A stretch of 64,000 nucleotides of DNA, from NCBI GenBank assembly GCA_007692425.1, contig RECG01000006.1:89288-153287 (forward strand), written 5' to 3'. This DNA comes from Acholeplasmataceae bacterium (GTDB lineage Bacteria; Bacillota_I; Bacilli_A; Acholeplasmatales; Acholeplasmataceae). The notes below the pieces were generated by a model that was not told the origin of the DNA, did no database searches, and saw nothing but the letters and a program-made list of their open reading frames with translations. The position numbers and the translations under genes are program-made. Each line of letters begins with the position of its first letter. Position 1 is the first letter of the stretch. Positions 1 through 64,000 of the stretch are shown here, in pieces.

Positions 1-2267
1 AAGACCATCAAAAAGTGCGGACCTTGCAAAACCGTTTGGCGATGTGGACCAAGCTTTCCTATCATGTCAATCAGGTGGGAGACGAGGTCTTCAACGAACT
101 TCCCATCGGTATCTTGGCCATTGACGAGGATTATGAAATCAAATGGGCGAACCCCCACGCCAAGAGCATTTTCGATGCCAAAATCACAGGAAAAGATCTT
201 GCAGATGTCCATGCCGGCCTGCATCAAGCGGCCGTCTCCAACAAAATGCATCTCACCCTTCCCATCAAGCAAGACATTTATGATGTCGTTTATCGGCCTG
301 AATATCGCTTTTTCTATTTGTTCCTGGTCAGCGACAGAGAGAAGGTCAAGGATCAATATCAGAACCAAATTCCCGCCTTGGCCATCATCAATCTTGACAA
401 CCTCGATGAGGCCATGGCAACCTTGGACGTCTCAGAGCAATCCAGCCTTAAGGGAGAGTACCTGGGTGTGATCGCCGACTGGGCTGCCAAATATAATGGT
501 TACTTGAAACCCTACAGTGATGAACGCTTACTGGTCATGGTCCACCGCAAGCAACTGAATTTGATGATTGAAGACAAATTCGATTTGCTTGAAAAGATCC
601 GCCAGATTTCTCAACAAAACCGGGTAAGGGTGACCCTTTCCCTCGGCATCGCCTCTTGGGATGTCAATTATGAAGAGTTGGCTGTTCATGCCCAAAATGC
701 CATCGAGTTGGCTGAGAAACGTGGTGGCGACCAGGTCGTCGTCAACATCCAGGATCAAAAAATCATGTACTTTGGCGCGAAAAGCGATGCCACTGCGAAA
801 AGTTCGAAAATCGGCGCACGTATCAACGCCCAGACCATCAAGGACTTCATCGACAACGCCAACAACGTGCTCATCATGGGGCATAACCAGGCTGATTTGG
901 ATGCCTATGGTTCGATGCTTGCCGTCTATCAGATGGCCAAGGTAAGCAAGAAAAACGTCTATATGGTCATCGAACCGGACAGACTTGATCAAACCGTCAA
1001 TAAAATTCACGAACGTCTGATGCGGGAAGGGCAGCACATGCAGGAGCGTTTCATTTCAATCGAGTCTGCCATGAAACTCGTCAACAATGAAAGTCTGCTC
1101 ATCGTGCTCGATGCCCAGTCCCCAAAGGTGGTCATGAGTCCGGAACTGCTTGAAAAAGCATCCAAACTCGTCGTCATCGACCATCATCGGATCGGCGAAG
1201 AAGGCTTCAACGCGACGTTTTCATACATTGAACCTTATGCATCATCGACCATCGAACTGGTCATGGAACTAATGAACTTTTATAACATCGAAGAAGATAT
1301 CGGATTGTCACCGTTGGAGGCGACCATCATGTATGGTGGTCTTGTCGTGGACACCAATAATTTCACCTATCGGACCGGATCACGCACATTCGAAGTCGCA
1401 TCCAGACTCAAAGAACTCGGGGCCGACACGGCCGAGGTCAAGATCTGGCTCAGACGGGATTTGTTGAGGACGCTTGAAATCAACCGGCTCCTTTCACAAA
1501 TCGATATCTTCCTGGACCGCTTTGCGTTTGTCGTGACCGAAGACATCTACGAGGACCGCATTCTTTTGGCACAAGTCGCGGATGCCGCTTTACAAATCAA
1601 CGGGATCGATGCCGCCTTCACCATTGCCAGAATTGATGAAGACACCGTCGGTGTCAGCGCGCGTTCTTATCAGCAGATCAATGTCCAACTTTTGATGGAG
1701 TCGCTGGGTGGCGGCGGCCATTTGAGCAGTGCGGCCGCCCAAGTCAAAAAGACAGCCGTGAAAGATGTCTTTGAAAAATTGAAAGACCAGATAGAACTTG
1801 AATATGAGACAGGAGGAGAAACCATGAAAATCATCTTGCTGGAAGATGTCAAGGGAAAAGGCGCCAAGAATGATGTCATCGACGTCGCCAATGGCTTCGG
1901 CCAATTCCTGATCAATCAGAAGAAAGCGGTCATGGCAACCGAAGATCATCTTTCCAATGTCAACAAAATCAAAGAGGAAGCCCGCATGGATGCAGAACGT
2001 CATGTGGCGCTGATGAACAAACTTAAAAGCGAAATCGACCAGAAAAAGGTGACCCTCGGTATCCAGATTGGTCAAGATGGAAAACTGTTTGGCAGCGTCA
2101 CCACCAAACAGATTGTCGAAGCGTTTGAGACCGCACACGGCATCTTGCTGGACAAGAAAAAAGTCGAACTTGACAGCGAAGTCAATTCGATTGGCATTTA
2201 TACGGCCACGGTTAATCTCCACAAGGACATCAAAGCCCAGTTTGAAGTCCATATCGTTGAAAAGTAG
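1..2267 (+). CDS. gdpP: GdpP-type cyclic-di-AMP phosphodiesterase fused to ribosomal protein bL9 (5' end outside window)
   Basis: The frame is open to the left edge, and the first visible residues match the part of GdpP just after its two N-terminal membrane helices, so the true start lies upstream. Counting from the GTG at 15: a PAS-like segment (about 20-100), a degenerate GGDEF domain (about 115-245, SDERLL in place of GGDEF), then DHH (GHNQADLDAYGS near 290, VVIDHH near 386) and DHHA1 (GGGGHLSSAAA near 565). All these motifs are intact, so hydrolysis of c-di-AMP at the membrane is expected. From codon 604 the same frame continues as a complete bL9 (KIILLEDVKGKG to the end, about 147 residues). 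This fusion has been annotated in some Mollicutes. A strong internal Shine-Dalgarno suggests bL9 can also be made alone. dnaB follows directly. Confidence 0.9.
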   Translation, partial: DHQKVRTLQNRLAMWTKLSYHVNQVGDEVFNELPIGILAIDEDYEIKWANPHAKSIFDAKITGKDLADVHAGLHQAAVSNKMHLTLPIKQDIYDVVYRPEYRFFYLFLVSDREKVKDQYQNQIPALAIINLDNLDEAMATLDVSEQSSLKGEYLGVIADWAAKYNGYLKPYSDERLLVMVHRKQLNLMIEDKFDLLEKIRQISQQNRVRVTLSLGIASWDVNYEELAVHAQNAIELAEKRGGDQVVVNIQDQKIMYFGAKSDATAKSSKIGARINAQTIKDFIDNANNVLIMGHNQADLDAYGSMLAVYQMAKVSKKNVYMVIEPDRLDQTVNKIHERLMREGQHMQERFISIESAMKLVNNESLLIVLDAQSPKVVMSPELLEKASKLVVIDHHRIGEEGFNATFSYIEPYASSTIELVMELMNFYNIEEDIGLSPLEATIMYGGLVVDTNNFTYRTGSRTFEVASRLKELGADTAEVKIWLRRDLLRTLEINRLLSQIDIFLDRFAFVVTEDIYEDRILLAQVADAALQINGIDAAFTIARIDEDTVGVSARSYQQINVQLLMESLGGGGHLSSAAAQVKKTAVKDVFEKLKDQIELEYETGGETMKIILLEDVKGKGAKNDVIDVANGFGQFLINQKKAVMATEDHLSNVNKIKEEARMDAERHVALMNKLKSEIDQKKVTLGIQIGQDGKLFGSVTTKQIVEAFETAHGILLDKKKVELDSEVNSIGIYTATVNLHKDIKAQFEVHIVEK
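1811..1826 (+). promoter_or_regulatory. rplI: Internal ribosome binding site and ATG for separate bL9 (rplI) synthesis
   Basis: AGGAGG at 1811-1816 lies 7 nt before ATG 1824, inside the gdpP frame and exactly at the start of the bL9 domain (MKIILLEDVKGKG). Translation from this ATG gives a 147-residue protein ending at 2267, the usual bL9 length. The site is better than most gene-start SDs in this window. I infer that free bL9 is made by internal initiation, in addition to or instead of the fused chain. Confidence 0.6.
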
Positions 2268-2276
2268 GTGATGATG

Positions 2277-3626
2277 ATGGCCAGAAGCCTGCCGTATCAT
2301 CGTGAGGCGGAACAATCCGTTCTCGGTTCCATCTTTCTTGATCCCAAACAAATCGCCATGGTCATGGACCGCTTGGAAAACCGTGATTTCTTTGAACAGG
2401 GACATATCCTGATTTTTCAGGCGATGAAAGACCTTTACGAAGAAAACATGAACATCGACTATGCCAGTGTCGCATCACAACTCGAACAAGGACAAAACCT
2501 TGCCAAAGCGGGCGGAAAAAAATACCTCTTCGATCTTTCAGATGCGGTTCCGTCGACCGCCCACCTTGAGACATACATTGATTTGGTCAGAGGTGGATCG
2601 ATCAAACGACAGGTCATTGATGTCACAGGCAAGATTCTCGAAGAAGGTTTTACAGGTGACATGGAAGCGAATGCTTATCTTGCCAGAGCGGAAGAAGAGA
2701 TTTTTGCTTTGGCACAAAAACGCAAAACATCCGAATTCGCCACGCTTTCGGAAATCATCAAAGAAGTCAAGACCAAGACCGAACGCAACCGCGATAAAAG
2801 CGGGGGCATCACCGGCCTGCGTTCGGGTTTTTCCAATCTTGACTCCATCACAGCGGGTTTTCAACCAGAAGAACTGATGATTTTGGCAGCCCGCCCATCA
2901 ATGGGTAAAAGTGCGTTTGCCATGAATGCCGCCATCCAGGTAGCCAAACGCAATCAAGACGGTCAGGCACATGTGGCCATCTTCAGCCTGGAGATGAGCA
3001 ATGAACAGCTGGCGGCCCGCATGTTGTCAGCCGAAGCCAATGTCAAAAACACGAAAATCAAGAGTGGTACACTGACCCCCAAGGAATGGCAATTTTTAGA
3101 AGGCGGCATGCAGTCGCTGGACAAGCTCAACATCGTATTTGACGACTCGGCGGCGGTCATGGTCAATGACATCCGCGCCAAATGCCGCAAGCTCAAACAG
3201 GAAAACAAACTTGACTTTGTCGTGGTGGACTATTTGCAGTTGATCAAAGGCGATGAACGCGCCGGCAACCGTCAAGAGGAGGTCGCCCGCATCTCGCGTA
3301 GTCTCAAACAGATGGCCCGCGAACTCAAAGTGCCGATTTTAGCACTTTCACAGCTTTCACGGGAAGTCGAAAAACGAGAAGATAAACGGCCATTGCTGGC
3401 CGACCTCAGGGAATCGGGCAGCATCGAACAAGATGCGGACATCGTCATGTTCCTACATCGTCCGGACTACTATACCCGCACCGAGACACCAACCGGGGAA
3501 GTTGAACTGATCATTGCCAAAAACCGACAAGGTCTGGCAGGCGTCACGCTCAAATTCCAGTTTGACACGGATTATAGCCGTTTTACAGCCAGAGCGGAGC
3601 GCGAGGACCTCATTACCAAAGACTAA
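2277..3626 (+). CDS. dnaB: Replicative DNA helicase DnaB
   Basis: Hexameric helicase that unwinds DNA at the replication fork. The N-terminal DnaB domain (RSLPYHREAEQSVLGS...) is followed by a RecA-like domain with Walker A (ARPSMGKSAFAMN, near residue 205) and Walker B (VVVDYLQLI, near 315), plus the arginine-rich C-terminal block. At about 449 residues it has normal length. Several in-frame starts crowd the site (GTG 2268, ATG 2271, 2274 and 2277). I chose 2277 because AGGTGA at 2266-2271 is then 5 nt upstream. It starts just after the gdpP-rplI stop, matching the common rplI-dnaB order of Firmicutes. A terminator follows. Confidence 0.95.
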   Translation: MARSLPYHREAEQSVLGSIFLDPKQIAMVMDRLENRDFFEQGHILIFQAMKDLYEENMNIDYASVASQLEQGQNLAKAGGKKYLFDLSDAVPSTAHLETYIDLVRGGSIKRQVIDVTGKILEEGFTGDMEANAYLARAEEEIFALAQKRKTSEFATLSEIIKEVKTKTERNRDKSGGITGLRSGFSNLDSITAGFQPEELMILAARPSMGKSAFAMNAAIQVAKRNQDGQAHVAIFSLEMSNEQLAARMLSAEANVKNTKIKSGTLTPKEWQFLEGGMQSLDKLNIVFDDSAAVMVNDIRAKCRKLKQENKLDFVVVDYLQLIKGDERAGNRQEEVARISRSLKQMARELKVPILALSQLSREVEKREDKRPLLADLRESGSIEQDADIVMFLHRPDYYTRTETPTGEVELIIAKNRQGLAGVTLKFQFDTDYSRFTARAEREDLITKD

Positions 3627-3630
3627 ACAA

Positions 3631-3660
3631 AAAAGGCACAACACATGTGCCTTTTTTTTG
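3631..3660. terminator. Bidirectional intrinsic terminator between dnaB and dps
   Basis: AAAAGGCAC (3631-3639) pairs with GTGCCTTTT (3647-3655), with a T-run on the + strand and an A-run on the other side. It can serve both convergent genes. Confidence 0.85.
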
Positions 3661-3670
3661 AAATCAATGA

Positions 3671-4105
3671 TTAACGCAGTGTGAAGTCCAACATCCAGAT
3701 GGTCTTCTCGAAACCGGCGATGGTGCCAATCAACAGATCAGCAGTCTGCTCATCTTCAAGTTCCTGTGAAAGCACCGTGGCGGCTTTCATTTCCTTGACC
3801 ATCAACTTCATGTCGTTCATGACGTCTCTGACCATGTCAAGGGCGCCATCAATGCCTGATGCTTCTTTCAAGGATGTTTTTTCCAAATAAGCTTTCATCG
3901 TGGAGGCGGGTTTGCCACCAATGGTCAGAAGTCTCTCGCCGAAAGCGTCATACAGTTCGTTGACTTCATCATAAAGTTCTTCAAATTTGACGTGCAAGGC
4001 AAAGAAGTTTGGCCCGGTCACATACCAATGGTAATGATGTAACTTGGTGAAGAACACGCTCAGGTTCGCGACCTGCTTGTCTAATGCTTGATACAGTTTT
4101 TCCAT
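3671..4105 (-). CDS. dps: Dps-family ferritin-like DNA-protecting protein
   Basis: Mini-ferritin of 144 residues that oxidises and stores iron and protects DNA from peroxide. It has the Dps ferroxidase signature near the N-terminus (LHHYHWYVTGPNFFALH, then KFEELYDEVNELYDAFGER), in which the His, Asp and Glu residues are present. Length is slightly under the usual 150-160 residues because the N-terminal DNA-binding tail is absent. On the minus strand AAAGGA precedes the ATG. It is a single-gene unit between dnaB (convergent) and prfA (divergent), with its own promoter. Confidence 0.9.
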   Translation of the reverse strand: MEKLYQALDKQVANLSVFFTKLHHYHWYVTGPNFFALHVKFEELYDEVNELYDAFGERLLTIGGKPASTMKAYLEKTSLKEASGIDGALDMVRDVMNDMKLMVKEMKAATVLSQELEDEQTADLLIGTIAGFEKTIWMLDFTLR

Positions 4106-4141
4106 ATTATTTTCAGTCCTTTCATTTGATTAACCATCAAT

Positions 4142-4170
4142 ATTATACCACAAGCAACATGCTTAAACAA
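4142..4170 (-). promoter_or_regulatory. Predicted sigma-A promoter of dps
   Basis: On the minus strand, TTGTTT (4165-4170) is separated by 17 nt from a perfect TATAAT (4142-4147), 37 nt before the dps start. I saw no clear PerR box. Confidence 0.6.
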
Positions 4171-4224
4171 GCAATGAACATCAGATGAAACACAATGAAA
4201 TGAATGGATAAATCATGAATAATG

Positions 4225-4252
4225 TGGTAAAATTTATCAATAGGTGATGACA
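4225..4252 (+). promoter_or_regulatory. Compact extended -10 promoter plus SD of prfA
   Basis: TGG-TAAAAT (4225-4233) is followed by AGGTGAT (4242-4248) and ATG 4252. TGGATA at 4205-4210 is a possible -35 with 17-nt spacing. Only 18 nt lie between the -10 and the start codon, so transcription should begin at about 4240, next to the SD. The same layout recurs at yigZ, cca, yycJ and dnaE. Confidence 0.65.
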
Positions 4253-5316
4253 TGTTTGAACGTTTGGAACTCATCGAAAAACAATATCAGGATATCCTGG
4301 ACCAACTGTCGAAGGGCAAGCTTGAAGTCAAAGAGATGACGACGCTGCTCAAACAGTCCAGCGACCTTCAAGAAACGGTTGAAACCTACCGTTTTTTCAA
4401 ATTGAAACGGGCCGAACTTGATGAACTGTCGTCATTGGCCGATGAGGAACATGATCCGGACCTGGCCGAGATGATGCGTCATGAGCTTGACGTGTTGAAA
4501 AACACGCTTGCCGATATCGAGGAGAAGCTGAAAATATTGTTGCTGCCCAAAGATCCCAATGATGCCAAGAATGTCGTCATGGAAATCAAGGGAGCGGCCG
4601 GTGGCGACGAAGGCAACCTGTTTGCCGGCGACCTCTTTAAAATGTATGGCCGTTATGCCGAATCACGTGGTTGGAACATTGAAATACTCAATGCGATGGA
4701 AGGCGCTGTAGGCGGATACACGTCCATCGAGTTCGTGATCAGCGGTAAACTGGTCTATTCATTGATGAAATATGAATCCGGAACCCACCGTGTCCAACGT
4801 GTGCCGGAAACCGAATCGCAAGGACGCATCCATACTTCGACAGCGGTTGTGCTGGTCATGCCTGAAGCGGAAGAAGTCGAGCTTGATGTCAAATGGGACG
4901 ATATCCGTGTGGACACGTTCAATTCAAGCGGACCGGGCGGGCAATCGGTCAATACCACGAAATCCGCGGTCCGTCTGACCCATCTGCCCACCAATATCGT
5001 CGCATCATGTCAAGAGGGCAAGAGCCAGCATGACAACAAAGACAAGGCTTTCCGTTTACTGAAAACGCGCATTTATGACAATGCCATTGAAGCACAACTC
5101 GAAAAAGAAGGCGCGGCACGCAGGTCCTTGATCGGCCGCGGCGACCGCAGCGAGAAAATCAGAACCTATAATTATCCTCAAAACCGGGTCACTGACCATC
5201 GCATCGGCTTGACATTGCAGCGGTTGGATGTCATCATGGAAGGCAAACTTGATCTTGTTCTCGAACCACTATTGAACGAATTTCAGAAGCAACAACTGAC
5301 AGGGGAAGCGACGTGA
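4252..5316 (+). CDS. prfA: Peptide chain release factor 1
   Basis: Recognises UAA and UAG stop codons and releases the finished peptide from the ribosome. The catalytic GGQ lies near residues 229-231 (SSGPGGQSVNTTKSAVR). The codon-recognition tripeptide of RF1 is PET (near 185, VPETESQGRIHTSTA) rather than the commoner PAT/PVT. The length of 354 residues is normal. It overlaps prmC, whose product methylates the GGQ glutamine, so the two are translationally coupled. Confidence 0.97.
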   Translation: MFERLELIEKQYQDILDQLSKGKLEVKEMTTLLKQSSDLQETVETYRFFKLKRAELDELSSLADEEHDPDLAEMMRHELDVLKNTLADIEEKLKILLLPKDPNDAKNVVMEIKGAAGGDEGNLFAGDLFKMYGRYAESRGWNIEILNAMEGAVGGYTSIEFVISGKLVYSLMKYESGTHRVQRVPETESQGRIHTSTAVVLVMPEAEEVELDVKWDDIRVDTFNSSGPGGQSVNTTKSAVRLTHLPTNIVASCQEGKSQHDNKDKAFRLLKTRIYDNAIEAQLEKEGAARRSLIGRGDRSEKIRTYNYPQNRVTDHRIGLTLQRLDVIMEGKLDLVLEPLLNEFQKQQLTGEAT

Positions 5317-6161
5317 CATACGAAGCCTTGCTCAAGGAAGCCTACGTCAAGGCTGACCGGCATCACAAGGAAAGAGAAGCAGTCAAGTTGTTGTTGATGG
5401 AGTTGTCCCATCAAACGCCATCTTCCTTTTTCATGAATCAAAAGACAGAGGTTGATGATGAGATGGTGTCACGCTTTCGAACCGCGCTCGACCGATATGT
5501 GCATCAGCACATTCCGGTCCAACATCTGATCGGCCATGCCTGGTTTTTCGGATATCCCCTGACTGTCAACGAACACGTCTTGATTCCGCGTGGTGAAACC
5601 GAACAACTCGTCGAACATGTCTTGCACATGATTGACACCTGGTTTGATCAAGATCATGTCGACGTGCTTGACCTTGGGACAGGGAGCGGATGCATCGGTC
5701 TGACCATTGCCCTGGAAGCACCACACGCGATCGTGACCATGAGTGACATCAGCACCAAAGCACTCGAGGTTGCCACCATGAATCGTGACAAGCTCGGTGC
5801 GAAAGCAACCTTGATACAAAGCGATTTGTTTTCAGCCATTCAGGGCACTTATGACATCATTGTCTCGAACCCCCCTTACATTCCGCGAAACGAACCCGTC
5901 GATGAAATCGTGGGGAAAGAGCCCTACATGGCGCTTTATGGTGGTGAGCAAGGCATTGAGTTTTATGAGCATATTCTCGAGCATGCCAACCATTATCTCA
6001 AGCCAAAAGGACTGATTGCCTTTGAACATGGCGATCGTCAAAAAGAAGCGATTCATACCATTGCCTGCCGTTATCTTGACAACATCGCCGTCATCCAGAA
6101 AAAAGATCTTGCTGGAAAAGACCGCTTCACATTCATTGGCACCGGAGGTATCCTGAAATGA
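5313..6161 (+). CDS. prmC: Release factor glutamine N5-methyltransferase
   Basis: SAM-dependent enzyme that methylates the Gln of the GGQ loop in release factors. It has an N-terminal helical domain, the SAM-binding motif (VLDLGTGSGCIGLTIA, near 115-130) and the catalytic NPPY (VSNPPYIPRNE, near 186). It is 282 residues long. The start is a GTG that overlaps the prfA stop (GTGA), and the gene overlaps tsaC downstream by ATGA. The prfA-prmC-tsaC order is typical of Firmicutes. Confidence 0.95.
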   Translation: MTYEALLKEAYVKADRHHKEREAVKLLLMELSHQTPSSFFMNQKTEVDDEMVSRFRTALDRYVHQHIPVQHLIGHAWFFGYPLTVNEHVLIPRGETEQLVEHVLHMIDTWFDQDHVDVLDLGTGSGCIGLTIALEAPHAIVTMSDISTKALEVATMNRDKLGAKATLIQSDLFSAIQGTYDIIVSNPPYIPRNEPVDEIVGKEPYMALYGGEQGIEFYEHILEHANHYLKPKGLIAFEHGDRQKEAIHTIACRYLDNIAVIQKKDLAGKDRFTFIGTGGILK

Positions 6162-6736
6162 AAAAAGGTGATATCATCGTCGTTCCGACAGATACGGTTT
6201 ATGGACTTGCCGCCTGTTTATATGACGACCAGGCGTTAGAGAAAATTTATGAAATCAAGGGGCGCGAACAATCCAAGCAGATTGCCATCCTTTGTGCAAA
6301 CATCGGCCAACTCGAGGGTATTGTCCGGATTGACGAGGCAAGCAGGGCTTTGATGGAAGCGTTCTGGCCAGGGTCTTTGACCATTGTCATGAAGACGACA
6401 GAACAGCATAAGCAAAAGACCGGCGAGGATACCATCGCCGTCAGAATGCCAAAGCACCGTTACTTGTTGAATCTGATCGAGGTCAGAGGCGTGCTCAGGG
6501 TCACGAGCTTGAATAAAAGTGGTGAACCCCCTTTGCACAACATCAAAGACATCCATTGTCAATATGGTGATCTGGTCTCCGAAATCCACACCCAGGATGA
6601 AACGGTTGCCAGCCAAATCGCGTCGACGATTGTCGATGTGACAACAGGTAGGGTCAACATGATCAGACAAGGGTCGATCACCGTCGATGACATCAATAAA
6701 GTCATCAGTGGAACATCATCAAAGAAACAAGATTAA
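6158..6736 (+). CDS. tsaC: L-threonylcarbamoyladenylate synthase, TsaC/YrdC type
   Basis: Makes the threonylcarbamoyl-AMP intermediate for the t6A37 modification of ANN-decoding tRNAs. The YrdC fold is visible from the start (VVPTDTVYGLAAC, IYEIKGREQSKQIAILC) and through FWPGSLTIVMK and VAVRMPKH-like strands (IAVRMPKHRYLL). At 192 residues it is the short TsaC form without the Sua5 C-terminal domain found in B. subtilis YwlC. The last gene of the prfA unit, it is followed by a terminator. Confidence 0.9.
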   Translation: MKKGDIIVVPTDTVYGLAACLYDDQALEKIYEIKGREQSKQIAILCANIGQLEGIVRIDEASRALMEAFWPGSLTIVMKTTEQHKQKTGEDTIAVRMPKHRYLLNLIEVRGVLRVTSLNKSGEPPLHNIKDIHCQYGDLVSEIHTQDETVASQIASTIVDVTTGRVNMIRQGSITVDDINKVISGTSSKKQD

Positions 6737-6758
6737 AGTCTCTTCTTGAGACTTTTTT
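6735..6758 (+). terminator. Intrinsic terminator after tsaC
   Basis: AAAGTCTC (6735-6742) and GAGACTTT (6748-6755) form a stem with loop TTCTT, followed by a T-run. Confidence 0.85.
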
Positions 6759-6817
6759 GTGCATCAGGACTTTTCCTTGAGATGGTCGATTTCAAAGCAT
6801 AAAAACATTGGTTTTTA

Positions 6818-6826
6818 TGTTATAAT
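6818..6826 (+). promoter_or_regulatory. Extended -10 promoter of the rpiB-upp-atp unit
   Basis: TGT-TATAAT at 6818-6826 is a perfect -10 with the TGn extension, 30 nt before rpiB. No convincing -35 is seen. It is the only promoter I could find for the tightly packed genes from rpiB through the ATP synthase. Confidence 0.6.
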
Positions 6827-6856
6827 AGTGAATAGGTCAAACAGAGGAGTGATGAT

Positions 6857-7300
6857 ATGCGCATTGCCATTGGCAGCGATCATGGTGGCTATCTGTTGAA
6901 AGAACATCTCAAAAAGTGGCTTGGACAAAACAAGTTGGCTTTTGATGATTTCGGTGCTGACGGACCTGCATCTGTCGACTATCCTGATTTTGGTAAACAC
7001 GTGGCAAGGGCAGTTGTCAAAGGCCAATATGATTTTGGCATCATCATCTGCGGGACCGGCATCGGCATCAGCATTGCCGCCAACAAAGTCAAAGGAGCCC
7101 GCGCCGCCCTCGTCTATGATGAAGAAACAGCATGCTTGGCCAAACAACATAACAACGCGAACATCATCGCACTCGGCGGACGGACCACGTCCAACGAACG
7201 TGCAGAGCAAATCATCAAGGCTTACATGAATGCCACCTATGAATCCAGACATCAACCACGCATTCAGAAGATCTCAGACATCGAGGAGGAAGAAACATGA
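6857..7300 (+). CDS. rpiB: Ribose-5-phosphate isomerase B
   Basis: Interconverts ribulose 5-phosphate and ribose 5-phosphate in the pentose phosphate pathway. RpiB/LacAB family hallmarks are clear: [17 protein letters not shown] at the N-terminus, YPDF near 44, and the active-site Cys loop [15 protein letters not shown] (near 62-76). Its 147 residues are normal. Related LacA/LacB sugar isomerases are possible, but the next gene is upp, as in several Firmicutes where rpiB, glyA and upp cluster upstream of atp. It overlaps upp by ATGA. Confidence 0.9.
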
Positions 7301-7923
7301 GCAAGGTCGTCATCCTTAATCATCCCTTGATTGACCATAAAATGACCAAGATTCGTGATAAGCGGACAGGGACCAAGGAGTTCAGGGAAAGCGTCTCTGA
7401 AGTCGGCGGATTGATCACCTATGAAATCACCCGCGATCTAAGCACCCGCGCCAAAACAATCGAGACACCGATTTGTGAGACCACGGCGTACGAACTTGAA
7501 AAACAAGTGCTCATTATTCCTATCTTGCGTGCCGGTCTTGGCATGGTTGAAGGTATCCATAACATTATTCCCACAGCTAAAATCGGCCATATCGGGCTTT
7601 ACCGTAACGAGGAAACCTTGGAGCCTCATGTCTATTATTCGAAGTTTCCGAAAGATATCAAAGACAGTGTCATCCTGGTGGTCGATCCAATGCTCGCCAC
7701 GGGTGGCTCAGCATCGAAAACCATTGACATTTTAAAAATGAACGGCGCGTGTGACATCCGTTATGTCGGACTGGTCGGATGTCCGGAAGGTGTCGCTCGC
7801 TTGCAAAAAGACCATCCGGATGTCAGCATATACCTGGCAGCGCTTGACGATCATTTGAACGAAAAGGGCTATATCGTTCCGGGACTTGGAGATTGCGGGG
7901 ATCGTTTGTTTGGCACGAAATAA
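7297..7923 (+). CDS. upp: Uracil phosphoribosyltransferase
   Basis: Salvages uracil to UMP with PRPP. The PRPP-binding motif [15 protein letters not shown] (near 126-140) and the uracil-binding C-terminus [17 protein letters not shown] are both present. The length of 208 residues is normal. It sits between rpiB and the atp genes, as in B. subtilis, and is coupled to rpiB. Confidence 0.96.
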
Positions 7924-7939
7924 GGGAAAACGTATTTTC

Positions 7940-8143
7940 ATGCTCTACCTCCTGGTCATGCAGTTGATTTTCACCGTGATCGGGTTGTCATTGCTGGGTA
8001 TCTACATCGGCATGAAAATGGATCCTGACGGAACCTTGCCGACCGTGTTAGGTGCAACCGGTTTGTTTCTCGGCATCATCGTCAGTTTTTTTACCATCCT
8101 TCAATTTATCAAAAGTGAGGAACGTTATGAAAGACGCTCATAA
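7940..8143 (+). CDS. Small AtpZ-like membrane protein upstream of the ATP synthase
   Basis: A 67-residue protein with two hydrophobic segments (residues about 3-24 and 36-55) separated by MKMDPDGTLP, a layout typical of the AtpZ/AtpQ-like proteins that precede ATP synthase genes and are thought to help assembly or Mg2+/Ca2+ transport. The frame is open farther back into upp, but the ATG at 7940 (MLYLLVMQLIFTVIG) removes the overlap. The SD is weak (AAGGGA). It overlaps the next gene by 17 nt. Family assignment rests on topology and position. Confidence 0.6.
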   Translation: MLYLLVMQLIFTVIGLSLLGIYIGMKMDPDGTLPTVLGATGLFLGIIVSFFTILQFIKSEERYERRS

Positions 8144-8531
8144 AATTGGTTTGATCGCCATCGGTTATGCTGTCATTCTGACCTTGGCCACCCTCATTTT
8201 TTATCCGGATTATATGGCTTGGGCGGTGCTTGGTGCCGCCACAGCCCTTTTCAATCATAGCCAGATGATTCACATCACCAAAGGCAAATATTCGACAGAA
8301 CGTTTGTTGTTGCATTTGTTTCAACGCTATATTCTCTATATCATCATTATTGCCGTGGCCTGGTTTTCCACCAGGGAACAGGAAACAATCATCATGACAC
8401 AGACCTTCGTGTTTCTTTTGTTGGGGTTCATCTCCGTCAAGGTCGGTGCCATCATTTTTGCCACACCTTTGTTCAAAAAGAACGAAACCCCTGAAGAGGA
8501 GGCGCAGACCGATGATGCAGCAAGTGACTGA
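8127..8531 (+). CDS. atpI: AtpI-like subunit, ATP synthase assembly membrane protein
   Basis: A 134-residue protein with four hydrophobic segments and a charged acidic tail (ETPEEEAQTDDAASD). It lies directly before atpB, where Firmicutes carry atpI (ATP synthase protein I, an assembly factor for the c-ring). ATG 8127 is preceded by GAGGA. The sequence is too diverged for me to claim a motif, so the call depends on context. Its tail overlaps the start of atpB by 20 nt, suggesting coupled translation. Confidence 0.65.
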   Translation: MKDAHKIGLIAIGYAVILTLATLIFYPDYMAWAVLGAATALFNHSQMIHITKGKYSTERLLLHLFQRYILYIIIIAVAWFSTREQETIIMTQTFVFLLLGFISVKVGAIIFATPLFKKNETPEEEAQTDDAASD

Positions 8532-9189
8532 TTACATCGCCACCCTGCCGGTCTATTATTGGACCTCCTTGGGCATCATGGCCTTCATCGCGTTGCTTTC
8601 CGTCGTCGTCGGCAGACGCGTCAAGAAACTCGATGTCCGTGAAAAACCCAATCGTTTTTTAACGGCGCTGATCAGTTTCACCAGCTTTTTCAACGACATG
8701 GTCAAAGGTTACATCGGCAAGCACTGGCGCTATGTCGCCCCCTTGCTTTTCACCTTGGCGCTTTATGTGTTGCTGTCTAACATCTCCGGTCTTTTCGCGC
8801 TGGATGCGCCAACCAAATACACCAGTATCACCTTCTCGCTTTCGATTGCCGCTTTCATCATCATCCAGACGACCGGTTTTGTCAGTCAGAGCTGGCGTCA
8901 CATCCTGACCTTGTTCAAACCGTTTTTCCCCATGTTTCCACTTAATCTGATCAGTGATTTGACACCGATCATTTCCATGGCGCTCCGTCTTTTCGGAAAC
9001 ATCGCCAGCGGCTCGGTCTTCTTGATTTTGATTTATCGGTTCACCGGATGGGTCTCACCGCTCATCGCACCTGCCTTCCATCTCGTGTTTGATATCGGCT
9101 TCGGTGTGATCCAAACGCTTGTCCTGGTGTTGCTGACGGTTATTTTTGCTTCCAACAAAGTCGATGAAAACGACTTTGCGGTAGAATAG
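8512..9189 (+). CDS. atpB: F-type ATP synthase subunit a
   Basis: Membrane stator subunit forming the ion half-channels against the c-ring. The essential arginine is in SMALRLFGNIASGSVFL (near residue 160), and the last helices (FDIGFGVIQTLVLVLLTVIF) match the family. ATG 8512 is chosen because AGGAGG lies at 8497-8502. This gives 225 residues, normal for a Firmicutes subunit a. It is the first structural gene of the atpBEFHAGDC block. Confidence 0.96.
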   Translation: MMQQVTDYIATLPVYYWTSLGIMAFIALLSVVVGRRVKKLDVREKPNRFLTALISFTSFFNDMVKGYIGKHWRYVAPLLFTLALYVLLSNISGLFALDAPTKYTSITFSLSIAAFIIIQTTGFVSQSWRHILTLFKPFFPMFPLNLISDLTPIISMALRLFGNIASGSVFLILIYRFTGWVSPLIAPAFHLVFDIGFGVIQTLVLVLLTVIFASNKVDENDFAVE

Positions 9190-9223
9190 ATTCATGTTGA
9201 CAAACAGATAAAGGAGAATACAC

Positions 9224-9505
9224 ATGCTTACTTTTTTGATTCAGATGTTACCCGTCGTGCTTGAAGTGGTGCCCAATGAGTTTTATGCCAGGGGCTTTGC
9301 CTATATCGGCGCCGGCATTGCCGTCTTCACCGGTGTTGGTACCGCCATCGGACAAGGCCTCGCAGCCTCCAAGGCTGTTGAAGCCGTCGGACGTCAGCCG
9401 GAAGCATCAGGCAAGATCACGACCACGATGATCATCGGTCAGGCGGTTTCTGAAACATCTGCGCTTTACGGCTTGTTGATCGCTTTCATTTTGATCAACC
9501 AATAA
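9224..9505 (+). CDS. atpE: F-type ATP synthase subunit c
   Basis: A 93-residue, two-helix proteolipid of the rotor ring. The polar loop is VGRQPEASG. The ion-binding carboxylate is the Glu in AVSETSALYGLL. Together with Gln in the first helix (AIGQGLAASKAVE), a hydroxyl residue just after the Glu and Tyr five positions on, it matches the Na+-binding pattern known from Ilyobacter/Propionigenium c subunits. Na+ coupling is therefore a reasonable inference but is not shown here. An extra N-terminal stretch (MLTFLIQMLPVVLEVVPNEF) precedes helix 1. SD AAAGGAG. Confidence 0.95.
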   Translation: MLTFLIQMLPVVLEVVPNEFYARGFAYIGAGIAVFTGVGTAIGQGLAASKAVEAVGRQPEASGKITTTMIIGQAVSETSALYGLLIAFILINQ

Positions 9506-9525
9506 ACCCATAAGGATTTGATGAC

Positions 9526-10065
9526 GTGCGAGAAATATTTCAAGAAGTTACATCGTTGATCGAAGAAGGTTTGTACTCGGTCTTCAACCGGCCTGACATC
9601 GTCATATTGAACCTGCTGTCACTTTTGGTGCTGTTTATCATTGTGCGCAAGTTTCTTTGGACCAAGGTCACGACCTATCTTGAATTGCGCCAGGAAGCAT
9701 TGACTGAAGCATTGGCGGCCGCCGATGCCGAAAGGGAACGCGCCCAGGAACTGCAAGAGAAATCCGTCCGTGAATATGAACGGATGAAAGAAGAAACCCG
9801 CGAACTGAAAGACAAACTGATGCAAGAAGCCTATCAGCAGCAAGAAGCATTGGTCACCAGTGCCAAGGCGGAAGCCAAGCGCAGGATCGAACAAGCGGAA
9901 AAAGACATTGCCTTTGAAATCGAGCAGGCCAATGAAGCGGTCAAGGCATCGATCAAAGACGTTGCTTTTGCTGCTGCACGCAAAATTGTCAAGCGTGAAA
10001 TCGACGAAAGCATGCACGAGGAGATCATCGACAAGATCACCAATGAAAGAACCAAGAAGACATGA
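9526..10065 (+). CDS. atpF: F-type ATP synthase subunit b
   Basis: Peripheral stalk subunit. One membrane helix (ILNLLSLLVLFIIVRKFLW, near 28-46) is followed by a long charged coiled coil rich in E, K, A and Q. It is 179 residues long and starts with GTG. The helix is preceded by about 25 extra residues. It overlaps atpH by ATGA. Confidence 0.95.
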   Translation: MREIFQEVTSLIEEGLYSVFNRPDIVILNLLSLLVLFIIVRKFLWTKVTTYLELRQEALTEALAAADAERERAQELQEKSVREYERMKEETRELKDKLMQEAYQQQEALVTSAKAEAKRRIEQAEKDIAFEIEQANEAVKASIKDVAFAAARKIVKREIDESMHEEIIDKITNERTKKT

Positions 10066-10574
10066 GCATTTACAATTATGCCAAGGCGTTGCATGACATC
10101 GCCCGCCAAAAAGACAAACTTGATGTGTTGACGTATCAACTCGACCAGTTCAAAGACATGGTCGAACAACACCCGAAATGGGTCCTGATAATGGATTCAC
10201 CCATGGTCGCACATCACAAGAAGATCGCACTGATCGAAGGACTGGCATATGACGTCTCTTTTTTGGCATTTTTGAAATTGCTTGCCCGCAAGCATCACAT
10301 GCATCTGTTTTTGGAGATTTATGAAGAGTGGGCATTTCTTGCCCGTCAGTATCAAAAAATCGCCCATGTTCATTTGTACACGGCCAAACCGCTGACAGAC
10401 AAACAAGAAGAAGCCTTGAAAACAGTCCTCAGTCACCGGTTTGCACATCAGACGATCACCTTTCATACGACGATTGACGACAAGCTGTTAGGCGGCGTCA
10501 AGGTCGTCTATAATGGCCAATCGCTCGATCGTTCGATTCTTCGTGAACTGCTTGAACTGGAAACATTCATCTAA
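10062..10574 (+). CDS. atpH: F-type ATP synthase subunit delta
   Basis: A 170-residue subunit that ties the peripheral stalk to the F1 head. The N-terminal six-helix domain ([18 protein letters not shown]) and the C-terminal [19 protein letters not shown] are typical of OSCP/delta. It lies between atpF and atpA and overlaps atpF by 4 nt. Confidence 0.95.
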
Positions 10575-10587
10575 GGTGGTGGAACGT

Positions 10588-12093
10588 TTGTCAAAAATCA
10601 GAGTCCAGGAAATGACCGAAATCATCAAAAAGCAAATCGAGTCATTTGAACAGGACGTCAAAATGGAAAATATCGGCAAGGTGCTGAGCGTCGGAGACGG
10701 CATCGCCATCGTCTATGGCCTGCAACAGGCCATGATGGGCGAACTGCTCGATTTTCCGCATGGTGTCAGAGGCCTTGTCTTCAATCTTGAGGCTCATCAT
10801 GTCGGCGTCATCTTGCTTGGCGAAAGCGAAAAAATACGAGAAGGTGACTTGGTCAAGACGACCAAGCGTATTTTCGAAGTCCCCGTCGGGGAGGAACTGC
10901 TCGGTCGCGTTGTCAATCCTTTAGGTGACGCGTTGGATGCTGCCGGTCCCATCAAGACCGATCATTATCTACCGGTCGAACGCAAGGCGCAAGGCGTCAT
11001 GGCAAGAGGATCGATCGATGCATCTCTGGAAACCGGCATCAAAATCATTGATGCCTTGATTCCCATCGGTCGCGGTCAGCGTGAGTTGATCATCGGTGAC
11101 CGCCAGACCGGGAAAACCACCATCGCCGTCGATACGATCATCAATCAACGCGGCAAGGACTGCATCTGCATCTATGTGGCCATTGGTCAGAAAGAATCTT
11201 CGGTCACGGCACTCGTCCAGTTGTTGAACCAGCATCAAGCCATGGATTATACGATCGTGGTCACCGCCGGGGCATCCAAAGAAGGCACGCTCCTTTATCT
11301 GGCACCATTTGCCGGTGTCACGATGGCCGAATACTTCATGCAAAAAGGCAAGGATGTACTCATCATTTATGATGACTTGTCCAAGCATGCCGTCGCTTAT
11401 CGCGAACTTTCCTTGTTGCTCAGACGTCCGCCGGGACGTGAAGCGTATCCGGGTGATGTCTTTTACCTGCATTCAAGATTGCTGGAACGCTCCGCCCGTT
11501 TGAATGACAAACTGGGTGGAGGCAGCATCACCGCCTTGCCGATCATCGAGACCAAGGCCGGTGATATTTCCGCCTACATCTCCACCAACGTGATTTCCAT
11601 CACGGATGGCCAGATTTTTCTGGAAAGCGAACTCTTCTATTCCGGCATCCGTCCCGCCATCAATGCGGGTCTCAGTGTCTCACGTGTCGGCGGTGCCGCC
11701 CAGTGGAACGGCATGAAAAAAATCGCCGGGACTTTGCGTATCGGCCTTGCCAATTATCGCGAACTCGAGCAGTTCGCCCAGTTCGGATCCGATCTCGACG
11801 CCAGTGCCAAGCGCCGTCTTGAAAGAGGACGCAAGACCGTTGAACTGTTGAAACAAGATGTCCACGAACTGATTCCGATGCCGACCCAGATCGTCGTCAT
11901 CTATGCCTTGTCCAAAGGCTATCTGGATGACCTGAATATCGATCAGGTCCGGTTGCTTGAAGCGGAAATCAACCAAGGATTGAAAATGAATGATCAAGGA
12001 AAGAAAATCAACAAGCATCTGATGGAAACCAAAAAACTTCCTGATGAACAAGAACTCGATGCCTTCATCCGTGAACTGAAAAGGATGATCTGA
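10588..12093 (+). CDS. atpA: F-type ATP synthase subunit alpha
   Basis: Non-catalytic nucleotide-binding F1 subunit. Walker A is [13 protein letters not shown] (near 170). The start is probably TTG 10588, preceded by AAGGTGGTGG. This gives [19 protein letters not shown], which aligns with the N-terminus of B. subtilis AtpA and makes 501 residues. An upstream in-frame GTG/ATG would overlap atpH, and the ATG at 10612 has almost no SD spacing. Confidence 0.96.
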
Positions 12094-12094
12094 C

Positions 12095-14719
<2,625 letters not shown>

Positions 14720-14732
14720 AAGGAGGCCTGAA

Positions 14733-14942
14733 ATGGAACACATCATCTATTTCACATCATTGTTGCTTTTCTTCGCCTTGAACCTCAGGATTCTTCAGGC
14801 GTTGCACATCGAGAATAAGTTTCAGAAAATGAAGTTGTGGGAAATTAAGACAGCCTATTTCCTGCTGGCATTGATCACAGCACACATGCTGGCGGAAATC
14901 ATGGTTCGTTTTTCAAAGTTGTTATTAGGTATCATGCCATGA
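14733..14942 (+). CDS. DUF1146/YwzB-like small membrane protein
   Basis: A 69-residue protein with two membrane helices (about 4-20 and 38-58). The Firmicutes DUF1146 family (B. subtilis YwzB) sits at exactly this place, just after atpC, and the shape and length agree. Its role is unknown. ATG 14733 has a strong SD (AAAGGAGG). It overlaps the CotH-like gene by ATGA. Confidence 0.7.
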   Translation: MEHIIYFTSLLLFFALNLRILQALHIENKFQKMKLWEIKTAYFLLALITAHMLAEIMVRFSKLLLGIMP

Positions 14943-16486
14943 AGAAATCATGGTTAAGCGTTTGTTTGCGACACATCACCGTGCTGCTCATGTCCTTCAT
15001 GGGCAGCTTGCTTCTTTATGGCTGCAGTCCCCTGGGTCCGGAAGACATGGAGACTCTCGCGATACGGATCCAAGAGGATTTGCCACGGGTGGTCAACCAT
15101 GATTTTACGCTACCTTCTTACCCTGGTGCCAATATCACCTGGTCCGTTCAAGGAAACACGTATGAGGACACCTTTGTTTATGAATCGCCCTGGACCGATC
15201 TTGAAACCCAAATCGACGCACGCATCCGGATTGGTGGCACCACACAAACATACACCTATCCTCTGACCGTGCTTGCACGTGATTCGGCCGCAAACCAAAA
15301 TCGGCTTGACATCACCATGCCGGTTCCGCTTTCACAATTGACACGAGAGACATATGTCCCGATTTCCATCACGGTGACCACGACCAGAAACGGTGAGGCT
15401 TTCCTTGAGCATCACGCCAGTGATGCAGAAATCCGCGGTCGTGGCAACTCGACCTGGTTCATGCCGAAAAAACCGTTTCGTGTCCGCTTTTCATCCAACA
15501 CGTCCGTATTAGGCATGCCGGCAGCCCGCAACTATGTCTTGCTGGCCGAATATGCGGATAAATCGCTGCTTAGAAACACCATTGTCCATAAATTTTCATC
15601 TTTGCTGGAACATCTTGACCATCACATCCAGACCAGGGCGGTCGAGGTTTATGTCAACGGGACAAACCAAGGTGTCTACACCTTGACCGAACATGTCGAA
15701 ATCCATCGTAACAAACTCTTCATCGAGTCGGTTCCCGGCGAACTCAACACGGGCTATTTCTTCGAATTGGACCAGCGTTTCTGGGAACAAGACATCGATG
15801 AAGGATTTGACTGGATTGTGGTACGCGGTATTCCTTATGACATCAAAAGACCAAACACCAGCCATGATAACTACACAGCGGCACAAGCGGAGTTCTTAAG
15901 AGAAATCATTCTGGCGGCGGAAGATGCCCTGATTGCCCAAAGCGGCTATGAAGACCTGATTGATGTCGACAACTGGATTGATTATTTCATTGTTCATGAA
16001 TTATTCAAGAACGTAGATGTCGGATGGAGCAGCGTCTTTGCTTATCGTGAAAAAGACGGCAAGCTCAAACTCGGGCCGTTGTGGGATTTCGATCTGGCAA
16101 TCGGCAACGCCAATTATATCGATTGGGGTGTGGAAAACTGGTATGGCATGCGTGAACACAAGAACCGGTGGTTCCGCCTGATGATGGACGTGCCTGAAAT
16201 CCGTTTGCGCTTTCGTGACCGCTATCTTGAGATTCATGCGCTTTATCTTCCCGAGATCATCCAGGCCGTGCCTGTGCTTGCCCATGCCATGTCCGACATG
16301 GCCGGCCGTAATTTTCATCGTTGGCAGATATTGAACATGTGGGTATGGCCCAACACACCGCCCATGCTTGAGGCAACCACCTACATGGGACAAACTGAAT
16401 TTGTACTTGATTATATCCAATATCGGGCGCAATGGATGGCAGAAGCCGTCAACAGCAGTCGTTTCCTCAATGGTCAGTTCGATTAA
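14939..16486 (+). CDS. CotH-family kinase-like lipoprotein
   Basis: A 515-residue exported lipoprotein. The signal peptide ends at the lipobox LLYGC (Cys 29). A small beta domain follows (about 40-120), then a CotH-type protein kinase fold: EIRGRGNSTW, KKPFRVRF, NYVLLAEYADKSLLRN, the loop VDNWIDYFIVHELFKN and the metal-binding segment GPLWDFDLAIGN. CotH proteins phosphorylate secreted targets such as CotB in Bacillus spores, but many homologues occur in non-spore-formers on the cell surface. The substrate is unknown here. Its ATG overlaps the DUF1146 stop, so it appears to be the last gene of the ATP synthase transcript. Confidence 0.88.
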   Translation: MKKSWLSVCLRHITVLLMSFMGSLLLYGCSPLGPEDMETLAIRIQEDLPRVVNHDFTLPSYPGANITWSVQGNTYEDTFVYESPWTDLETQIDARIRIGGTTQTYTYPLTVLARDSAANQNRLDITMPVPLSQLTRETYVPISITVTTTRNGEAFLEHHASDAEIRGRGNSTWFMPKKPFRVRFSSNTSVLGMPAARNYVLLAEYADKSLLRNTIVHKFSSLLEHLDHHIQTRAVEVYVNGTNQGVYTLTEHVEIHRNKLFIESVPGELNTGYFFELDQRFWEQDIDEGFDWIVVRGIPYDIKRPNTSHDNYTAAQAEFLREIILAAEDALIAQSGYEDLIDVDNWIDYFIVHELFKNVDVGWSSVFAYREKDGKLKLGPLWDFDLAIGNANYIDWGVENWYGMREHKNRWFRLMMDVPEIRLRFRDRYLEIHALYLPEIIQAVPVLAHAMSDMAGRNFHRWQILNMWVWPNTPPMLEATTYMGQTEFVLDYIQYRAQWMAEAVNSSRFLNGQFD

Positions 16487-16506
16487 AAAAAAGCCCTGTC
16501 AGGCTT
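16487..16506 (-). terminator. Intrinsic terminator of the yigZ-like gene
   Basis: On the minus strand AAGCC...GGCTT forms a short stem (16491-16506) followed by eight Ts. The hairpin overlaps the last codons of the minus-strand gene. The other strand has no T-run, so the CotH-like gene has no obvious terminator of its own. Confidence 0.6.
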
Positions 16507-17104
16507 CAATCAGAAGCTGATGGGGCGCTAATGTCTCATAAGCATGCAAGAGATGCCGGACATCATCGAGGATCTCCGGTCCGGATTGGTCGAAGACAAT
16601 ATCGAAGGTGACCATCGCCGCATAAGCGCTGTTGATGATGGTGGCCTTTTTTTCCAACAGGTGATGCAATTTGTCAATCAAGGTGTAGTCAAAGGTGATC
16701 CGGACCACCGCGACAGTCTTCTTGATATAAAACGACGCCTGTTTGATCACGTTGGCACAAGCCTTCGTATAAGCACGGACAAGCCCGCCGGCACCCAGTT
16801 TGATGCCGCCGAAATAGCGCACGACCACACAAAGGATATGGGTCACATCATGGTGCTTGAGCACCTCGAGAACCGGATAACCGGCGGTTCTTGATGGTTC
16901 GCCGTCATCATCGGCAGAGGCATGCTCACCGTTTTCACCCCATATGGAGGCCGTCACATAATGATTGGCCCCAGGATAGCGTTGTCTGGCGTCTTGCAGA
17001 CAACGGTCACGATCTTCAATGTGTGCCAAAGGATACAAAAGCGCGATGAATCTGGACTTGTTGACGACCAGTTCATGGCTTTCCATGTGTTTGAGATAGC
17101 GCAT
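16499..17104 (-). CDS. yigZ: IMPACT/YigZ family protein
   Basis: A 201-residue conserved protein of unknown biochemical role, related to yeast/mammal IMPACT, which affects translational control. The family signature is clear: GENGEHASADDDGEPSRTAG, then VVVRYFGGIKLGAGGLVRAY, and a C-terminal DUF1949-like domain. ATG 17104 is chosen because GGGTGAT lies 3 nt before it. The frame is open 14 codons farther, but that extension would start upstream of the predicted promoter. Divergent from cca. Confidence 0.9.
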   Translation of the reverse strand: MRYLKHMESHELVVNKSRFIALLYPLAHIEDRDRCLQDARQRYPGANHYVTASIWGENGEHASADDDGEPSRTAGYPVLEVLKHHDVTHILCVVVRYFGGIKLGAGGLVRAYTKACANVIKQASFYIKKTVAVVRITFDYTLIDKLHHLLEKKATIINSAYAAMVTFDIVFDQSGPEILDDVRHLLHAYETLAPHQLLIEA

Positions 17105-17129
17105 CCGATCACCCTGTTCCAGTATAGCA
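17102..17129 (-). promoter_or_regulatory. Compact extended -10 promoter plus SD of yigZ
   Basis: On the minus strand TGC-TATACT (17129-17121) is followed by GGGTGAT (17114-17108) and ATG 17104, with 16 nt between -10 and start. This is the same layout as at prfA, cca, yycJ and dnaE. Confidence 0.65.
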
Positions 17130-17185
17130 TGATTTGGACAAACCATATCTTTTCAAGGCTTGTACTACTCAAATCCAGCGAAACT

Positions 17186-17211
17186 TGGTATAATGAAAAT
17201 TGGTGATTACA
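17186..17211 (+). promoter_or_regulatory. Compact extended -10 promoter plus SD of cca
   Basis: TGG-TATAAT (17186-17194), GGTGAT (17202-17207) and ATG 17211, with 16 nt between -10 and start. The predicted transcription start, near 17201, falls at the SD. Confidence 0.7.
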
Positions 17212-18359
17212 TGAGCGCATTACGAGGTGCGAAAAGAGTTTTGTTGGAACTCAAGCGACATGGATATGAAGCATACATTGTCGGTGGCGCGGTCCGCGAC
17301 CACCTTTTGAAATTGCCTTTGACCGATGTCGACATCACCACCAATGCCAAACCATACCAGGTGGCCAAATTATTCAAGACCAAACCGACCGGCGTCAAAT
17401 ATGGCACGGTCACGGTCATGATGAGCGATGACACGTATGAAGTGACGACCTACCGGATTGACGGCACCTATGTGGACACCAGACACCCCGAAAGTGTCAC
17501 CTACTCGGACTTGGTCGAAGAGGATGTCAAAAGACGTGATTTCCGGATCAACGGTCTTCTCATGGATGAACGCGAAGAGATCATCGACCTGGTCGAAGGT
17601 CGTCAAGACATCAGGGATAAGATCATCCGTACAATCGGTGATCCGTTAGATCGTTTCAACGAAGATGCCTTGCGGATCATGCGGGCCTTCTATTTTCAAG
17701 CCAAGCTCGGTTTCGACATCGACCAGGACACCTTGTCGGCGATTGAAGCTCAACGTCACTTGCTTGAGAAAATCGCCATGGAACGGATCATGACCGAAAT
17801 CATCAAACTGCTGAAGAGCACGTATGCCAAACGGGCCATCCACGCCATGGTCACCACCAAGGTCCATACCGTACTGCCCGGTCTCGAAAAAGGCATGATC
17901 TACATCGATGGCATGCAGGAAGTGCCTTTTGTCGATCCCTTTTTCACCATTTGTTTCACGTTGCATGGCAGCATCCCTGACGCCTGGCCTTTTTCCAACA
18001 AGCATCGTCACCGCTATCAAATGGCCAGCCAGCTGGCCAACCAGTATGAGTCGTTCGACGCCGAAGCGTTGTATACATACGGCGTCGATTTGTGTCTCCT
18101 GGCCAACAAGGTCAATGTCATGCTCAAACGTGCCCGGAACCAGCGGACCCAAATCGAGTCTGATTTCCAAAACCTGCCCATCCAGAGCGAACTTGATCTC
18201 AAGCTCAGGGCGCATGACCTCATGCGCCTGACCGGTAAAAAAGCAGGTGCCTGGCTCAAAGAGATTCAAAAAGAAATGGTGCTTGCCATCCTTAATGGCA
18301 GGCTTGAAAACAAAAAAGAAGCGCTTGAACAGTTTGTCCTTGAGCGCATCAAAACATAA
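17211..18359 (+). CDS. cca: CCA-adding tRNA nucleotidyltransferase
   Basis: Adds or repairs the 3' CCA end of tRNAs. Class II nucleotidyltransferase head with GGAVRD (YIVGGAVRDHLL) and the metal-binding DxD (TDVDITTNA), then KRRDFRINGL and EDALRIMRAFYFQAKLGF. The tail is all-helical. The length of 382 residues fits the Bacillus type. ATG 17211 follows GGTGAT; an earlier in-frame start at 17160 lies upstream of the promoter. The YhaM-like gene follows 12 nt on. Confidence 0.95.
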   Translation: MSALRGAKRVLLELKRHGYEAYIVGGAVRDHLLKLPLTDVDITTNAKPYQVAKLFKTKPTGVKYGTVTVMMSDDTYEVTTYRIDGTYVDTRHPESVTYSDLVEEDVKRRDFRINGLLMDEREEIIDLVEGRQDIRDKIIRTIGDPLDRFNEDALRIMRAFYFQAKLGFDIDQDTLSAIEAQRHLLEKIAMERIMTEIIKLLKSTYAKRAIHAMVTTKVHTVLPGLEKGMIYIDGMQEVPFVDPFFTICFTLHGSIPDAWPFSNKHRHRYQMASQLANQYESFDAEALYTYGVDLCLLANKVNVMLKRARNQRTQIESDFQNLPIQSELDLKLRAHDLMRLTGKKAGAWLKEIQKEMVLAILNGRLENKKEALEQFVLERIKT

Positions 18360-18371
18360 GGAGAGTTGTCC

Positions 18372-19292
18372 ATGGAACTTCAAGAAAATCAAACGTATAC
18401 CATGATTGCCAAGGTGGAAAGCATCAATCACGGCATTCATTTCTGCAATACGACGGTGCTGACCACGGAAGGCGAACACGTCAATCTAAAACTTGATTTC
18501 GATCAATTACCCCTCATTGCCATGGGTAAGGCATACCAGTTCGAAGCCCTGGCCGTTATCAAAATCGAGGATGAACTCATTCTGAAGTGCACAGGCATCA
18601 AACCGGCTGAAGATGTCCTTAAAAATGAAGAACTTGCCAAGGTTTTTGAGCAGTTTTATGTCTATGCGCCCATGCCGATGATGGACATCAAGAAAACGAT
18701 TGAAACATTTATGAACGACATCAGCAACCCTGTTCTCAAAGCCATCACGACCACCATCTATCGTTCACATGAACAAGCTTTTTACATCCATCCCGCCGCC
18801 ACGAAGTTCCATCACGCCTATGTGGGCGGGCTCAGTTATCACACCATGACCATGCTTAAATTGATCGATCCTTTTGTGGTGATCTATCCCTATTTGGACC
18901 GCGACCTCCTGGTGGCGGGAACGATTCTCCATGACATGTCGAAAATCGATGAAATCAGCGGCGTCGACGGCGAATACACGACAGAAGGACAATTGATCGG
19001 CCATCTTGTCATGCAGACATCAGAAATCGACCGTGTCGCTGATCAACTCGGATACAAGGACACTGAGGAAGTGTTGATGCTCAAGCACATGATTGTCGCG
19101 CATCACGGCTTGTATCACTTTGGATCGCCCAAACGTCCCCAGACCGGTGAAGCCCTCCTGTTATGGTATCTGGATACGATTGATTCCAAACTGACCGTCT
19201 TGGGTGAAGCCTTGGAAACAACCGCCGAGGGCGCTTTCACAAGCATGATTTCCGTCTTGGATAAAATGAAGTTTTACAAACCGAAAAAATAG
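18372..19292 (+). CDS. YhaM-like 3'-5' exoribonuclease (OB fold plus HD domain)
   Basis: A 306-residue protein with an N-terminal OB-fold region (about 1-90) and an HD phosphohydrolase domain (about 145-270): KFHHAYVGGLSYHT, ILHDMSK and HMIVAHHG supply the metal ligands. YhaM trims RNA and single-stranded DNA 3' ends in B. subtilis. ATG 18372 has SD AAGGAGA. It is co-transcribed with cca, which also acts on RNA 3' ends. A terminator follows. Confidence 0.85.
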   Translation: MELQENQTYTMIAKVESINHGIHFCNTTVLTTEGEHVNLKLDFDQLPLIAMGKAYQFEALAVIKIEDELILKCTGIKPAEDVLKNEELAKVFEQFYVYAPMPMMDIKKTIETFMNDISNPVLKAITTTIYRSHEQAFYIHPAATKFHHAYVGGLSYHTMTMLKLIDPFVVIYPYLDRDLLVAGTILHDMSKIDEISGVDGEYTTEGQLIGHLVMQTSEIDRVADQLGYKDTEEVLMLKHMIVAHHGLYHFGSPKRPQTGEALLLWYLDTIDSKLTVLGEALETTAEGAFTSMISVLDKMKFYKPKK

Positions 19293-19305
19293 CCGACAAC
19301 ATCAA

Positions 19306-19336
19306 AAAAAAGCGCTCTGGATTCAGAGCGCTTTTT
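19306..19336. terminator. Bidirectional intrinsic terminator
   Basis: AGCGCTCTG (19311-19319) pairs with CAGAGCGCT (19324-19332), with an A-run before and a T-run after. It serves both convergent genes. Confidence 0.88.
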
Positions 19337-19352
19337 GATTCATCATATCAAA

Positions 19353-22328
19353 TCAAGGTCTTTCAGTGGCTTCAAGGATGTTAAACCAATTACCGTAAAG
19401 ATTAAAATAATTGGCATCAAATACACCGACGACCTCACCACCAACCTCAAGGGTTGAAAGCATGTATTCAAAGAATTGGCGACGATTGATGTCACGGATG
19501 GTTTGGAAACGCAAGGCATCGTCAGCAGAAGCAAATTCCACATCTTCCAACATCTTGAAGATCAACTCACGCTGCATGTGGGTATTGTTATAACGGTTGA
19601 GTATCGGATTCAAATAAGCAGTGACAGCAGTCTGGACGGCAGAGGGTAGGACCACGCCTTCAGGTGATTCCTTCTCAACGAGATAGAACTCGATCTGCCC
19701 GGCTGTGAGCGTTTCTGAATCTTCGTTGTAAGCATTGCGCTCGTCATCATCCGAGATATAGCGTCCATCTTCATCGCTTGATTCCTTGAAAATGGCACTG
19801 ACCGGTTCGCGGACAGAAGTGGCAAGGATCAGATGCCAACCGAAGGACGACTGGACTTCATCAAGCGCATCACGGGTAATCACGTCACTGTAGAGGTCGA
19901 GATACGGGAACTTCGATTCATCATCAACCATGTCGGCGAGTCTGGCATGGATGTCCATGGCGCGGTTGTAGAAGACTTTGTCAAGCACGCCTGCACCGGT
20001 GATGAAGTTCGAGGTGTTCGTAACGGCGCTCTGAATGCTTTCAAATCTGAGGTGGAAGCCCAATTGACGATATTCAGCCCAAATTTGCTCCAAGGTGTAA
20101 TCATAAGGCGGAATCTTGTTTTCACCACGGAAGATACGTCCGGTTGCATTGAATTCGTCAGCCAATGCACGCAGGCCTTCTGATTGGCCTTTGTAGTTGC
20201 CGACACGCTGGTAAAGCAATTCAACCAGGTTGACCAGGCCATCCAAGACCTGATCGCGTCCTTCCGGACTCAATTTGTCAAGATATTCGGCCGGATTATC
20301 GGGCGAACCATCGCCATTTTCATCGACGTAGATTAGCAAATGACTGACATTGATTGACTCGAAGAATGCGTGTTGTTTGGCAGCCAGGTCCGCAAGTTTT
20401 TCATAAATACTGTAATCATCGCCGTCATAATGGGCATTCATGTCTTGCAAGTATTGTTGTCTGAGTTCGGGGTAAATATAGAGCTGGTTCACGGCTTCCG
20501 CGTTGGTGGTGACACCAAAAGCAAGGAGCAGGAAGTTGTCGCGACCCATGCTGGCCGGGTAACCGGCGGTCGCGAACTGGTCGGCAGAGAACTGACGGAT
20601 GATATCCTTGAACTGTTCCTCGTAGTTATCTCGGTCGGTTTCACTGATTGAATAGTCTTCGCTGTTTAACAACCAAAGGTTGGACAACTGGTCAAGCGCC
20701 AAGTTGATGCCATAAGATGCTTCAAGACGGTCATACAGTTCACGGACCGTGATTTCATAATCAGCAAAATCAGCAATCACGTCACCGGCACGGTTCCTTG
20801 TCGTCCCTTCGTAACCGTAATATTGTTCGTAGAAAGCGCGTACAATGGGGTCATAAATGTTGACTGTCAGGTCCTCGTAGAGCGTTTGAACCGCAGTGGT
20901 GATATAAGCGTTGGTCAAACGGCTTTCAAAAATCTTATCATACATTTCTTGCCGGATGGCGTCTGCATCTTCGGTATCGGCAAAGATTTCCTTGTCGGGA
21001 TCTTCAGGATCTTCAATCAAGATGCCTTCCTCAGAATCACTGTCGTCACTCAACTTGAAAACAAGATAACGAGAGTTACCAAACGTCTGGACGCGGGATG
21101 AAAAGGGTCTTCCCTCAGCCGGATCATCGGGATCGATGCTGTCTGCTGCAGCAAGGGTGTTGTATATGTGATTGCGCAGCGAGGCATTCAGCTTGGTCAG
21201 TTCATCATATGTGTAAGAAGTGTTGAAATCAGCACCGCCGACACCGACAATGGTGCCGTCCAAAGCGATTTCAATTTCCGAGGCCGGATTCAGGAAGTTG
21301 TAAATCCTGACAAACGCCTCCAAGACTTCCTCATTGGTCATGGACACGTCACGCAAACCGGTTTCACGGTTGGTGCTGATGACGTAGGCTTTGTAATAAT
21401 TTTCGTAATCAAGTACGCTGATGGTGCTTCTGTCTTCATAATCAGCGCCAAGTTTACCCAAAAGGTTCAGGTTTTCAAGAATGGTTTTGACGTGACCATA
21501 TGAAATGGTGTCATTGAGATCGATGTATCCAGGTTCACCCACCGGAATGCGGATATCGGGCACTTGATACCACAAACCACGGGCATCAGCCTTGATGCTG
21601 GCCTTGTATAGCGCCGCATTCGCTTCATTCAAATTGATGAAACGGATGACAAGCGTTTCGACATCATAACGGCCTTGACGGTTGTTTCGATAATAGGCAA
21701 GCACGTTCTCATCGCTGATGAATACGGTGCTTTCTTCATCAAGCACTTCCTCGGCCAGTTTTTGCTGGGCGAAATAACGTTGTGCGACACGAAGTTCATA
21801 ACGGGTGACGATGGCCGGAATGGAGGCATAGCCACTGTAAGGTGTGTCTTGCGTGTTGACAAGGTCGACCAAGGCGGCAATAATATCAGTGATGACCAAC
21901 GCATTGTCAAGTAGATACAACGAATCCGCATATTGTTCGATGTTTCTATAAAAACGTTCAGGGTTCTGCTCGAAAAGCCTTTCCAGATTGTCTTTGTTTG
22001 ACGTGCCGTGGATCGCGTTGTTGACGGTGTCATCAAAATACTCGTTGGCATCCTCGTCACCATCGGCAAGTAAATTCCTGACAATCACAAGCTCGTCGGC
22101 AAACAGTTTTTCATCAATCATGGTAGCCAGGATGGTTGCACCCTGCAAACGTAATTGATTGTATAATGCTTTTTCGGTGATGGTGATGTCACCGAGTGTC
22201 AGATAGACGTTGTCGGACAAATCACCATAGGGTGTGTCGTCGCCGCGATTGCATGCGGCCAACGTCAGAACACTTGCCACTACGAGCATGAAAATGGCAA
22301 GCTTTCTTAGTGTTTTGAATCGGTTCAT
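19353..22328 (-). CDS. Very large PrsA/SurA-like parvulin lipoprotein
   Basis: A 991-residue exported lipoprotein. The signal peptide ends at lipobox LTLAAC (Cys 26), and the ATG at 22328 has an AAGGAG SD. The mature N-terminus (VYLTLGDITITEKALYNQLR) resembles the first strand-helix of PrsA/SurA foldases. Parvulin hallmarks appear far apart: VSHLLIYV (near 655) and FGWHLILAT (near 828), so the isomerase core would carry an insertion of about 100 residues beyond the family norm. The total is about three times the usual PrsA length. A DENGDGSPD loop next to the parvulin start looks Ca2+-binding. Probable role: folding or transport of secreted proteins outside the membrane. Catalytic activity is uncertain. 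It is transcribed alone, divergent from yycJ. Confidence 0.7.
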   Translation of the reverse strand: MNRFKTLRKLAIFMLVVASVLTLAACNRGDDTPYGDLSDNVYLTLGDITITEKALYNQLRLQGATILATMIDEKLFADELVIVRNLLADGDEDANEYFDDTVNNAIHGTSNKDNLERLFEQNPERFYRNIEQYADSLYLLDNALVITDIIAALVDLVNTQDTPYSGYASIPAIVTRYELRVAQRYFAQQKLAEEVLDEESTVFISDENVLAYYRNNRQGRYDVETLVIRFINLNEANAALYKASIKADARGLWYQVPDIRIPVGEPGYIDLNDTISYGHVKTILENLNLLGKLGADYEDRSTISVLDYENYYKAYVISTNRETGLRDVSMTNEEVLEAFVRIYNFLNPASEIEIALDGTIVGVGGADFNTSYTYDELTKLNASLRNHIYNTLAAADSIDPDDPAEGRPFSSRVQTFGNSRYLVFKLSDDSDSEEGILIEDPEDPDKEIFADTEDADAIRQEMYDKIFESRLTNAYITTAVQTLYEDLTVNIYDPIVRAFYEQYYGYEGTTRNRAGDVIADFADYEITVRELYDRLEASYGINLALDQLSNLWLLNSEDYSISETDRDNYEEQFKDIIRQFSADQFATAGYPASMGRDNFLLLAFGVTTNAEAVNQLYIYPELRQQYLQDMNAHYDGDDYSIYEKLADLAAKQHAFFESINVSHLLIYVDENGDGSPDNPAEYLDKLSPEGRDQVLDGLVNLVELLYQRVGNYKGQSEGLRALADEFNATGRIFRGENKIPPYDYTLEQIWAEYRQLGFHLRFESIQSAVTNTSNFITGAGVLDKVFYNRAMDIHARLADMVDDESKFPYLDLYSDVITRDALDEVQSSFGWHLILATSVREPVSAIFKESSDEDGRYISDDDERNAYNEDSETLTAGQIEFYLVEKESPEGVVLPSAVQTAVTAYLNPILNRYNNTHMQRELIFKMLEDVEFASADDALRFQTIRDINRRQFFEYMLSTLEVGGEVVGVFDANYFNLYGNWFNILEATERP

Positions 22329-22369
22329 GATGTGTACACTCCTTCTTTGTATTTCATACAAGCATTATT

Positions 22370-22398
22370 AATATAGCATGTTTACCAGGGTATTGCAA
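22370..22398 (-). promoter_or_regulatory. Predicted sigma-A promoter of the PrsA-like gene
   Basis: On the minus strand TTGCAA (22393-22398), a 17-nt spacer and TATATT (22370-22375), with a TGC extension before the -10. Confidence 0.65.
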
Positions 22399-22435
22399 CC
22401 ACTTTCATTTTATTTGATAATCTCACACATTTATA

Positions 22436-22461
22436 TGGTAAAATATACAAAGGTGATTGCA
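22436..22461 (+). promoter_or_regulatory. Compact extended -10 promoter plus SD of yycJ
   Basis: TGG-TAAAAT (22436-22444), AGGTGAT (22451-22457) and ATG 22461, with 16 nt between -10 and start. Confidence 0.65.
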
Positions 22462-23234
22462 TGGACATCCATATCCTGGCCAGTGGCTCCAAAGGAAACG
22501 CCACCGTCATTCGCTCGGGTGATATCCGCTTGATGATTGACGCCGGTATCAGTTTCCCGAAAATCAAACAAAGAATGCAACAACACAAAGAGGAGTTGAC
22601 CCAGGTTAAAACTCTTTTTCTTACACACGAGCACGGCGATCACATCGCCGGTCTTAAAGGATTGCTCAAACAAGGTTTTATCGAAGAAGTGTTTTTGACC
22701 AAGGGAACTTATCATGCACTACCCGCTGACTTGATACCGCTCTTCCCGCCCAGGGTTCACTTTATTCAAAACGAAGTGCCGGTTCGCTGGAACGGTTTTG
22801 TCGTGACACCTTTTGCCGTCTCACATGATGCCGCCGAACCTGTGGCCTTCATTTTTGAAGAAAATGGCAAAAAAGTGGTTCATCTGACTGACACCGGATA
22901 TGTTGATCAAAGTTATCATGCATTGTTAAGTGATGCCGACCTCTATCTTGTGGAAGCCAATCACGACCCGGTCAAACTGATGCATTCGCCAAGACCATTC
23001 CCTTTGAAAAAACGGATTCTCGGTGAACGAGGTCATCTTTCCAACGAGGATGCCGCCTGGTTGGTCAATCGGTTGGTCGGCAAACGCAAAAGCGTATGGA
23101 TCGTCACCCATATCTCCGAAGACTGCAACACCGCACTCGATATCGAGGAAGCCATCGTCAGAATGTTCGATGACCCGACCAAGGTCGAGGTTTACTACAC
23201 CACGCAGGACGGATTGCCGGTGATCACATTATGA
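22461..23234 (+). CDS. walJ: YycJ/WalJ metallo-beta-lactamase-fold hydrolase
   Basis: A 257-residue MBL-fold protein. It carries the zinc motif THEHGDH (LFLTHEHGDHIAGL, near 55), a later Asp ligand (HLTDTGYV), and the YycJ start HILASGSKGNATVI. In Firmicutes it lies in the walRK cluster, upstream of rlmH, and is linked to cell wall or DNA repair functions, probably as a 5' exonuclease. Here walRK itself is absent, but the link to rlmH is kept, by a direct overlap. Confidence 0.88.
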   Translation: MDIHILASGSKGNATVIRSGDIRLMIDAGISFPKIKQRMQQHKEELTQVKTLFLTHEHGDHIAGLKGLLKQGFIEEVFLTKGTYHALPADLIPLFPPRVHFIQNEVPVRWNGFVVTPFAVSHDAAEPVAFIFEENGKKVVHLTDTGYVDQSYHALLSDADLYLVEANHDPVKLMHSPRPFPLKKRILGERGHLSNEDAAWLVNRLVGKRKSVWIVTHISEDCNTALDIEEAIVRMFDDPTKVEVYYTTQDGLPVITL

Positions 23235-23674
23235 TGAAAATCATTTGTGTCGGAAAACTGTCACAACCTCATCTCAAAACCGGCATCGAGCATTATCAAA
23301 AACAATTGCCGTTCAAACTGACCTGGATCGACATCAAGGATGAACCCGATGTACGAGGGCTTGACAAGGAAGGCGAACGGATTATAAGCAAACTCAAATC
23401 AGATGATTTGATCATCGCGCTTGCCATTGAAGGCACTTCATTGGACAGTGAGGGGTTTGCCAGACTGCTGGATGATGCTTTTTCTTATCATCAAGGTGAC
23501 CTCGTTTGGATCATCGGTGGGTCCCATGGACTTTCCGAGGCCGTCAAAAAAAGAGCAAGCAAACTGATTTCTTTTTCCAACCTTACCTTTCCTCATCAAT
23601 TGATGAGACTGATCTTGATCGAGCAGATCTATCGAGGGGTCTCGATCATGAGACAACACCCTTATCATAAGTGA
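23231..23674 (+). CDS. rlmH: 23S rRNA (pseudouridine1915-N3)-methyltransferase RlmH
   Basis: A 147-residue SPOUT methyltransferase that methylates Psi1915 in helix 69 of 23S rRNA. The SPOUT knot motif is WIIGGSHGLSEAVKKRA, and the C-terminal LRLILIEQIYRG...HPYHK is the RlmH signature. It is slightly shorter than the 159 residues of B. subtilis. It overlaps walJ (ATGATG; 23234 is an alternative start). Confidence 0.93.
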   Translation: MMKIICVGKLSQPHLKTGIEHYQKQLPFKLTWIDIKDEPDVRGLDKEGERIISKLKSDDLIIALAIEGTSLDSEGFARLLDDAFSYHQGDLVWIIGGSHGLSEAVKKRASKLISFSNLTFPHQLMRLILIEQIYRGVSIMRQHPYHK

Positions 23675-23683
23675 GGTGATGAC

Positions 23684-24307
23684 ATGACCCACATATTCTG
23701 GGATTTCAACGGCACCATCCTGGATGATGCCCGTCTTTGTCATGACATCTTGGTGGACATGTTGGCGGAAGAAGGACAGCCAACAGTCAGTTATGACGAA
23801 TATCTCATGATTTTTGATTTCCCTGTCGAAGCGTATTATGCCAAAGTCTATGATTTCAGCAAAACCAGCTTTGACGTGCTGGCACAACGATTCATCGAAC
23901 GCTATCAGCCCCAAAGCCTGCATTTGAAACTTCACGACCATGTCTTGACCGTCATTGATCATTTTGCCCGTCAAGGCATCCAAAACGTCCTGCTTTCGGC
24001 CTCTGAACAAAATAATCTTCTTGAACAACTCGAACATTATGGCATCGGTCACCACTTTGCCCATGTGCTCGGCACAAGCAATGTCCATGCTGCCAGTAAA
24101 ATCGATGTGGCCCGACAGTTCATCACTAATCAAAAGATCGATCCAAGCGCCATCATCCTCGTCGGTGACACGCTCCATGATGCCGAAGTCGCCGAAGCCT
24201 TGGGCTGCCGGGTCGTCCTTTACACCAAAGGCCATCAACATCCCGACAGGCTGACAGCCTATGATAATATTGACGATTTTCGTCAATTGATTGATATAAT
24301 GAAATAA
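23684..24307 (+). CDS. HAD-superfamily phosphatase, phosphoglycolate-phosphatase-like
   Basis: A 207-residue HAD hydrolase. Motif I is WDFNGTILDD: the nucleophile Asp is there, but the second Asp of DxD is Asn, a variant I recall from a WDWNGTLLDD subgroup. Motif II is LLSAS, and motif III/IV is ILVGDTLHDAEVAEALG. A helical cap lies between them. Substrate unknown. AGGTGAT precedes the ATG by 3 nt. The gene follows rlmH by 9 nt. Confidence 0.8.
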   Translation: MTHIFWDFNGTILDDARLCHDILVDMLAEEGQPTVSYDEYLMIFDFPVEAYYAKVYDFSKTSFDVLAQRFIERYQPQSLHLKLHDHVLTVIDHFARQGIQNVLLSASEQNNLLEQLEHYGIGHHFAHVLGTSNVHAASKIDVARQFITNQKIDPSAIILVGDTLHDAEVAEALGCRVVLYTKGHQHPDRLTAYDNIDDFRQLIDIMK

Positions 24308-24320
24308 AGGAGTGATCACG

Positions 24321-25181
24321 ATGGCGAAAAAAACGGCTGTGCTCGCATGCAGCAATTCAGGGCTTGATTATTTGGATTATCCCAAGGATATCCGGATTTT
24401 GCGTTCGGTCATCCATTTCGAGGATGATGACAAGGCCTATGATGATTTCGTCGACATGGATGCCAAGACCTTTTACAACCGGATTGCCAAACATCCCGAC
24501 AATGTGCCGAAGACCTCTTACGTCTCGGTCGGACGCATGATCGAAATCTTCAAGGAATTAGAAGAAGAAGGTTATGAGGAGGCACTTGTCATCACCATCT
24601 CATCCGCACTCAGCGGGTTGTATGAAGCTGTCCGACGCACGGCGCAGACAGACGAGGTCACTTTGAAGGTCACGGTTTTCGATTCCAAGACACTGGCGTT
24701 CGCACAGGCCTATATGGTTCTGGAAGCGCATCGTCTGCTCTCAGAAGGCAAACCGATGGACAAGGTGCTTGAGGCTTTGGAAACGATTCGTGACAACGAC
24801 ATGGTCTACTTTGCCGTTGACACCTTGCTTTATCTGGTCAAGAATGGACGTTTGTCCAAACTGCAAGGCACACTTGGCACCATGTTGAAACTCAAGCCGT
24901 TGTTGATGCTGGGTGATGATGGCAAGGTGGTCACACTCGAAAAGATCAGAACCACGCCCAAGGCACAGCAACGCGTGCTTGAGAAGTATTTCGATGACAC
25001 CAAAGACAAGAAGGTGTTATCGTATATCGCACATGCCCACAACGAAGAGGCGGCTGCCTGGTTCAAATCGGAAATCCAGAAAATCTATCCGAAACGAGAG
25101 GTTGTCGTGGCTCACCTGACACCGGTGGTCGGCGCCCATACAGGACCGAAAGCCATCGGTCTGGGTTATATCAGATTATAA
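24321..25181 (+). CDS. DegV/FakB family fatty-acid-binding protein
   Basis: A 286-residue DegV protein. FakB members bind a free fatty acid and present it to the FakA kinase for phosphorylation before phospholipid synthesis. Visible family blocks: TSYVSVGRMIEIFKEL, ALVITISSALSGLYEA, VFDSKTLAFAQA, LVKNGRLSKLQG and the C-terminal VGAHTGPKAIGLGY. No FakA gene is in the window, though plsX is. ATG 24321 has SD AAAGGAGTGA. A terminator follows. Confidence 0.88.
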   Translation: MAKKTAVLACSNSGLDYLDYPKDIRILRSVIHFEDDDKAYDDFVDMDAKTFYNRIAKHPDNVPKTSYVSVGRMIEIFKELEEEGYEEALVITISSALSGLYEAVRRTAQTDEVTLKVTVFDSKTLAFAQAYMVLEAHRLLSEGKPMDKVLEALETIRDNDMVYFAVDTLLYLVKNGRLSKLQGTLGTMLKLKPLLMLGDDGKVVTLEKIRTTPKAQQRVLEKYFDDTKDKKVLSYIAHAHNEEAAAWFKSEIQKIYPKREVVVAHLTPVVGAHTGPKAIGLGYIRL

Positions 25182-25193
25182 GCAAAACCTGGC

Positions 25194-25230
25194 AAAAGAG
25201 GATGCGTCAATCAGACGCATCCTCTTTTTT
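25194..25230. terminator. Bidirectional intrinsic terminator between degV-like and pdxT
   Basis: A 15-bp perfect stem (25194-25208 with 25214-25228) and loop AATCA, A-run before and T-run after. It ends both convergent genes and overlaps the pdxT 3' end. Confidence 0.9.
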
Positions 25231-25788
25231 GATGATTGATAAGAATAAAGCATGGACAGTGGGATCCGCTGACAACTCCGGATGAAAGGCCGTGCCGATC
25301 ATCTGTCCTTGCCGGGCGGCGACCACACGATCATCTACGGTTGCAAGCACATCGACTTCGTCGCCATAGGAAGCGATATAAGGTGCACGGATGAACACCA
25401 TTTCCAAAGGGTTTCCTTGAAAAGGGGCGGTTGTGACAAAGCTGCCGAGTTGTCGGCCGTAAGCATTGCGTCTGACCGTGACATCCATGGTTTTGAAATG
25501 GCCATCTTCGCGTCCTTCGATGTCTTTGGCGAGTAAAATCAAACCGGCACATGTGCCCAGAACGGGCAACCCCTGTTCAATTTTCTGTTTGAGCGGCTCA
25601 TGGAGATCAAGGTCTTTCAACAGTTTGCCCATGGTGGTCGATTCGCCACCAGGCAACACCAGACCATCCATCTCTTGATCCGCATCCTTTCTTTGTCGAA
25701 TTTCAAAGGTGTCTGCGCCCAATTGTTTCAAGATGGCGGCATGTTCGACGAATGCCCCCTGAAGCGCCAGGATGCCGATACGGATCAT
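25207..25788 (-). CDS. pdxT: Pyridoxal 5'-phosphate synthase glutaminase subunit
   Basis: A 193-residue class I glutaminase that supplies ammonia to PdxS. It has the start IGILALQGAFVEH, the oxyanion region LPGGESTTMGKLL, the nucleophile Cys in GTCAGLILLA, and His-Glu in AFHPELS. All catalytic residues are present. It follows pdxS with a 1-nt overlap on the minus strand. Confidence 0.96.
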   Translation of the reverse strand: MIRIGILALQGAFVEHAAILKQLGADTFEIRQRKDADQEMDGLVLPGGESTTMGKLLKDLDLHEPLKQKIEQGLPVLGTCAGLILLAKDIEGREDGHFKTMDVTVRRNAYGRQLGSFVTTAPFQGNPLEMVFIRAPYIASYGDEVDVLATVDDRVVAARQGQMIGTAFHPELSADPTVHALFLSIIKKEDASD

Positions 25789-26666
25789 TACTTGCCCCGC
25801 TCGGACATGATGAGATCAATCTCATCCTCATTGATGCCGACCATCGCTTCACCGAGATTCTTGGATACTTCGGCCAGCACTTTCGGATCATTGTAATTCG
25901 TGACCGCCTTGACAATGGCGTCGGCCCGTTTTTGCGGGTTGCCTGACTTGAAGATGCCTGAACCGACAAACACGCCCTCAGCACCCAGCTGCATCATCAA
26001 GGCCGCATCCGCTGGTGTGGCGATGCCGCCGGCAGCGAAATTAACGACCGGCAGTTTGCCATGTTCGTGCACGTAACGGATCAGGTCGATGGAGACCATC
26101 CATTCTTTTTGAAGGACATAAAGCTCATCTTCACGCATCGATTGGATGCGTTTGATCTCACGTTGGATGCCACGCATGTGCCGGACGGCTTGAATGACAT
26201 CACCGGTTCCCGGTTCGCCTTTGGTACGGATCATGGCGGCCCCTTCGCTGATGCGTCTGAGGGCTTCGCCCAGATCCTTGGCGCCACAGACGAAAGGCAC
26301 GGCAAAGCGGGTCTTGTCGATGTGATACACATCGTCAGCGGGTGAAAGCACTTCGCTTTCATCAATATAATCGATGTCAATCGCTTCCAAAATACGAGCT
26401 TCCATGAAATGGCCGATACGGACCTTGGCCATGACCGGTATGGAGACCGCTTGTTGGATTTCCTGGATCATGGTGGGATCACTCATGCGAGAGACGCCGC
26501 CGGCGGCACGGATATCGGCCGGTATGCGTTCAAGCGCCATAACGGCGCAGGCACCGGCCTGTTCGGCGATTTTGGCCTGTTCGACGTCTGTCACGTCCAT
26601 GATGACGCCGCCTTTCAGCATTTGTGCCAATTCTTTGTTCAGTTGATAACGTTTGTTGTCCATCAT
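25788..26666 (-). CDS. pdxS: Pyridoxal 5'-phosphate synthase subunit PdxS
   Basis: Makes PLP from ribose 5-phosphate, glyceraldehyde 3-phosphate and ammonia. Both catalytic lysines are in their motifs ([10 protein letters not shown] and [11 protein letters not shown]), along with [20 protein letters not shown]. Length is 292 residues. ATG 26666 sits 7 nt after GGAGG; the in-frame GTG at 26681 is inside that SD. It is divergent from pdxR, its likely regulator. The substrate ribose 5-phosphate can come from rpiB in the same window. Confidence 0.97.
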
Positions 26667-26700
26667 GAAAAAAACCTCCACTTGTATTTATGTCACTTCT

Positions 26701-26760
26701 ATTATAAAATAGAAACTGGTATGGTTAAATAGTCAGATATATAAAATATGACCATACCAG
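26701..26760. promoter_or_regulatory. pdxS/pdxR intergenic control region with 10-bp inverted repeat
   Basis: CTGGTATGGT (26716-26725) and ACCATACCAG (26751-26760) are perfect inverted repeats with centres 35 nt apart. The minus-strand pdxS promoter has TATAAT at 26706-26701 with TTAACC (26728-26723) as a -35, so the left half-site lies in its spacer. The right half-site abuts the pdxR SD. TATAAA at 26740-26745 may be the pdxR -10. MocR-type PdxR proteins bind paired sites in such spaces, so I infer this is the operator for both genes. Confidence 0.65.
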
Positions 26761-26772
26761 ATGAGGATAAAC

Positions 26773-28197
26773 ATGCTGACGATATATTTAGATGAACATG
26801 CCAAAAAGCCGTTATACATGCAACTCTATGATCATGTCAGACAAGCAATCATCGAAGGACGTGTCGAAGCGCATGAAAAACTGCCGTCAAAACGCCGTCT
26901 GGCAGCACACTTGAAAGTCAGCACCTTGACTGTCGAGCAAGCTTATCAGCAGTTGATTGTCGAAGGCTATGTGTATGCAATTGAAAAGAAAGGTTATTTT
27001 GTCGAACCATACATCGCACCTGAGATCAAACCCGTCAGACGTCTGAAAACCCATCACGAAGCGCGTGTTTCCGCACCGGCTCCCACATTGGCTTTCAAAA
27101 CCAATGTGGTGGACACCGATCTTTTTCCAAATCAGACATGGGCGAAACTCGCACGCGAGGTATTGTCTGAAAACCACCACGAAATGTTGAATGTGACCCA
27201 TCCGCAAGGATTGCCGTTGTTAAGGGAAGAAATCGCGCGACACCTCGCCCGCTATCGCGGCATCGATGCCGATCCCGCACGCATCATCATCGGATCCGGA
27301 TCTGAATCATTGCTCGCCATGATCGTTCAAATCATCGGTAGGCGTTCACATTATGCAATGGAAGATCCAGGCTATCCGAAAATTCATGACTTGCTCAAAG
27401 GCAATGATGTCAAATTGACCTTGATTCCGCTTGATGAATCAGGACTTCGTCTCGATGCACTCATGCAGGCGAATGCCGATGTGGTCCACATCACGCCCTC
27501 ACACCAGTTCCCATCGGGCATCGTCATGCCGATCAAAAGAAGAAACGAACTGCTGAACTGGTCATATCTCGAACCGCAACGTCATATCATTGAAGATGAC
27601 TATGATTCCGAATTCCGGTTTCAAGGCAAACCGATTCCGGCTTTGCTTGGTCTTGACGAGCAAGACAAGGTCATCTATATGAACACATTCACCAAAAGTC
27701 TGGCGCCTTCGTTCAGAATCAGTTATCTGGTGTTGCCCGCCCATCTGATGCCACGGTATCGCGAGGTTTCCGTTTATCATAGCTGCAGCGTGCCCAACTT
27801 CGAACAATACATTTTATACAAGTTCATGAAAGGCAGTTATTTCGAAAGACATATCAGCCGCATGAGAAAAGCCTACAAATTCAAGCTGGACCTGATCATA
27901 TCCGCCTTTCAGCCAGCCGTTGATGCCGGTGAGATCCGTATCATGGGTGCAGACGCAGGGTTACATTTCACAATCAAAGATCTAAGAGGTTTTGATGAAC
28001 GGACCTTGGTTGATCGCGCAGCTGAAGAAGGTGTCCAGGTGACAGGCATGAGCCGCTATCGACACAGGTCAGAAAAAGTCGGATCTGACCATGCCACTTT
28101 GGTCATCGGCTATTCAGGTCTCTCGACAAAAGCGCTCGAACAAGGGCTTGAGGCATTGTCCAAAGCCTGGTATTTGACACGATCAGACAAGGCATGA
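26773..28197 (+). CDS. pdxR: PdxR-like MocR transcriptional regulator (GntR HTH plus aminotransferase fold)
   Basis: A 474-residue regulator. An N-terminal GntR winged helix (about 10-75, KKPLYMQLYDHVRQAIIEG, LPSKRRLAAHLKVSTLTVEQAY) is joined to a fold-type I aminotransferase domain (about 110-470). The PLP lysine is in TFTKSLAPSFRIS, and the Asp motif in EDDYDSEFRF is intact. PdxR senses PLP and controls pdxST, which lies divergently next door. ATG 26773 is preferred over 26761 because the GAGGA SD overlaps the earlier ATG. Confidence 0.88.
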   Translation: MLTIYLDEHAKKPLYMQLYDHVRQAIIEGRVEAHEKLPSKRRLAAHLKVSTLTVEQAYQQLIVEGYVYAIEKKGYFVEPYIAPEIKPVRRLKTHHEARVSAPAPTLAFKTNVVDTDLFPNQTWAKLAREVLSENHHEMLNVTHPQGLPLLREEIARHLARYRGIDADPARIIIGSGSESLLAMIVQIIGRRSHYAMEDPGYPKIHDLLKGNDVKLTLIPLDESGLRLDALMQANADVVHITPSHQFPSGIVMPIKRRNELLNWSYLEPQRHIIEDDYDSEFRFQGKPIPALLGLDEQDKVIYMNTFTKSLAPSFRISYLVLPAHLMPRYREVSVYHSCSVPNFEQYILYKFMKGSYFERHISRMRKAYKFKLDLIISAFQPAVDAGEIRIMGADAGLHFTIKDLRGFDERTLVDRAAEEGVQVTGMSRYRHRSEKVGSDHATLVIGYSGLSTKALEQGLEALSKAWYLTRSDKA

Positions 28198-28296
28198 GTT
28201 CATCATCTCCACATGATCGTTTCAGGGCCTGATCAATTTGTTTGATGTTGTCAAGACCATCGGTTGGTGGCAATGTCATATTTGTGGTTGGCTTTC

Positions 28297-28325
28297 TTGT
28301 ATTTTCAAACAACCTGTGATACACT
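28297..28325 (+). promoter_or_regulatory. Promoter of the aromatic amino acid operon
   Basis: TTGTAT (28297-28302), a 17-nt spacer and TACACT (28320-28325), with an extended -10 TGA at 28317-28319. The predicted start, near 28332, leaves an approximately 175-nt leader before aroF. The space from the pdxR stop (28198) to here shows nothing else I recognise. Confidence 0.6.
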
Positions 28326-28351
28326 GTCTACAAACAAGAAAGGTGATCACC

Positions 28352-28396
28352 ATGTCATTGGTTCAACGCGCTGTTTACGCTTATACTTATGATTGA
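28352..28396 (+). CDS. Tyr-rich leader peptide of the aro operon
   Basis: A 14-codon reading frame, MSLVQRAVYAYTYD, with Tyr at positions 9, 11 and 13 (codons 28376, 28382 and 28388) and a TGA at 28394. It has a good SD (AAAGGTGAT, 28339-28347). Three Tyr in the last six residues, just upstream of hairpins ending in an intrinsic terminator and a DAHP synthase gene, is the classic layout of a ribosome-sensing attenuator. It is too short to be a functional protein in its own right. Confidence 0.75.
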   Translation: MSLVQRAVYAYTYD

Positions 28397-28397
28397 C

Positions 28398-28489
28398 AAA
28401 GGACTGCCCGGGCATTCCTTTTTGAGCAAGTAGAAGGAACAGCCAACACATGACACGATCATCCTTGGGGTTCCTCAGGGATTTTTTTA
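28398..28489 (+). promoter_or_regulatory. Transcription attenuator with mutually exclusive hairpins
   Basis: Five segments can pair in sequence. Segment 0 (28398-28407, AAAGGAcTGC) pairs with segment 1 (GCAtTCCTTT, 28412-28421). Segment 1 (GGCaTTCCTT, 28411-28420) pairs with segment 2 (AAGGAAcaGCC, 28434-28444). Segment 2 (AGGAACagCCAA, 28435-28446) pairs with segment 3 (TTGGgGTTCCT, 28465-28475). The terminator stem is 28461-28469 with 28474-28482, followed by a T-run (28482-28488). A ribosome at the leader stop would cover segment 0, allow 1:2 and so the terminator. A ribosome stalled at the first Tyr codons leaves 0:1, then the 2:3 antiterminator. Pairings are seen; the mechanism is inferred. 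Confidence 0.7.
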
Positions 28490-28508
28490 TTAAAAGGAGA
28501 CAAATCAT

Positions 28509-29528
28509 ATGATTATTAAAATGAAAGAACAAGCCACAAAAAAAGAATACGAAAAGATTGTTGCCTATCTCGAAAGCCGCCATTTCGAAATTAAAGACGT
28601 CAGCAGTGAACACATCATGGTGTTTGGCGTCATCGGCGACACGTCATCGATTGATCCGCATGATTTGTATGCCTTTCAAGGCGTGGGTGAAATCACGCGG
28701 GTGTCGACACCCTTCAAAAAGGCAAGCCGCAGTTTCAAACGAGGGGACACGATCATCAACCTTGGCAAGGGTGTCCAGATTGGCGGGGATCAATTCATCG
28801 TCATGGCCGGTCCTTGTTCGGTTGAATCGGAAAAACAGCTGATGAAAATCGCGGAAAACGTCAAAAAAGCAGGCGCGCATATTCTCAGAGGCGGGGCTTA
28901 CAAGCCACGCACGTCGCCTTATTCGTTTCAAGGCTTGGAAGAAGAAGGGTTGAAACTGATGCGGAAAGTCGGTGACCAGACCGGGTTGTTCGTCATCAGT
29001 GAAATCCCAAGTGCGGATTTGTTACCGCTTTTTGAAACCTATGTCGACATCATCCAGGTCGGGACACGAAACATGCAAAATTTCCACTTGCTTAAAGCGT
29101 TGGGCAAAGCCAAGAAGCCGGTCATGTTGAAACGGGGCATGTCAGCCACCATTGAAGAATGGTTGATGTCGGCCGAATATATCATGGCGGGCGGTAATGA
29201 GCAGGTCATCTTGTGTGAACGCGGGATCAGAACCTATGAACGCTACACCCGCAACACGCTCGATATCAGTGCGGTGTTGGCGGTCAAAGAATTGTCGCAT
29301 CTGCCCATCATCATCGATCCTTCGCACGCGGCCGGACGATGGAACATGGTTGAAAAACTATCATTGGCCTCGCTTGCCGTCGGTGCGCACGGTTTAATGG
29401 TCGAAGTCCATCATGATCCCGAACACGCCTTGAGTGACGGCGCCCAGTCACTTAAGATCAACAAGTTCAAAACCATGATGACCGAAATCGACAAGATTTC
29501 ACAAGTGTTGGGAAAACGACACCTATGA
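28509..29528 (+). CDS. aroF: 3-deoxy-7-phosphoheptulonate (DAHP) synthase, type I-beta with N-terminal ferredoxin-like domain
   Basis: Condenses PEP and erythrose 4-phosphate in the first step of the shikimate pathway. Residues about 1-70 form the ferredoxin-like regulatory domain known from Thermotoga DAHP synthase, where Tyr and Phe bind. The barrel follows, with VMAGPCSVES, LRGGAYKPRTSPYSFQG, EIPSADLLP, QVGTRNMQNF, PVMLKRGMSAT and IIDPSHAAGRW. Length (339) matches the Thermotoga enzyme. Allosteric control by Tyr/Phe, plus Tyr attenuation of transcription, would give two layers of feedback. SD AAAAGGAGA. It overlaps tyrA by ATGA. Confidence 0.95.
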   Translation: MIIKMKEQATKKEYEKIVAYLESRHFEIKDVSSEHIMVFGVIGDTSSIDPHDLYAFQGVGEITRVSTPFKKASRSFKRGDTIINLGKGVQIGGDQFIVMAGPCSVESEKQLMKIAENVKKAGAHILRGGAYKPRTSPYSFQGLEEEGLKLMRKVGDQTGLFVISEIPSADLLPLFETYVDIIQVGTRNMQNFHLLKALGKAKKPVMLKRGMSATIEEWLMSAEYIMAGGNEQVILCERGIRTYERYTRNTLDISAVLAVKELSHLPIIIDPSHAAGRWNMVEKLSLASLAVGAHGLMVEVHHDPEHALSDGAQSLKINKFKTMMTEIDKISQVLGKRHL

Positions 29529-30352
29529 ATGTCTTTATTGTCGGTCTTGGATTGATGGGTGCGTCCTATGCCGAAGGACTGAAAGCAAAAGGATATCGTG
29601 TGAATGGTTTTGACCAAGACGACAAGACCATGGCAGCGGCAAGACAATCAGGTTTGATCAACAATCAAACATTAGACGACATCAGCGAGGCCGATGTCGT
29701 CATCCTGGCATTGTATCCAAAAGATAACATCCGTTTCATGCAAGATCATGCATGTTTGTTGAAACCGGGTCAGATCTTGACCGATCTCAGCGGCGTGAAA
29801 CAGCACATGATGAAGGCCATCGAAGCGTTGCTTCCCGATGGCGTCTCATACACATCCCATCACCCGATGGCAGGCAGAGAGAAAAAGGGCTTCTCAGCCC
29901 GCGATGCCACGATGTTTCACCATGCGAATGCACTCATCATCACAGGTACGCACACGGGCCCACAGGATGAAACTGTGATTTTGAACATGCTCAAGGACTT
30001 GAAATTTGGTAAAATAACAGTAGTGGACGCCCACGTTCACGATCAATTGATCGCCTTTACCAGCCAGTTGACACATGTCATGGCTGTTGCGTTGATCCAG
30101 GCTGATCATCATGAACTCACCCGTCAGGCCACCGGTGATTCATTTCGTGACCTGACCCGTATCGCCAAGATCAATGAAACGATGTGGAGCGAACTGTTTT
30201 TAGAAAACAAGGATGCCTTGCTTGAGGCCATAGACATGTTTCGTCATGAAATCGATCAAGTCAGGCAATGGATCCGTCAGGAAGACAAGGCATCATTGAT
30301 GCGTTATTTGCGTGAAGCCAGGGAAAAGAGGCAGACGTTTGACCAAGATTGA
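29525..30352 (+). CDS. tyrA: Prephenate dehydrogenase
   Basis: Oxidative decarboxylation of prephenate to 4-hydroxyphenylpyruvate, the Tyr-specific branch. NAD(P) Rossmann motif VGLGLMGASYAEGL at the N-terminus, the catalytic His region SHHPMAGREKKGF (near 118) and AFTSQLTHVMAVAL. Length is 275 residues, without a C-terminal ACT domain. Its place second in the operon fits a Tyr-responsive leader. Confidence 0.93.
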   Translation: MNVFIVGLGLMGASYAEGLKAKGYRVNGFDQDDKTMAAARQSGLINNQTLDDISEADVVILALYPKDNIRFMQDHACLLKPGQILTDLSGVKQHMMKAIEALLPDGVSYTSHHPMAGREKKGFSARDATMFHHANALIITGTHTGPQDETVILNMLKDLKFGKITVVDAHVHDQLIAFTSQLTHVMAVALIQADHHELTRQATGDSFRDLTRIAKINETMWSELFLENKDALLEAIDMFRHEIDQVRQWIRQEDKASLMRYLREAREKRQTFDQD

Positions 30353-31352
30353 CATGCCGTCATACAACATATTCATCAAAGAGGGAGCCATCCGCCAACT
30401 CAGTCAGCAGCTGACGGATGTTTATCACGGCAGACATGTCTTTATCATCACGGATCGACATGTTTCAAACCTTTACCTGCAAACGATTGAATCAGCATTG
30501 CCTGATCATGTCGTACAAGTTGTCGAGATTGAACCCGGCGAGGTTTCGAAATCGCTTGATGTTTATCAACAGGTCATCAGCAAACTCCTTTCACAAGGCA
30601 TCAAACGTGATCATCTGATCATTGCTTTTGGTGGCGGTGTGGTCGGAGACCTGGCCGGTTATGTGGCAGCCACCCTGTATCGCGGCATGGCTTATGTCCA
30701 CATTCCGACCACCTTGCTGGCACAGGTCGACAGCAGTATCGGCGGCAAGGTCGGCATCGACCTGCCGGAGGGGAAAAACCTGATCGGCGCGTTTCATCAG
30801 CCCGGCATGGTGTTGATTGATCCGGCCTTTCTCAAGACACTCGAACCAAGGGAATATGCCAACGGTCTGGCGGAAATGATCAAAGCCGGCCTGATTGGCG
30901 ACGCCAGACTTTATCAAGATTTATTAATCAAATCAACCGTCGATCAGGAGGACATCATCCGCGCCATCCATGTCAAACGCAAACTGGTGTTGGCCGATCC
31001 CTATGATCATCACGAACGGTTGTTACTCAATTTCGGACATACTTTTGGTCATGCCATCGAACAACAACACGGTTATCGCACCTACAAACATGGTGAAGCC
31101 ATCAGCCACGGCATGTTGATGGCACTTGAAATCGGCATCCGCCTGGGCGTATCTTCCCAAGCATTATATGACGAAGTCAAAACATTACTGGTTGATCGTC
31201 AATTGGTCCAAGAGCCTTTGCTCGACCGCCGTAATTATCTCGATGCCCTCGTCCATGATAAAAAACAGATGACGACCGGCTTGCGTTTTGTCCTTGTTGA
31301 ACAACCGGGCAAAGCCCTTGTCAAAGTCTTGCAAAAGGAGGACTTGTCATGA
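30339..31352 (+). CDS. aroB: 3-dehydroquinate synthase
   Basis: Converts DAHP to 3-dehydroquinate. AFGGGVVGDLAGYVAATLYRG (near 90), the motif STIGGKVG-like (SSIGGKVGIDLPEGKNL) and the metal ligands in NFGHTFGHAIEQ and KHGEAISHGM are present. TTG 30339 is preferred: AAGAGG is 7 nt upstream, and the added TKID completes the first strand of the family. ATG 30354 is the alternative and lacks a good SD. The chosen start overlaps tyrA by 14 nt. About 337 residues. Confidence 0.93.
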   Translation: MTKIDMPSYNIFIKEGAIRQLSQQLTDVYHGRHVFIITDRHVSNLYLQTIESALPDHVVQVVEIEPGEVSKSLDVYQQVISKLLSQGIKRDHLIIAFGGGVVGDLAGYVAATLYRGMAYVHIPTTLLAQVDSSIGGKVGIDLPEGKNLIGAFHQPGMVLIDPAFLKTLEPREYANGLAEMIKAGLIGDARLYQDLLIKSTVDQEDIIRAIHVKRKLVLADPYDHHERLLLNFGHTFGHAIEQQHGYRTYKHGEAISHGMLMALEIGIRLGVSSQALYDEVKTLLVDRQLVQEPLLDRRNYLDALVHDKKQMTTGLRFVLVEQPGKALVKVLQKEDLS

Positions 31353-32608
31353 ACATCCGCATCGAACCACGACCGCTTGGCGGCAAGGTCCGGATCATAT
31401 CCTCCAAATCATTGTCACACCGTTATGTGCTGGCAGCCGGTTTGGCACAAGGACAAAGTGACATCCGCAACGTCCTGGTCTCCGATGATCTCAAGGCCAC
31501 CAAGAACGCCCTTTCAGCATTGGGAGTCCGTTTTGAAGACACCTTGATCAACGGTGGCGATTTTATCTTGAGACAAGACACGATTGATGTCATGGAGTCC
31601 GGATCGACATTGCGTTTCATGATTCCGGTTTCGATGCTCCAACCCCGAACCGTCACCTTCACCGGCCGGGGTCGTTTGGATCAAAGGCCGCTCGATGTCT
31701 ATGAAACCCTCTTCAACAAACAAGGAATGACGTTTTCAAGACCGGCTGATGCCTGGTTGCCTTTGACGGTGCAGGGTCCTTTGAAAGCGGGCTATTTTCC
31801 CGTGCCCGGTGATATCAGTTCCCAGTTTGTCACCGGTCTTATGTTTGCATGTCCGTTGTTAAAAAAAGATTCGGTGATCGAATTGACATCACCGTTACAA
31901 TCCAAGGGGTATGTCGATCTGACCATGGATGTGCTCAAACGTTTCGGCATCCACATTCTCAAGGTCGATCCGTTCATCTATATCAAGGGTGGACAATCCT
32001 ACCAACCCCAAAGCCTGACGGTGGAAGGTGATTTCTCACAAGCGGCCTTTTTCTTCGTGGCCGGCACGGTCGGTCAGACCATTGAGTTGTCGGCTTTGAA
32101 TCCTTTGACCAAACAGGGTGACGCCGCCATTGTTGACATCTTGCGCAAGATGGGGGCGGACATCACTTACCAGACGAAAGAAGCCACCTATCTGGTCAAG
32201 CCCAGCCAAACCAAAGGCATCACCATCGATCTTGCCGATGTGCCGGATCTCGGACCCATACTGATGGTCCTGGCGGCCTTGAGCGAAGGCAAGACGGTAT
32301 TCAAGCACATCAAGCGGTTGCGCATCAAGGAATCAGACCGTATGGAAGCCATGCGCCGCACATTGACGTCGTTCGGTGTCAACATCAAGGTGCTTGAAGA
32401 TGAGGCTGTCATTGAGGGCGTGACGCGCCTGCGCGGCAACCAGTCCTTTGATAGTTTCGGCGATCATCGGATCGCCATGGCGATTGCCATCGCATCCCAG
32501 CACGCAGATGGCCCCGTCACGATTGAGAACGCAGGTGTCGTCAGCAAGTCCTTTCCAGACTTTTTCGACATCTTTCAAACATTGGGAGGTGTGTGTCATG
32601 AAACTTGA
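31349..32608 (+). CDS. aroA: 3-phosphoshikimate 1-carboxyvinyltransferase (EPSP synthase)
   Basis: Transfers enolpyruvate from PEP to shikimate 3-phosphate. SSKSLSHRYVLAAGLAQG (S-K substrate site), ESGSTLRFMIPVS, SSQFVTGLMFACPL, RIKESDRMEAM and FGDHRIAMAIA motifs are intact over 419 residues. SD AAAAGGAGG; ATGA overlap with aroB. Confidence 0.96.
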   Translation: MNIRIEPRPLGGKVRIISSKSLSHRYVLAAGLAQGQSDIRNVLVSDDLKATKNALSALGVRFEDTLINGGDFILRQDTIDVMESGSTLRFMIPVSMLQPRTVTFTGRGRLDQRPLDVYETLFNKQGMTFSRPADAWLPLTVQGPLKAGYFPVPGDISSQFVTGLMFACPLLKKDSVIELTSPLQSKGYVDLTMDVLKRFGIHILKVDPFIYIKGGQSYQPQSLTVEGDFSQAAFFFVAGTVGQTIELSALNPLTKQGDAAIVDILRKMGADITYQTKEATYLVKPSQTKGITIDLADVPDLGPILMVLAALSEGKTVFKHIKRLRIKESDRMEAMRRTLTSFGVNIKVLEDEAVIEGVTRLRGNQSFDSFGDHRIAMAIAIASQHADGPVTIENAGVVSKSFPDFFDIFQTLGGVCHET

Positions 32609-32852
32609 AACCATGCGCAAGGAAATCGATCAGATTGATGATGCATTGATGACGTTGTTCAAACAACGCATGCATGTTGCCAAAAACATCGGTGCGCTTA
32701 AACGGATCGCTGGTTTGCCAATCGAAGATTCCGCAAGGGAGGCCCGCATGATGCAGATGCGTCAAGAAGCCTTTGCCGATGAAAGTTTGTGGCCTTACTT
32801 TGAAAAATGGTTCAATATGCTTGTCGATATGTCCAAAGAGGTGCAACGATGA
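32598..32852 (+). CDS. aroQ: Chorismate mutase, AroQ type
   Basis: Small all-helical enzyme of 84 residues that converts chorismate to prephenate, feeding tyrA. LETMRKEIDQIDDALMTLFKQR with later K39-like and E/R residues (IGALKRIAGLPIEDSAREARM) is the AroQ pattern. ATG 32598 follows GGAGGTG; earlier in-frame starts lie inside aroA. It overlaps aroA by 11 nt and aroE by 4 nt. No prephenate dehydratase domain is attached. Confidence 0.9.
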   Translation: MKLETMRKEIDQIDDALMTLFKQRMHVAKNIGALKRIAGLPIEDSAREARMMQMRQEAFADESLWPYFEKWFNMLVDMSKEVQR

Positions 32853-33637
32853 AAACACGCTATGGATTGATTGGCCGCCACATCGGCCAAAGCCAATCAC
32901 CCGTCATTCATCAAACCATTGCCAGCCTGGCAGGAAAAGATATCGCTTATGATCTTTTGGATGTCGACGAGGTGATGCTTCCGGAACTGATTGAATATCT
33001 GTTCCGCGAGATGTATCACGGCTATAATGTCACCATGCCTTACAAACAAACGATCATCCCTTTCGTGCATCGTCTGACCAAGCAGGCTTCCAGGATCGGT
33101 GCGGTCAACACCATCTACCTTGATCAGGAAACGGTGATTGGTGACAACACGGATTACCATGGTTTCATCGGTTTGGTCAAATACCATAAAATCAAAGTCA
33201 GAAGAAAGAAAGTGGCCATTCTCGGCAACGGCGGTGCGGCGATGGCCGTTTATGTCGCCCTCAAAGATCTGGGTGCCAAACCCATCGTCGTGGTGCGTCC
33301 CGACAGTCAGGTCGAACCCCTTTTCAAGGAAGTCGTCACCTATGAAGAGTTTGATTGGACGGTCATCGATCTTTTTGTCAATGCCACACCGATAGGCAGT
33401 CATGAGACGGAAGGGCAATCACTGTTACATCCTTCGTGTGTTCAAAAAAAGACGGTGATCGACTTGCTTTATCAACCATCCGTCACACAAATGATGAAGG
33501 ATGCGAAACTCGGTTTCAACGGTGAGATGATGCTCATTATCCAAGCGCTTAGAAGTGCGTCGATCTGGTATCAGAAAGACTTGCAGGCGAATGCTAAAAA
33601 CCTGCAAGCCATCAAGGATGTGATCAAGCATGAATAG
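32849..33637 (+). CDS. aroE: Shikimate dehydrogenase
   Basis: NADPH-dependent reduction of 3-dehydroshikimate. GLIGRHIGQSQSPVIHQ (the S-x-S substrate loop), the catalytic Lys in NVTMPYKQTI (near 65), the Asp in GDNTDYHGF and the nucleotide loop ILGNGGAAMAVYVAL are present. 262 residues. ATG 32849 overlaps the chorismate mutase stop. Confidence 0.94.
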   Translation: MKTRYGLIGRHIGQSQSPVIHQTIASLAGKDIAYDLLDVDEVMLPELIEYLFREMYHGYNVTMPYKQTIIPFVHRLTKQASRIGAVNTIYLDQETVIGDNTDYHGFIGLVKYHKIKVRRKKVAILGNGGAAMAVYVALKDLGAKPIVVVRPDSQVEPLFKEVVTYEEFDWTVIDLFVNATPIGSHETEGQSLLHPSCVQKKTVIDLLYQPSVTQMMKDAKLGFNGEMMLIIQALRSASIWYQKDLQANAKNLQAIKDVIKHE

Positions 33638-34619
33638 CTACGGGACATTGTTCAAAGTCACCCTTTATGGTGAATCCCACCAACCTTCAATCGGTGTCAT
33701 CATCGATGGCATGCCACCCGGCATCGTCATTGATGAAGAGACCATCCACGCTGATCTGGCCCAACGCAAACCGGGTGCGACCGGCACGACAACCCGTCAT
33801 GAAGATGACGCGTTTGTCATCACCGCAGGTGTATTCAACGGACGTTCAACCGGTTCGCCGATTCACCTCATGATTGAAAACAAGAATATCCGATCGAAAG
33901 ATTATGAGCATTTGAGACAACAACCCAGACCCGGTCACGCCGACTTCGTGGCAGGGATCAAGTATCAAGGGTTTCAAGACTATCGGGGTGGGGGTCGCTT
34001 CTCCGGAAGACTCACGGCCGCATTGGTCGCGGCTGGGTCGTTCGCGAAAATGTTCACCCCTTGTCAAATCACCCACGCCATCACCCGGATTGGCACCTTG
34101 ACCGACATGTCAAAGCTTGACACTTACTTACGTGAAATCGCAGAACAGGGCGATTCCGTGGGTGGGATTGTCGAACTCAAAGTCAGTGGTTTACCTGTTG
34201 GTTTAGGCGAACCCTTCTTTCAAAAACTGGATGCCGAACTGGCAAAAATGCTTTTTTCGGTACCCGCTGTCAAAGGTGTTGAGTTCGGTACCGGTTTTGC
34301 CGGTGTCAACATGATGGGAAGCGAATTCAACGATGTCATGGTTAATGGCTATGGCAAAACAAAAACCAATCATTCTGGTGGCGTGACCGGCGGTCTTTCA
34401 AACGGCAACGATTTGATCATCCGCGTCTTTGTCAAACCCCCTTCAAGCATCAGCAAACCGCAAGACACCTACGACGATGAAACCAAGGCTGTCAAGCCGC
34501 TGGTTGTCGGTGGGCGACATGATGTCGCGATTGTCAGACGGATCGGTATCGTCTTGGAAAATGTTGTGGCCATTGTCCTGGCCGACATGTATTTGATGGA
34601 TAAGGCTTACCACGGTTGA
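33630..34619 (+). CDS. aroC: Chorismate synthase
   Basis: FMN-dependent elimination that yields chorismate. GESHQPSIGVIIDGMPPGI, RRPGATGTT-like (QRKPGATGTTTRHEDD), RPGHADFVAGIKY, YRGGGRFSGRLTAALVAAG and GGVTGGLSNG are signatures. At 329 residues it is shorter than the common 360-390. It is the last aro gene; aroD (dehydroquinase), aroK (shikimate kinase) and pheA are not in the window. Confidence 0.94.
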   Translation: MNSYGTLFKVTLYGESHQPSIGVIIDGMPPGIVIDEETIHADLAQRKPGATGTTTRHEDDAFVITAGVFNGRSTGSPIHLMIENKNIRSKDYEHLRQQPRPGHADFVAGIKYQGFQDYRGGGRFSGRLTAALVAAGSFAKMFTPCQITHAITRIGTLTDMSKLDTYLREIAEQGDSVGGIVELKVSGLPVGLGEPFFQKLDAELAKMLFSVPAVKGVEFGTGFAGVNMMGSEFNDVMVNGYGKTKTNHSGGVTGGLSNGNDLIIRVFVKPPSSISKPQDTYDDETKAVKPLVVGGRHDVAIVRRIGIVLENVVAIVLADMYLMDKAYHG

Positions 34620-34693
34620 CCATACCATCCAACCAGCAAGACAGCCAAACTGACCGACATGGTGTCAGCGTGAAAAAACAAAAGGAAAGACTC

Positions 34694-36658
34694 ATGGAAA
34701 TCCGGCTTGAAACGATCAAAGGGGTCGGCGACAAGCTGATCCGATATTTCCGGCGTGCCGGCATCTGGTCGACATACGACCTGCTTTTACATGTGCCAAA
34801 AGGGTATGAGGATTTCACCATCACGTCACTCGAGCGGGCTCAGGACAATACCACGATCACGGTGTTGGCGACTGTCAAAACCCCGCTTGAAAATCAACGA
34901 CTCAGACGGGTGGAACGACAACAATTTCAAGCAGAAGTGATGGGCAAGACGGTTGATGTCGTCATCTTCAACCGCGCCTATCTTGTCAAACAACTCAAGC
35001 CCGGTGATGACATCATCATCAAGGGGGTTTATCATCTCTATCGGAAACAGTTGGTCGCTGCCACCATCAAAATGGCCGGCAAAGTTCCGGCCATCAAACC
35101 GGTGTATGGTATCGAGGGTGTATATGACCAGACAGTCTCAAAGATCGTCAAGACCATTCTCGATGAACAACAAGTGACCATTCATGAAACCATCCCGGTC
35201 GAATTTTTGAAAGCCTATCAGATGCCGGACAGGACACGTGCTTTCGTCATGATTCATCTGCCGGAACGCTTCGATGACATCAGACAGGCACGCCGGCGTT
35301 TCAAATATGAAGAAGCTTTTTATCTGCAACTCAAACTGCAGACGGGTCTGGCCGCGCAACCTGCGCGTCCGCCCAAACCTTATGATCTTGCCGTGGTGAA
35401 ACAAATCATCACAGGCCTTCCCTATGAACTGACAGATGACCAAAAACAAGCAGTCAATGACCTGTTTCGCGATTTCAAAAACGGGCAGGCCGGATTCAGA
35501 TTGATCCAAGGTGATGTCGGGTCAGGCAAAACCATGGTGGCGGCACTCGGTGCCCTGGCTTGCGTGACTGCCGGCGAACAGGTCGCCTTCATGGCACCGA
35601 CCGAATTGCTCGCCATCCAACATGCCCGTTTCTTTCACGCGCAATTTCCGTTGTTAAGGACAGCGCTTCTGACACGCAAGACGAAAGACAAGCCGCTGGT
35701 CAAAACACATATCCGACAACAACAATATGATCTGGTCATCGGCACGCATGCCATGATCGAACAAGATGTCGTCTTCAATCGTTTGGGGCTGGTCATCATT
35801 GATGAACAGCACAAATTTGGTGTCAACACAAGAGACGAACTGGTGAAAAAAGCCTGGGCCAAAGATGTCATTTATCTGACCGCCACACCGATTCCAAGAA
35901 CGTTGGCGATGATTGCCTTCGGTGAATCGAATGTCAGCATCATCCATGAGAAACCCAAAAACCGACAACCCATCAAGACCCACTATCTCACCAGGAACCA
36001 GATCGAGCCGTTGTATCAAGCCATCCAGGAAACACTTGTGCAAAAACAACACGTCTATCTAGTCGTGCCGGCCATCACATCACTGGAACGTGGTGATAAC
36101 ATCGACACGGTCTACCAAGACATCAAAGACCGTTTTGACGCGCCTTTGTTCGTACTCCATGGTCAGTTGAAAGAGGATGAGAAAGAAACACGGATGAAAG
36201 CCTTCGTCGACACGCCAGGCAGCATCCTTTTGGCCACCACCATGATCGAAGTCGGCATCGATGTGCCGACCGCGACGTTGATCGCCATTTATGGCGCTGA
36301 ACATTTCGGTTTGTCACAACTCCATCAATTAAGAGGCAGGGTCGGCAGAAGCCACTTGCCAAGCCGTTGTTTTCTCATCGCCACACAAGAAGATGTCGAA
36401 CGTCTTGAACTGTTGGTGAAAACCAATGACGGTTTCGTCTTGAGCGAATACGATCTCATGGCCCGTGGACCGGGTGATTTCCTTGGTCTTGAACAAAGCG
36501 GTCATTTTCGTTTTCGTTTTCTGGATTTGATCTCAGACCAGCCTGTTTTGATGGAAGCACAAAAAAACGTACGTGATTTGCTGGCACAACCAGCTTTCAA
36601 AAAAAATCCGGACTACCGGTATTTGCATCGACACATGAAGTCAATCATCAGAATGTGA
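34694..36658 (+). CDS. recG: ATP-dependent DNA helicase RecG
   Basis: Branch-migration helicase that remodels stalled forks. An N-terminal wedge (OB) domain is followed by the helicase core: Walker A QGDVGSGKTMVAAL (near 270), DEQHKFGVNTRDEL, TATPIPRTLAM, and motif VI HQLRGRVGRSHLPSRC. About 654 residues from ATG 34694 (SD AAGGAAAGA). The frame is open back to 34616, but that extension has no SD and no family match. Order recG-plsX-rnc follows Bacillus without the fap/fab genes. Confidence 0.94.
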   Translation: MEIRLETIKGVGDKLIRYFRRAGIWSTYDLLLHVPKGYEDFTITSLERAQDNTTITVLATVKTPLENQRLRRVERQQFQAEVMGKTVDVVIFNRAYLVKQLKPGDDIIIKGVYHLYRKQLVAATIKMAGKVPAIKPVYGIEGVYDQTVSKIVKTILDEQQVTIHETIPVEFLKAYQMPDRTRAFVMIHLPERFDDIRQARRRFKYEEAFYLQLKLQTGLAAQPARPPKPYDLAVVKQIITGLPYELTDDQKQAVNDLFRDFKNGQAGFRLIQGDVGSGKTMVAALGALACVTAGEQVAFMAPTELLAIQHARFFHAQFPLLRTALLTRKTKDKPLVKTHIRQQQYDLVIGTHAMIEQDVVFNRLGLVIIDEQHKFGVNTRDELVKKAWAKDVIYLTATPIPRTLAMIAFGESNVSIIHEKPKNRQPIKTHYLTRNQIEPLYQAIQETLVQKQHVYLVVPAITSLERGDNIDTVYQDIKDRFDAPLFVLHGQLKEDEKETRMKAFVDTPGSILLATTMIEVGIDVPTATLIAIYGAEHFGLSQLHQLRGRVGRSHLPSRCFLIATQEDVERLELLVKTNDGFVLSEYDLMARGPGDFLGLEQSGHFRFRFLDLISDQPVLMEAQKNVRDLLAQPAFKKNPDYRYLHRHMKSIIRM

Positions 36659-36664
36659 TATAAT
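36656..36664 (+). promoter_or_regulatory. Extended -10 promoter of plsX
   Basis: TGA-TATAAT at 36656-36664, overlapping the recG stop and 25 nt before plsX. No clear -35. I saw no FapR operator. Confidence 0.55.
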
Positions 36665-36689
36665 CAAACATGACGAAAGAAGGGATGAC

Positions 36690-37697
36690 ATGATCCGCAT
36701 CGCAGTAGACGGCATGGGTGGCGACCACGCCCCGGAGCCGATTGTCAAGGGTACCTTGATGGCCCTCGAAAAGTTTGAAAACATTGAAATCACCATCTTT
36801 GGTGATGAAACCAGGATGGCCCCTTACTTGAAACAACATCCACGACTGCAGGTCGTCCATACCACGTCTTATCTCGAGATGGGTGAAAAGGATCCGATCA
36901 AACAGTACCGGACGAACAAGGAAGCGTCGATGTTTTTGGCCATGCAACATGTCAAAGAAGGCAAGGCTGAAGCGGTCGTCAGTGCCGGGCCGACTCAAGC
37001 CTTGGTCGTCGGTGGCCATTTCATCATCCGGCGGATGGCAGCCATGCACCGGGTGGCAATCGCCCCTGTCATTCCCTCGTTCGACGGCAGGGGACGCATC
37101 CTTTTGGATAGCGGCGCCAATGTTGATTTCAAGCCTGAGCATTTGCTCGATTTTGCCATTTACGCCTCGATTGTCGCGGAAAAGGTGCTTCATTACAAAG
37201 CACCGAAAGTCGCGTTGATCAATATCGGCACCGAAGAAGGCAAAGGACGTGAATTCGATAAAGAAACCTATGCCTTGCTCAAAGCCAGCAAAGACATCCA
37301 TTTTTACGGCAATATCGAACCCAAGGAAGTCTTGACATCCGAAGCCGATGTTCTTTTAAGCGATGGATTCACCGCCAACATTGTCATGAAGACCATCGAA
37401 GGCACCGCCAAAGGTATCGGTGCCATCTTGAAACGGGAAATCAAATCATCGCTTTCCGCCATGATCGGCGCCCTCTTCATGAAACGCGCCCTCAAACGTT
37501 TCAAGCAATCGCTGGATCCTTCGGAAATCGGTGGCGCCTTGTTGATGGGCTTCAACGGCATTGTCATCAAAGCCCAAGGGGCGACCCAGGCTTATGGTTT
37601 TTATAACGCCATCCGTCAAGCCAAGGAAATGGTGGAAGTCGATGTCATCCGGTTGGTCAATGAGACATTGGATAAAAAGGAAGCGAAAAAAGCATGA
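36690..37697 (+). CDS. plsX: Phosphate acyltransferase PlsX
   Basis: Makes acyl-phosphate from acyl-ACP for phospholipid synthesis (PlsX/PlsY pathway). Start IRIAVDGMGGDHAPEPIVKG, then VSAGPTQALV in place of the usual SAGNTGA, LDSGANVDFKPEHLL, NIGTEEGKGREFDKE, SDGFTANIVMKTIEG and ALLMGFNGIVIKAQG. 335 residues. ATGA overlap with rnc. Confidence 0.93.
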   Translation: MIRIAVDGMGGDHAPEPIVKGTLMALEKFENIEITIFGDETRMAPYLKQHPRLQVVHTTSYLEMGEKDPIKQYRTNKEASMFLAMQHVKEGKAEAVVSAGPTQALVVGGHFIIRRMAAMHRVAIAPVIPSFDGRGRILLDSGANVDFKPEHLLDFAIYASIVAEKVLHYKAPKVALINIGTEEGKGREFDKETYALLKASKDIHFYGNIEPKEVLTSEADVLLSDGFTANIVMKTIEGTAKGIGAILKREIKSSLSAMIGALFMKRALKRFKQSLDPSEIGGALLMGFNGIVIKAQGATQAYGFYNAIRQAKEMVEVDVIRLVNETLDKKEAKKA

Positions 37698-38368
37698 AGG
37701 CTTTACTGAAAAAGCTCAAGCTTCCTTATCAAGATGAATCGCTCTATCAAACAGCATTGACCCACGCGTCATACGCCTATGAACAACAGACCGAAAAAAA
37801 CGAACAACTTGAATTTCTGGGTGACGCGGTCCTGGGTTTGCTGATGACCGATTATCTTTATAAGGAAGCTTTGACCGATGAAGGCACCATGTCCAAAAAG
37901 AAGGCGAAAGCCGTCTCGGAGGAAGCGTTGGTGGCCTATGCGGAAAAAATCAATTTGAAATCATACATCAGACTCGGCAAGGGTGAAGAGGCCAAAGGGC
38001 CCAATGACGCCATGATCGCCGATGCTTTCGAGGCCTTGCTCGGTGCGGTTTACATCGATCTCGGTTTTCAACATGTTTATGATTTGTTTCACCGGATCGT
38101 GGTGCCATACCTCGACCAGGCTTTGCGTATCAAGGATTACAAGTCATCACTGCAGGAGTTGATTCACAGTGGCGACAAACGAAACATCAGTTATCATTTG
38201 ATTCATGAAACCGGGCCTTCGCACGACAAACGGTTCGAAATTGTTGTCAAATTGGATAAAACCATCGTGCTTGGCACCGGTAAGGGCAAAACCAAAAAAG
38301 AAGCGGAACAACATGCCGCCAAAGACGCTTTGAAGAAGGGGCATTATGATTCTAAAGAGACTTTTTGA
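37694..38368 (+). CDS. rnc: Ribonuclease III
   Basis: Cleaves double-stranded RNA in rRNA and mRNA processing. Catalytic signature EQLEFLGDAVLGLL (near 36), second acidic site NDAMIADAFEALLGAVY and a C-terminal dsRBD (KSSLQELIHSGDKRN..KEAEQHAAKDAL). 224 residues. Overlaps the DnaD-like gene by 23 nt. Confidence 0.96.
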   Translation: MKALLKKLKLPYQDESLYQTALTHASYAYEQQTEKNEQLEFLGDAVLGLLMTDYLYKEALTDEGTMSKKKAKAVSEEALVAYAEKINLKSYIRLGKGEEAKGPNDAMIADAFEALLGAVYIDLGFQHVYDLFHRIVVPYLDQALRIKDYKSSLQELIHSGDKRNISYHLIHETGPSHDKRFEIVVKLDKTIVLGTGKGKTKKEAEQHAAKDALKKGHYDSKETF

Positions 38369-38963
38369 AGAATATGATCTTGCCATCGAGCGCATCCTGA
38401 TCAAGGAATACAAACGACTTCATCTCACCATGCCCGAGATGTCTGTCTTGCTGGCCTTGTTTTCCATATACAAGAAAAGAAAGACATTTTCCCTCGCCGC
38501 CATCGCCAGGCGGGTGGAATACCATCAAAACGACATCGGCACCTACGTCGATGCCTTGATTGAAAAGGGTTTCGTCATCATCGGCTTGGAAAAAACCAAG
38601 GACCAGAAAGCACGCGAAGTGTTTGATTTGGATCCGACATTCAAGAAAATCGAAGCGTGTTACCGTCAAGATGAAATCGAAAAGAACAAAGTGATCCACG
38701 AGGGGCATGTCCAGGAAACCATCCGTTTGTTTGAACAAGGGCTCGGACGCTTGCTGATGCCTTATGAATTGGAAAACATCAGGCGTTGGTATGATGAAAA
38801 CACATATCCGCACGAGGCCATCATCAAAGCCATCAAGCAGGCTGAAGGACGCGTCAGCATCAAGCATGTGGAACGGACACTGACCCAGATCATCCCTGAA
38901 CCGGTTGAAATCCCTGAAGAAATTGAACACGTGTTGGACGACTTGTACAAAAAAATCAAATGA
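38346..38963 (+). CDS. dnaD: DnaD-domain protein
   Basis: A 205-residue protein. An N-terminal winged-helix-like region (TMPEMSVLLALFSIYKKRKTF, about 25-90) precedes a DnaD C-terminal domain (LGRLLMPYELENIRRWYDEN, YPHEAIIKAIKQAEGR, about 125-175). DnaD helps load the replicative helicase during initiation and restart. The dnaD-nth pair matches B. subtilis. The final residues (VLDDLYKKIK) are acidic/basic tail. Confidence 0.85.
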   Translation: MILKRLFEEYDLAIERILIKEYKRLHLTMPEMSVLLALFSIYKKRKTFSLAAIARRVEYHQNDIGTYVDALIEKGFVIIGLEKTKDQKAREVFDLDPTFKKIEACYRQDEIEKNKVIHEGHVQETIRLFEQGLGRLLMPYELENIRRWYDENTYPHEAIIKAIKQAEGRVSIKHVERTLTQIIPEPVEIPEEIEHVLDDLYKKIK

Positions 38964-39598
38964 CACACACCACACGCATTCTTGATACACTCGATGCCAT
39001 GTTTCCTGATGCGAAAGTCGAACTCGTTCACCGCAACCACTTTGAACTGTTGATTGCCGTGGTGTTAAGCGCCCAGGCAACCGATGTCAGCGTCAATCAA
39101 GTGACACCCGCCTTGTTTAAGAGATATCCGACACCGCAAAAACTGGCAAAAGCCGACATCCATGATGTCGAAAACATCATCAGAACCATCGGCCTTTATC
39201 ACAACAAAGCCAAAAACATCATTACGCTCGCCCACGTCTTGAACACACAACATCAAGGCATGGTCCCATCGGACCGGCAAGCGCTTGAAGCGCTACCCGG
39301 CGTCGGACGAAAAACCGCCAATGTCGTTTTGAGCAATGCTTTTGGCATCCCCGCCCTGGCGGTCGATACCCATGTGGCGCGTGTATCAGTCAGACTGGGA
39401 TTCGCAAAACCAGGGGATCATGTCCTGACCATCGAAAAAAAACTGATGCGACACATCCCTGAACAGCATTGGCAGAAGGTGCACCACCAATTGATTTTCT
39501 TTGGGCGCTATCACTGTCTGGCAAGGCAGCCACGCTGTTCCACATGTCCGCTCCATGACATCTGCACATATCCCATGAAAACTCCCAAGGAGGCTTGA
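38960..39598 (+). CDS. nth: Endonuclease III
   Basis: DNA glycosylase/AP lyase that removes oxidised pyrimidines. Helix-hairpin-helix LPGVGRKTANVVLSNAF with catalytic Lys, Asp in ALAVDTHVARVSVRLG, and a C-terminal [4Fe-4S] set (CLARQPRCSTCPLHDIC, spacing 6-2-5). 212 residues. ATGA overlap with dnaD. Confidence 0.96.
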   Translation: MTHTTRILDTLDAMFPDAKVELVHRNHFELLIAVVLSAQATDVSVNQVTPALFKRYPTPQKLAKADIHDVENIIRTIGLYHNKAKNIITLAHVLNTQHQGMVPSDRQALEALPGVGRKTANVVLSNAFGIPALAVDTHVARVSVRLGFAKPGDHVLTIEKKLMRHIPEQHWQKVHHQLIFFGRYHCLARQPRCSTCPLHDICTYPMKTPKEA

Positions 39599-39621
39599 AA
39601 CCACGGTTTCAAATCTCTTTT
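39595..39621 (+). terminator. Weak intrinsic terminator after nth
   Basis: TTGAAACC (39595-39602) and GGTTTCAA (39605-39612) form a stem, followed by TCTCTTTTTT. The hairpin overlaps the nth stop codon. Confidence 0.5.
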
Positions 39622-39633
39622 TTCAAAAAATTT

Positions 39634-39663
39634 TTGATTTCAAATAGGGGTTAGAGATATAAT
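39634..39663 (+). promoter_or_regulatory. Promoter of the XRE-type regulator gene
   Basis: TTGATT (39634-39639), an 18-nt spacer and TATAAT (39658-39663). Confidence 0.6.
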
Positions 39664-39687
39664 GTGCACAAAAAATGGAGGTTTGAC

Positions 39688-40947
39688 ATGAACATCAATT
39701 TATTACAACTGAAAAAACAACTCAAGCAAAGGAGGCAACAACGACTTTATGAGTCAAAGCCGCTCGGGTCCGCCATCAAGTTCAAACGCAGACAAATGAA
39801 CATGACGCTCGAGGAAGGCGCGGAGGGGATTTGCAGCGTCTCTTACCTGAGTAAGCTTGAAAACAATCTGATCGAGGTCGGTGAAAAGTTTGTCGATCGG
39901 TTGATTGATCGCTTTGATCTCAAAGAAGTCGAAGATACCAGCATCGAACAGTATCATGGACACAAACTCATGCTGGTCGACCACATGGTCAGACAAACAC
40001 GACCGGAAGACACGCTTGCAGGCTACGGTCAACGACACGATGTCCAGGCCCAACTCATCCGCATGGTCCATCACACCTGTCAAGGCAGAAGCGATCTCGC
40101 ATTCCGTTCGTATCATGATGTCAGGTTGTACCTGCCCCGCCTGCACGATGATGAAGTCGGTTTGTTCCTATACTGTCTGCATGACATACTTTACAAGGTG
40201 GAACGTTATCAAGACGCCTATGAGCTGTTGTTGTTGATTCCGGAAAAGGCACTCATGTTGCACAAGATGAAATTACTGGTCATGCGTGGTAAACTCAAAA
40301 ACGCGTTTGCCATGCATCGCCTGTCAGAAATCATGACATCATACAGGCCTTACATCAGACTGTCATTGGAACTGCAATATTATCATCTGGTCTATGAGAT
40401 TGAAGCAGACCATCTCAAGTTTGAAACCGCCTATCAACCGTTGGCGCACATCCTTGACAAACTGGCTGTCATGCAGCAGATTGATCAACAACAAGCCGCG
40501 TTGATCCATCTGCACGCCTTGTTTCACCAACATCGTTATGAAGCGGTCATTGAACTCTCGGAAGCCAATAAGGCATTACCGCTTGAAGGGTATAAAATCT
40601 ATTTGTTGGCCGTCGATCAACTCGGTGACCAGGCCCGCATGCAACGATTGCTCAAAGCCGACCAGCCATCTTACAAGCCGACGCCTTCGCTCTATCTTTT
40701 GATGCGTCATCTACACTACAAATATTTGTGCGAAAAAGAAGAAATGCTGAGTTATTTGCGAAGCGACATCCTTGGCGTCAGACACATCACCGACGATTAT
40801 CTGCTTTTACATCACCTGATGGTCGATACCCAAAAACTGTTTTCAAGGTACCATTATTACAAGGAGGCGGTCCAGGTCACCAGCAAGTTATTGCCGGTGA
40901 TCCGTCACTTGCAAAAGCGTCCCCCGAATGAATCATTCACTCCATGA
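39688..40947 (+). CDS. XRE-type HTH regulator with TPR-like C-terminal region
   Basis: A 419-residue protein. A helix-turn-helix of the XRE type spans about 25-75 (GSAIKFKRRQMNMTLEEGAEG, then ICSVSYLSKLENNLIEV). The rest is all-helical and TPR-like (about 110-400). This is the architecture of Rgg/PlcR/PrgX-like peptide-responsive regulators and of some phage-type activators. No small signal peptide gene was found beside it. The neighbouring ABC exporter downstream could be a target. ATG 39688 follows a strong SD (TGGAGG). Confidence 0.75.
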   Translation: MNINLLQLKKQLKQRRQQRLYESKPLGSAIKFKRRQMNMTLEEGAEGICSVSYLSKLENNLIEVGEKFVDRLIDRFDLKEVEDTSIEQYHGHKLMLVDHMVRQTRPEDTLAGYGQRHDVQAQLIRMVHHTCQGRSDLAFRSYHDVRLYLPRLHDDEVGLFLYCLHDILYKVERYQDAYELLLLIPEKALMLHKMKLLVMRGKLKNAFAMHRLSEIMTSYRPYIRLSLELQYYHLVYEIEADHLKFETAYQPLAHILDKLAVMQQIDQQQAALIHLHALFHQHRYEAVIELSEANKALPLEGYKIYLLAVDQLGDQARMQRLLKADQPSYKPTPSLYLLMRHLHYKYLCEKEEMLSYLRSDILGVRHITDDYLLLHHLMVDTQKLFSRYHYYKEAVQVTSKLLPVIRHLQKRPPNESFTP

Positions 40948-40970
40948 AAGGCGCAAGCCTTTCTTTTTTT
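40946..40970 (+). terminator. Intrinsic terminator after the XRE regulator
   Basis: GAAAGGC (40946-40952), GCAA tetraloop, GCCTTTC (40957-40963), then a T-run. The stem starts at the gene's last codons. Confidence 0.85.
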
Positions 40971-40993
40971 AGCGTAAGCAAGGCATTTTCACA

Positions 40994-41022
40994 TTGACTA
41001 TTTGACAACCTTGAGATATACT
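40994..41022 (+). promoter_or_regulatory. Promoter of the ABC exporter operon
   Basis: TTGACT (40994-40999), a 17-nt spacer and TATACT (41017-41022). A second TTGACA at 41002-41007 has no -10 at a suitable distance. Confidence 0.65.
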
Positions 41023-41056
41023 TAATAAGGTTACCATGCGTTAAGGAGGAAATGCC

Positions 41057-42898
41057 ATGCGATTGCGTCGCTTGCTTGGCTTGGCCAGGGGCTTCTTCGT
41101 GCTCTTTCTGGTCGCGGCGTTTCTGACCGCTTTCCACCAGTGGACATACACGAATGTACCCTTGTTCACGCAATACCTGATCAGACATCTTTTAGAACAG
41201 CCCGGCATCGGGGATGCGACGGTGATTGTCAATCCCGTCAACCTGCCGTCTTTTGTCATGGATTATCTCGCCCGCGGCACGAGCGTGCTCAATGTCGTGA
41301 TCCGCATCGCCATGGGCTTGCTGATACTACAACTTTTCCGCTTTACCTTGCGCTTTTTCGAAATGTCCTTGCGAGGTTTCCTGCATGAAAGACTGGGCGA
41401 AAAATTACGTATCAGGTTGTATCGCCACATCCAGGACCTGCCCTATGAGTTTCATAACAAGGCGGATTCGGGTGACTTGATCCAACGTGTGACATCTGAT
41501 ATTGAAACCACGTCCAATTTTTTGACAGGGCGCATGCTGGACATCGTTTTTTTGATGGCAACCCTCGTTTTCGGCGCCTATCAACTCTATTTGATCAATC
41601 CGATCATGGTCTGGGTCAGTTTGGCGATTGTGCCGCTTGTGGCTATTTCTTCGACCATTTATTTTGTCAAGATTGATAAAATCTTCAAAGCCATCGAAGA
41701 GATGGAATCGGACATGATGACAGTCATCCAGGAAAATCTATCCGGTGCCCGCGTGGTCCGCGCCTTTGCCAATGAACAGTATGAAATCGAGAAGATGGAA
41801 GGCAAAAACAAGGTGTACACCAAGGAACTCATCAGGGCCAACAAAATCGTCGCCATTTACTGGGGCGTGATGGATTTTGTCGGCATCGCGCAATATCTGG
41901 TCATCATCGTGATCGGTGTTCACTTTGTCCAACAAGGCGAGATGGATGCCGCTGCCGTGGTGGCCTCCCTCATGTTGGTCGGCATGTTGATCTGGCCGAT
42001 TCGCGGTCTTGGCCGCATCATCAATGATTTTGGCAAGGCGTTGGTGGCTTCGGACCGCATCAACGAGATTCTTGACAAGGTCGGCGAATATGAACATGAT
42101 GGCAGCCAGACGCCGGACATCAAAGGAAAAATCGAGTTCAAAAACGTCTCATTCAAATTTAGTGACACCGACCAACATTTGTTGACAAGTGTCAATTTCA
42201 GCATCGATGCCGGGCAGACGGTAGCCATCATCGGTCGTACCGGTAGTGGCAAATCGACCATCATCAACCTGCTACTCAGGATGTATGACTATCAGGATGG
42301 TGATATCCTGATTGACGGCATACCACTCAAGGATATCAAGAAGAAACACATCAGACAGCAGATTGGTGTCGTGTTGCAAGATCCGTTCCTATATTCGAAA
42401 ACCGTTTATGAAAACATTGCCATCGCGCAGAAGGATGCGGATCAGGAACGTGTCCGTCGTGCTGCCGTGATTGCCGCATTGGAAAAAGATATCAAAACCT
42501 TCAAACAAGGTTATGAAACGATTGTCGGCGAAAAAGGGACCACGTTGTCCGGTGGCCAGAAACAACGTGTCGCCATCGCCCGTGTGTTGGTGGCGGACAA
42601 GCCCATCTTGATTTTTGATGATGCATTAAGCGCGGTCGACACCAAGACCGACATGATGATCAGAAACGCGCTTGCCGACAAGGAAAGCAAACAGACCACC
42701 ATCATCATCACCCATCGCATCACCACCGCGAAGGAAGCCGACCAGATCATCGTCATTGAAAATGGCAGCATCGCGGCCATCGGCACCCACGCGGTCTTGT
42801 CCAAGCAGCCAGGATTGTATCAGAAATTATGGAGTATTCAAGGCAAGCTTGAACAAGAGTTCCAGGCGATGCTCAAGGCAGGTGAGCACCATGCATAG
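41057..42898 (+). CDS. ABC exporter half-transporter, subunit A (degenerate Walker B)
   Basis: A 613-residue type IV ABC exporter with six membrane helices (about 1-310) and one NBD. Walker A is GRTGSGKST and the signature is the consensus TLSGGQKQR, but Walker B reads LIFDDALSAVD, with Asp where the catalytic Glu should be. The SD is TAAGGAGG. It overlaps subunit B by 8 nt. Together the pair resembles heterodimeric multidrug exporters (BmrCD, LmrCD, TM287/288). The substrate cannot be read from sequence. Confidence 0.9.
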   Translation: MRLRRLLGLARGFFVLFLVAAFLTAFHQWTYTNVPLFTQYLIRHLLEQPGIGDATVIVNPVNLPSFVMDYLARGTSVLNVVIRIAMGLLILQLFRFTLRFFEMSLRGFLHERLGEKLRIRLYRHIQDLPYEFHNKADSGDLIQRVTSDIETTSNFLTGRMLDIVFLMATLVFGAYQLYLINPIMVWVSLAIVPLVAISSTIYFVKIDKIFKAIEEMESDMMTVIQENLSGARVVRAFANEQYEIEKMEGKNKVYTKELIRANKIVAIYWGVMDFVGIAQYLVIIVIGVHFVQQGEMDAAAVVASLMLVGMLIWPIRGLGRIINDFGKALVASDRINEILDKVGEYEHDGSQTPDIKGKIEFKNVSFKFSDTDQHLLTSVNFSIDAGQTVAIIGRTGSGKSTIINLLLRMYDYQDGDILIDGIPLKDIKKKHIRQQIGVVLQDPFLYSKTVYENIAIAQKDADQERVRRAAVIAALEKDIKTFKQGYETIVGEKGTTLSGGQKQRVAIARVLVADKPILIFDDALSAVDTKTDMMIRNALADKESKQTTIIITHRITTAKEADQIIVIENGSIAAIGTHAVLSKQPGLYQKLWSIQGKLEQEFQAMLKAGEHHA

Positions 42899-44720
42899 TG
42901 ACGACCAGGATGTGCAATACAAGGTGCGATTCAGCACCTGGAAGAAAATTCTAGGCATTATTTTCAAATCGAAGAAACACATCATCCTGCTGGCGACCTA
43001 CTCCGGTCTTTTAGCGCTGGCTGACGTGGCCATTCCGCTTTTCAACCGTTATGCCATCGACAACTTTTTCGTTGACGGCAACTACCAAAATTTCCCCTAT
43101 TTTGTCGCCGCCAACCTCTTGTTGGCCCTGGTGTTCGGCTTGTTGGTCTGGGGATTCATTCATGAGGCCGGCATCATCGAGGCTGAAACCAGTTATGAAC
43201 TGAGAAGGCAGGCGTTTCAAAACCTGCAACGCTTGTCTTATTCCTATTTTGACAAGACGCCGCAAGGCTGGGTCATGGCACGCATGACTTCTGATGCAAG
43301 GCGCTTGTCCCTGATCATCTCGTGGGGCCTGGTCGATTTCGTCTGGGCCGGCCTTTCGATGGTTTTGATTTTAGTGATTCTTTTCGTCACGAACGCACAG
43401 CTGGCATTGATTGTCACCATCATCCTGCCGTTCATGTTGGTCATCGCCTACGTCTTCAGACGGATTATTTTGAAACATCACCGGGTGGCCAGAAAACACA
43501 ATTCACAATTGACCGCACAATACAGCGAATCATTCTTAGGCGCCAAAACCACCAAGAGTCTTAGCATCGAAGAAGGCAATTTCATGGAGTTCGCGGACAC
43601 CGCACGGATCATGAAGCGCGCCAGCATCCGGGCGGTGGTGTCATCCGCCATGTTTTCCTCCATCATCATGATCCTCGCGTTTGTCGCGGTCGCCACCACC
43701 ATGTATCGCGGCAGCATCGAAGTCTTGCAATTGGTCATCACGATCGGAACCTTGCAGATGTTCATCGCCTACACCGTGAATTTTTTCGAACCTGTCATGG
43801 CCATCTCACGCATCTTGTCGGATTTTCAAAACGCCCAGGCTTCAGCTGAACGGACCGTCGGTCTGATCGAGACCAAATCAGATTTGGTCGACACGCCTGA
43901 AGTGGAAGCAGTCTATGGTACCTTGTTTGACAACAAGACTGAGAACTGGGAACGGCTCGAAGGGAAGGTCGAGTTTAAAGACATCACCTTTTTCTACAAG
44001 GAAGATGAAATCATCCTTGATCATTTCAATCTGGCCATCGAAAAGGGCCAAAGCGTTGCCTTGGTCGGTCATACCGGTTCAGGCAAAACGACATTGGTCA
44101 ACCTGCTTTCCCGTTTCTACGAACCACGTGCAGGACAGATTTTGATTGATGGCAAGGATTATCGGGAGCGCAGCATCAACTGGTTGCACAAACGGCTCGG
44201 TTATGTCCTTCAGACACCCCATCTGTTCAGTACGAACGTGATGGAGAACATTCGTTATGGCCGGCTCGATGCCAGTGATGAAGAGGTGATCGAAGCTGCC
44301 CGGACGGTCGGTGTCGATACCTTTGTCAAAGATCTTGAAGAAGGCTATCACACCCATGTCGGTGAAGGTGGAAACCGTTTGTCGGTCGGACAGAAACAAC
44401 TGATTTCATTTGCCCGTGCCGTTCTGGCCGACCCCCGCATTCTCATCTTGGATGAAGCCACCAGCTCCATCGATTCTGAATCCGAACAAGTCATTCAGGA
44501 AGCCACCAACACCTTGTTGAAAGGCAGAACCAGCATCATTGTCGCACACCGGCTGTCCACGATAGTCAATGCAGACTTGATCGTGATGCTTGACATGGGC
44601 AAGATCACCGAGATGGGCAACCATGAACAATTGCTTGCCAAGCGGGGCGAATACTTCGAACTTTATCGCAACCAGTTTTTCAAGGAAAAAGAAAAAGAAC
44701 TCGAAGACCAGATACGTTGA
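42891..44720 (+). CDS. ABC exporter half-transporter, subunit B (degenerate signature)
   Basis: A 609-residue half-exporter with a normal Walker B (LILDEATSSID) and Walker A (GHTGSGKTT) but a degenerate signature, RLSVGQKQL. Combined with subunit A, the dimer has one consensus ATP site (B's Walker motifs with A's LSGGQ) and one degenerate site. ATG 42891 follows AGGTGA; earlier in-frame starts are inside subunit A. The stop is followed by a large hairpin that reaches into the next gene. Confidence 0.9.
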   Translation: MHSDDQDVQYKVRFSTWKKILGIIFKSKKHIILLATYSGLLALADVAIPLFNRYAIDNFFVDGNYQNFPYFVAANLLLALVFGLLVWGFIHEAGIIEAETSYELRRQAFQNLQRLSYSYFDKTPQGWVMARMTSDARRLSLIISWGLVDFVWAGLSMVLILVILFVTNAQLALIVTIILPFMLVIAYVFRRIILKHHRVARKHNSQLTAQYSESFLGAKTTKSLSIEEGNFMEFADTARIMKRASIRAVVSSAMFSSIIMILAFVAVATTMYRGSIEVLQLVITIGTLQMFIAYTVNFFEPVMAISRILSDFQNAQASAERTVGLIETKSDLVDTPEVEAVYGTLFDNKTENWERLEGKVEFKDITFFYKEDEIILDHFNLAIEKGQSVALVGHTGSGKTTLVNLLSRFYEPRAGQILIDGKDYRERSINWLHKRLGYVLQTPHLFSTNVMENIRYGRLDASDEEVIEAARTVGVDTFVKDLEEGYHTHVGEGGNRLSVGQKQLISFARAVLADPRILILDEATSSIDSESEQVIQEATNTLLKGRTSIIVAHRLSTIVNADLIVMLDMGKITEMGNHEQLLAKRGEYFELYRNQFFKEKEKELEDQIR

Positions 44721-44727
44721 TTCAAGT

Positions 44728-44780
44728 AAAAAAACATGTGGACCGCTATCATCAGGTAGAGGTGATCCACATGTTTTTTT
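44728..44780 (+). terminator. Terminator-like hairpin containing the SD and start codon of the next gene
   Basis: A 15-bp perfect stem (44728-44742 with 44766-44780) is followed by, and includes, a seven-T run. The 23-nt loop can form an inner hairpin CTATC-atca-GGTAG (44746-44759). The loop also contains the SD (GGTGA, 44761-44765), and the 3' arm contains the ATG at 44771 of the Ig-repeat gene. It is probably the ABC operon terminator, and would also hide that start codon. Confidence 0.75.
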
Positions 44781-46855
44781 GGTTATGGGTAAGCCAGTTG
44801 TTGACATTGGCACAATTTCATGTCGTCTGGATCAACGATGTCATCGATGTCGACCTATATGATGACATTTACAATTATGTCATGCTTCCTGAAGCGCATT
44901 TGTACATGAACGGTGAACGCGTCCACGATGCCGAAACCGCCTACATGCGTGGTGTTGACAGGACGTTCATCTCATCGATCAACACCGGGATCGTGCGTGA
45001 TTATGACATCACATATCGTGTTGAATTCCCCGCTTACAGCCTGACTTTCACCAAAACCATCGTCTTCAGGGTGCGGGATGTCGAACCGCCTGTTATTCAT
45101 GCCGTTCCGGTTTTCAGGATTCCGTTAGGTTCACGCATGCCTGATTTGTTGGAAGGTTTCGTTTACAGCGACAACTATGACAAGACCGAAGACCTTCACG
45201 TGACCGTGACGAGTCATCAGGTCGTGTTGAACCGGATTGGCACCTATGAGGTCCATTACCAGGTCAAAGACAGTTCCGGCAACATCAGCACCGCGACGGG
45301 ACAAGTCGAAGTCTATGACCATCTCGCTCCTGACGTCATTCAAAAAAAAGCGGTGCTCCTGCCCTATGGCGACGTCTTCGATCCCCATGTCTTTTTCACC
45401 ATCAAGGACAACTACGATCACGTCCTGATCATCGAGGTCGACGACAGTCTTGTCGATTATCAGTTGGTCGGGACTTATCCGCTTATCATTCATGTGCGTG
45501 ATCAAAGCGGCAACACCACGACGGTCCAGACGACGTTGACCATCATTGACATCGTCAAACCGTTCATCCGCCTACGCTCGCACCTCCCCGTGCTGCCCGT
45601 GCACGTCCCCATCGATGAGGCATTGCTCAGATCGTTGATTCTCGAGGCGGGTGATGATGTCGATCCGCTTGGCATCGATGATGTCATCATCAGCCATGAC
45701 ATCGATGTTGAAACCATCGGCACGTACAAGGTCTACTACACCTTGACAGATGGGTCGGGCAATGTCACCTTGGTGGTGGCCGATATCCGTGTGGCCGATC
45801 TCGAACCGCCCCGGATCACACTTTTGGAAACACCTGTTATCGAAGTGGGTGGCACCCTTCCGGATTTGTGGCAGTACGTCGATATCACAGACAACCACAC
45901 CCCTCGAGACCGCCTTGTCATCACCACGACCCACGACATCCGCCTGGACTTGATCGGTGTCTATGGGTGGCGTGTTGAAGCGACTGATGAAGCCAAGAAC
46001 ACGACAAGGCTTGACATCGCGGTTCATGTCGTCGACACCACCCCGCCACACATCATCCAGGTCGAACCGGTCATCATCACGGATTTTGCCAGCCGTTGCC
46101 TGCTGTCGTTTTTTCTCATCACGGACCACGGTGATGAGATTGAAGAAATGGACATTGTCATGGATGTTGATGCGGTCATCTTTCATGTTGCCGGCGTCTA
46201 TCCGTTGCGGATCCGCGCAACCGATCAAAGTGGCAACACCACATGGTTTGAAACCGAGGTTTATGTCATTGACATTGAGCCGCCGGTCATCGTCCTTCGT
46301 CAGGAACGGATCTATTTGCGTGTCGGCCAAAGCGATTATGATGTCATGGATAATCTGGCAGACATCCATGACAATCATGATGACCTGACGCATGCCGATG
46401 TCTTGGTCCATGGCGACATCGATTGGTCGAAACCAGGTGTTTATCACTTGGCGTTCGAAGTCACAGACAGCGCTGGCAACACGACCATTGCCACGTTCGA
46501 ACTCTATCTTGATGACATTGAACCACCCGTCATCACCAGCACCACGTTGTTTGTCAATGCGGGCGACCCGATCGATTTCCTTGAAGGCGTCCAGGTGACG
46601 GACAATGTCGGGATTCATCACATCAGCTGGTTTCCCCGGATCCTCGACACGACACTTCCCGGCGAAAAAATCGTGACCTACGTCGTCACCGATGTGCGCG
46701 GCAACATCACCATCCATGAACGCAAGATCATCATCTTGGCCCGAACCGGCGATTTGGCATTGACCGCATATTTACCGATGGGCATTGTCTCCATGTTGGG
46801 CGGAATGGCTGCCTATGCCATCAAACGCAAGACAGGCAAGGGCGATATCTTTTGA
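44771..46855 (+). CDS. Ig-like-repeat surface protein with C-terminal membrane anchor
   Basis: About 694 residues from ATG 44771. A hydrophobic N-terminus (FFWLWVSQLLTLAQF) acts as signal/anchor. Then come about seven bacterial Ig-like (DUF5011/HYR-like) repeats, each ending in a pattern such as YPLIIHVRDQSGNTT followed by a strand and (D)xEPPVI. A C-terminal helix (YLPMGIVSMLGGMAAYAI) and positive tail KRKTGKG anchor it; no LPXTG is seen. A longer frame from TTG 44717 would add 18 residues and cross the hairpin. Role unknown, probably adhesion or spacing at the surface. Confidence 0.75.
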   Translation: MFFWLWVSQLLTLAQFHVVWINDVIDVDLYDDIYNYVMLPEAHLYMNGERVHDAETAYMRGVDRTFISSINTGIVRDYDITYRVEFPAYSLTFTKTIVFRVRDVEPPVIHAVPVFRIPLGSRMPDLLEGFVYSDNYDKTEDLHVTVTSHQVVLNRIGTYEVHYQVKDSSGNISTATGQVEVYDHLAPDVIQKKAVLLPYGDVFDPHVFFTIKDNYDHVLIIEVDDSLVDYQLVGTYPLIIHVRDQSGNTTTVQTTLTIIDIVKPFIRLRSHLPVLPVHVPIDEALLRSLILEAGDDVDPLGIDDVIISHDIDVETIGTYKVYYTLTDGSGNVTLVVADIRVADLEPPRITLLETPVIEVGGTLPDLWQYVDITDNHTPRDRLVITTTHDIRLDLIGVYGWRVEATDEAKNTTRLDIAVHVVDTTPPHIIQVEPVIITDFASRCLLSFFLITDHGDEIEEMDIVMDVDAVIFHVAGVYPLRIRATDQSGNTTWFETEVYVIDIEPPVIVLRQERIYLRVGQSDYDVMDNLADIHDNHDDLTHADVLVHGDIDWSKPGVYHLAFEVTDSAGNTTIATFELYLDDIEPPVITSTTLFVNAGDPIDFLEGVQVTDNVGIHHISWFPRILDTTLPGEKIVTYVVTDVRGNITIHERKIIILARTGDLALTAYLPMGIVSMLGGMAAYAIKRKTGKGDIF

Positions 46856-46880
46856 CAAAAGCAAGGGCTTGACTTATAAT
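46852..46880 (+). promoter_or_regulatory. Consensus sigma-A promoter of the flavodoxin gene
   Basis: Perfect TTGACA (46852-46857), 17-nt spacer and perfect TATAAT (46875-46880). It is the best promoter in the window, and its -35 overlaps the upstream stop codon. Confidence 0.85.
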
Positions 46881-46917
46881 TGCAATGTAACCAAGTGAAG
46901 ACAAGGAGAACAAACAT

Positions 46918-47346
46918 ATGGCAGATGTACTGATCGTGTATTGGAGTGGTACAGGCAACACGGAAATCATGGCCGAGCATATCAAAGCAGGCGTCGAAGC
47001 CGCTGGTTTGAGTGCTGATTTGCGTAGTGTGGATGATGTGGAGGCCAACGAAGTCCAAGCGTTTGACAAAATCGCCTTTGGGTGTCCCTCAATGGGTCTT
47101 GAAGTGCTTGAAGAAGATGAATTTGAACCTTTTTTCAGCGCTGTTGAAAACCATCTTGAAGGTAAAAAAGTCGCCTTGTTCGGCTCTTATGGCTGGGGCG
47201 AAGGCGAATGGATGGAACTGTGGGAGGCGCGCACCAAAAAAACAGGCGCCGTCTTGTTTGAATCAAGCCTGACGATCAATTCGACACCGAGTGGTGAAGA
47301 AGAGGAAGCGTGCAAGGCCTTCGGACAACGTTTCGCATCTTTTTGA
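46918..47346 (+). CDS. Flavodoxin
   Basis: A 142-residue short-chain flavodoxin, an FMN electron carrier. FMN phosphate loop VYWSGTGNTEIMAE at the N-terminus, then FGCPSMGLEVLEEDEFEPF and the FMN-binding FGSYGWGEGEWME. SD AAGGAG. It is a single-gene unit with consensus promoter and terminator, suggesting high expression. Confidence 0.93.
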   Translation: MADVLIVYWSGTGNTEIMAEHIKAGVEAAGLSADLRSVDDVEANEVQAFDKIAFGCPSMGLEVLEEDEFEPFFSAVENHLEGKKVALFGSYGWGEGEWMELWEARTKKTGAVLFESSLTINSTPSGEEEEACKAFGQRFASF

Positions 47347-47352
47347 ATGTTG

Positions 47353-47382
47353 AAAAATGCTTTCTCACGAAGGCATTTTTTT
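47353..47382 (+). terminator. Intrinsic terminator after flavodoxin
   Basis: AAAAATGCTTT (47353-47363) pairs with AAGGCATTTTT (47370-47380), followed by more T. Confidence 0.85.
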
Positions 47383-47403
47383 ATCGAAATCAAGGCGTGC
47401 ATT

Positions 47404-47430
47404 TGCTATAATGGAAATAGGTGATCGCTT
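47404..47430 (+). promoter_or_regulatory. Compact extended -10 promoter plus SD of dnaE
   Basis: TGC-TATAAT (47404-47412), AGGTGAT (47419-47425) and a TTG start at 47430, with 17 nt between -10 and start. Same layout as prfA, yigZ, cca and yycJ. Confidence 0.65.
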
Positions 47431-50402
47431 TGTTCGGCATGTTTTATTTACAAAGTGCATATAGCATGCTCAACAACGTCATCCCGGTTGAGACACTGGT
47501 TGAAAAAGCCAAGTCCGCCGGCTATGATTTTGTTGCGCTGTCCGATGAAAACCTGCATGCGTTGCCGGCTTTTTTCCGCAGCGCCAACCACGCCGGCATC
47601 AAACCCGTCATCGGTTTGAGAATGACCGTCATGTGCGATGATGTGCCAAGCACGTTCCTGGTATATGTCCAAAACCGGAAAGGCTATGAGAACCTGCTCG
47701 ACCTGATCCGGCTCAAATTGGACAATGGCGAGGTGATGCTTGACGACCTTGACTCACGCCAACAAGGATTGGTTTGGATCACTTCGGCCCCTGACAACGT
47801 CATCATCGAGGCCATCTTGAATGATGATATTGACAACGCGGGAACTTATGTCCGCCGGTTTTCGGACCTGCTGTCGTCCTTTCATCTCGGGCTTTCCCTC
47901 GACACCATGGTCCTTGAGATGAAGGTGGCGCCTGCATTAATGGCACTGGCGGAGTCATTGGCGGTCAAAGTCGTGCCTTTGCATCAGACATCTTATCTGG
48001 TGCCGGAACAAAAAGAGGTTTATGAAGCGCTGATTAGGATTGCTGATGAAAAGAATACCATCCCGGAAGACGCCGACTATCATTTTCTGGACAAGACCGC
48101 TTTGCAGTCTTTGTTTTCAGAGTATCCGGTCGTTTTCGAACATGCGGCAGCCATTGCCAAGACCATTCGTTTCGATTGGCAGCCCCCCCGTTTCGAGATG
48201 CCTGCCTATCCGCTTGAGCAAGGTGTCAGCACGCAAGCCTACCTGTCATCCCTGGCCGGTATCGGCTTAAAGAAACGACTGCGACAACATCCTGTTTCCG
48301 ATGTGAAAAGTTATCAGAAACGACTCACCTACGAACTCACAATCATTGACAAGATGGGTTACAACGATTATTTCTTGATTGTCTACGACTTTGTTAAATA
48401 TGCCAAAAACAACGCCATCCTGGTCGGCCCCGGCCGGGGTTCGGCAGCCGGTTCGTTGGTGGCCTGGTGTCTCGGCATCACCGATGTCGATCCAATCGCT
48501 TATGACTTGTTGTTTGAACGGTTTCTCAATCCCGAACGGATGAGCCTGCCCGACATCGATCTCGATTTCCCTGACAACAGGCGTGACGAAGTCATCGACT
48601 ATGTCAAGACACGATATGGTGAGTCCCATATGGTATCGATCGTGACATTCGGCACGTTCGCGCTTCGTTCATCCATCCGTGACATCGCCCGCGTCATGCG
48701 TATCGATCCGGCCCGGGTCGCAGGCATCATCGCCCGTGCGAACAGCGGTGATTTCGATGACACCGATCATGAATTGATGCGTCTTCTGCGCGTTGCCAAA
48801 GCCATCGAAGGGTTGCCAAGACATACCGGCACCCATCCGGCCGGCATGATTCTTTCCAAACAGGACCTGACACGTCATCTCCCCCTTCAAGCAGGGTCTT
48901 TTACCTTTTATCAAAGTCAGTTTGAAGCCAAAGAACTGGAAGACATGGGGCTGCTCAAAATCGACTTTCTCGGCATCCGCAACCTCACAGTCATCGACGA
49001 TGTCCGCCAACACTTGAAAAACGCAGGCACGCCCCTGCATCTACCGGACATTGATTTGAAGGATGCCAAGACCTATCAGCTGTTATCAGAAGCCCGGACA
49101 TCCGGCGTGTTTCAACTTGAATCACATGGTATGCGCAACGTCCTGCGCAAACTCAAGCCCGACAACTTTGAGGATCTGGTGGCCATCCTGGCCTTGTACA
49201 GACCGGGCCCGATGAACAACATCGACACCTACATCGCCCGTCGTGCCGGCAAGCCATTCAAATATGTGCATCCCCTTCTGGAGCCGATCTTGAAACCGAC
49301 CTATGGCATCATTGTCTATCAGGAACAGATCATGCGCATCGCCAACGAATTCGCAGGCTACTCCCTGGCTGAAGCCGACCTGCTCAGACGCGGCATCTCC
49401 AAAAAAGACAAACAGATCCTGGAAGAAGAAAGGCAGCGTTTCATCGCCAAGTGCCAAAAACAAGGACACGAGAACACGCTGGCCGCTGACATTTACGATT
49501 ACATCGTCAAGTTCGCCGATTATGGCTTCAACCGCAGCCACAGCGTAGCCTACGCCCTGGTCGCCTATCAGATGGCCTATCTCAAAGCCAATCATTTTGC
49601 GGCCTTCATGAGCACGCTGCTGACCAGCATCATCGGCAATGAAGGCCTGACACTATCCTATCTGGACGAAATACGTAAAGAAGGGATTGACATCCTGCCA
49701 CCGGACATTCGCACCAGCGGTCTGGGTTATCAATATGAAGACGGCAAGATCATCCTGCCTTTGCTGGCCATCAAGACCCTGGGTCGGACGACGGTACAAA
49801 AAATCATCGATGTGCGTGACGCACAACCTTTTTCCAGTTATCACGACTTCAAACTCAGACTCAAGAAAGAACTCAACGAACGCAACATCGAAATGTTGAT
49901 ACATGGTGGTGCACTCGATGGTTTCGGTAAGAACCGGAAAACATTGGCTATGCACACCGAAATCGAAACTGCCGGATATGAACAGTACATCACAGATTTC
50001 AACATCCAGGATCATGACGACTACACATTTGCGGAAAAAGCCGGCTTCGAACGTGCCGCACTCGGGTTCAACCTACGTTATCATCCGGTCTTCATGTATC
50101 AGGATGTCAAAAAAAATAAACGTCTTGACGCGCTTGCCGACCTCGACCAAAAACACGTGGTCGTGGTTTTGGCTTACATGAAAGCAAGCCGCGAAATCAC
50201 AACCAAGACAGGGGAAACGATGGCCTTTGTCACCCTCGATGACGGACACCGTGAAATCGAAGCCGCGGTGTTTGCCGACCTGTACCAAAAGCAGCCGTCA
50301 CCGCTTACATCCGATGTCAGGATCTACACCATCAAGGCAAAGCAATATCAAGGCAGGAAAACCTATCAAATCGCAAACATCGAAAATATCGATAACGGCT
50401 AA
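47430..50402 (+). CDS. dnaE: DNA polymerase III alpha subunit, DnaE type
   Basis: C-family polymerase, about 990 residues. Active-site blocks are GPGRGSAAGSLVAWCLGITD and LPDIDLDFPDNRRDEVIDYV, then AILALYRPGPM, and a C-terminal OB fold (VVVLAYMKASREITTKTG). The PHP domain at the N-terminus has lost its metal ligands (LQSAYSMLNN and LSDENLHAL in place of HxH and TDH), so proofreading by PHP is unlikely. Probably the DnaE partner of PolC, as in B. subtilis, although shorter than the usual 1,100. TTG 47430 has the best SD spacing; ATG 47439 is the alternative. Confidence 0.9.
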   Translation: MFGMFYLQSAYSMLNNVIPVETLVEKAKSAGYDFVALSDENLHALPAFFRSANHAGIKPVIGLRMTVMCDDVPSTFLVYVQNRKGYENLLDLIRLKLDNGEVMLDDLDSRQQGLVWITSAPDNVIIEAILNDDIDNAGTYVRRFSDLLSSFHLGLSLDTMVLEMKVAPALMALAESLAVKVVPLHQTSYLVPEQKEVYEALIRIADEKNTIPEDADYHFLDKTALQSLFSEYPVVFEHAAAIAKTIRFDWQPPRFEMPAYPLEQGVSTQAYLSSLAGIGLKKRLRQHPVSDVKSYQKRLTYELTIIDKMGYNDYFLIVYDFVKYAKNNAILVGPGRGSAAGSLVAWCLGITDVDPIAYDLLFERFLNPERMSLPDIDLDFPDNRRDEVIDYVKTRYGESHMVSIVTFGTFALRSSIRDIARVMRIDPARVAGIIARANSGDFDDTDHELMRLLRVAKAIEGLPRHTGTHPAGMILSKQDLTRHLPLQAGSFTFYQSQFEAKELEDMGLLKIDFLGIRNLTVIDDVRQHLKNAGTPLHLPDIDLKDAKTYQLLSEARTSGVFQLESHGMRNVLRKLKPDNFEDLVAILALYRPGPMNNIDTYIARRAGKPFKYVHPLLEPILKPTYGIIVYQEQIMRIANEFAGYSLAEADLLRRGISKKDKQILEEERQRFIAKCQKQGHENTLAADIYDYIVKFADYGFNRSHSVAYALVAYQMAYLKANHFAAFMSTLLTSIIGNEGLTLSYLDEIRKEGIDILPPDIRTSGLGYQYEDGKIILPLLAIKTLGRTTVQKIIDVRDAQPFSSYHDFKLRLKKELNERNIEMLIHGGALDGFGKNRKTLAMHTEIETAGYEQYITDFNIQDHDDYTFAEKAGFERAALGFNLRYHPVFMYQDVKKNKRLDALADLDQKHVVVVLAYMKASREITTKTGETMAFVTLDDGHREIEAAVFADLYQKQPSPLTSDVRIYTIKAKQYQGRKTYQIANIENIDNG

Positions 50403-50414
50403 TTTTTAGCCGTT
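50394..50414 (+). terminator. Possible weak terminator after dnaE
   Basis: AACGGCTAA (50394-50402, including the stop codon) pairs with TTAGCCGTT (50406-50414), loop TTT. The T-run after it is short. The remaining AT-rich space up to 50660 contains only the promoters of the next gene. Confidence 0.45.
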
Positions 50415-50569
50415 TATGATAAGAAAAAGATATAGGGCAAATAGGATTTTACGCCATTTTACCGTGAAAAACATACACATATTTGCGATAATGCGAAAAC
50501 CCTTCCAAAAATTAAACGGCCACAATCATGTAAATAGTGCGCAAAAAATATAACTATGTTTATATTTTA

Positions 50570-50618
50570 TTGAAGTCGCAACTTTTATTTGTTAAAATAT
50601 AGGCAAATGAGGTAAAAT
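50570..50618 (+). promoter_or_regulatory. Tandem predicted promoters of the giant gene
   Basis: TTGAAG (50570-50575), 17 nt, TAAAAT (50593-50598); and TTGTTA (50589-50594), 18 nt, TAAAAT (50613-50618). SD AAAGGTGG lies just before ATG 50661. Confidence 0.5.
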
Positions 50619-50660
50619 AGAAATAAATGGTGTAAGACTAAAAGAAAGGTGGTACTATTT

Positions 50661-53600
50661 ATGCCATCATTGCTATTGATTCAATGGGGTATCGTAGGTT
50701 TTTTCGTATTAATTCACTTTTTGATCGGCTTCAAGAGAGGTACGAGTAAATCCGGATACTATACTGTTGTCAGTATCCTGATGACCATTTTCACCCTATG
50801 GCTCGTTTCACTCATCACGATCCGTTGGTTCATTTCACCGGAGGGTTTGCTCAATCTTGTGCAAAACGCGACGGGAAATGGTGTGCCGGCTGATCTCGAG
50901 CAGCTGTTTTTAGACCCGAACTTAAGCGGCTTTGTATTCGCTATGATCGATTTGGTCTTGAGACTGCTCGCTTTCTTCCTGATCTATCCGCTACTGAAGT
51001 GGGTACTTACCTTCGCAGTCTTTAGAACAGTTTGGAAGCGTGTCGTCCTGAAAGAGTTGTTGAAACGGCAAAATGAAAGAATCAGCAGAGACATCGAGCA
51101 ACAGACAAGCCCGAGACCTGCCAAAACCAGAAAGAGACTCCAACTCAATGCCCAAAGCCGGCTATTGGGTGGCGCTTTTGGTGCGGTAAGAGGTTTTATT
51201 GTTGCTTTTGTTTTGCTTTTGCCGCTTTTGGTACTGGCCAGTTTCACCGCTGGCTTGTCAGAAGGCAGTGAACCACTTGCCAATGAAAACAACGAAATGC
51301 AGTTAAGCATCGCTGAACTGCAAAACGATGAAGCCATTCCCGGAGAGTTCCAAGAGCTGATTGACTATTTCAATCAACTCAACCGTGGTCCGCTCGGCTC
51401 ACTTGCACGCGCGACCAATATCGACCGCTTGCTTTTCGACATGGTATTCACCACCCGGATTGTCACGCCCGACCTCCCGACCGCAAGCATTAATTTCGGT
51501 GAGGAGTTCGAGGCCGTCTTCGGCATTGTATCCGTACTCATCGAAGGTGGCTACCTGAGTAGCGACTTTGATGTCGAATCCATTTCAGCGGATAATCTTG
51601 ATGACTTTGAACAAATTTTTGATTATCTGGGCCGTTCCAATTTGATCGCCTGGGTGATTCCCATCGCTGTCAAGTACGTGGTAGAGAATGTCCTGCCCGA
51701 ACAAATGGACGGCATCAACCTTTACGACAGGCCTGCCAGCGCCGCTGCGCTCGAGGCTTTTGGCGACATCGTCTGGAGCGAGGAGTTCTCCCGGCTCTAT
51801 GACGTCATCGAAGCCGTCTTGGAATTTGCTTCGGTTTCCGAGTTGATGATGTATGCCGATAATCCCGAATTATTGGCAGAGTTGACACAGGCTGAAGGTG
51901 AGGCATTGGCAGATATCTTCCGTGCCCTCGGACAACTGAAGACATTGACGCTGGTCAACATCGCTGTTGATTATGCGACCACACTTGAAGATCTTCATGA
52001 GATGTTAAGCTGGATGACACCGGAAGAAGCAGAAGCCTATTTACAGGATCGTCTGGACTTCATTCTTTCCGATGTCGAGTACTTTGTCGGTGACGAAGGC
52101 GTCTTGGCTGACATTGCCAACCTGATTGCATTCTTCTTTGATGACACCTATGATGTCGACCTTTCCGTCCTTTTCGATCTCGAGGATAATCCCGAAGCAT
52201 TGCTTACTGAAGGTTTTGCTGAATGGTTGGGCGCTTTGATTGATGAATTGATTGAAATTCAATTGGTCATGGAATTGATACCGCTTGGTGTCGATATCGC
52301 CATTTACAACACGTTTGGTGAAGATGCTGAATATACGTTTGCTGAAGACTTGATCGAAGCGTTTGAAGACGTTGAATGGGATCAAGAGTTCACCAATATC
52401 GGTGACATCTACAAAGAAATCGTCAAGCTTGGCTTGGGCGTTCTCTTTGAAGACGATGCCGACCTTTATGCCTTGATTGATGAACTGGCCGTCGATCACA
52501 TGCCGACACTGCGTGTGATCGTCCATAAGATTTTCGAAGACAGCCAAATCATCAACAAGACGTTTGAAGTCGCCGCTCCGGCCGTCATCGACCTTGCATT
52601 TGAAGATGATGAGGAACTGCGCGACCTGTTACTGACCATCCTGATGGAAGATGATGAACTCATTATCAGCCTGGGTCAGGAAGTCAACACCATTCTTGAT
52701 ATTGTAGAAACCTTATATACTTTCACCACCGTTTCCGAATTGATTGACATGATGGAAATGGATACAGAAGACCAACTGGCATTCATCGATGACCTGCTGA
52801 CTGATCACATGCCAGCATTACGTGTGATCATTTCACAAGTGTTCGAAGATAGCCAGATTGTCAGCCGAGCCGTCAACCTTGCCACCGCCCGGGTGCTGGC
52901 CATGGTCTTTGATGAAGAAGACGATTTATATGACCTTCTGATGACGGTTTTGATCGAAGATGATGAACTCGCCATTGATCTGGTGGCGGAATTCAACACC
53001 ATCCTTGATATTGTCGAAACGCTTTACACCTTTACAACCCTGTCTGAATTGTTGAGCGTCATGGATGAAGACACAGAGGCGCAACTCGCCTTTGTCGATG
53101 ATCTCATGACCGACCACATGGCTGCCTTGCGCACGATCATCGGACAGATTTTCGAAGACAGCCAGATTGTCAGCCGTTCACTTGATTTGGCCATGGGACA
53201 AGTCTTGAGACTGGTGATCGATGAGGAAGATGAACTATTTGATCTTCTTGAAATCGTCCTGGTCGAAGATGATGCGCTCGCGATCGACATCGTGGCGGAA
53301 TTCAACACCATTCTTGACATTGTCGAAACGCTCTACACCTTTACAACATTCTCCGAACTCGTGGAAGTGATGGATCAGGACACAGAGGCGCAACTCGCCT
53401 TTGCCGACGATGTATTGGTTGACCACATGGCGGCATTGCGCACCATTGTCGGATACATCTTTGAAGACAGCCAGATTGTCACCCGTTCACTTGATCTGGC
53501 CATCACACAGGTCCTCGGTCTTGTGGTTGACGAAGATGACAGATTCTATGACTTTATCGAAACGATATTGATTGAAAATGACGAACTCGCCATTGACATG

Positions 53601-56600
53601 GCCTTGGAGTTCAACAACATCCTTGATATCGTCGAATCCCTTTATGCCTTCACCACGCTGTCAGAATTGATAGGCGTCGGTGATTTCGAGACGCAGGAAC
53701 TGGTTGAATTTATCGGCCGTTTCGGTGCGATTGATGAAGCAGAATTTGATCAACTGCATGATGCGGTGCTCAGCCTGCAAGTCCTTGCACGCATGGGGGC
53801 CTCCGAATTACAGTTCATCAAGGACGAGATGGAAATCGACATGCTCTATGTGCCGACAACCGTCGACCTTGGTGCCGATCTCTCCACCGTTCTCGGACTG
53901 GCTTATCACGTTGCCTTGTACGTCAATGACGCGTTGGTCGTGACGCCGGACTATGAAGACATTGACCTTGCACCTTTGTTTGCCGACCTTGAATTCAGAG
54001 CCTATCTGATGAGCACGGAAGCAGACAAACATTCCGATCTTATTCTTGCCAACATCGCTTATCTGCTCCAAACCATGAGCGAAGATGAAGAAGGCATTGG
54101 ACAATTCCTGTTCCTGCCGGATGTCTTGGCGGATGCCGATCCGGAAAGCGAATTGTGGGTTGCTGAGATCAACGCTTTGCTTGAAGCGGTCTTTGATCTT
54201 GCCGCCTACTTTGTCGACTCGCCTTATCTGACACTCTCATTAAATGGCATCAATGCGCTGACAGAAGACATCGGTGCGGTCCAACTTGGTCTTGTGACCC
54301 AGTTTGCCGACATGGCCGAAGTCGACGCAGCCTTTGGTGGTTTTGATGCATCCATGATTTTCAGAAGCAGCGTGCCGGCTGTCATCGACGGACTTGAAAT
54401 CGAGCTTGTCGAAGGATTTGTCCTGGCCACGCCTGACCTGGTCATTGAAGACAACATGTTGCTTGCAGGCGTTCTTGGAGAAACCATCCAAGCGGTTGCC
54501 AACTTCCTGCATGAACTGAATGACACGCTTGGATTCGCGACCGTCGCCGATTTGACGGATAACGAAGACATGCTGTTATTCCTTGAAGCATACAACGAAG
54601 TCAGTATCACCGCCATCAACACGTTGGTCGGTGCCGATCTGCTACGTGGCATCATCAGCGACGCGCTGCTCAGCCCTGACGTCCAGGCATTTGTCCGTGA
54701 AACGGTCAATGCCGGCGTCGAAGGTCTGACCGTCAGCAGTGATTTCTTCGCCTTTGAAAGAAGCAATGGTCTGACCACACAAGATCTGGCCGACCTGTTG
54801 ATTGCCATCCATGCCCTTCAGATCACACGTGATGTGATTGAAGCGCCAGATATGCATGTGTTTGCCTATCTTGCCACTTTTGATGATGCGAAACTCAATA
54901 CCGTATTTGATGCACGCATGTTGCGTGAAATCATGACGTTCGTCATCACCGATATCGGTGTGATGGAATTTGTCGCCGGCATGATCGAGGAACAACTTGA
55001 TGCCGCCTTGGCTGATATCGAAATGCTCCAAGACATGGATTTTGGCGATCTGCTTGATGTCATGCCCATCCTTGAATACATCGCCAGCATCCGTGGAGAT
55101 GACGGGCTGTTCGACGTGTTCGAGATCAAGAACCTGATCAAGACCGTCAACACGCTCGGCCTGACCACCCTTTATGACCTGGACAACTTTGAGGACATCG
55201 CATATATCCATCAAGTGATTGCCACAACCGGTGTCGTCGAACAGTTGTTTGCATCCGAACGCATCCATCGCAGCCTCAGCTATTCGTTGACCAATCCGGA
55301 GACCCATGAAATCCTGGCCGAACTAGTCTCGTCGGTCCTTGAGGAACTCACTGGTGTCCCGCATGCGTTCGATCCCGAACTCTTCAATCTGAACCAGCCG
55401 AAATATAATCTGTTCGAATTCAACACACACTTTGGTTGGTTGATCAATGTGGCCGACATCAAGCAATTGCTGTTGTCGGCAACCCGTGTTGACTGGTTGG
55501 CCATTCCGATCGGTGAACAGGAAACCACGCTTGATCTCGTATTTGCCTTGGTGGATTACTTCATGACAGAGGATCGATTTGATGTGACTCACATCGACTA
55601 CATCCTGAACTCGAAGATCATCATGGCTGTCATTGACAAGGCCATCAACCTTGAAACCAATGACTACGGGTTGCAAGAATACTATGTTTCGGTCATCAAC
55701 AACATGTTGCCTGATTTCGGCATTGACTTTCTTGATGGTGTCGAATTCACCGACAACCTGCTTGCCATGCGTGGCATCTCAGATGAACAAGGCGTTCTAA
55801 AAGCTTCCGAGCTTGTCGCCATCCTCAAGACCGTCCAACTGGTCGGACTCAAGGTGGACTTTGACAATATCACGCTTGATACCGCGCTTGGCTTCATTGA
55901 TACCGATGACAACGAGAATGACATTGAGGACTATGAGGAACTGTTCCAGTCGACTATTCTGCTAAGCTTGATCACCAATGTCTTGGGCGAACCCGCCGTG
56001 ATTGACATCCTGCGTGGCTTTGCCGAACCGATCATTGATGAATTCCTGGCTTCAGACGCGCTGTTCAACGGACTTGTCATCGACCTCGAACCGATCCTGT
56101 TGATTCCTTCGAAGATTGTCGATGAAGATGGCAACTTCGATTACATGGATGTTCGTGGCGTGCTGGTCACCCTGAATCGTCTGGGTGTCGGCGGCTTCGA
56201 CAACATCCTCGATGATCTATTGAATATTCCGCTTGATGCGTTGTATGTCCTGGTTGAAATCGAAGAAGATGGCGTCAACGGACTGCGTTTCCTTGCCGAC
56301 ACGAAGACCATTCGTCTCATCTTTGATGCCGCCTTAAAGCAAGACGGTGCCATCGAATGGGGCCTTGGCCTTGCCAGTGCCAACCTTGGCATCGATCTGA
56401 ACGGTATGGATCTGACATTCGGCACACAATTCGATGATGAGACGGGCGCATTGTCCGCGGATCATTTCTATGAACTGCTGCTGGCGCTTGCCACTGTTGA
56501 CATCAACGCGATTCTGGCCGAAGAGGATACGCTTGCCATCGTACTCGCCCTGCTTGACGAACCTTTCACGCACGTGCCTGGCGATGCGCTGCTCCATCTT

Positions 56601-59600
56601 TATAATTCCGCGATTCTTGTCCATCTGATTTCCACGGCAATCGAATATGAAGCGCTTCAGAACTTTGCGGTCGACATGCTGAACGGCATCTTGGAGGATA
56701 TCATCGCCGGCCTGTCTCCTGATCTTACCGTCAGGGCGCTCACGGCCGAGGAACTAGGCATCTCTTATGCCTTGATCGACGAACCTGCCACCCGCGCGTT
56801 GCTAGTTGCCATCCGCAATACCGGTATCCGTAGCCTGGGTGAAGCACTCGAACTGGATACGATTCCCAAGATTGTCGAACAACTGAACCTTGAGAACAAT
56901 CGTTCCATCCTGCTCAATCTGCTGAACGCACCACTGGTCAAACATGTCATCAGCACCGTGTTACTCAACGATCTTTGGAGCGACGTCGCGGCCCAGTATG
57001 TCAATTTGATGGGTGCCGACTTCGATATTGAAATTGATGCTGAACTGCTTGTCATCGATCCAGCGCTTGTCGGTGCAGACGGCTATCTCAACATGACACA
57101 CATCCTTGAATTGATCGTCGTGGCTTATGTTGTCCTGACCGTTGATACCGAATTCACACCGGAGACCTTGCGCAAACTGGAAGACAACCTGCGCTTCGTC
57201 GGTGTGCTTCAGCCACGGATTGACCACATCCTGGATTCGACAATCCTGCATAACTATATCTATCGCATCCTCACCGACCAGGGCATGAAGGAACTCGCCG
57301 CTGATCTGCTCACCGCGCAACTCGAATCATTGGGTCTTGAGTTGACCATCAATGCCGACCGTTTCAATGTTCCACCGGCCGCCTTTGAAAACAACCAGCT
57401 CAAACGTTCCGAAGTGTATGCGTTACTGGGTGCGTTCAACGAACTCAACCTTGACAGCTTTGACGATTTTGGCAACTTCATGGATATCGATTATGTCTAC
57501 GACGTGATCGACAGCACCTTGGTGATCGAGAAACTGTTCTCATCGCTTTGGGTCCATGTCAGCGTCAGCAAGTTCTTCACCGATCTGGCTGCCCTGGGAG
57601 AGATTGCTGATATCGCCACCGCTTACATCAAACTTTATACAGGTATCGACCATACCATCACCTATGAAGACCTTGACTTTACAGAAGCCAAGTACGGATT
57701 GTTCTATCATGATGCCGAAACAGAAGAGATGCTTCTCCATGTTTCCGAAATCAAGCAATTCCTGCTTGCCGGCACCAGAATCAACTGGCTCGATCTCGAG
57801 ATCAGTGATGACCTGAATGCCGTGACCGATATCCTTGATCTTATCATGGCTGAAGGCACAGACAATGTCCGCAACATCGACTTCATGCTCGAGTCCAAGA
57901 TGTTGGTCGCCGTGCTCGACAAGCTGTTGAACATGGAAACCGACCCGATCGGCCTGAGATTGTTCTACACCGAACTGCTCAACACCTACCTGCCGCAACT
58001 CGGTATCGAACTGCTTGAGGATGTCGTGCTTTCCGACAACATCCTGACCATGCGTGGCGTAAGCGATGAGAACGGTGTCTTGAAGGCATCTGATCTGATT
58101 GCCATCTTTGATGCGCTTGAACTGCTTGATATCGCCGACGGCTTTGCTGTCGAGAAACTGTTCATGTTCATCGGACGTGATGCCAACGGCAACGGTGTCG
58201 AAGACTATGAAGACCTGTTCGCCTCCAAGTTGTTGCTCAGCTTGTTGACCAACGTCCTGTTCGAGGAAGACCTGCTTGATCTGGCCGCCGGCCTGATCGA
58301 GGAGATGCTTGATGACCTGTTGGCGTCAGACGCCATGTTTGAAGGTCTCGAACTCGACCTGCATCCGCTGGTGCGCATCCCGCAACAAATCATCGACGCG
58401 GAAGGCAACTTCGACTATATGGATCTGCGCCGGATTATCACGGTGCTCGAATTGCTTGGCGTCACCGAATACATGACATCCACGACACCGACCCAAACCA
58501 TGGCCACCTTCTTCGATGAATTGAACGCGATTCCGCTTTATGCCCTGCAAATCCTGGCTGAAGGCCAGGTCAATGGTGATAACGGACTGCTCTACATCGC
58601 ACAGACCAAGATTATCCGTGCGCTCTTCGACGCCGCCTTCAAGCAGGAAGGCCTGATTGACTGGGGTCTCGAATTCGGTACTGATACGCTTGATATCGAC
58701 CTGACAACCCTCAATCTCGTCTTTGGCACACAATTCGATGATGAGAACGGCGTGGTCTCCGTCGATCATCTATATGAATTCTTGCTGGCGCTCGCCGCCA
58801 TCGACGTTAAAGCGGTCCTGGACCAGGTAGATTCGCTCTACATCGTCCTTGCCTTGCTTGACGAACCATTCAGTTTCACATCTGGCGACCGCCTGTCCCA
58901 TCTTTATAATTCGGACATCCTTGTCCATATCTTAAGTGAAGTCATTGAGAACCCGGAAATTCAAAACTTCGGTGTCGACATGCTCAATGACATCCTTGCC
59001 GATGTCGTTGCCCAGTTGTCGCCTGACATTTCCGTGCGCCCGCTGACCGCAGCCGAACTCGGTTTGACTTACGACCATTTTGACCAACCCGCCACACGTG
59101 CATTGCTGGTCGCCCTGCGTAACACCGGCATCCAGACCCTGAGCGAAGCGCTTGAACTGGATACGGTCCACAAGATTGCAGACCAGCTCAACCTTGTCAA
59201 CAGCCCCGTGAAACTGTATGATGTCTTGAACGCACCATTGGTCAAACATATCATCAGCACCGTGCTGCTCAATGATTTGTGGACGGATATCACCGCCCAA
59301 TATGTCAACCTGCTGGCCGCTGATTTCGGCATCGAGATCGATGCGGACCTGCTGGTGATCGACCCGGCGCTTGTGGGTGCCGACGGCTATCTTGACATGA
59401 TGGACATCGTTGACCTGCTCGTGGTCGGTTATGTCATCGTCTCGCTTGACACCCAGTTCACACCGGCAACCTTGCGCAAGCTTGAGGACAACCTGCTGTT
59501 CATCGGCAAGAACCAGACACAGCTCGACCACATCCTGGATTCTGAAATCCTGATGACCTATGTCGATCGTATCCTGCTTGACATCCGCTTCAAGGAGCTT

Positions 59601-62600
59601 GCCGCCGATTATGCCAACGACCAGCTTGAAGCCTTGGGTCTCGCCGTGGTCCTGCAACCTGATGCCCTGAACGTGCCCGCCATCGCGCTTGATGAGAACG
59701 GGCGGATCAAACGCTCTGAAGTTCATGCCTTGCTGGCCGCTTTCAACGAGCTCAACCTTGGAAGCTTCGATGAATTTGAAAACTTCACCGACCTGGGCTA
59801 TGTGTATGACAAGATCTACAACACGACCTTTGTCGAAAAGCTGCTTGTGTCCAAGTGGGTCCATGTCAGCCTGAGCAAGGTCTTCACCGACGAGAACATC
59901 CTGAATGAACTGGCCGGACAGGCTTCGGCCTACCTGGAACTGTACACCGGTGTCGATCCCGAACTGTCGGGCGGCGACCTTGACTTCACACAAGCCAAGT
60001 ATGGCCTGTTCTATCATGATGCCGAAACCGATGAACTTTTGATCAAGCCGATCGAAGTCAAGCATTTCCTGCTGGCTTTAACGCGCATCGACTGGCTGAA
60101 CCAGACCTATGCCTCCGACCTCAGCGTCGTGGCCGACATCGTTGACATGCTGCTCGCCAGCGGCAACGACGGCATCCGCAACATCGACTTCATGCTTGAA
60201 TCGAACATGCTGCTTGCCATCTTTGACAAACTGTTGAACCTTGAAACCGACGAACTCGGTCTCAAGGATTACTACACTGCGGTGTTGAACAGGTTCTTGC
60301 CTGAGTTTGGTCTTGACATCGAGCTTGGCGGCAACGCCCTTGCCCTGAGGGGCATCAGCGGAGCCGACGGCGTGCTCAAGGCCTCTGAAATCACCGCCAT
60401 TCTGACCATCGTCGACCTGTTGAAGCTTGACCAACCGTTCACCGCTGACATCGTCTTCGACTTCGTCGGCGTCGATGCCAACAACAACGGTGTTGAAGAC
60501 TTCATCGACCTGTTCGCTTCGAACATCGTCCTCAGCATCCTCACCAACGCGCTCAGCGAACCAGGCATCCTTGACTTGGCGAAGGATCAGCTCGAGCAGG
60601 TGATCGACAGCTTCGCCCTGATCAGCGATTATACGTTCGATCTTGATGCGTTCCTGGCGGTTCCCGCCCTCATCGTCGATGCCGAAGGCAATTTCGATTA
60701 CATGGATCTCAGACGCATCTTTGTCACGCTCGAACAACTGGGCATCCAATCAATCAATGATTTCGACAGCATCGGACTTGACGCGCTGTTCATCCTGATC
60801 GAATCGCAAGAGGAAGGACTCAACGGCCTCGAGAATGTCGCTCACTCCAAACTTGTCCGTTATCTTGTCGATGCGATGCTGAAGCAAGACGTGCTCTCTG
60901 ACATCATCGTCGATCTTGCCGAAGAATTCGCCGGCATCAACTTGGCCGCTTTCGAAGTCACATTCGATGCGTTCGATGATGCCGACGGCAGACTTGCGTA
61001 TGATCATTTCTATGAACTGCTTGTCGCATTGGCGGCGGTCAACACCAATGACATCACCGAAGGCGTCATCCGCCTTGGCATCCTGTATGAATTGCTCGAT
61101 GAGCCGTTCACCCTGGTTCCGGGCGACCGTCTTTCCCATGTGTACAATTCCGATATTATCACGCACATCCTGCGTGAAGCGGTGGAAAGCACCGGCCTTC
61201 AGAACTTCCTGGTCGACCTGGTCAATGACAACCTTGAAGACCTGGTCCAAAGCCTGGACAACCGTCTGACGGTCCGCGCCCTGACGCGCGAAGATCTCGG
61301 TTTGACATTCGCCCTCTTTGATGAGCCGGCGATGCGTGAGCTGATCCTGGCCGTTCAAGGCACAGGTGTGGTCACCATTCCGGAAATTCTCAGTTTGACG
61401 AACCTTGACCTGATCGCCGAACAACTCCATTTCGTCACCACCGCATCCAAAGTCATGCCGTTGCTTGAAGCACCGCTGGTCCATCATGTGATCAGCACGG
61501 TCCTCCTGCTGGATATCATTCCGGATGTTGGTGCACAATACATCAACCTGCTGGCTGCTGACTTTGGCATTGAAATCGAATCTGATCTCCTTGTCCTCAG
61601 TGAGAAGCTGCTGGATGAAGAAGGCATGGTCGCGGTCGAGCATATCTTTGATGCGCTCGTGGCAGCCTATGCCGCCATCACCACCGGCACCGCCTTTACA
61701 CCTGAATACTTGAGAAACCTTGAAGGCATGACCACCATTGCCGGCATCACCCGGCAACGGATTGATTTCATCCTGGCCTCCGACTTCCTGATGACCTATG
61801 TCGATCGCTTGATCCTGGATGAAGGCGTGAAGGAAATCGCCGCTGATCTGTTAAGCGAACAACTCAGAGCCCAAGGCCTCGATGTCACCATCAATCCTGA
61901 ATTGCTGAATGTGCCGATGGCCGCCCTTGAAGAAGATGGCAGATTGAAGACCAGCGAAGTCAAGGCGATTCTCATCGCCTTCAATGAACTCAATCTGGGC
62001 AGCTTCGATGATTTCAACAACTTTGGCAACATTGATTACATCTACAGCAAGGCGAACAACACGACCTTTATCGAAAAACTCTTCGTCTCGAAGTGGATCC
62101 ATGTCTCCCTGAGCCGCGTCTTCACTGATGAGAACGTGCTTGCGGCATTGGCCGAGGGCGCTTCCACAGTGCTCCGCCAACAGTTGGGCATCGAACATGA
62201 CTTCGACGCGGAAGACTTCGACTTCACCCTTGAACAATATGACTTGTTCGTCTATGATGAAGAACTTGATGAACTTTTGATCAAGCCGATCGAAGTCAAG
62301 CGCTTTGTCGTTGCCGCCACCCGCATCAACTGGCTGACGGTCTCACTGGGAACAGGACCAGAAATTATCAACAATGCCGCTGATCTCTTGCTTGATACCG
62401 GCACCGATGGCATGCGCAACATCGACTTCATGCTTGAATCGAACATGCTCCTGGTCATTCTTGACAAGGTGCTGAACTTCGAATATAGCACACTCGGACT
62501 GGCAGATGTCGCGATTGAATTCGCCAACGGCCTGTTCGAAGACATTGCTTTCTTTGAAGGACTGGTGCTCACACCAGACATCCTTTATTATGATTCACGC

Positions 62601-64000
62601 GCGCTCGATGAGAACAACATGTTGACCAGAACAGAAATCGTGAAACTGATCGAAGCCGCATCCTTGCCGAACCTCAGACAGACCATCTATGTCGGCACCT
62701 TCTACAACCTGGTTGAATCAGGCGACTTCAGCAGACTGTTCGAATCTTATATCCTTTACAGCCTGATTTCAAACGTCTTGACCGATGAAAACATCCGTGC
62801 TTTCGGCATCGCCATGGTCAATGACATGCAGAGCCTGGCCGTGATTCCCGAATCGTTCCTTGAGTTCGATCCGATCCTCATGGACGGCAACCTGATCAAG
62901 GTCGAAGAATTCGAGAACCTGCTCATCGCCCTTGACAGCCTCGGCTTAACCACCCAGGCGGCTCTGGACAGCCTTAACCTGAATACATTCACCGGCCTTG
63001 TCGGTCGCAACATTGACGACGGCAAGGACGATCTGGATCGTCTGCTTGACTCCGGCATCATCTACATCCTGCTCGACAAGGTCCTGAAGTTTGAAGGTCT
63101 TGGTGAGTTTGTCGCCGGTATTCTGGCTGATGCGCTTGACCGCGATATCGTCTATGTTGACTTGACACCGCCAGCCATCATGCTGGGCGGACCAAGCCTT
63201 GATGCAATCGAAGTCGGACGCGTGACCAAACAAGAATTCAGAAACATCATCGTGGCACTTGATCTGCTTGACCTTCAAGCGTTGGCGGGTGGTGCCGAAT
63301 TCGGCATCGACACAATCACCGACCTTGTGGATTACAACGATCCAAACGATGACTTCACCACCGTGCTTGCATCCGATTACATCTACCTGCTCCTGGCACG
63401 TGTCTTTGAAGATGAAACAACCAGCGACGCCTTTGGTGGCTTCTTGAGCAATGCCTTCGGTGAAGATGTCGAAGTCGACCTTTCCGCACCTGAAGATGCG
63501 AAGGGCACGACCGGCATCGAAGCGGGATACATCACACGCGTTGAATTACGCAAACTGATGATTTCTGTGAAACTGCTCGGCATCACCGGCCTGCCGGATG
63601 AGGATTCGATTGATATCACGACCATCATGGATATGATCGGCCGTAACGATCTCGATCCGCTCATGGACGATTTTGAAATCTTCCTTGATTCACTCTACCT
63701 GCAAGCCAAGCTTTCAATGATTCTCCTCTCAGACGGCGTGATCGAACTGATTTCGGGCGAAGGCGCCCTGTTCGATCCGGTAGACTTCTGGTTGCCGGCC
63801 AACGCTTATTACTTCACACAAACCGACCGGATGGTCAAACTGGAGCTTTACAACCTGTTTGCCGGACTGAAGGTCTTGGGTATCGACGATCTTGAAGACT
63901 TCGACCTGGGCGTTGACACTGTCACCAGCCTGAGTGAAGCCGATATCGACGTCATCCTCGACTCTGCTTACCTCTATACGATCCTCGACTTGGTCATCAA
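50661..64000 (+). CDS. Giant CvpA-like membrane-anchored repeat protein (3' end outside window)
   Basis: At least 4,446 residues with no stop. Residues 1-200 have four membrane helices (about 9-24, 32-56, 90-120, 169-197); SRLLGGAFGAVRGFIVAFVLLL fits the CvpA (colicin V production) family, written here in part: LLGGAFGAVRGF. Positive loops (GFKRGTSK, and a Lys/Arg-rich loop at about 122-168) put the rest outside the cell. From about 200 on it is acidic, Lys-poor, apparently all-helical and free of Cys in what I translated. It is built of about 103-residue modules, each headed by a helix like KASEITAILTIVDLL. Four copies are nearly identical (612-1023); later ones form super-units of about seven modules, with EF-hand-like loops. 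Function unknown; adhesion, envelope spanning or cell contact are possibilities. Confidence 0.85.
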   Translation, partial: MPSLLLIQWGIVGFFVLIHFLIGFKRGTSKSGYYTVVSILMTIFTLWLVSLITIRWFISPEGLLNLVQNATGNGVPADLEQLFLDPNLSGFVFAMIDLVLRLLAFFLIYPLLKWVLTFAVFRTVWKRVVLKELLKRQNERISRDIEQQTSPRPAKTRKRLQLNAQSRLLGGAFGAVRGFIVAFVLLLPLLVLASFTAGLSEGSEPLANENNEMQLSIAELQNDEAIPGEFQELIDYFNQLNRGPLGSLARATNIDRLLFDMVFTTRIVTPDLPTASINFGEEFEAVFGIVSVLIEGGYLSSDFDVESISADNLDDFEQIFDYLGRSNLIAWVIPIAVKYVVENVLPEQMDGINLYDRPASAAALEAFGDIVWSEEFSRLYDVIEAVLEFASVSELMMYADNPELLAELTQAEGEALADIFRALGQLKTLTLVNIAVDYATTLEDLHEMLSWMTPEEAEAYLQDRLDFILSDVEYFVGDEGVLADIANLIAFFFDDTYDVDLSVLFDLEDNPEALLTEGFAEWLGALIDELIEIQLVMELIPLGVDIAIYNTFGEDAEYTFAEDLIEAFEDVEWDQEFTNIGDIYKEIVKLGLGVLFEDDADLYALIDELAVDHMPTLRVIVHKIFEDSQIINKTFEVAAPAVIDLAFEDDEELRDLLLTILMEDDELIISLGQEVNTILDIVETLYTFTTVSELIDMMEMDTEDQLAFIDDLLTDHMPALRVIISQVFEDSQIVSRAVNLATARVLAMVFDEEDDLYDLLMTVLIEDDELAIDLVAEFNTILDIVETLYTFTTLSELLSVMDEDTEAQLAFVDDLMTDHMAALRTIIGQIFEDSQIVSRSLDLAMGQVLRLVIDEEDELFDLLEIVLVEDDALAIDIVAEFNTILDIVETLYTFTTFSELVEVMDQDTEAQLAFADDVLVDHMAALRTIVGYIFEDSQIVTRSLDLAITQVLGLVVDEDDRFYDFIETILIENDELAIDMALEFNNILDIVESLYAFTTLSELIGVGDFETQELVEFIGRFGAIDEAEFDQLHDAVLSLQVLARMGASELQFIKDEMEIDMLYVPTTVDLGADLSTVLGLAYHVALYVNDALVVTPDYEDIDLAPLFADLEFRAYLMSTEADKHSDLILANIAYLLQTMSEDEEGIGQFLFLPDVLADADPESELWVAEINALLEAVFDLAAYFVDSPYLTLSLNGINALTEDIGAVQLGLVTQFADMAEVDAAFGGFDASMIFRSSVPAVIDGLEIELVEGFVLATPDLVIEDNMLLAGVLGETIQAVANFLHELNDTLGFATVADLTDNEDMLLFLEAYNEVSITAINTLVGADLLRGIISDALLSPDVQAFVRETVNAGVEGLTVSSDFFAFERSNGLTTQDLADLLIAIHALQITRDVIEAPDMHVFAYLATFDDAKLNTVFDARMLREIMTFVITDIGVMEFVAGMIEEQLDAALADIEMLQDMDFGDLLDVMPILEYIASIRGDDGLFDVFEIKNLIKTVNTLGLTTLYDLDNFEDIAYIHQVIATTGVVEQLFASERIHRSLSYSLTNPETHEILAELVSSVLEELTGVPHAFDPELFNLNQPKYNLFEFNTHFGWLINVADIKQLLLSATRVDWLAIPIGEQETTLDLVFALVDYFMTEDRFDVTHIDYILNSKIIMAVIDKAINLETNDYGLQEYYVSVINNMLPDFGIDFLDGVEFTDNLLAMRGISDEQGVLKASELVAILKTVQLVGLKVDFDNITLDTALGFIDTDDNENDIEDYEELFQSTILLSLITNVLGEPAVIDILRGFAEPIIDEFLASDALFNGLVIDLEPILLIPSKIVDEDGNFDYMDVRGVLVTLNRLGVGGFDNILDDLLNIPLDALYVLVEIEEDGVNGLRFLADTKTIRLIFDAALKQDGAIEWGLGLASANLGIDLNGMDLTFGTQFDDETGALSADHFYELLLALATVDINAILAEEDTLAIVLALLDEPFTHVPGDALLHLYNSAILVHLISTAIEYEALQNFAVDMLNGILEDIIAGLSPDLTVRALTAEELGISYALIDEPATRALLVAIRNTGIRSLGEALELDTIPKIVEQLNLENNRSILLNLLNAPLVKHVISTVLLNDLWSDVAAQYVNLMGADFDIEIDAELLVIDPALVGADGYLNMTHILELIVVAYVVLTVDTEFTPETLRKLEDNLRFVGVLQPRIDHILDSTILHNYIYRILTDQGMKELAADLLTAQLESLGLELTINADRFNVPPAAFENNQLKRSEVYALLGAFNELNLDSFDDFGNFMDIDYVYDVIDSTLVIEKLFSSLWVHVSVSKFFTDLAALGEIADIATAYIKLYTGIDHTITYEDLDFTEAKYGLFYHDAETEEMLLHVSEIKQFLLAGTRINWLDLEISDDLNAVTDILDLIMAEGTDNVRNIDFMLESKMLVAVLDKLLNMETDPIGLRLFYTELLNTYLPQLGIELLEDVVLSDNILTMRGVSDENGVLKASDLIAIFDALELLDIADGFAVEKLFMFIGRDANGNGVEDYEDLFASKLLLSLLTNVLFEEDLLDLAAGLIEEMLDDLLASDAMFEGLELDLHPLVRIPQQIIDAEGNFDYMDLRRIITVLELLGVTEYMTSTTPTQTMATFFDELNAIPLYALQILAEGQVNGDNGLLYIAQTKIIRALFDAAFKQEGLIDWGLEFGTDTLDIDLTTLNLVFGTQFDDENGVVSVDHLYEFLLALAAIDVKAVLDQVDSLYIVLALLDEPFSFTSGDRLSHLYNSDILVHILSEVIENPEIQNFGVDMLNDILADVVAQLSPDISVRPLTAAELGLTYDHFDQPATRALLVALRNTGIQTLSEALELDTVHKIADQLNLVNSPVKLYDVLNAPLVKHIISTVLLNDLWTDITAQYVNLLAADFGIEIDADLLVIDPALVGADGYLDMMDIVDLLVVGYVIVSLDTQFTPATLRKLEDNLLFIGKNQTQLDHILDSEILMTYVDRILLDIRFKELAADYANDQLEALGLAVVLQPDALNVPAIALDENGRIKRSEVHALLAAFNELNLGSFDEFENFTDLGYVYDKIYNTTFVEKLLVSKWVHVSLSKVFTDENILNELAGQASAYLELYTGVDPELSGGDLDFTQAKYGLFYHDAETDELLIKPIEVKHFLLALTRIDWLNQTYASDLSVVADIVDMLLASGNDGIRNIDFMLESNMLLAIFDKLLNLETDELGLKDYYTAVLNRFLPEFGLDIELGGNALALRGISGADGVLKASEITAILTIVDLLKLDQPFTADIVFDFVGVDANNNGVEDFIDLFASNIVLSILTNALSEPGILDLAKDQLEQVIDSFALISDYTFDLDAFLAVPALIVDAEGNFDYMDLRRIFVTLEQLGIQSINDFDSIGLDALFILIESQEEGLNGLENVAHSKLVRYLVDAMLKQDVLSDIIVDLAEEFAGINLAAFEVTFDAFDDADGRLAYDHFYELLVALAAVNTNDITEGVIRLGILYELLDEPFTLVPGDRLSHVYNSDIITHILREAVESTGLQNFLVDLVNDNLEDLVQSLDNRLTVRALTREDLGLTFALFDEPAMRELILAVQGTGVVTIPEILSLTNLDLIAEQLHFVTTASKVMPLLEAPLVHHVISTVLLLDIIPDVGAQYINLLAADFGIEIESDLLVLSEKLLDEEGMVAVEHIFDALVAAYAAITTGTAFTPEYLRNLEGMTTIAGITRQRIDFILASDFLMTYVDRLILDEGVKEIAADLLSEQLRAQGLDVTINPELLNVPMAALEEDGRLKTSEVKAILIAFNELNLGSFDDFNNFGNIDYIYSKANNTTFIEKLFVSKWIHVSLSRVFTDENVLAALAEGASTVLRQQLGIEHDFDAEDFDFTLEQYDLFVYDEELDELLIKPIEVKRFVVAATRINWLTVSLGTGPEIINNAADLLLDTGTDGMRNIDFMLESNMLLVILDKVLNFEYSTLGLADVAIEFANGLFEDIAFFEGLVLTPDILYYDSRALDENNMLTRTEIVKLIEAASLPNLRQTIYVGTFYNLVESGDFSRLFESYILYSLISNVLTDENIRAFGIAMVNDMQSLAVIPESFLEFDPILMDGNLIKVEEFENLLIALDSLGLTTQAALDSLNLNTFTGLVGRNIDDGKDDLDRLLDSGIIYILLDKVLKFEGLGEFVAGILADALDRDIVYVDLTPPAIMLGGPSLDAIEVGRVTKQEFRNIIVALDLLDLQALAGGAEFGIDTITDLVDYNDPNDDFTTVLASDYIYLLLARVFEDETTSDAFGGFLSNAFGEDVEVDLSAPEDAKGTTGIEAGYITRVELRKLMISVKLLGITGLPDEDSIDITTIMDMIGRNDLDPLMDDFEIFLDSLYLQAKLSMILLSDGVIELISGEGALFDPVDFWLPANAYYFTQTDRMVKLELYNLFAGLKVLGIDDLEDFDLGVDTVTSLSEADIDVILDSAYLYTILDLVI
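52494..53729 (+). repeat. Four tandem 309-bp (103-residue) repeats
   Basis: Unit starts at 52494, 52803, 53112 and 53421 are exactly 309 bp apart. Each begins DHMxALR(T/V)I, then FEDSQIV, a DEEDEL-type acidic loop and EFNTILDIVETLYTFTT. The middle units are the most alike, the fourth drifts at its end. Confidence 0.92.
55905..55940 (+). other. EF-hand-like loop 1 in the giant protein
   Basis: DDNENDIEDYEE (residues 1749-1760). Positions 1, 3, 5, 9 and 12 are acidic or Asn; position 6 is Asp instead of Gly. Confidence 0.5.
58179..58214 (+). other. EF-hand-like loop 2 in the giant protein
   Basis: DANGNGVEDYED (residues 2507-2518) fits the 12-residue calcium loop fully: D1, N3, N5, G6, V7, D9, D12. 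Confidence 0.6.
60474..60509 (+). other. EF-hand-like loop 3 in the giant protein
   Basis: DANNNGVEDFID (residues 3272-3283) again fits the calcium loop. It lies at the same place in its super-unit as loops 1 and 2; the fourth super-unit has lost it. Confidence 0.6.

Follow-up and report, generated by a model that had tools for sequence, protein, structure and literature searches.

The gene that runs to the end of the window (the whole 64,000-nucleotide stretch of Acholeplasmataceae DNA analysed here) encodes a protein of at least 4,446 residues. We propose that this protein is a membrane-anchored giant, in which a CvpA-like domain of four helices probably holds acidic helical repeats outside the cell as a recombining surface coat or tether. 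This reading supports the overall interpretation of the initial annotation, whose main points, made from the letters of the sequence, were correctly read. Relatives of this unnamed giant occur across the bacterial class, and it is therefore likely a member of a widespread, undescribed family of cell-surface proteins.

A single open frame is cut by the end of the assembly

A stop-free frame of 4,446 codons extends from the ATG at 50661 to base 64000 on the + strand (50649/50661..64000), and the C-terminus of the giant lies beyond the assembly. A ribosome-binding site, AAAGGTGG (50645..50652, +), read off the sequence and rated good, is located 8 bases 5' of the ATG. A scan for promoters and terminators 5' of the gene was uninformative, with four promoter-like sites against 2.2 in shuffled sequences and, over the start codon, one terminator-like site against 0.7.

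The window ends where its contig ends (C20, 153,287 bases) in a source genome of 1.45 Mb in 29 contigs, and the protein encoded by 60000-63998 matched C20 as the sole contig of its own genome. Therefore, the gene is cut by the assembly and its stop codon is out of reach here. The frame of a relative in genome G001, which is 52% identical over residues 1-705, likewise ends at a contig end.

The GC content by codon position keeps one phase over 50661-61160, with 24-34% at the second position and 55-71% at the first and third positions; therefore, no frameshift is visible in this interval. Relatives encode the same protein and confirm that the giant frame is a real gene. The initial annotation had described one frame open to the window edge and had named a frameshift or an assembly error splitting the gene as what would speak against it; the frame holds no stop over its 4,446 codons, and the steady codon-position GC and the long homologues argue against such a split. 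Irregular frames were seen elsewhere. In genome G019, the giant frame (L070:3452-9079, +) overlaps a frame of 448 residues without a Pfam family (9042-10388, +), and the two are possibly one gene split by a frameshift. In G035 (C1 near 983000; L014, L067), an otherwise long homologue has an in-frame TAG near its start, which is either a decayed copy or a sequence error.

Two close homologues suggest the full length and a variable repeat number

A protein search yielded two close homologues, P0025 (4,566 aa) and P0026 (4,819 aa), both with complete-looking C-termini that resemble those of stop-terminated relatives. P0025 runs 866 residues and P0026 1,119 residues past the point that matches the last residue of the window. 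If the missing end is like that of P0025 or P0026, the full length would likely be ~5,310 or ~5,565 aa, respectively (about 5,300-5,600). On the suggested extension towards the stop codon, the two homologues give an inferred length; the assembly itself ends at 64000.

P0025 is 99-100% identical to the window protein over residues 1-700 and 4001-4400, and 85-98% identical per 100 residues over 701-2500. One block of 746 residues, spanning the junction of super-repeats B and C (described below), is absent from both P0025 (2702-3447) and P0026 (2705-3450). Identity of P0025 flanking this block falls to 72% and 53% before it and 75% and 79% after it; that of P0026 is 80-97% per 100 residues, save 66% at 1901-2100 and 53-81% around the gap. 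In the second copy that remains in P0025 and P0026, the first sixth resembles copy B of the window (82%) and the last half resembles copy C (91-95%). Judged from these alignments, the missing block and the mixed B/C copy appear as the pattern that unequal exchange between repeats gives. P0025 carries no source, and its missing block could therefore be an assembly effect. P0026, the more distant homologue, also has two copies, so that among the three sequences compared, three copies may be the derived state.

The N-terminal domain resembles CvpA

Residues 1-200 (50661..51260, +) form a CvpA-like membrane domain with four predicted membrane helices. Hydropathy peaks at residues 4, 36, 90/103 and 179, and the structure model places helices within residues 1-200 at 4-26, 28-50, 86-147 and 164-185/187-200, so that hydropathy and model agree on the four membrane helices expected of a CvpA. 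Together with the alignment, they bear out the four helices and the GAVRGF helix that had been noticed at the N-terminus.

The Pfam family PF02674 matched residues 160-193 (51138..51239, +), a segment with the invariant R-x2-G-x3-G-x3-G, at 18.5 bits (E 0.002), which does not reach the Pfam gathering cut-off of 29.3. Among the 14 members of the window-centred set (A2), PF02674 matched 8 at E<=1 (best 7.5e-5), and the large frame of genome G046 scored 24.3 bits. NCBIfam scans of three N-terminal domains and of P0009 gave nothing near a cut-off. We compared the profile of 20 diverse family members (A5) with that of 10 canonical short CvpA proteins of 195-247 residues (A3), which were taken from 10 of the 12 genomes above the Pfam cut-off, with G038 and G047 left out. 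With hhalign, A5 versus A3 gave 95.9% (E 5e-9) over 178 columns, which is homology over most of the domain; A2 alone versus canonical CvpA gave 89.8% over only 47 columns, and an unrelated cation-efflux transporter family used as a negative control gave 1.3% for A5 and 0.8% for A3. Moreover, G23, G27, K30, R167, G170, G174 and G178 are invariant in the 20 diverse members.

These profiles identify residues 1-200 as a distant CvpA homologue. The initial annotation had proposed a Pfam search of this domain and had named a lack of CvpA similarity as what would count against it: Pfam stayed below threshold (18.5 versus 29.3 bits), and the family profile (95.9% over 178 columns, against 1.3% for the control) detected the similarity. 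A CvpA is a small protein that ends soon after helix 4, and the giant has more than 4,446 residues. Because it fails the strict Pfam and size limits, we do not class the protein itself as a CvpA.

The long part is predicted to lie outside the cell

We compared loop charges in the window protein and 18 relatives. The net charge of loop 1 and of loop 3 is positive in 19/19 proteins. Loop 2 and the 60-residue stretch following helix 4 are net positive in 1/19 each, and the net charge of residues 200-700 is negative in 19/19. Under the established positive-inside rule, positively charged loops lie inside, and this loop-charge pattern predicts that both ends of the giant, the long part included, are outside the cell. 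The same prediction had been made from charge distribution for everything after helix 4, and the loop charges in the 19 aligned proteins now lead to it.

The long part is free of cysteine and has a net charge of -14 per 100 residues, against -9.0 to +2.1 in 15 other long open reading frames of the window. This, with repeats at several scales, matches the acidic repeats first described. Of 20 fetched frames of relatives, 17 reach a stop codon, the possibly split L070 among them, and 15 of these 17 likewise lack cysteine in the long part. In the last 80 residues of these 17 relatives, no stretch exceeds a hydropathy of 1.8, the strongest being a marginal 1.77 in L082, and an LPxTG-like motif was found in one C-terminus (LPSTG in L078), where no strong hydrophobic stretch follows it. 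A separate acidic frame of 1,002 residues (19353-22361, -; net -9 per 100) matched no Pfam family at E<=1e-3.

The long part is built of repeats at several scales

A mostly helical, membrane-proximal part (residues 201-590; 51261..52430, +), which could be aligned in the window protein and 18 relatives, is followed by a tandem array of about four 103-residue repeats (residues 595-1010; 52443..53690, +). A further stretch (residues 1011-1649; 53691..55607, +) leads to super-repeats A (55608..57893, +; 762 residues), B (57894..60200, +; 769 residues) and C (60201..62438, +; 746 residues), which are 47-56% identical among themselves. Further, more diverged modules (residues 3927-4446; 62439..64000, +) are cut by the contig end. 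The model of residues 1-710 is confident and mostly helical (pLDDT 81.7), as is the model of super-repeat A (pLDDT 82.7), and the long part is predicted to consist of mostly helical repeats. A module of 80 residues is present in 18 of 33 further frames and absent from the other 15. It was counted 628 times in the 35 proteins searched, a count that may include drift because the model was grown from one P0026 seed over six rounds.

Foldseek and VIA searches with two models (residues 1-710 and one super-repeat) yielded no convincing structural relative; many weak Foldseek matches of the super-repeat are armadillo- and importin-type scaffolds. Among PDB sequences, a profile search with A2 found no match, and one with the alignment of super-repeat copies (A4) found none better than E 0.46. 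A single module folded alone might match a known structure, since the models used are long. Pfam was run on window-protein residues 1-3,113, on the module consensus and on P0026 and P0003; all matches were sub-threshold, and no adhesin domain was recognised in these parts. The distant relative P0055 bears Ig-like labels. Precomputed Pfam labels on 4/35 and 5/20 homologues from two protein searches showed no usable shared pattern.

The UniRef name of a Peloplasma homologue suggested calcium binding by EF-hands. The canonical EF-hand loop is described by the PROSITE pattern PS00018, which had no match in the window protein and 0-7 matches per homologue, with none in most of the 55 proteins; the Pfam scans showed no EF-hand, and we rejected this as the organising idea. 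The loop motif DxNxNGVxDxxD is seen in 5 of the 9 super-repeat copies of alignment A4, and these loops may bind metal in a manner other than that of an EF-hand.

Neighbouring genes

The gene for DNA polymerase III alpha, dnaE (47421..50402, +), lies upstream of the giant gene. Among 20 fetched relatives, a frame of dnaE size (973-994 residues) was found near the giant in six and a cation-efflux gene in eight. The second gene upstream of dnaE (44717-46852, +) encodes an acidic protein of 712 residues in which PF16403 matched three Ig-like surface domain stretches; from its sequence, it is likely a second surface protein near the giant. In a fetched relative (L069:1-6001, -), the region just past the giant gene encodes a subtilase that has Ig-like and RCC1-like repeats and measures 2,000 residues within the fetched stretch.

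The architecture recurs in the order and the class

With residues 1-1200 as query (E<=1e-3), 30 of 61 genomes matched, the source genome included: 24/37 of its own family (13/37 had none) and 6/24 in other families of the order, with frames of up to 4,167 aa, the window's own aside. The alignment A1 holds the window protein and 18 of the 29 relative loci from this search; left out were L014 and L016 (in-frame stops), L026, L028 and L029 (late start or early end), L023 (unused) and L034-L038 (weak). The A5 profile (E<=1e-3) matched 78 of 198 genomes of the class, 71 of them with a frame of at least 800 residues, and 16 of 18 own-family genomes among those listed; each matching genome carries one to three matches. 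In a scan of the phylum at E<=1e-6, 36 of 195 genomes matched, all from the same class or nearer, in a sample whose share from outside the class is not given. Relatives that look complete range from 1,629 to 4,819 aa, and the longest frame matched by A5, of 6,056 residues, reaches the first base of its contig. The search for the same architecture in related genomes that the initial annotation had recommended thus shows that the giant is not a one-off.

Most homologues are called hypothetical protein by their sources. P0009, from Peloplasma aerotolerans, is also labelled EF-hand domain-containing protein, and two JGI entries bear unlikely enzyme names; odd source names (transposase, siroheme synthase) were taken for errors. 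The Hujiaoplasma nucleasis homologue P0036 (HF295_01790, 2,941 aa) was found through an A5 match in G150. Large CvpA-like genes stand side by side, one longer than the other, in L108 (650-9475 and 9582-12449) and L109 (513-8423 and 8547-12515), and similar pairs were seen in G179 (C4) and G215 (C9), in one related family that includes Hujiaoplasma. Short CvpA-like matches in G126 (C1:622609-623103) and G298 (C1:675323-675805) have in-frame TGA codons; these genomes perhaps read TGA as tryptophan, and the count of large frames could be too low wherever TGA serves as a sense codon.

We found no description of CvpA giants, or of giant proteins in these bacteria, in the open-access literature, and a term search of the main text of a survey of huge proteins (PMC11573180) gave no occurrence of CvpA, colicin, Tenericutes, Mycoplasmatota or Bacillota.

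Cell wall context

The transpeptidase family PF00905 was found in 0/37 own-family genomes, this one included, and in 7 of 61 genomes overall; MraY had no match in this genome. The cell is thus predicted from its gene content to be without a peptidoglycan wall. Two cultured bacteria carry homologues, Peloplasma (P0009) and Hujiaoplasma (P0036), and passages in PMC11122141 and PMC10470597 describe these genera as wall-less by electron microscopy. Passages in PMC10868615 discuss peptidoglycan loss in related orders and do not contain the term CvpA.

Across 198 genomes, 20 have both MraY and a large frame, 67 MraY only, 51 a large frame only and 60 neither. Large frames are commoner without MraY (51/111) than with it (20/87; Fisher p 0.001, uncorrected for kinship); therefore, they are more frequent where the wall gene is missing but also occur where it is present. 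A strict link to wall loss was considered and is not claimed, as there are many exceptions on both sides in this kinship-uncorrected set. Very long CvpA-like frames were also seen in G165 (C7, L117; 6,056 aa, cut by the first base of the contig), whose genome has an MraY match, and in G223 (C11, L103; 4,803 aa), whose MraY match is below the family cut-off; therefore, the largest forms are not confined to genomes that lack wall genes.

Discussion

We favour a working model in which the four helices would insert into the membrane and export of the chain that follows helix 4 would accompany its synthesis. The CvpA-like domain would act chiefly to signal export and to anchor the protein. The repeats would then reach out from the membrane and make surface contacts, as a coat or in attachment to cells or particles, and exchange between repeats in unequal register would change their length and renew the exposed sequence. 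The anchor-only role is the weakest step, because the conserved residues hint at more. Passages in PMC6705877 report that CvpA in enterics promotes resistance to deoxycholate (a bile salt), is linked to colicin V export and is suggested to have a transporter-like fold; by analogy with these canonical properties, the membrane domain might do more than anchor.

This analogy can be extended to an active transporter or stress sensor, with the giant outer part as its ligand-binding or regulatory part, a scaled-up version of fusions between CvpA and proteases. We consider this improbable, though it has points in its favour: the seven glycine or basic positions invariant in 20 members, proteins on record with four N-terminal helices and an extracytoplasmic protease domain, and the entry of Colicin_V in a list of domains joined to serine proteases. 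However, Pfam shows no catalytic domain in window residues 1-3,113 or P0026, and a length range of 1,629-4,819 aa suits a spacer better than an enzyme. Slightly less improbable, yet still unlikely, is that the giant forms a continuous mechanical exoskeleton replacing peptidoglycan. The excess of large frames in genomes without MraY (with kinship uncorrected) and the lack of a transpeptidase in all 37 own-family genomes would fit such a substitute, but 20 genomes with MraY have a large frame, 60 without MraY have none, and one to three matches per genome are few genes for a full coat unless they are highly expressed.

The armadillo- and importin-type character of many weak Foldseek matches could instead place the long part in the cytoplasm, as a scaffold tethered to the membrane, and helical repeat scaffolds of such size are mostly intracellular in eukaryotes. 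The positive loops 1 and 3 in 19/19 proteins and the acidic, cysteine-free long part make this location very improbable. Hardly credible at all is that the length is an artefact of an assembly error or of a decayed gene read through. The frame does stop at a contig end, the G035 relative has its in-frame TAG, and the L070 frame overlaps its neighbour as a split gene would; these points are outweighed by the steady codon-position bias over 50661-61160, by super-repeats only 47-56% identical to one another and by homologues of 1,629-4,819 aa from independent genomes and collections.

The surface coat or tether that we favour for this protein may have a wider meaning. Tentatively, undescribed CvpA-anchored giants across the class could form the outer surface of wall-less Bacilli, as a recombination-varied coat partly standing in for a wall. 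The covering of free-living wall-less bacteria, which have little more than a membrane, is in our judgement poorly known, and the family, which occurs in cultured, named environmental species and bears no functional name, is a concrete candidate for what these organisms have on their surface. At the inferred full length, if correct, the gene would take up ~1.1% of the 1.45-Mb genome. Moreover, it would put the CvpA domain to a use far from its textbook role, joined to a helical repeat without a convincing solved relative.

Comparison with known systems

Embp of staphylococci, an example of the giant Gram-positive surface adhesins, is also a very long surface protein, with helical repeats. Export and anchoring of Embp-like proteins differ from those of the giant, whose predicted anchor is N-terminal and CvpA-like. 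With CvpA itself (Colicin_V, PF02674), the giant shares a membrane domain with GxxxGxxK-like and RxxGxxxGxxxG-like glycine motifs and the profile match of 95.9%; it differs in its sub-threshold Pfam score and in having at least 4,240 residues beyond the domain.

The MarP-type serine proteases of mycobacteria have N-terminal helices that we take to be CvpA. Window residues 1-3,113 and P0026 contain no Pfam family of trypsin-like proteases. As described in passages of PMC4992679, MarP-like proteases combine four N-terminal helices with a periplasmic domain, and PMC2605481 lists Colicin_V among the domains found with serine proteases. The likeness to the giant lies in a four-helix membrane domain followed by an extracytoplasmic C-terminal part; MarP differs in being small (397 residues in the described homologue), in having a catalytic domain and in lacking giant repeats. 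A four-helix N-terminal domain joined to an extracytoplasmic domain thus has a smaller precedent. Further counterparts are the unnamed giants of Acholeplasmataceae and Izemoplasmatales, P0009 and P0036, which share the N-terminal homology and the giant size, but are shorter (2,922 and 2,941 aa) and are named hypothetical, uncharacterized or EF-hand domain-containing.
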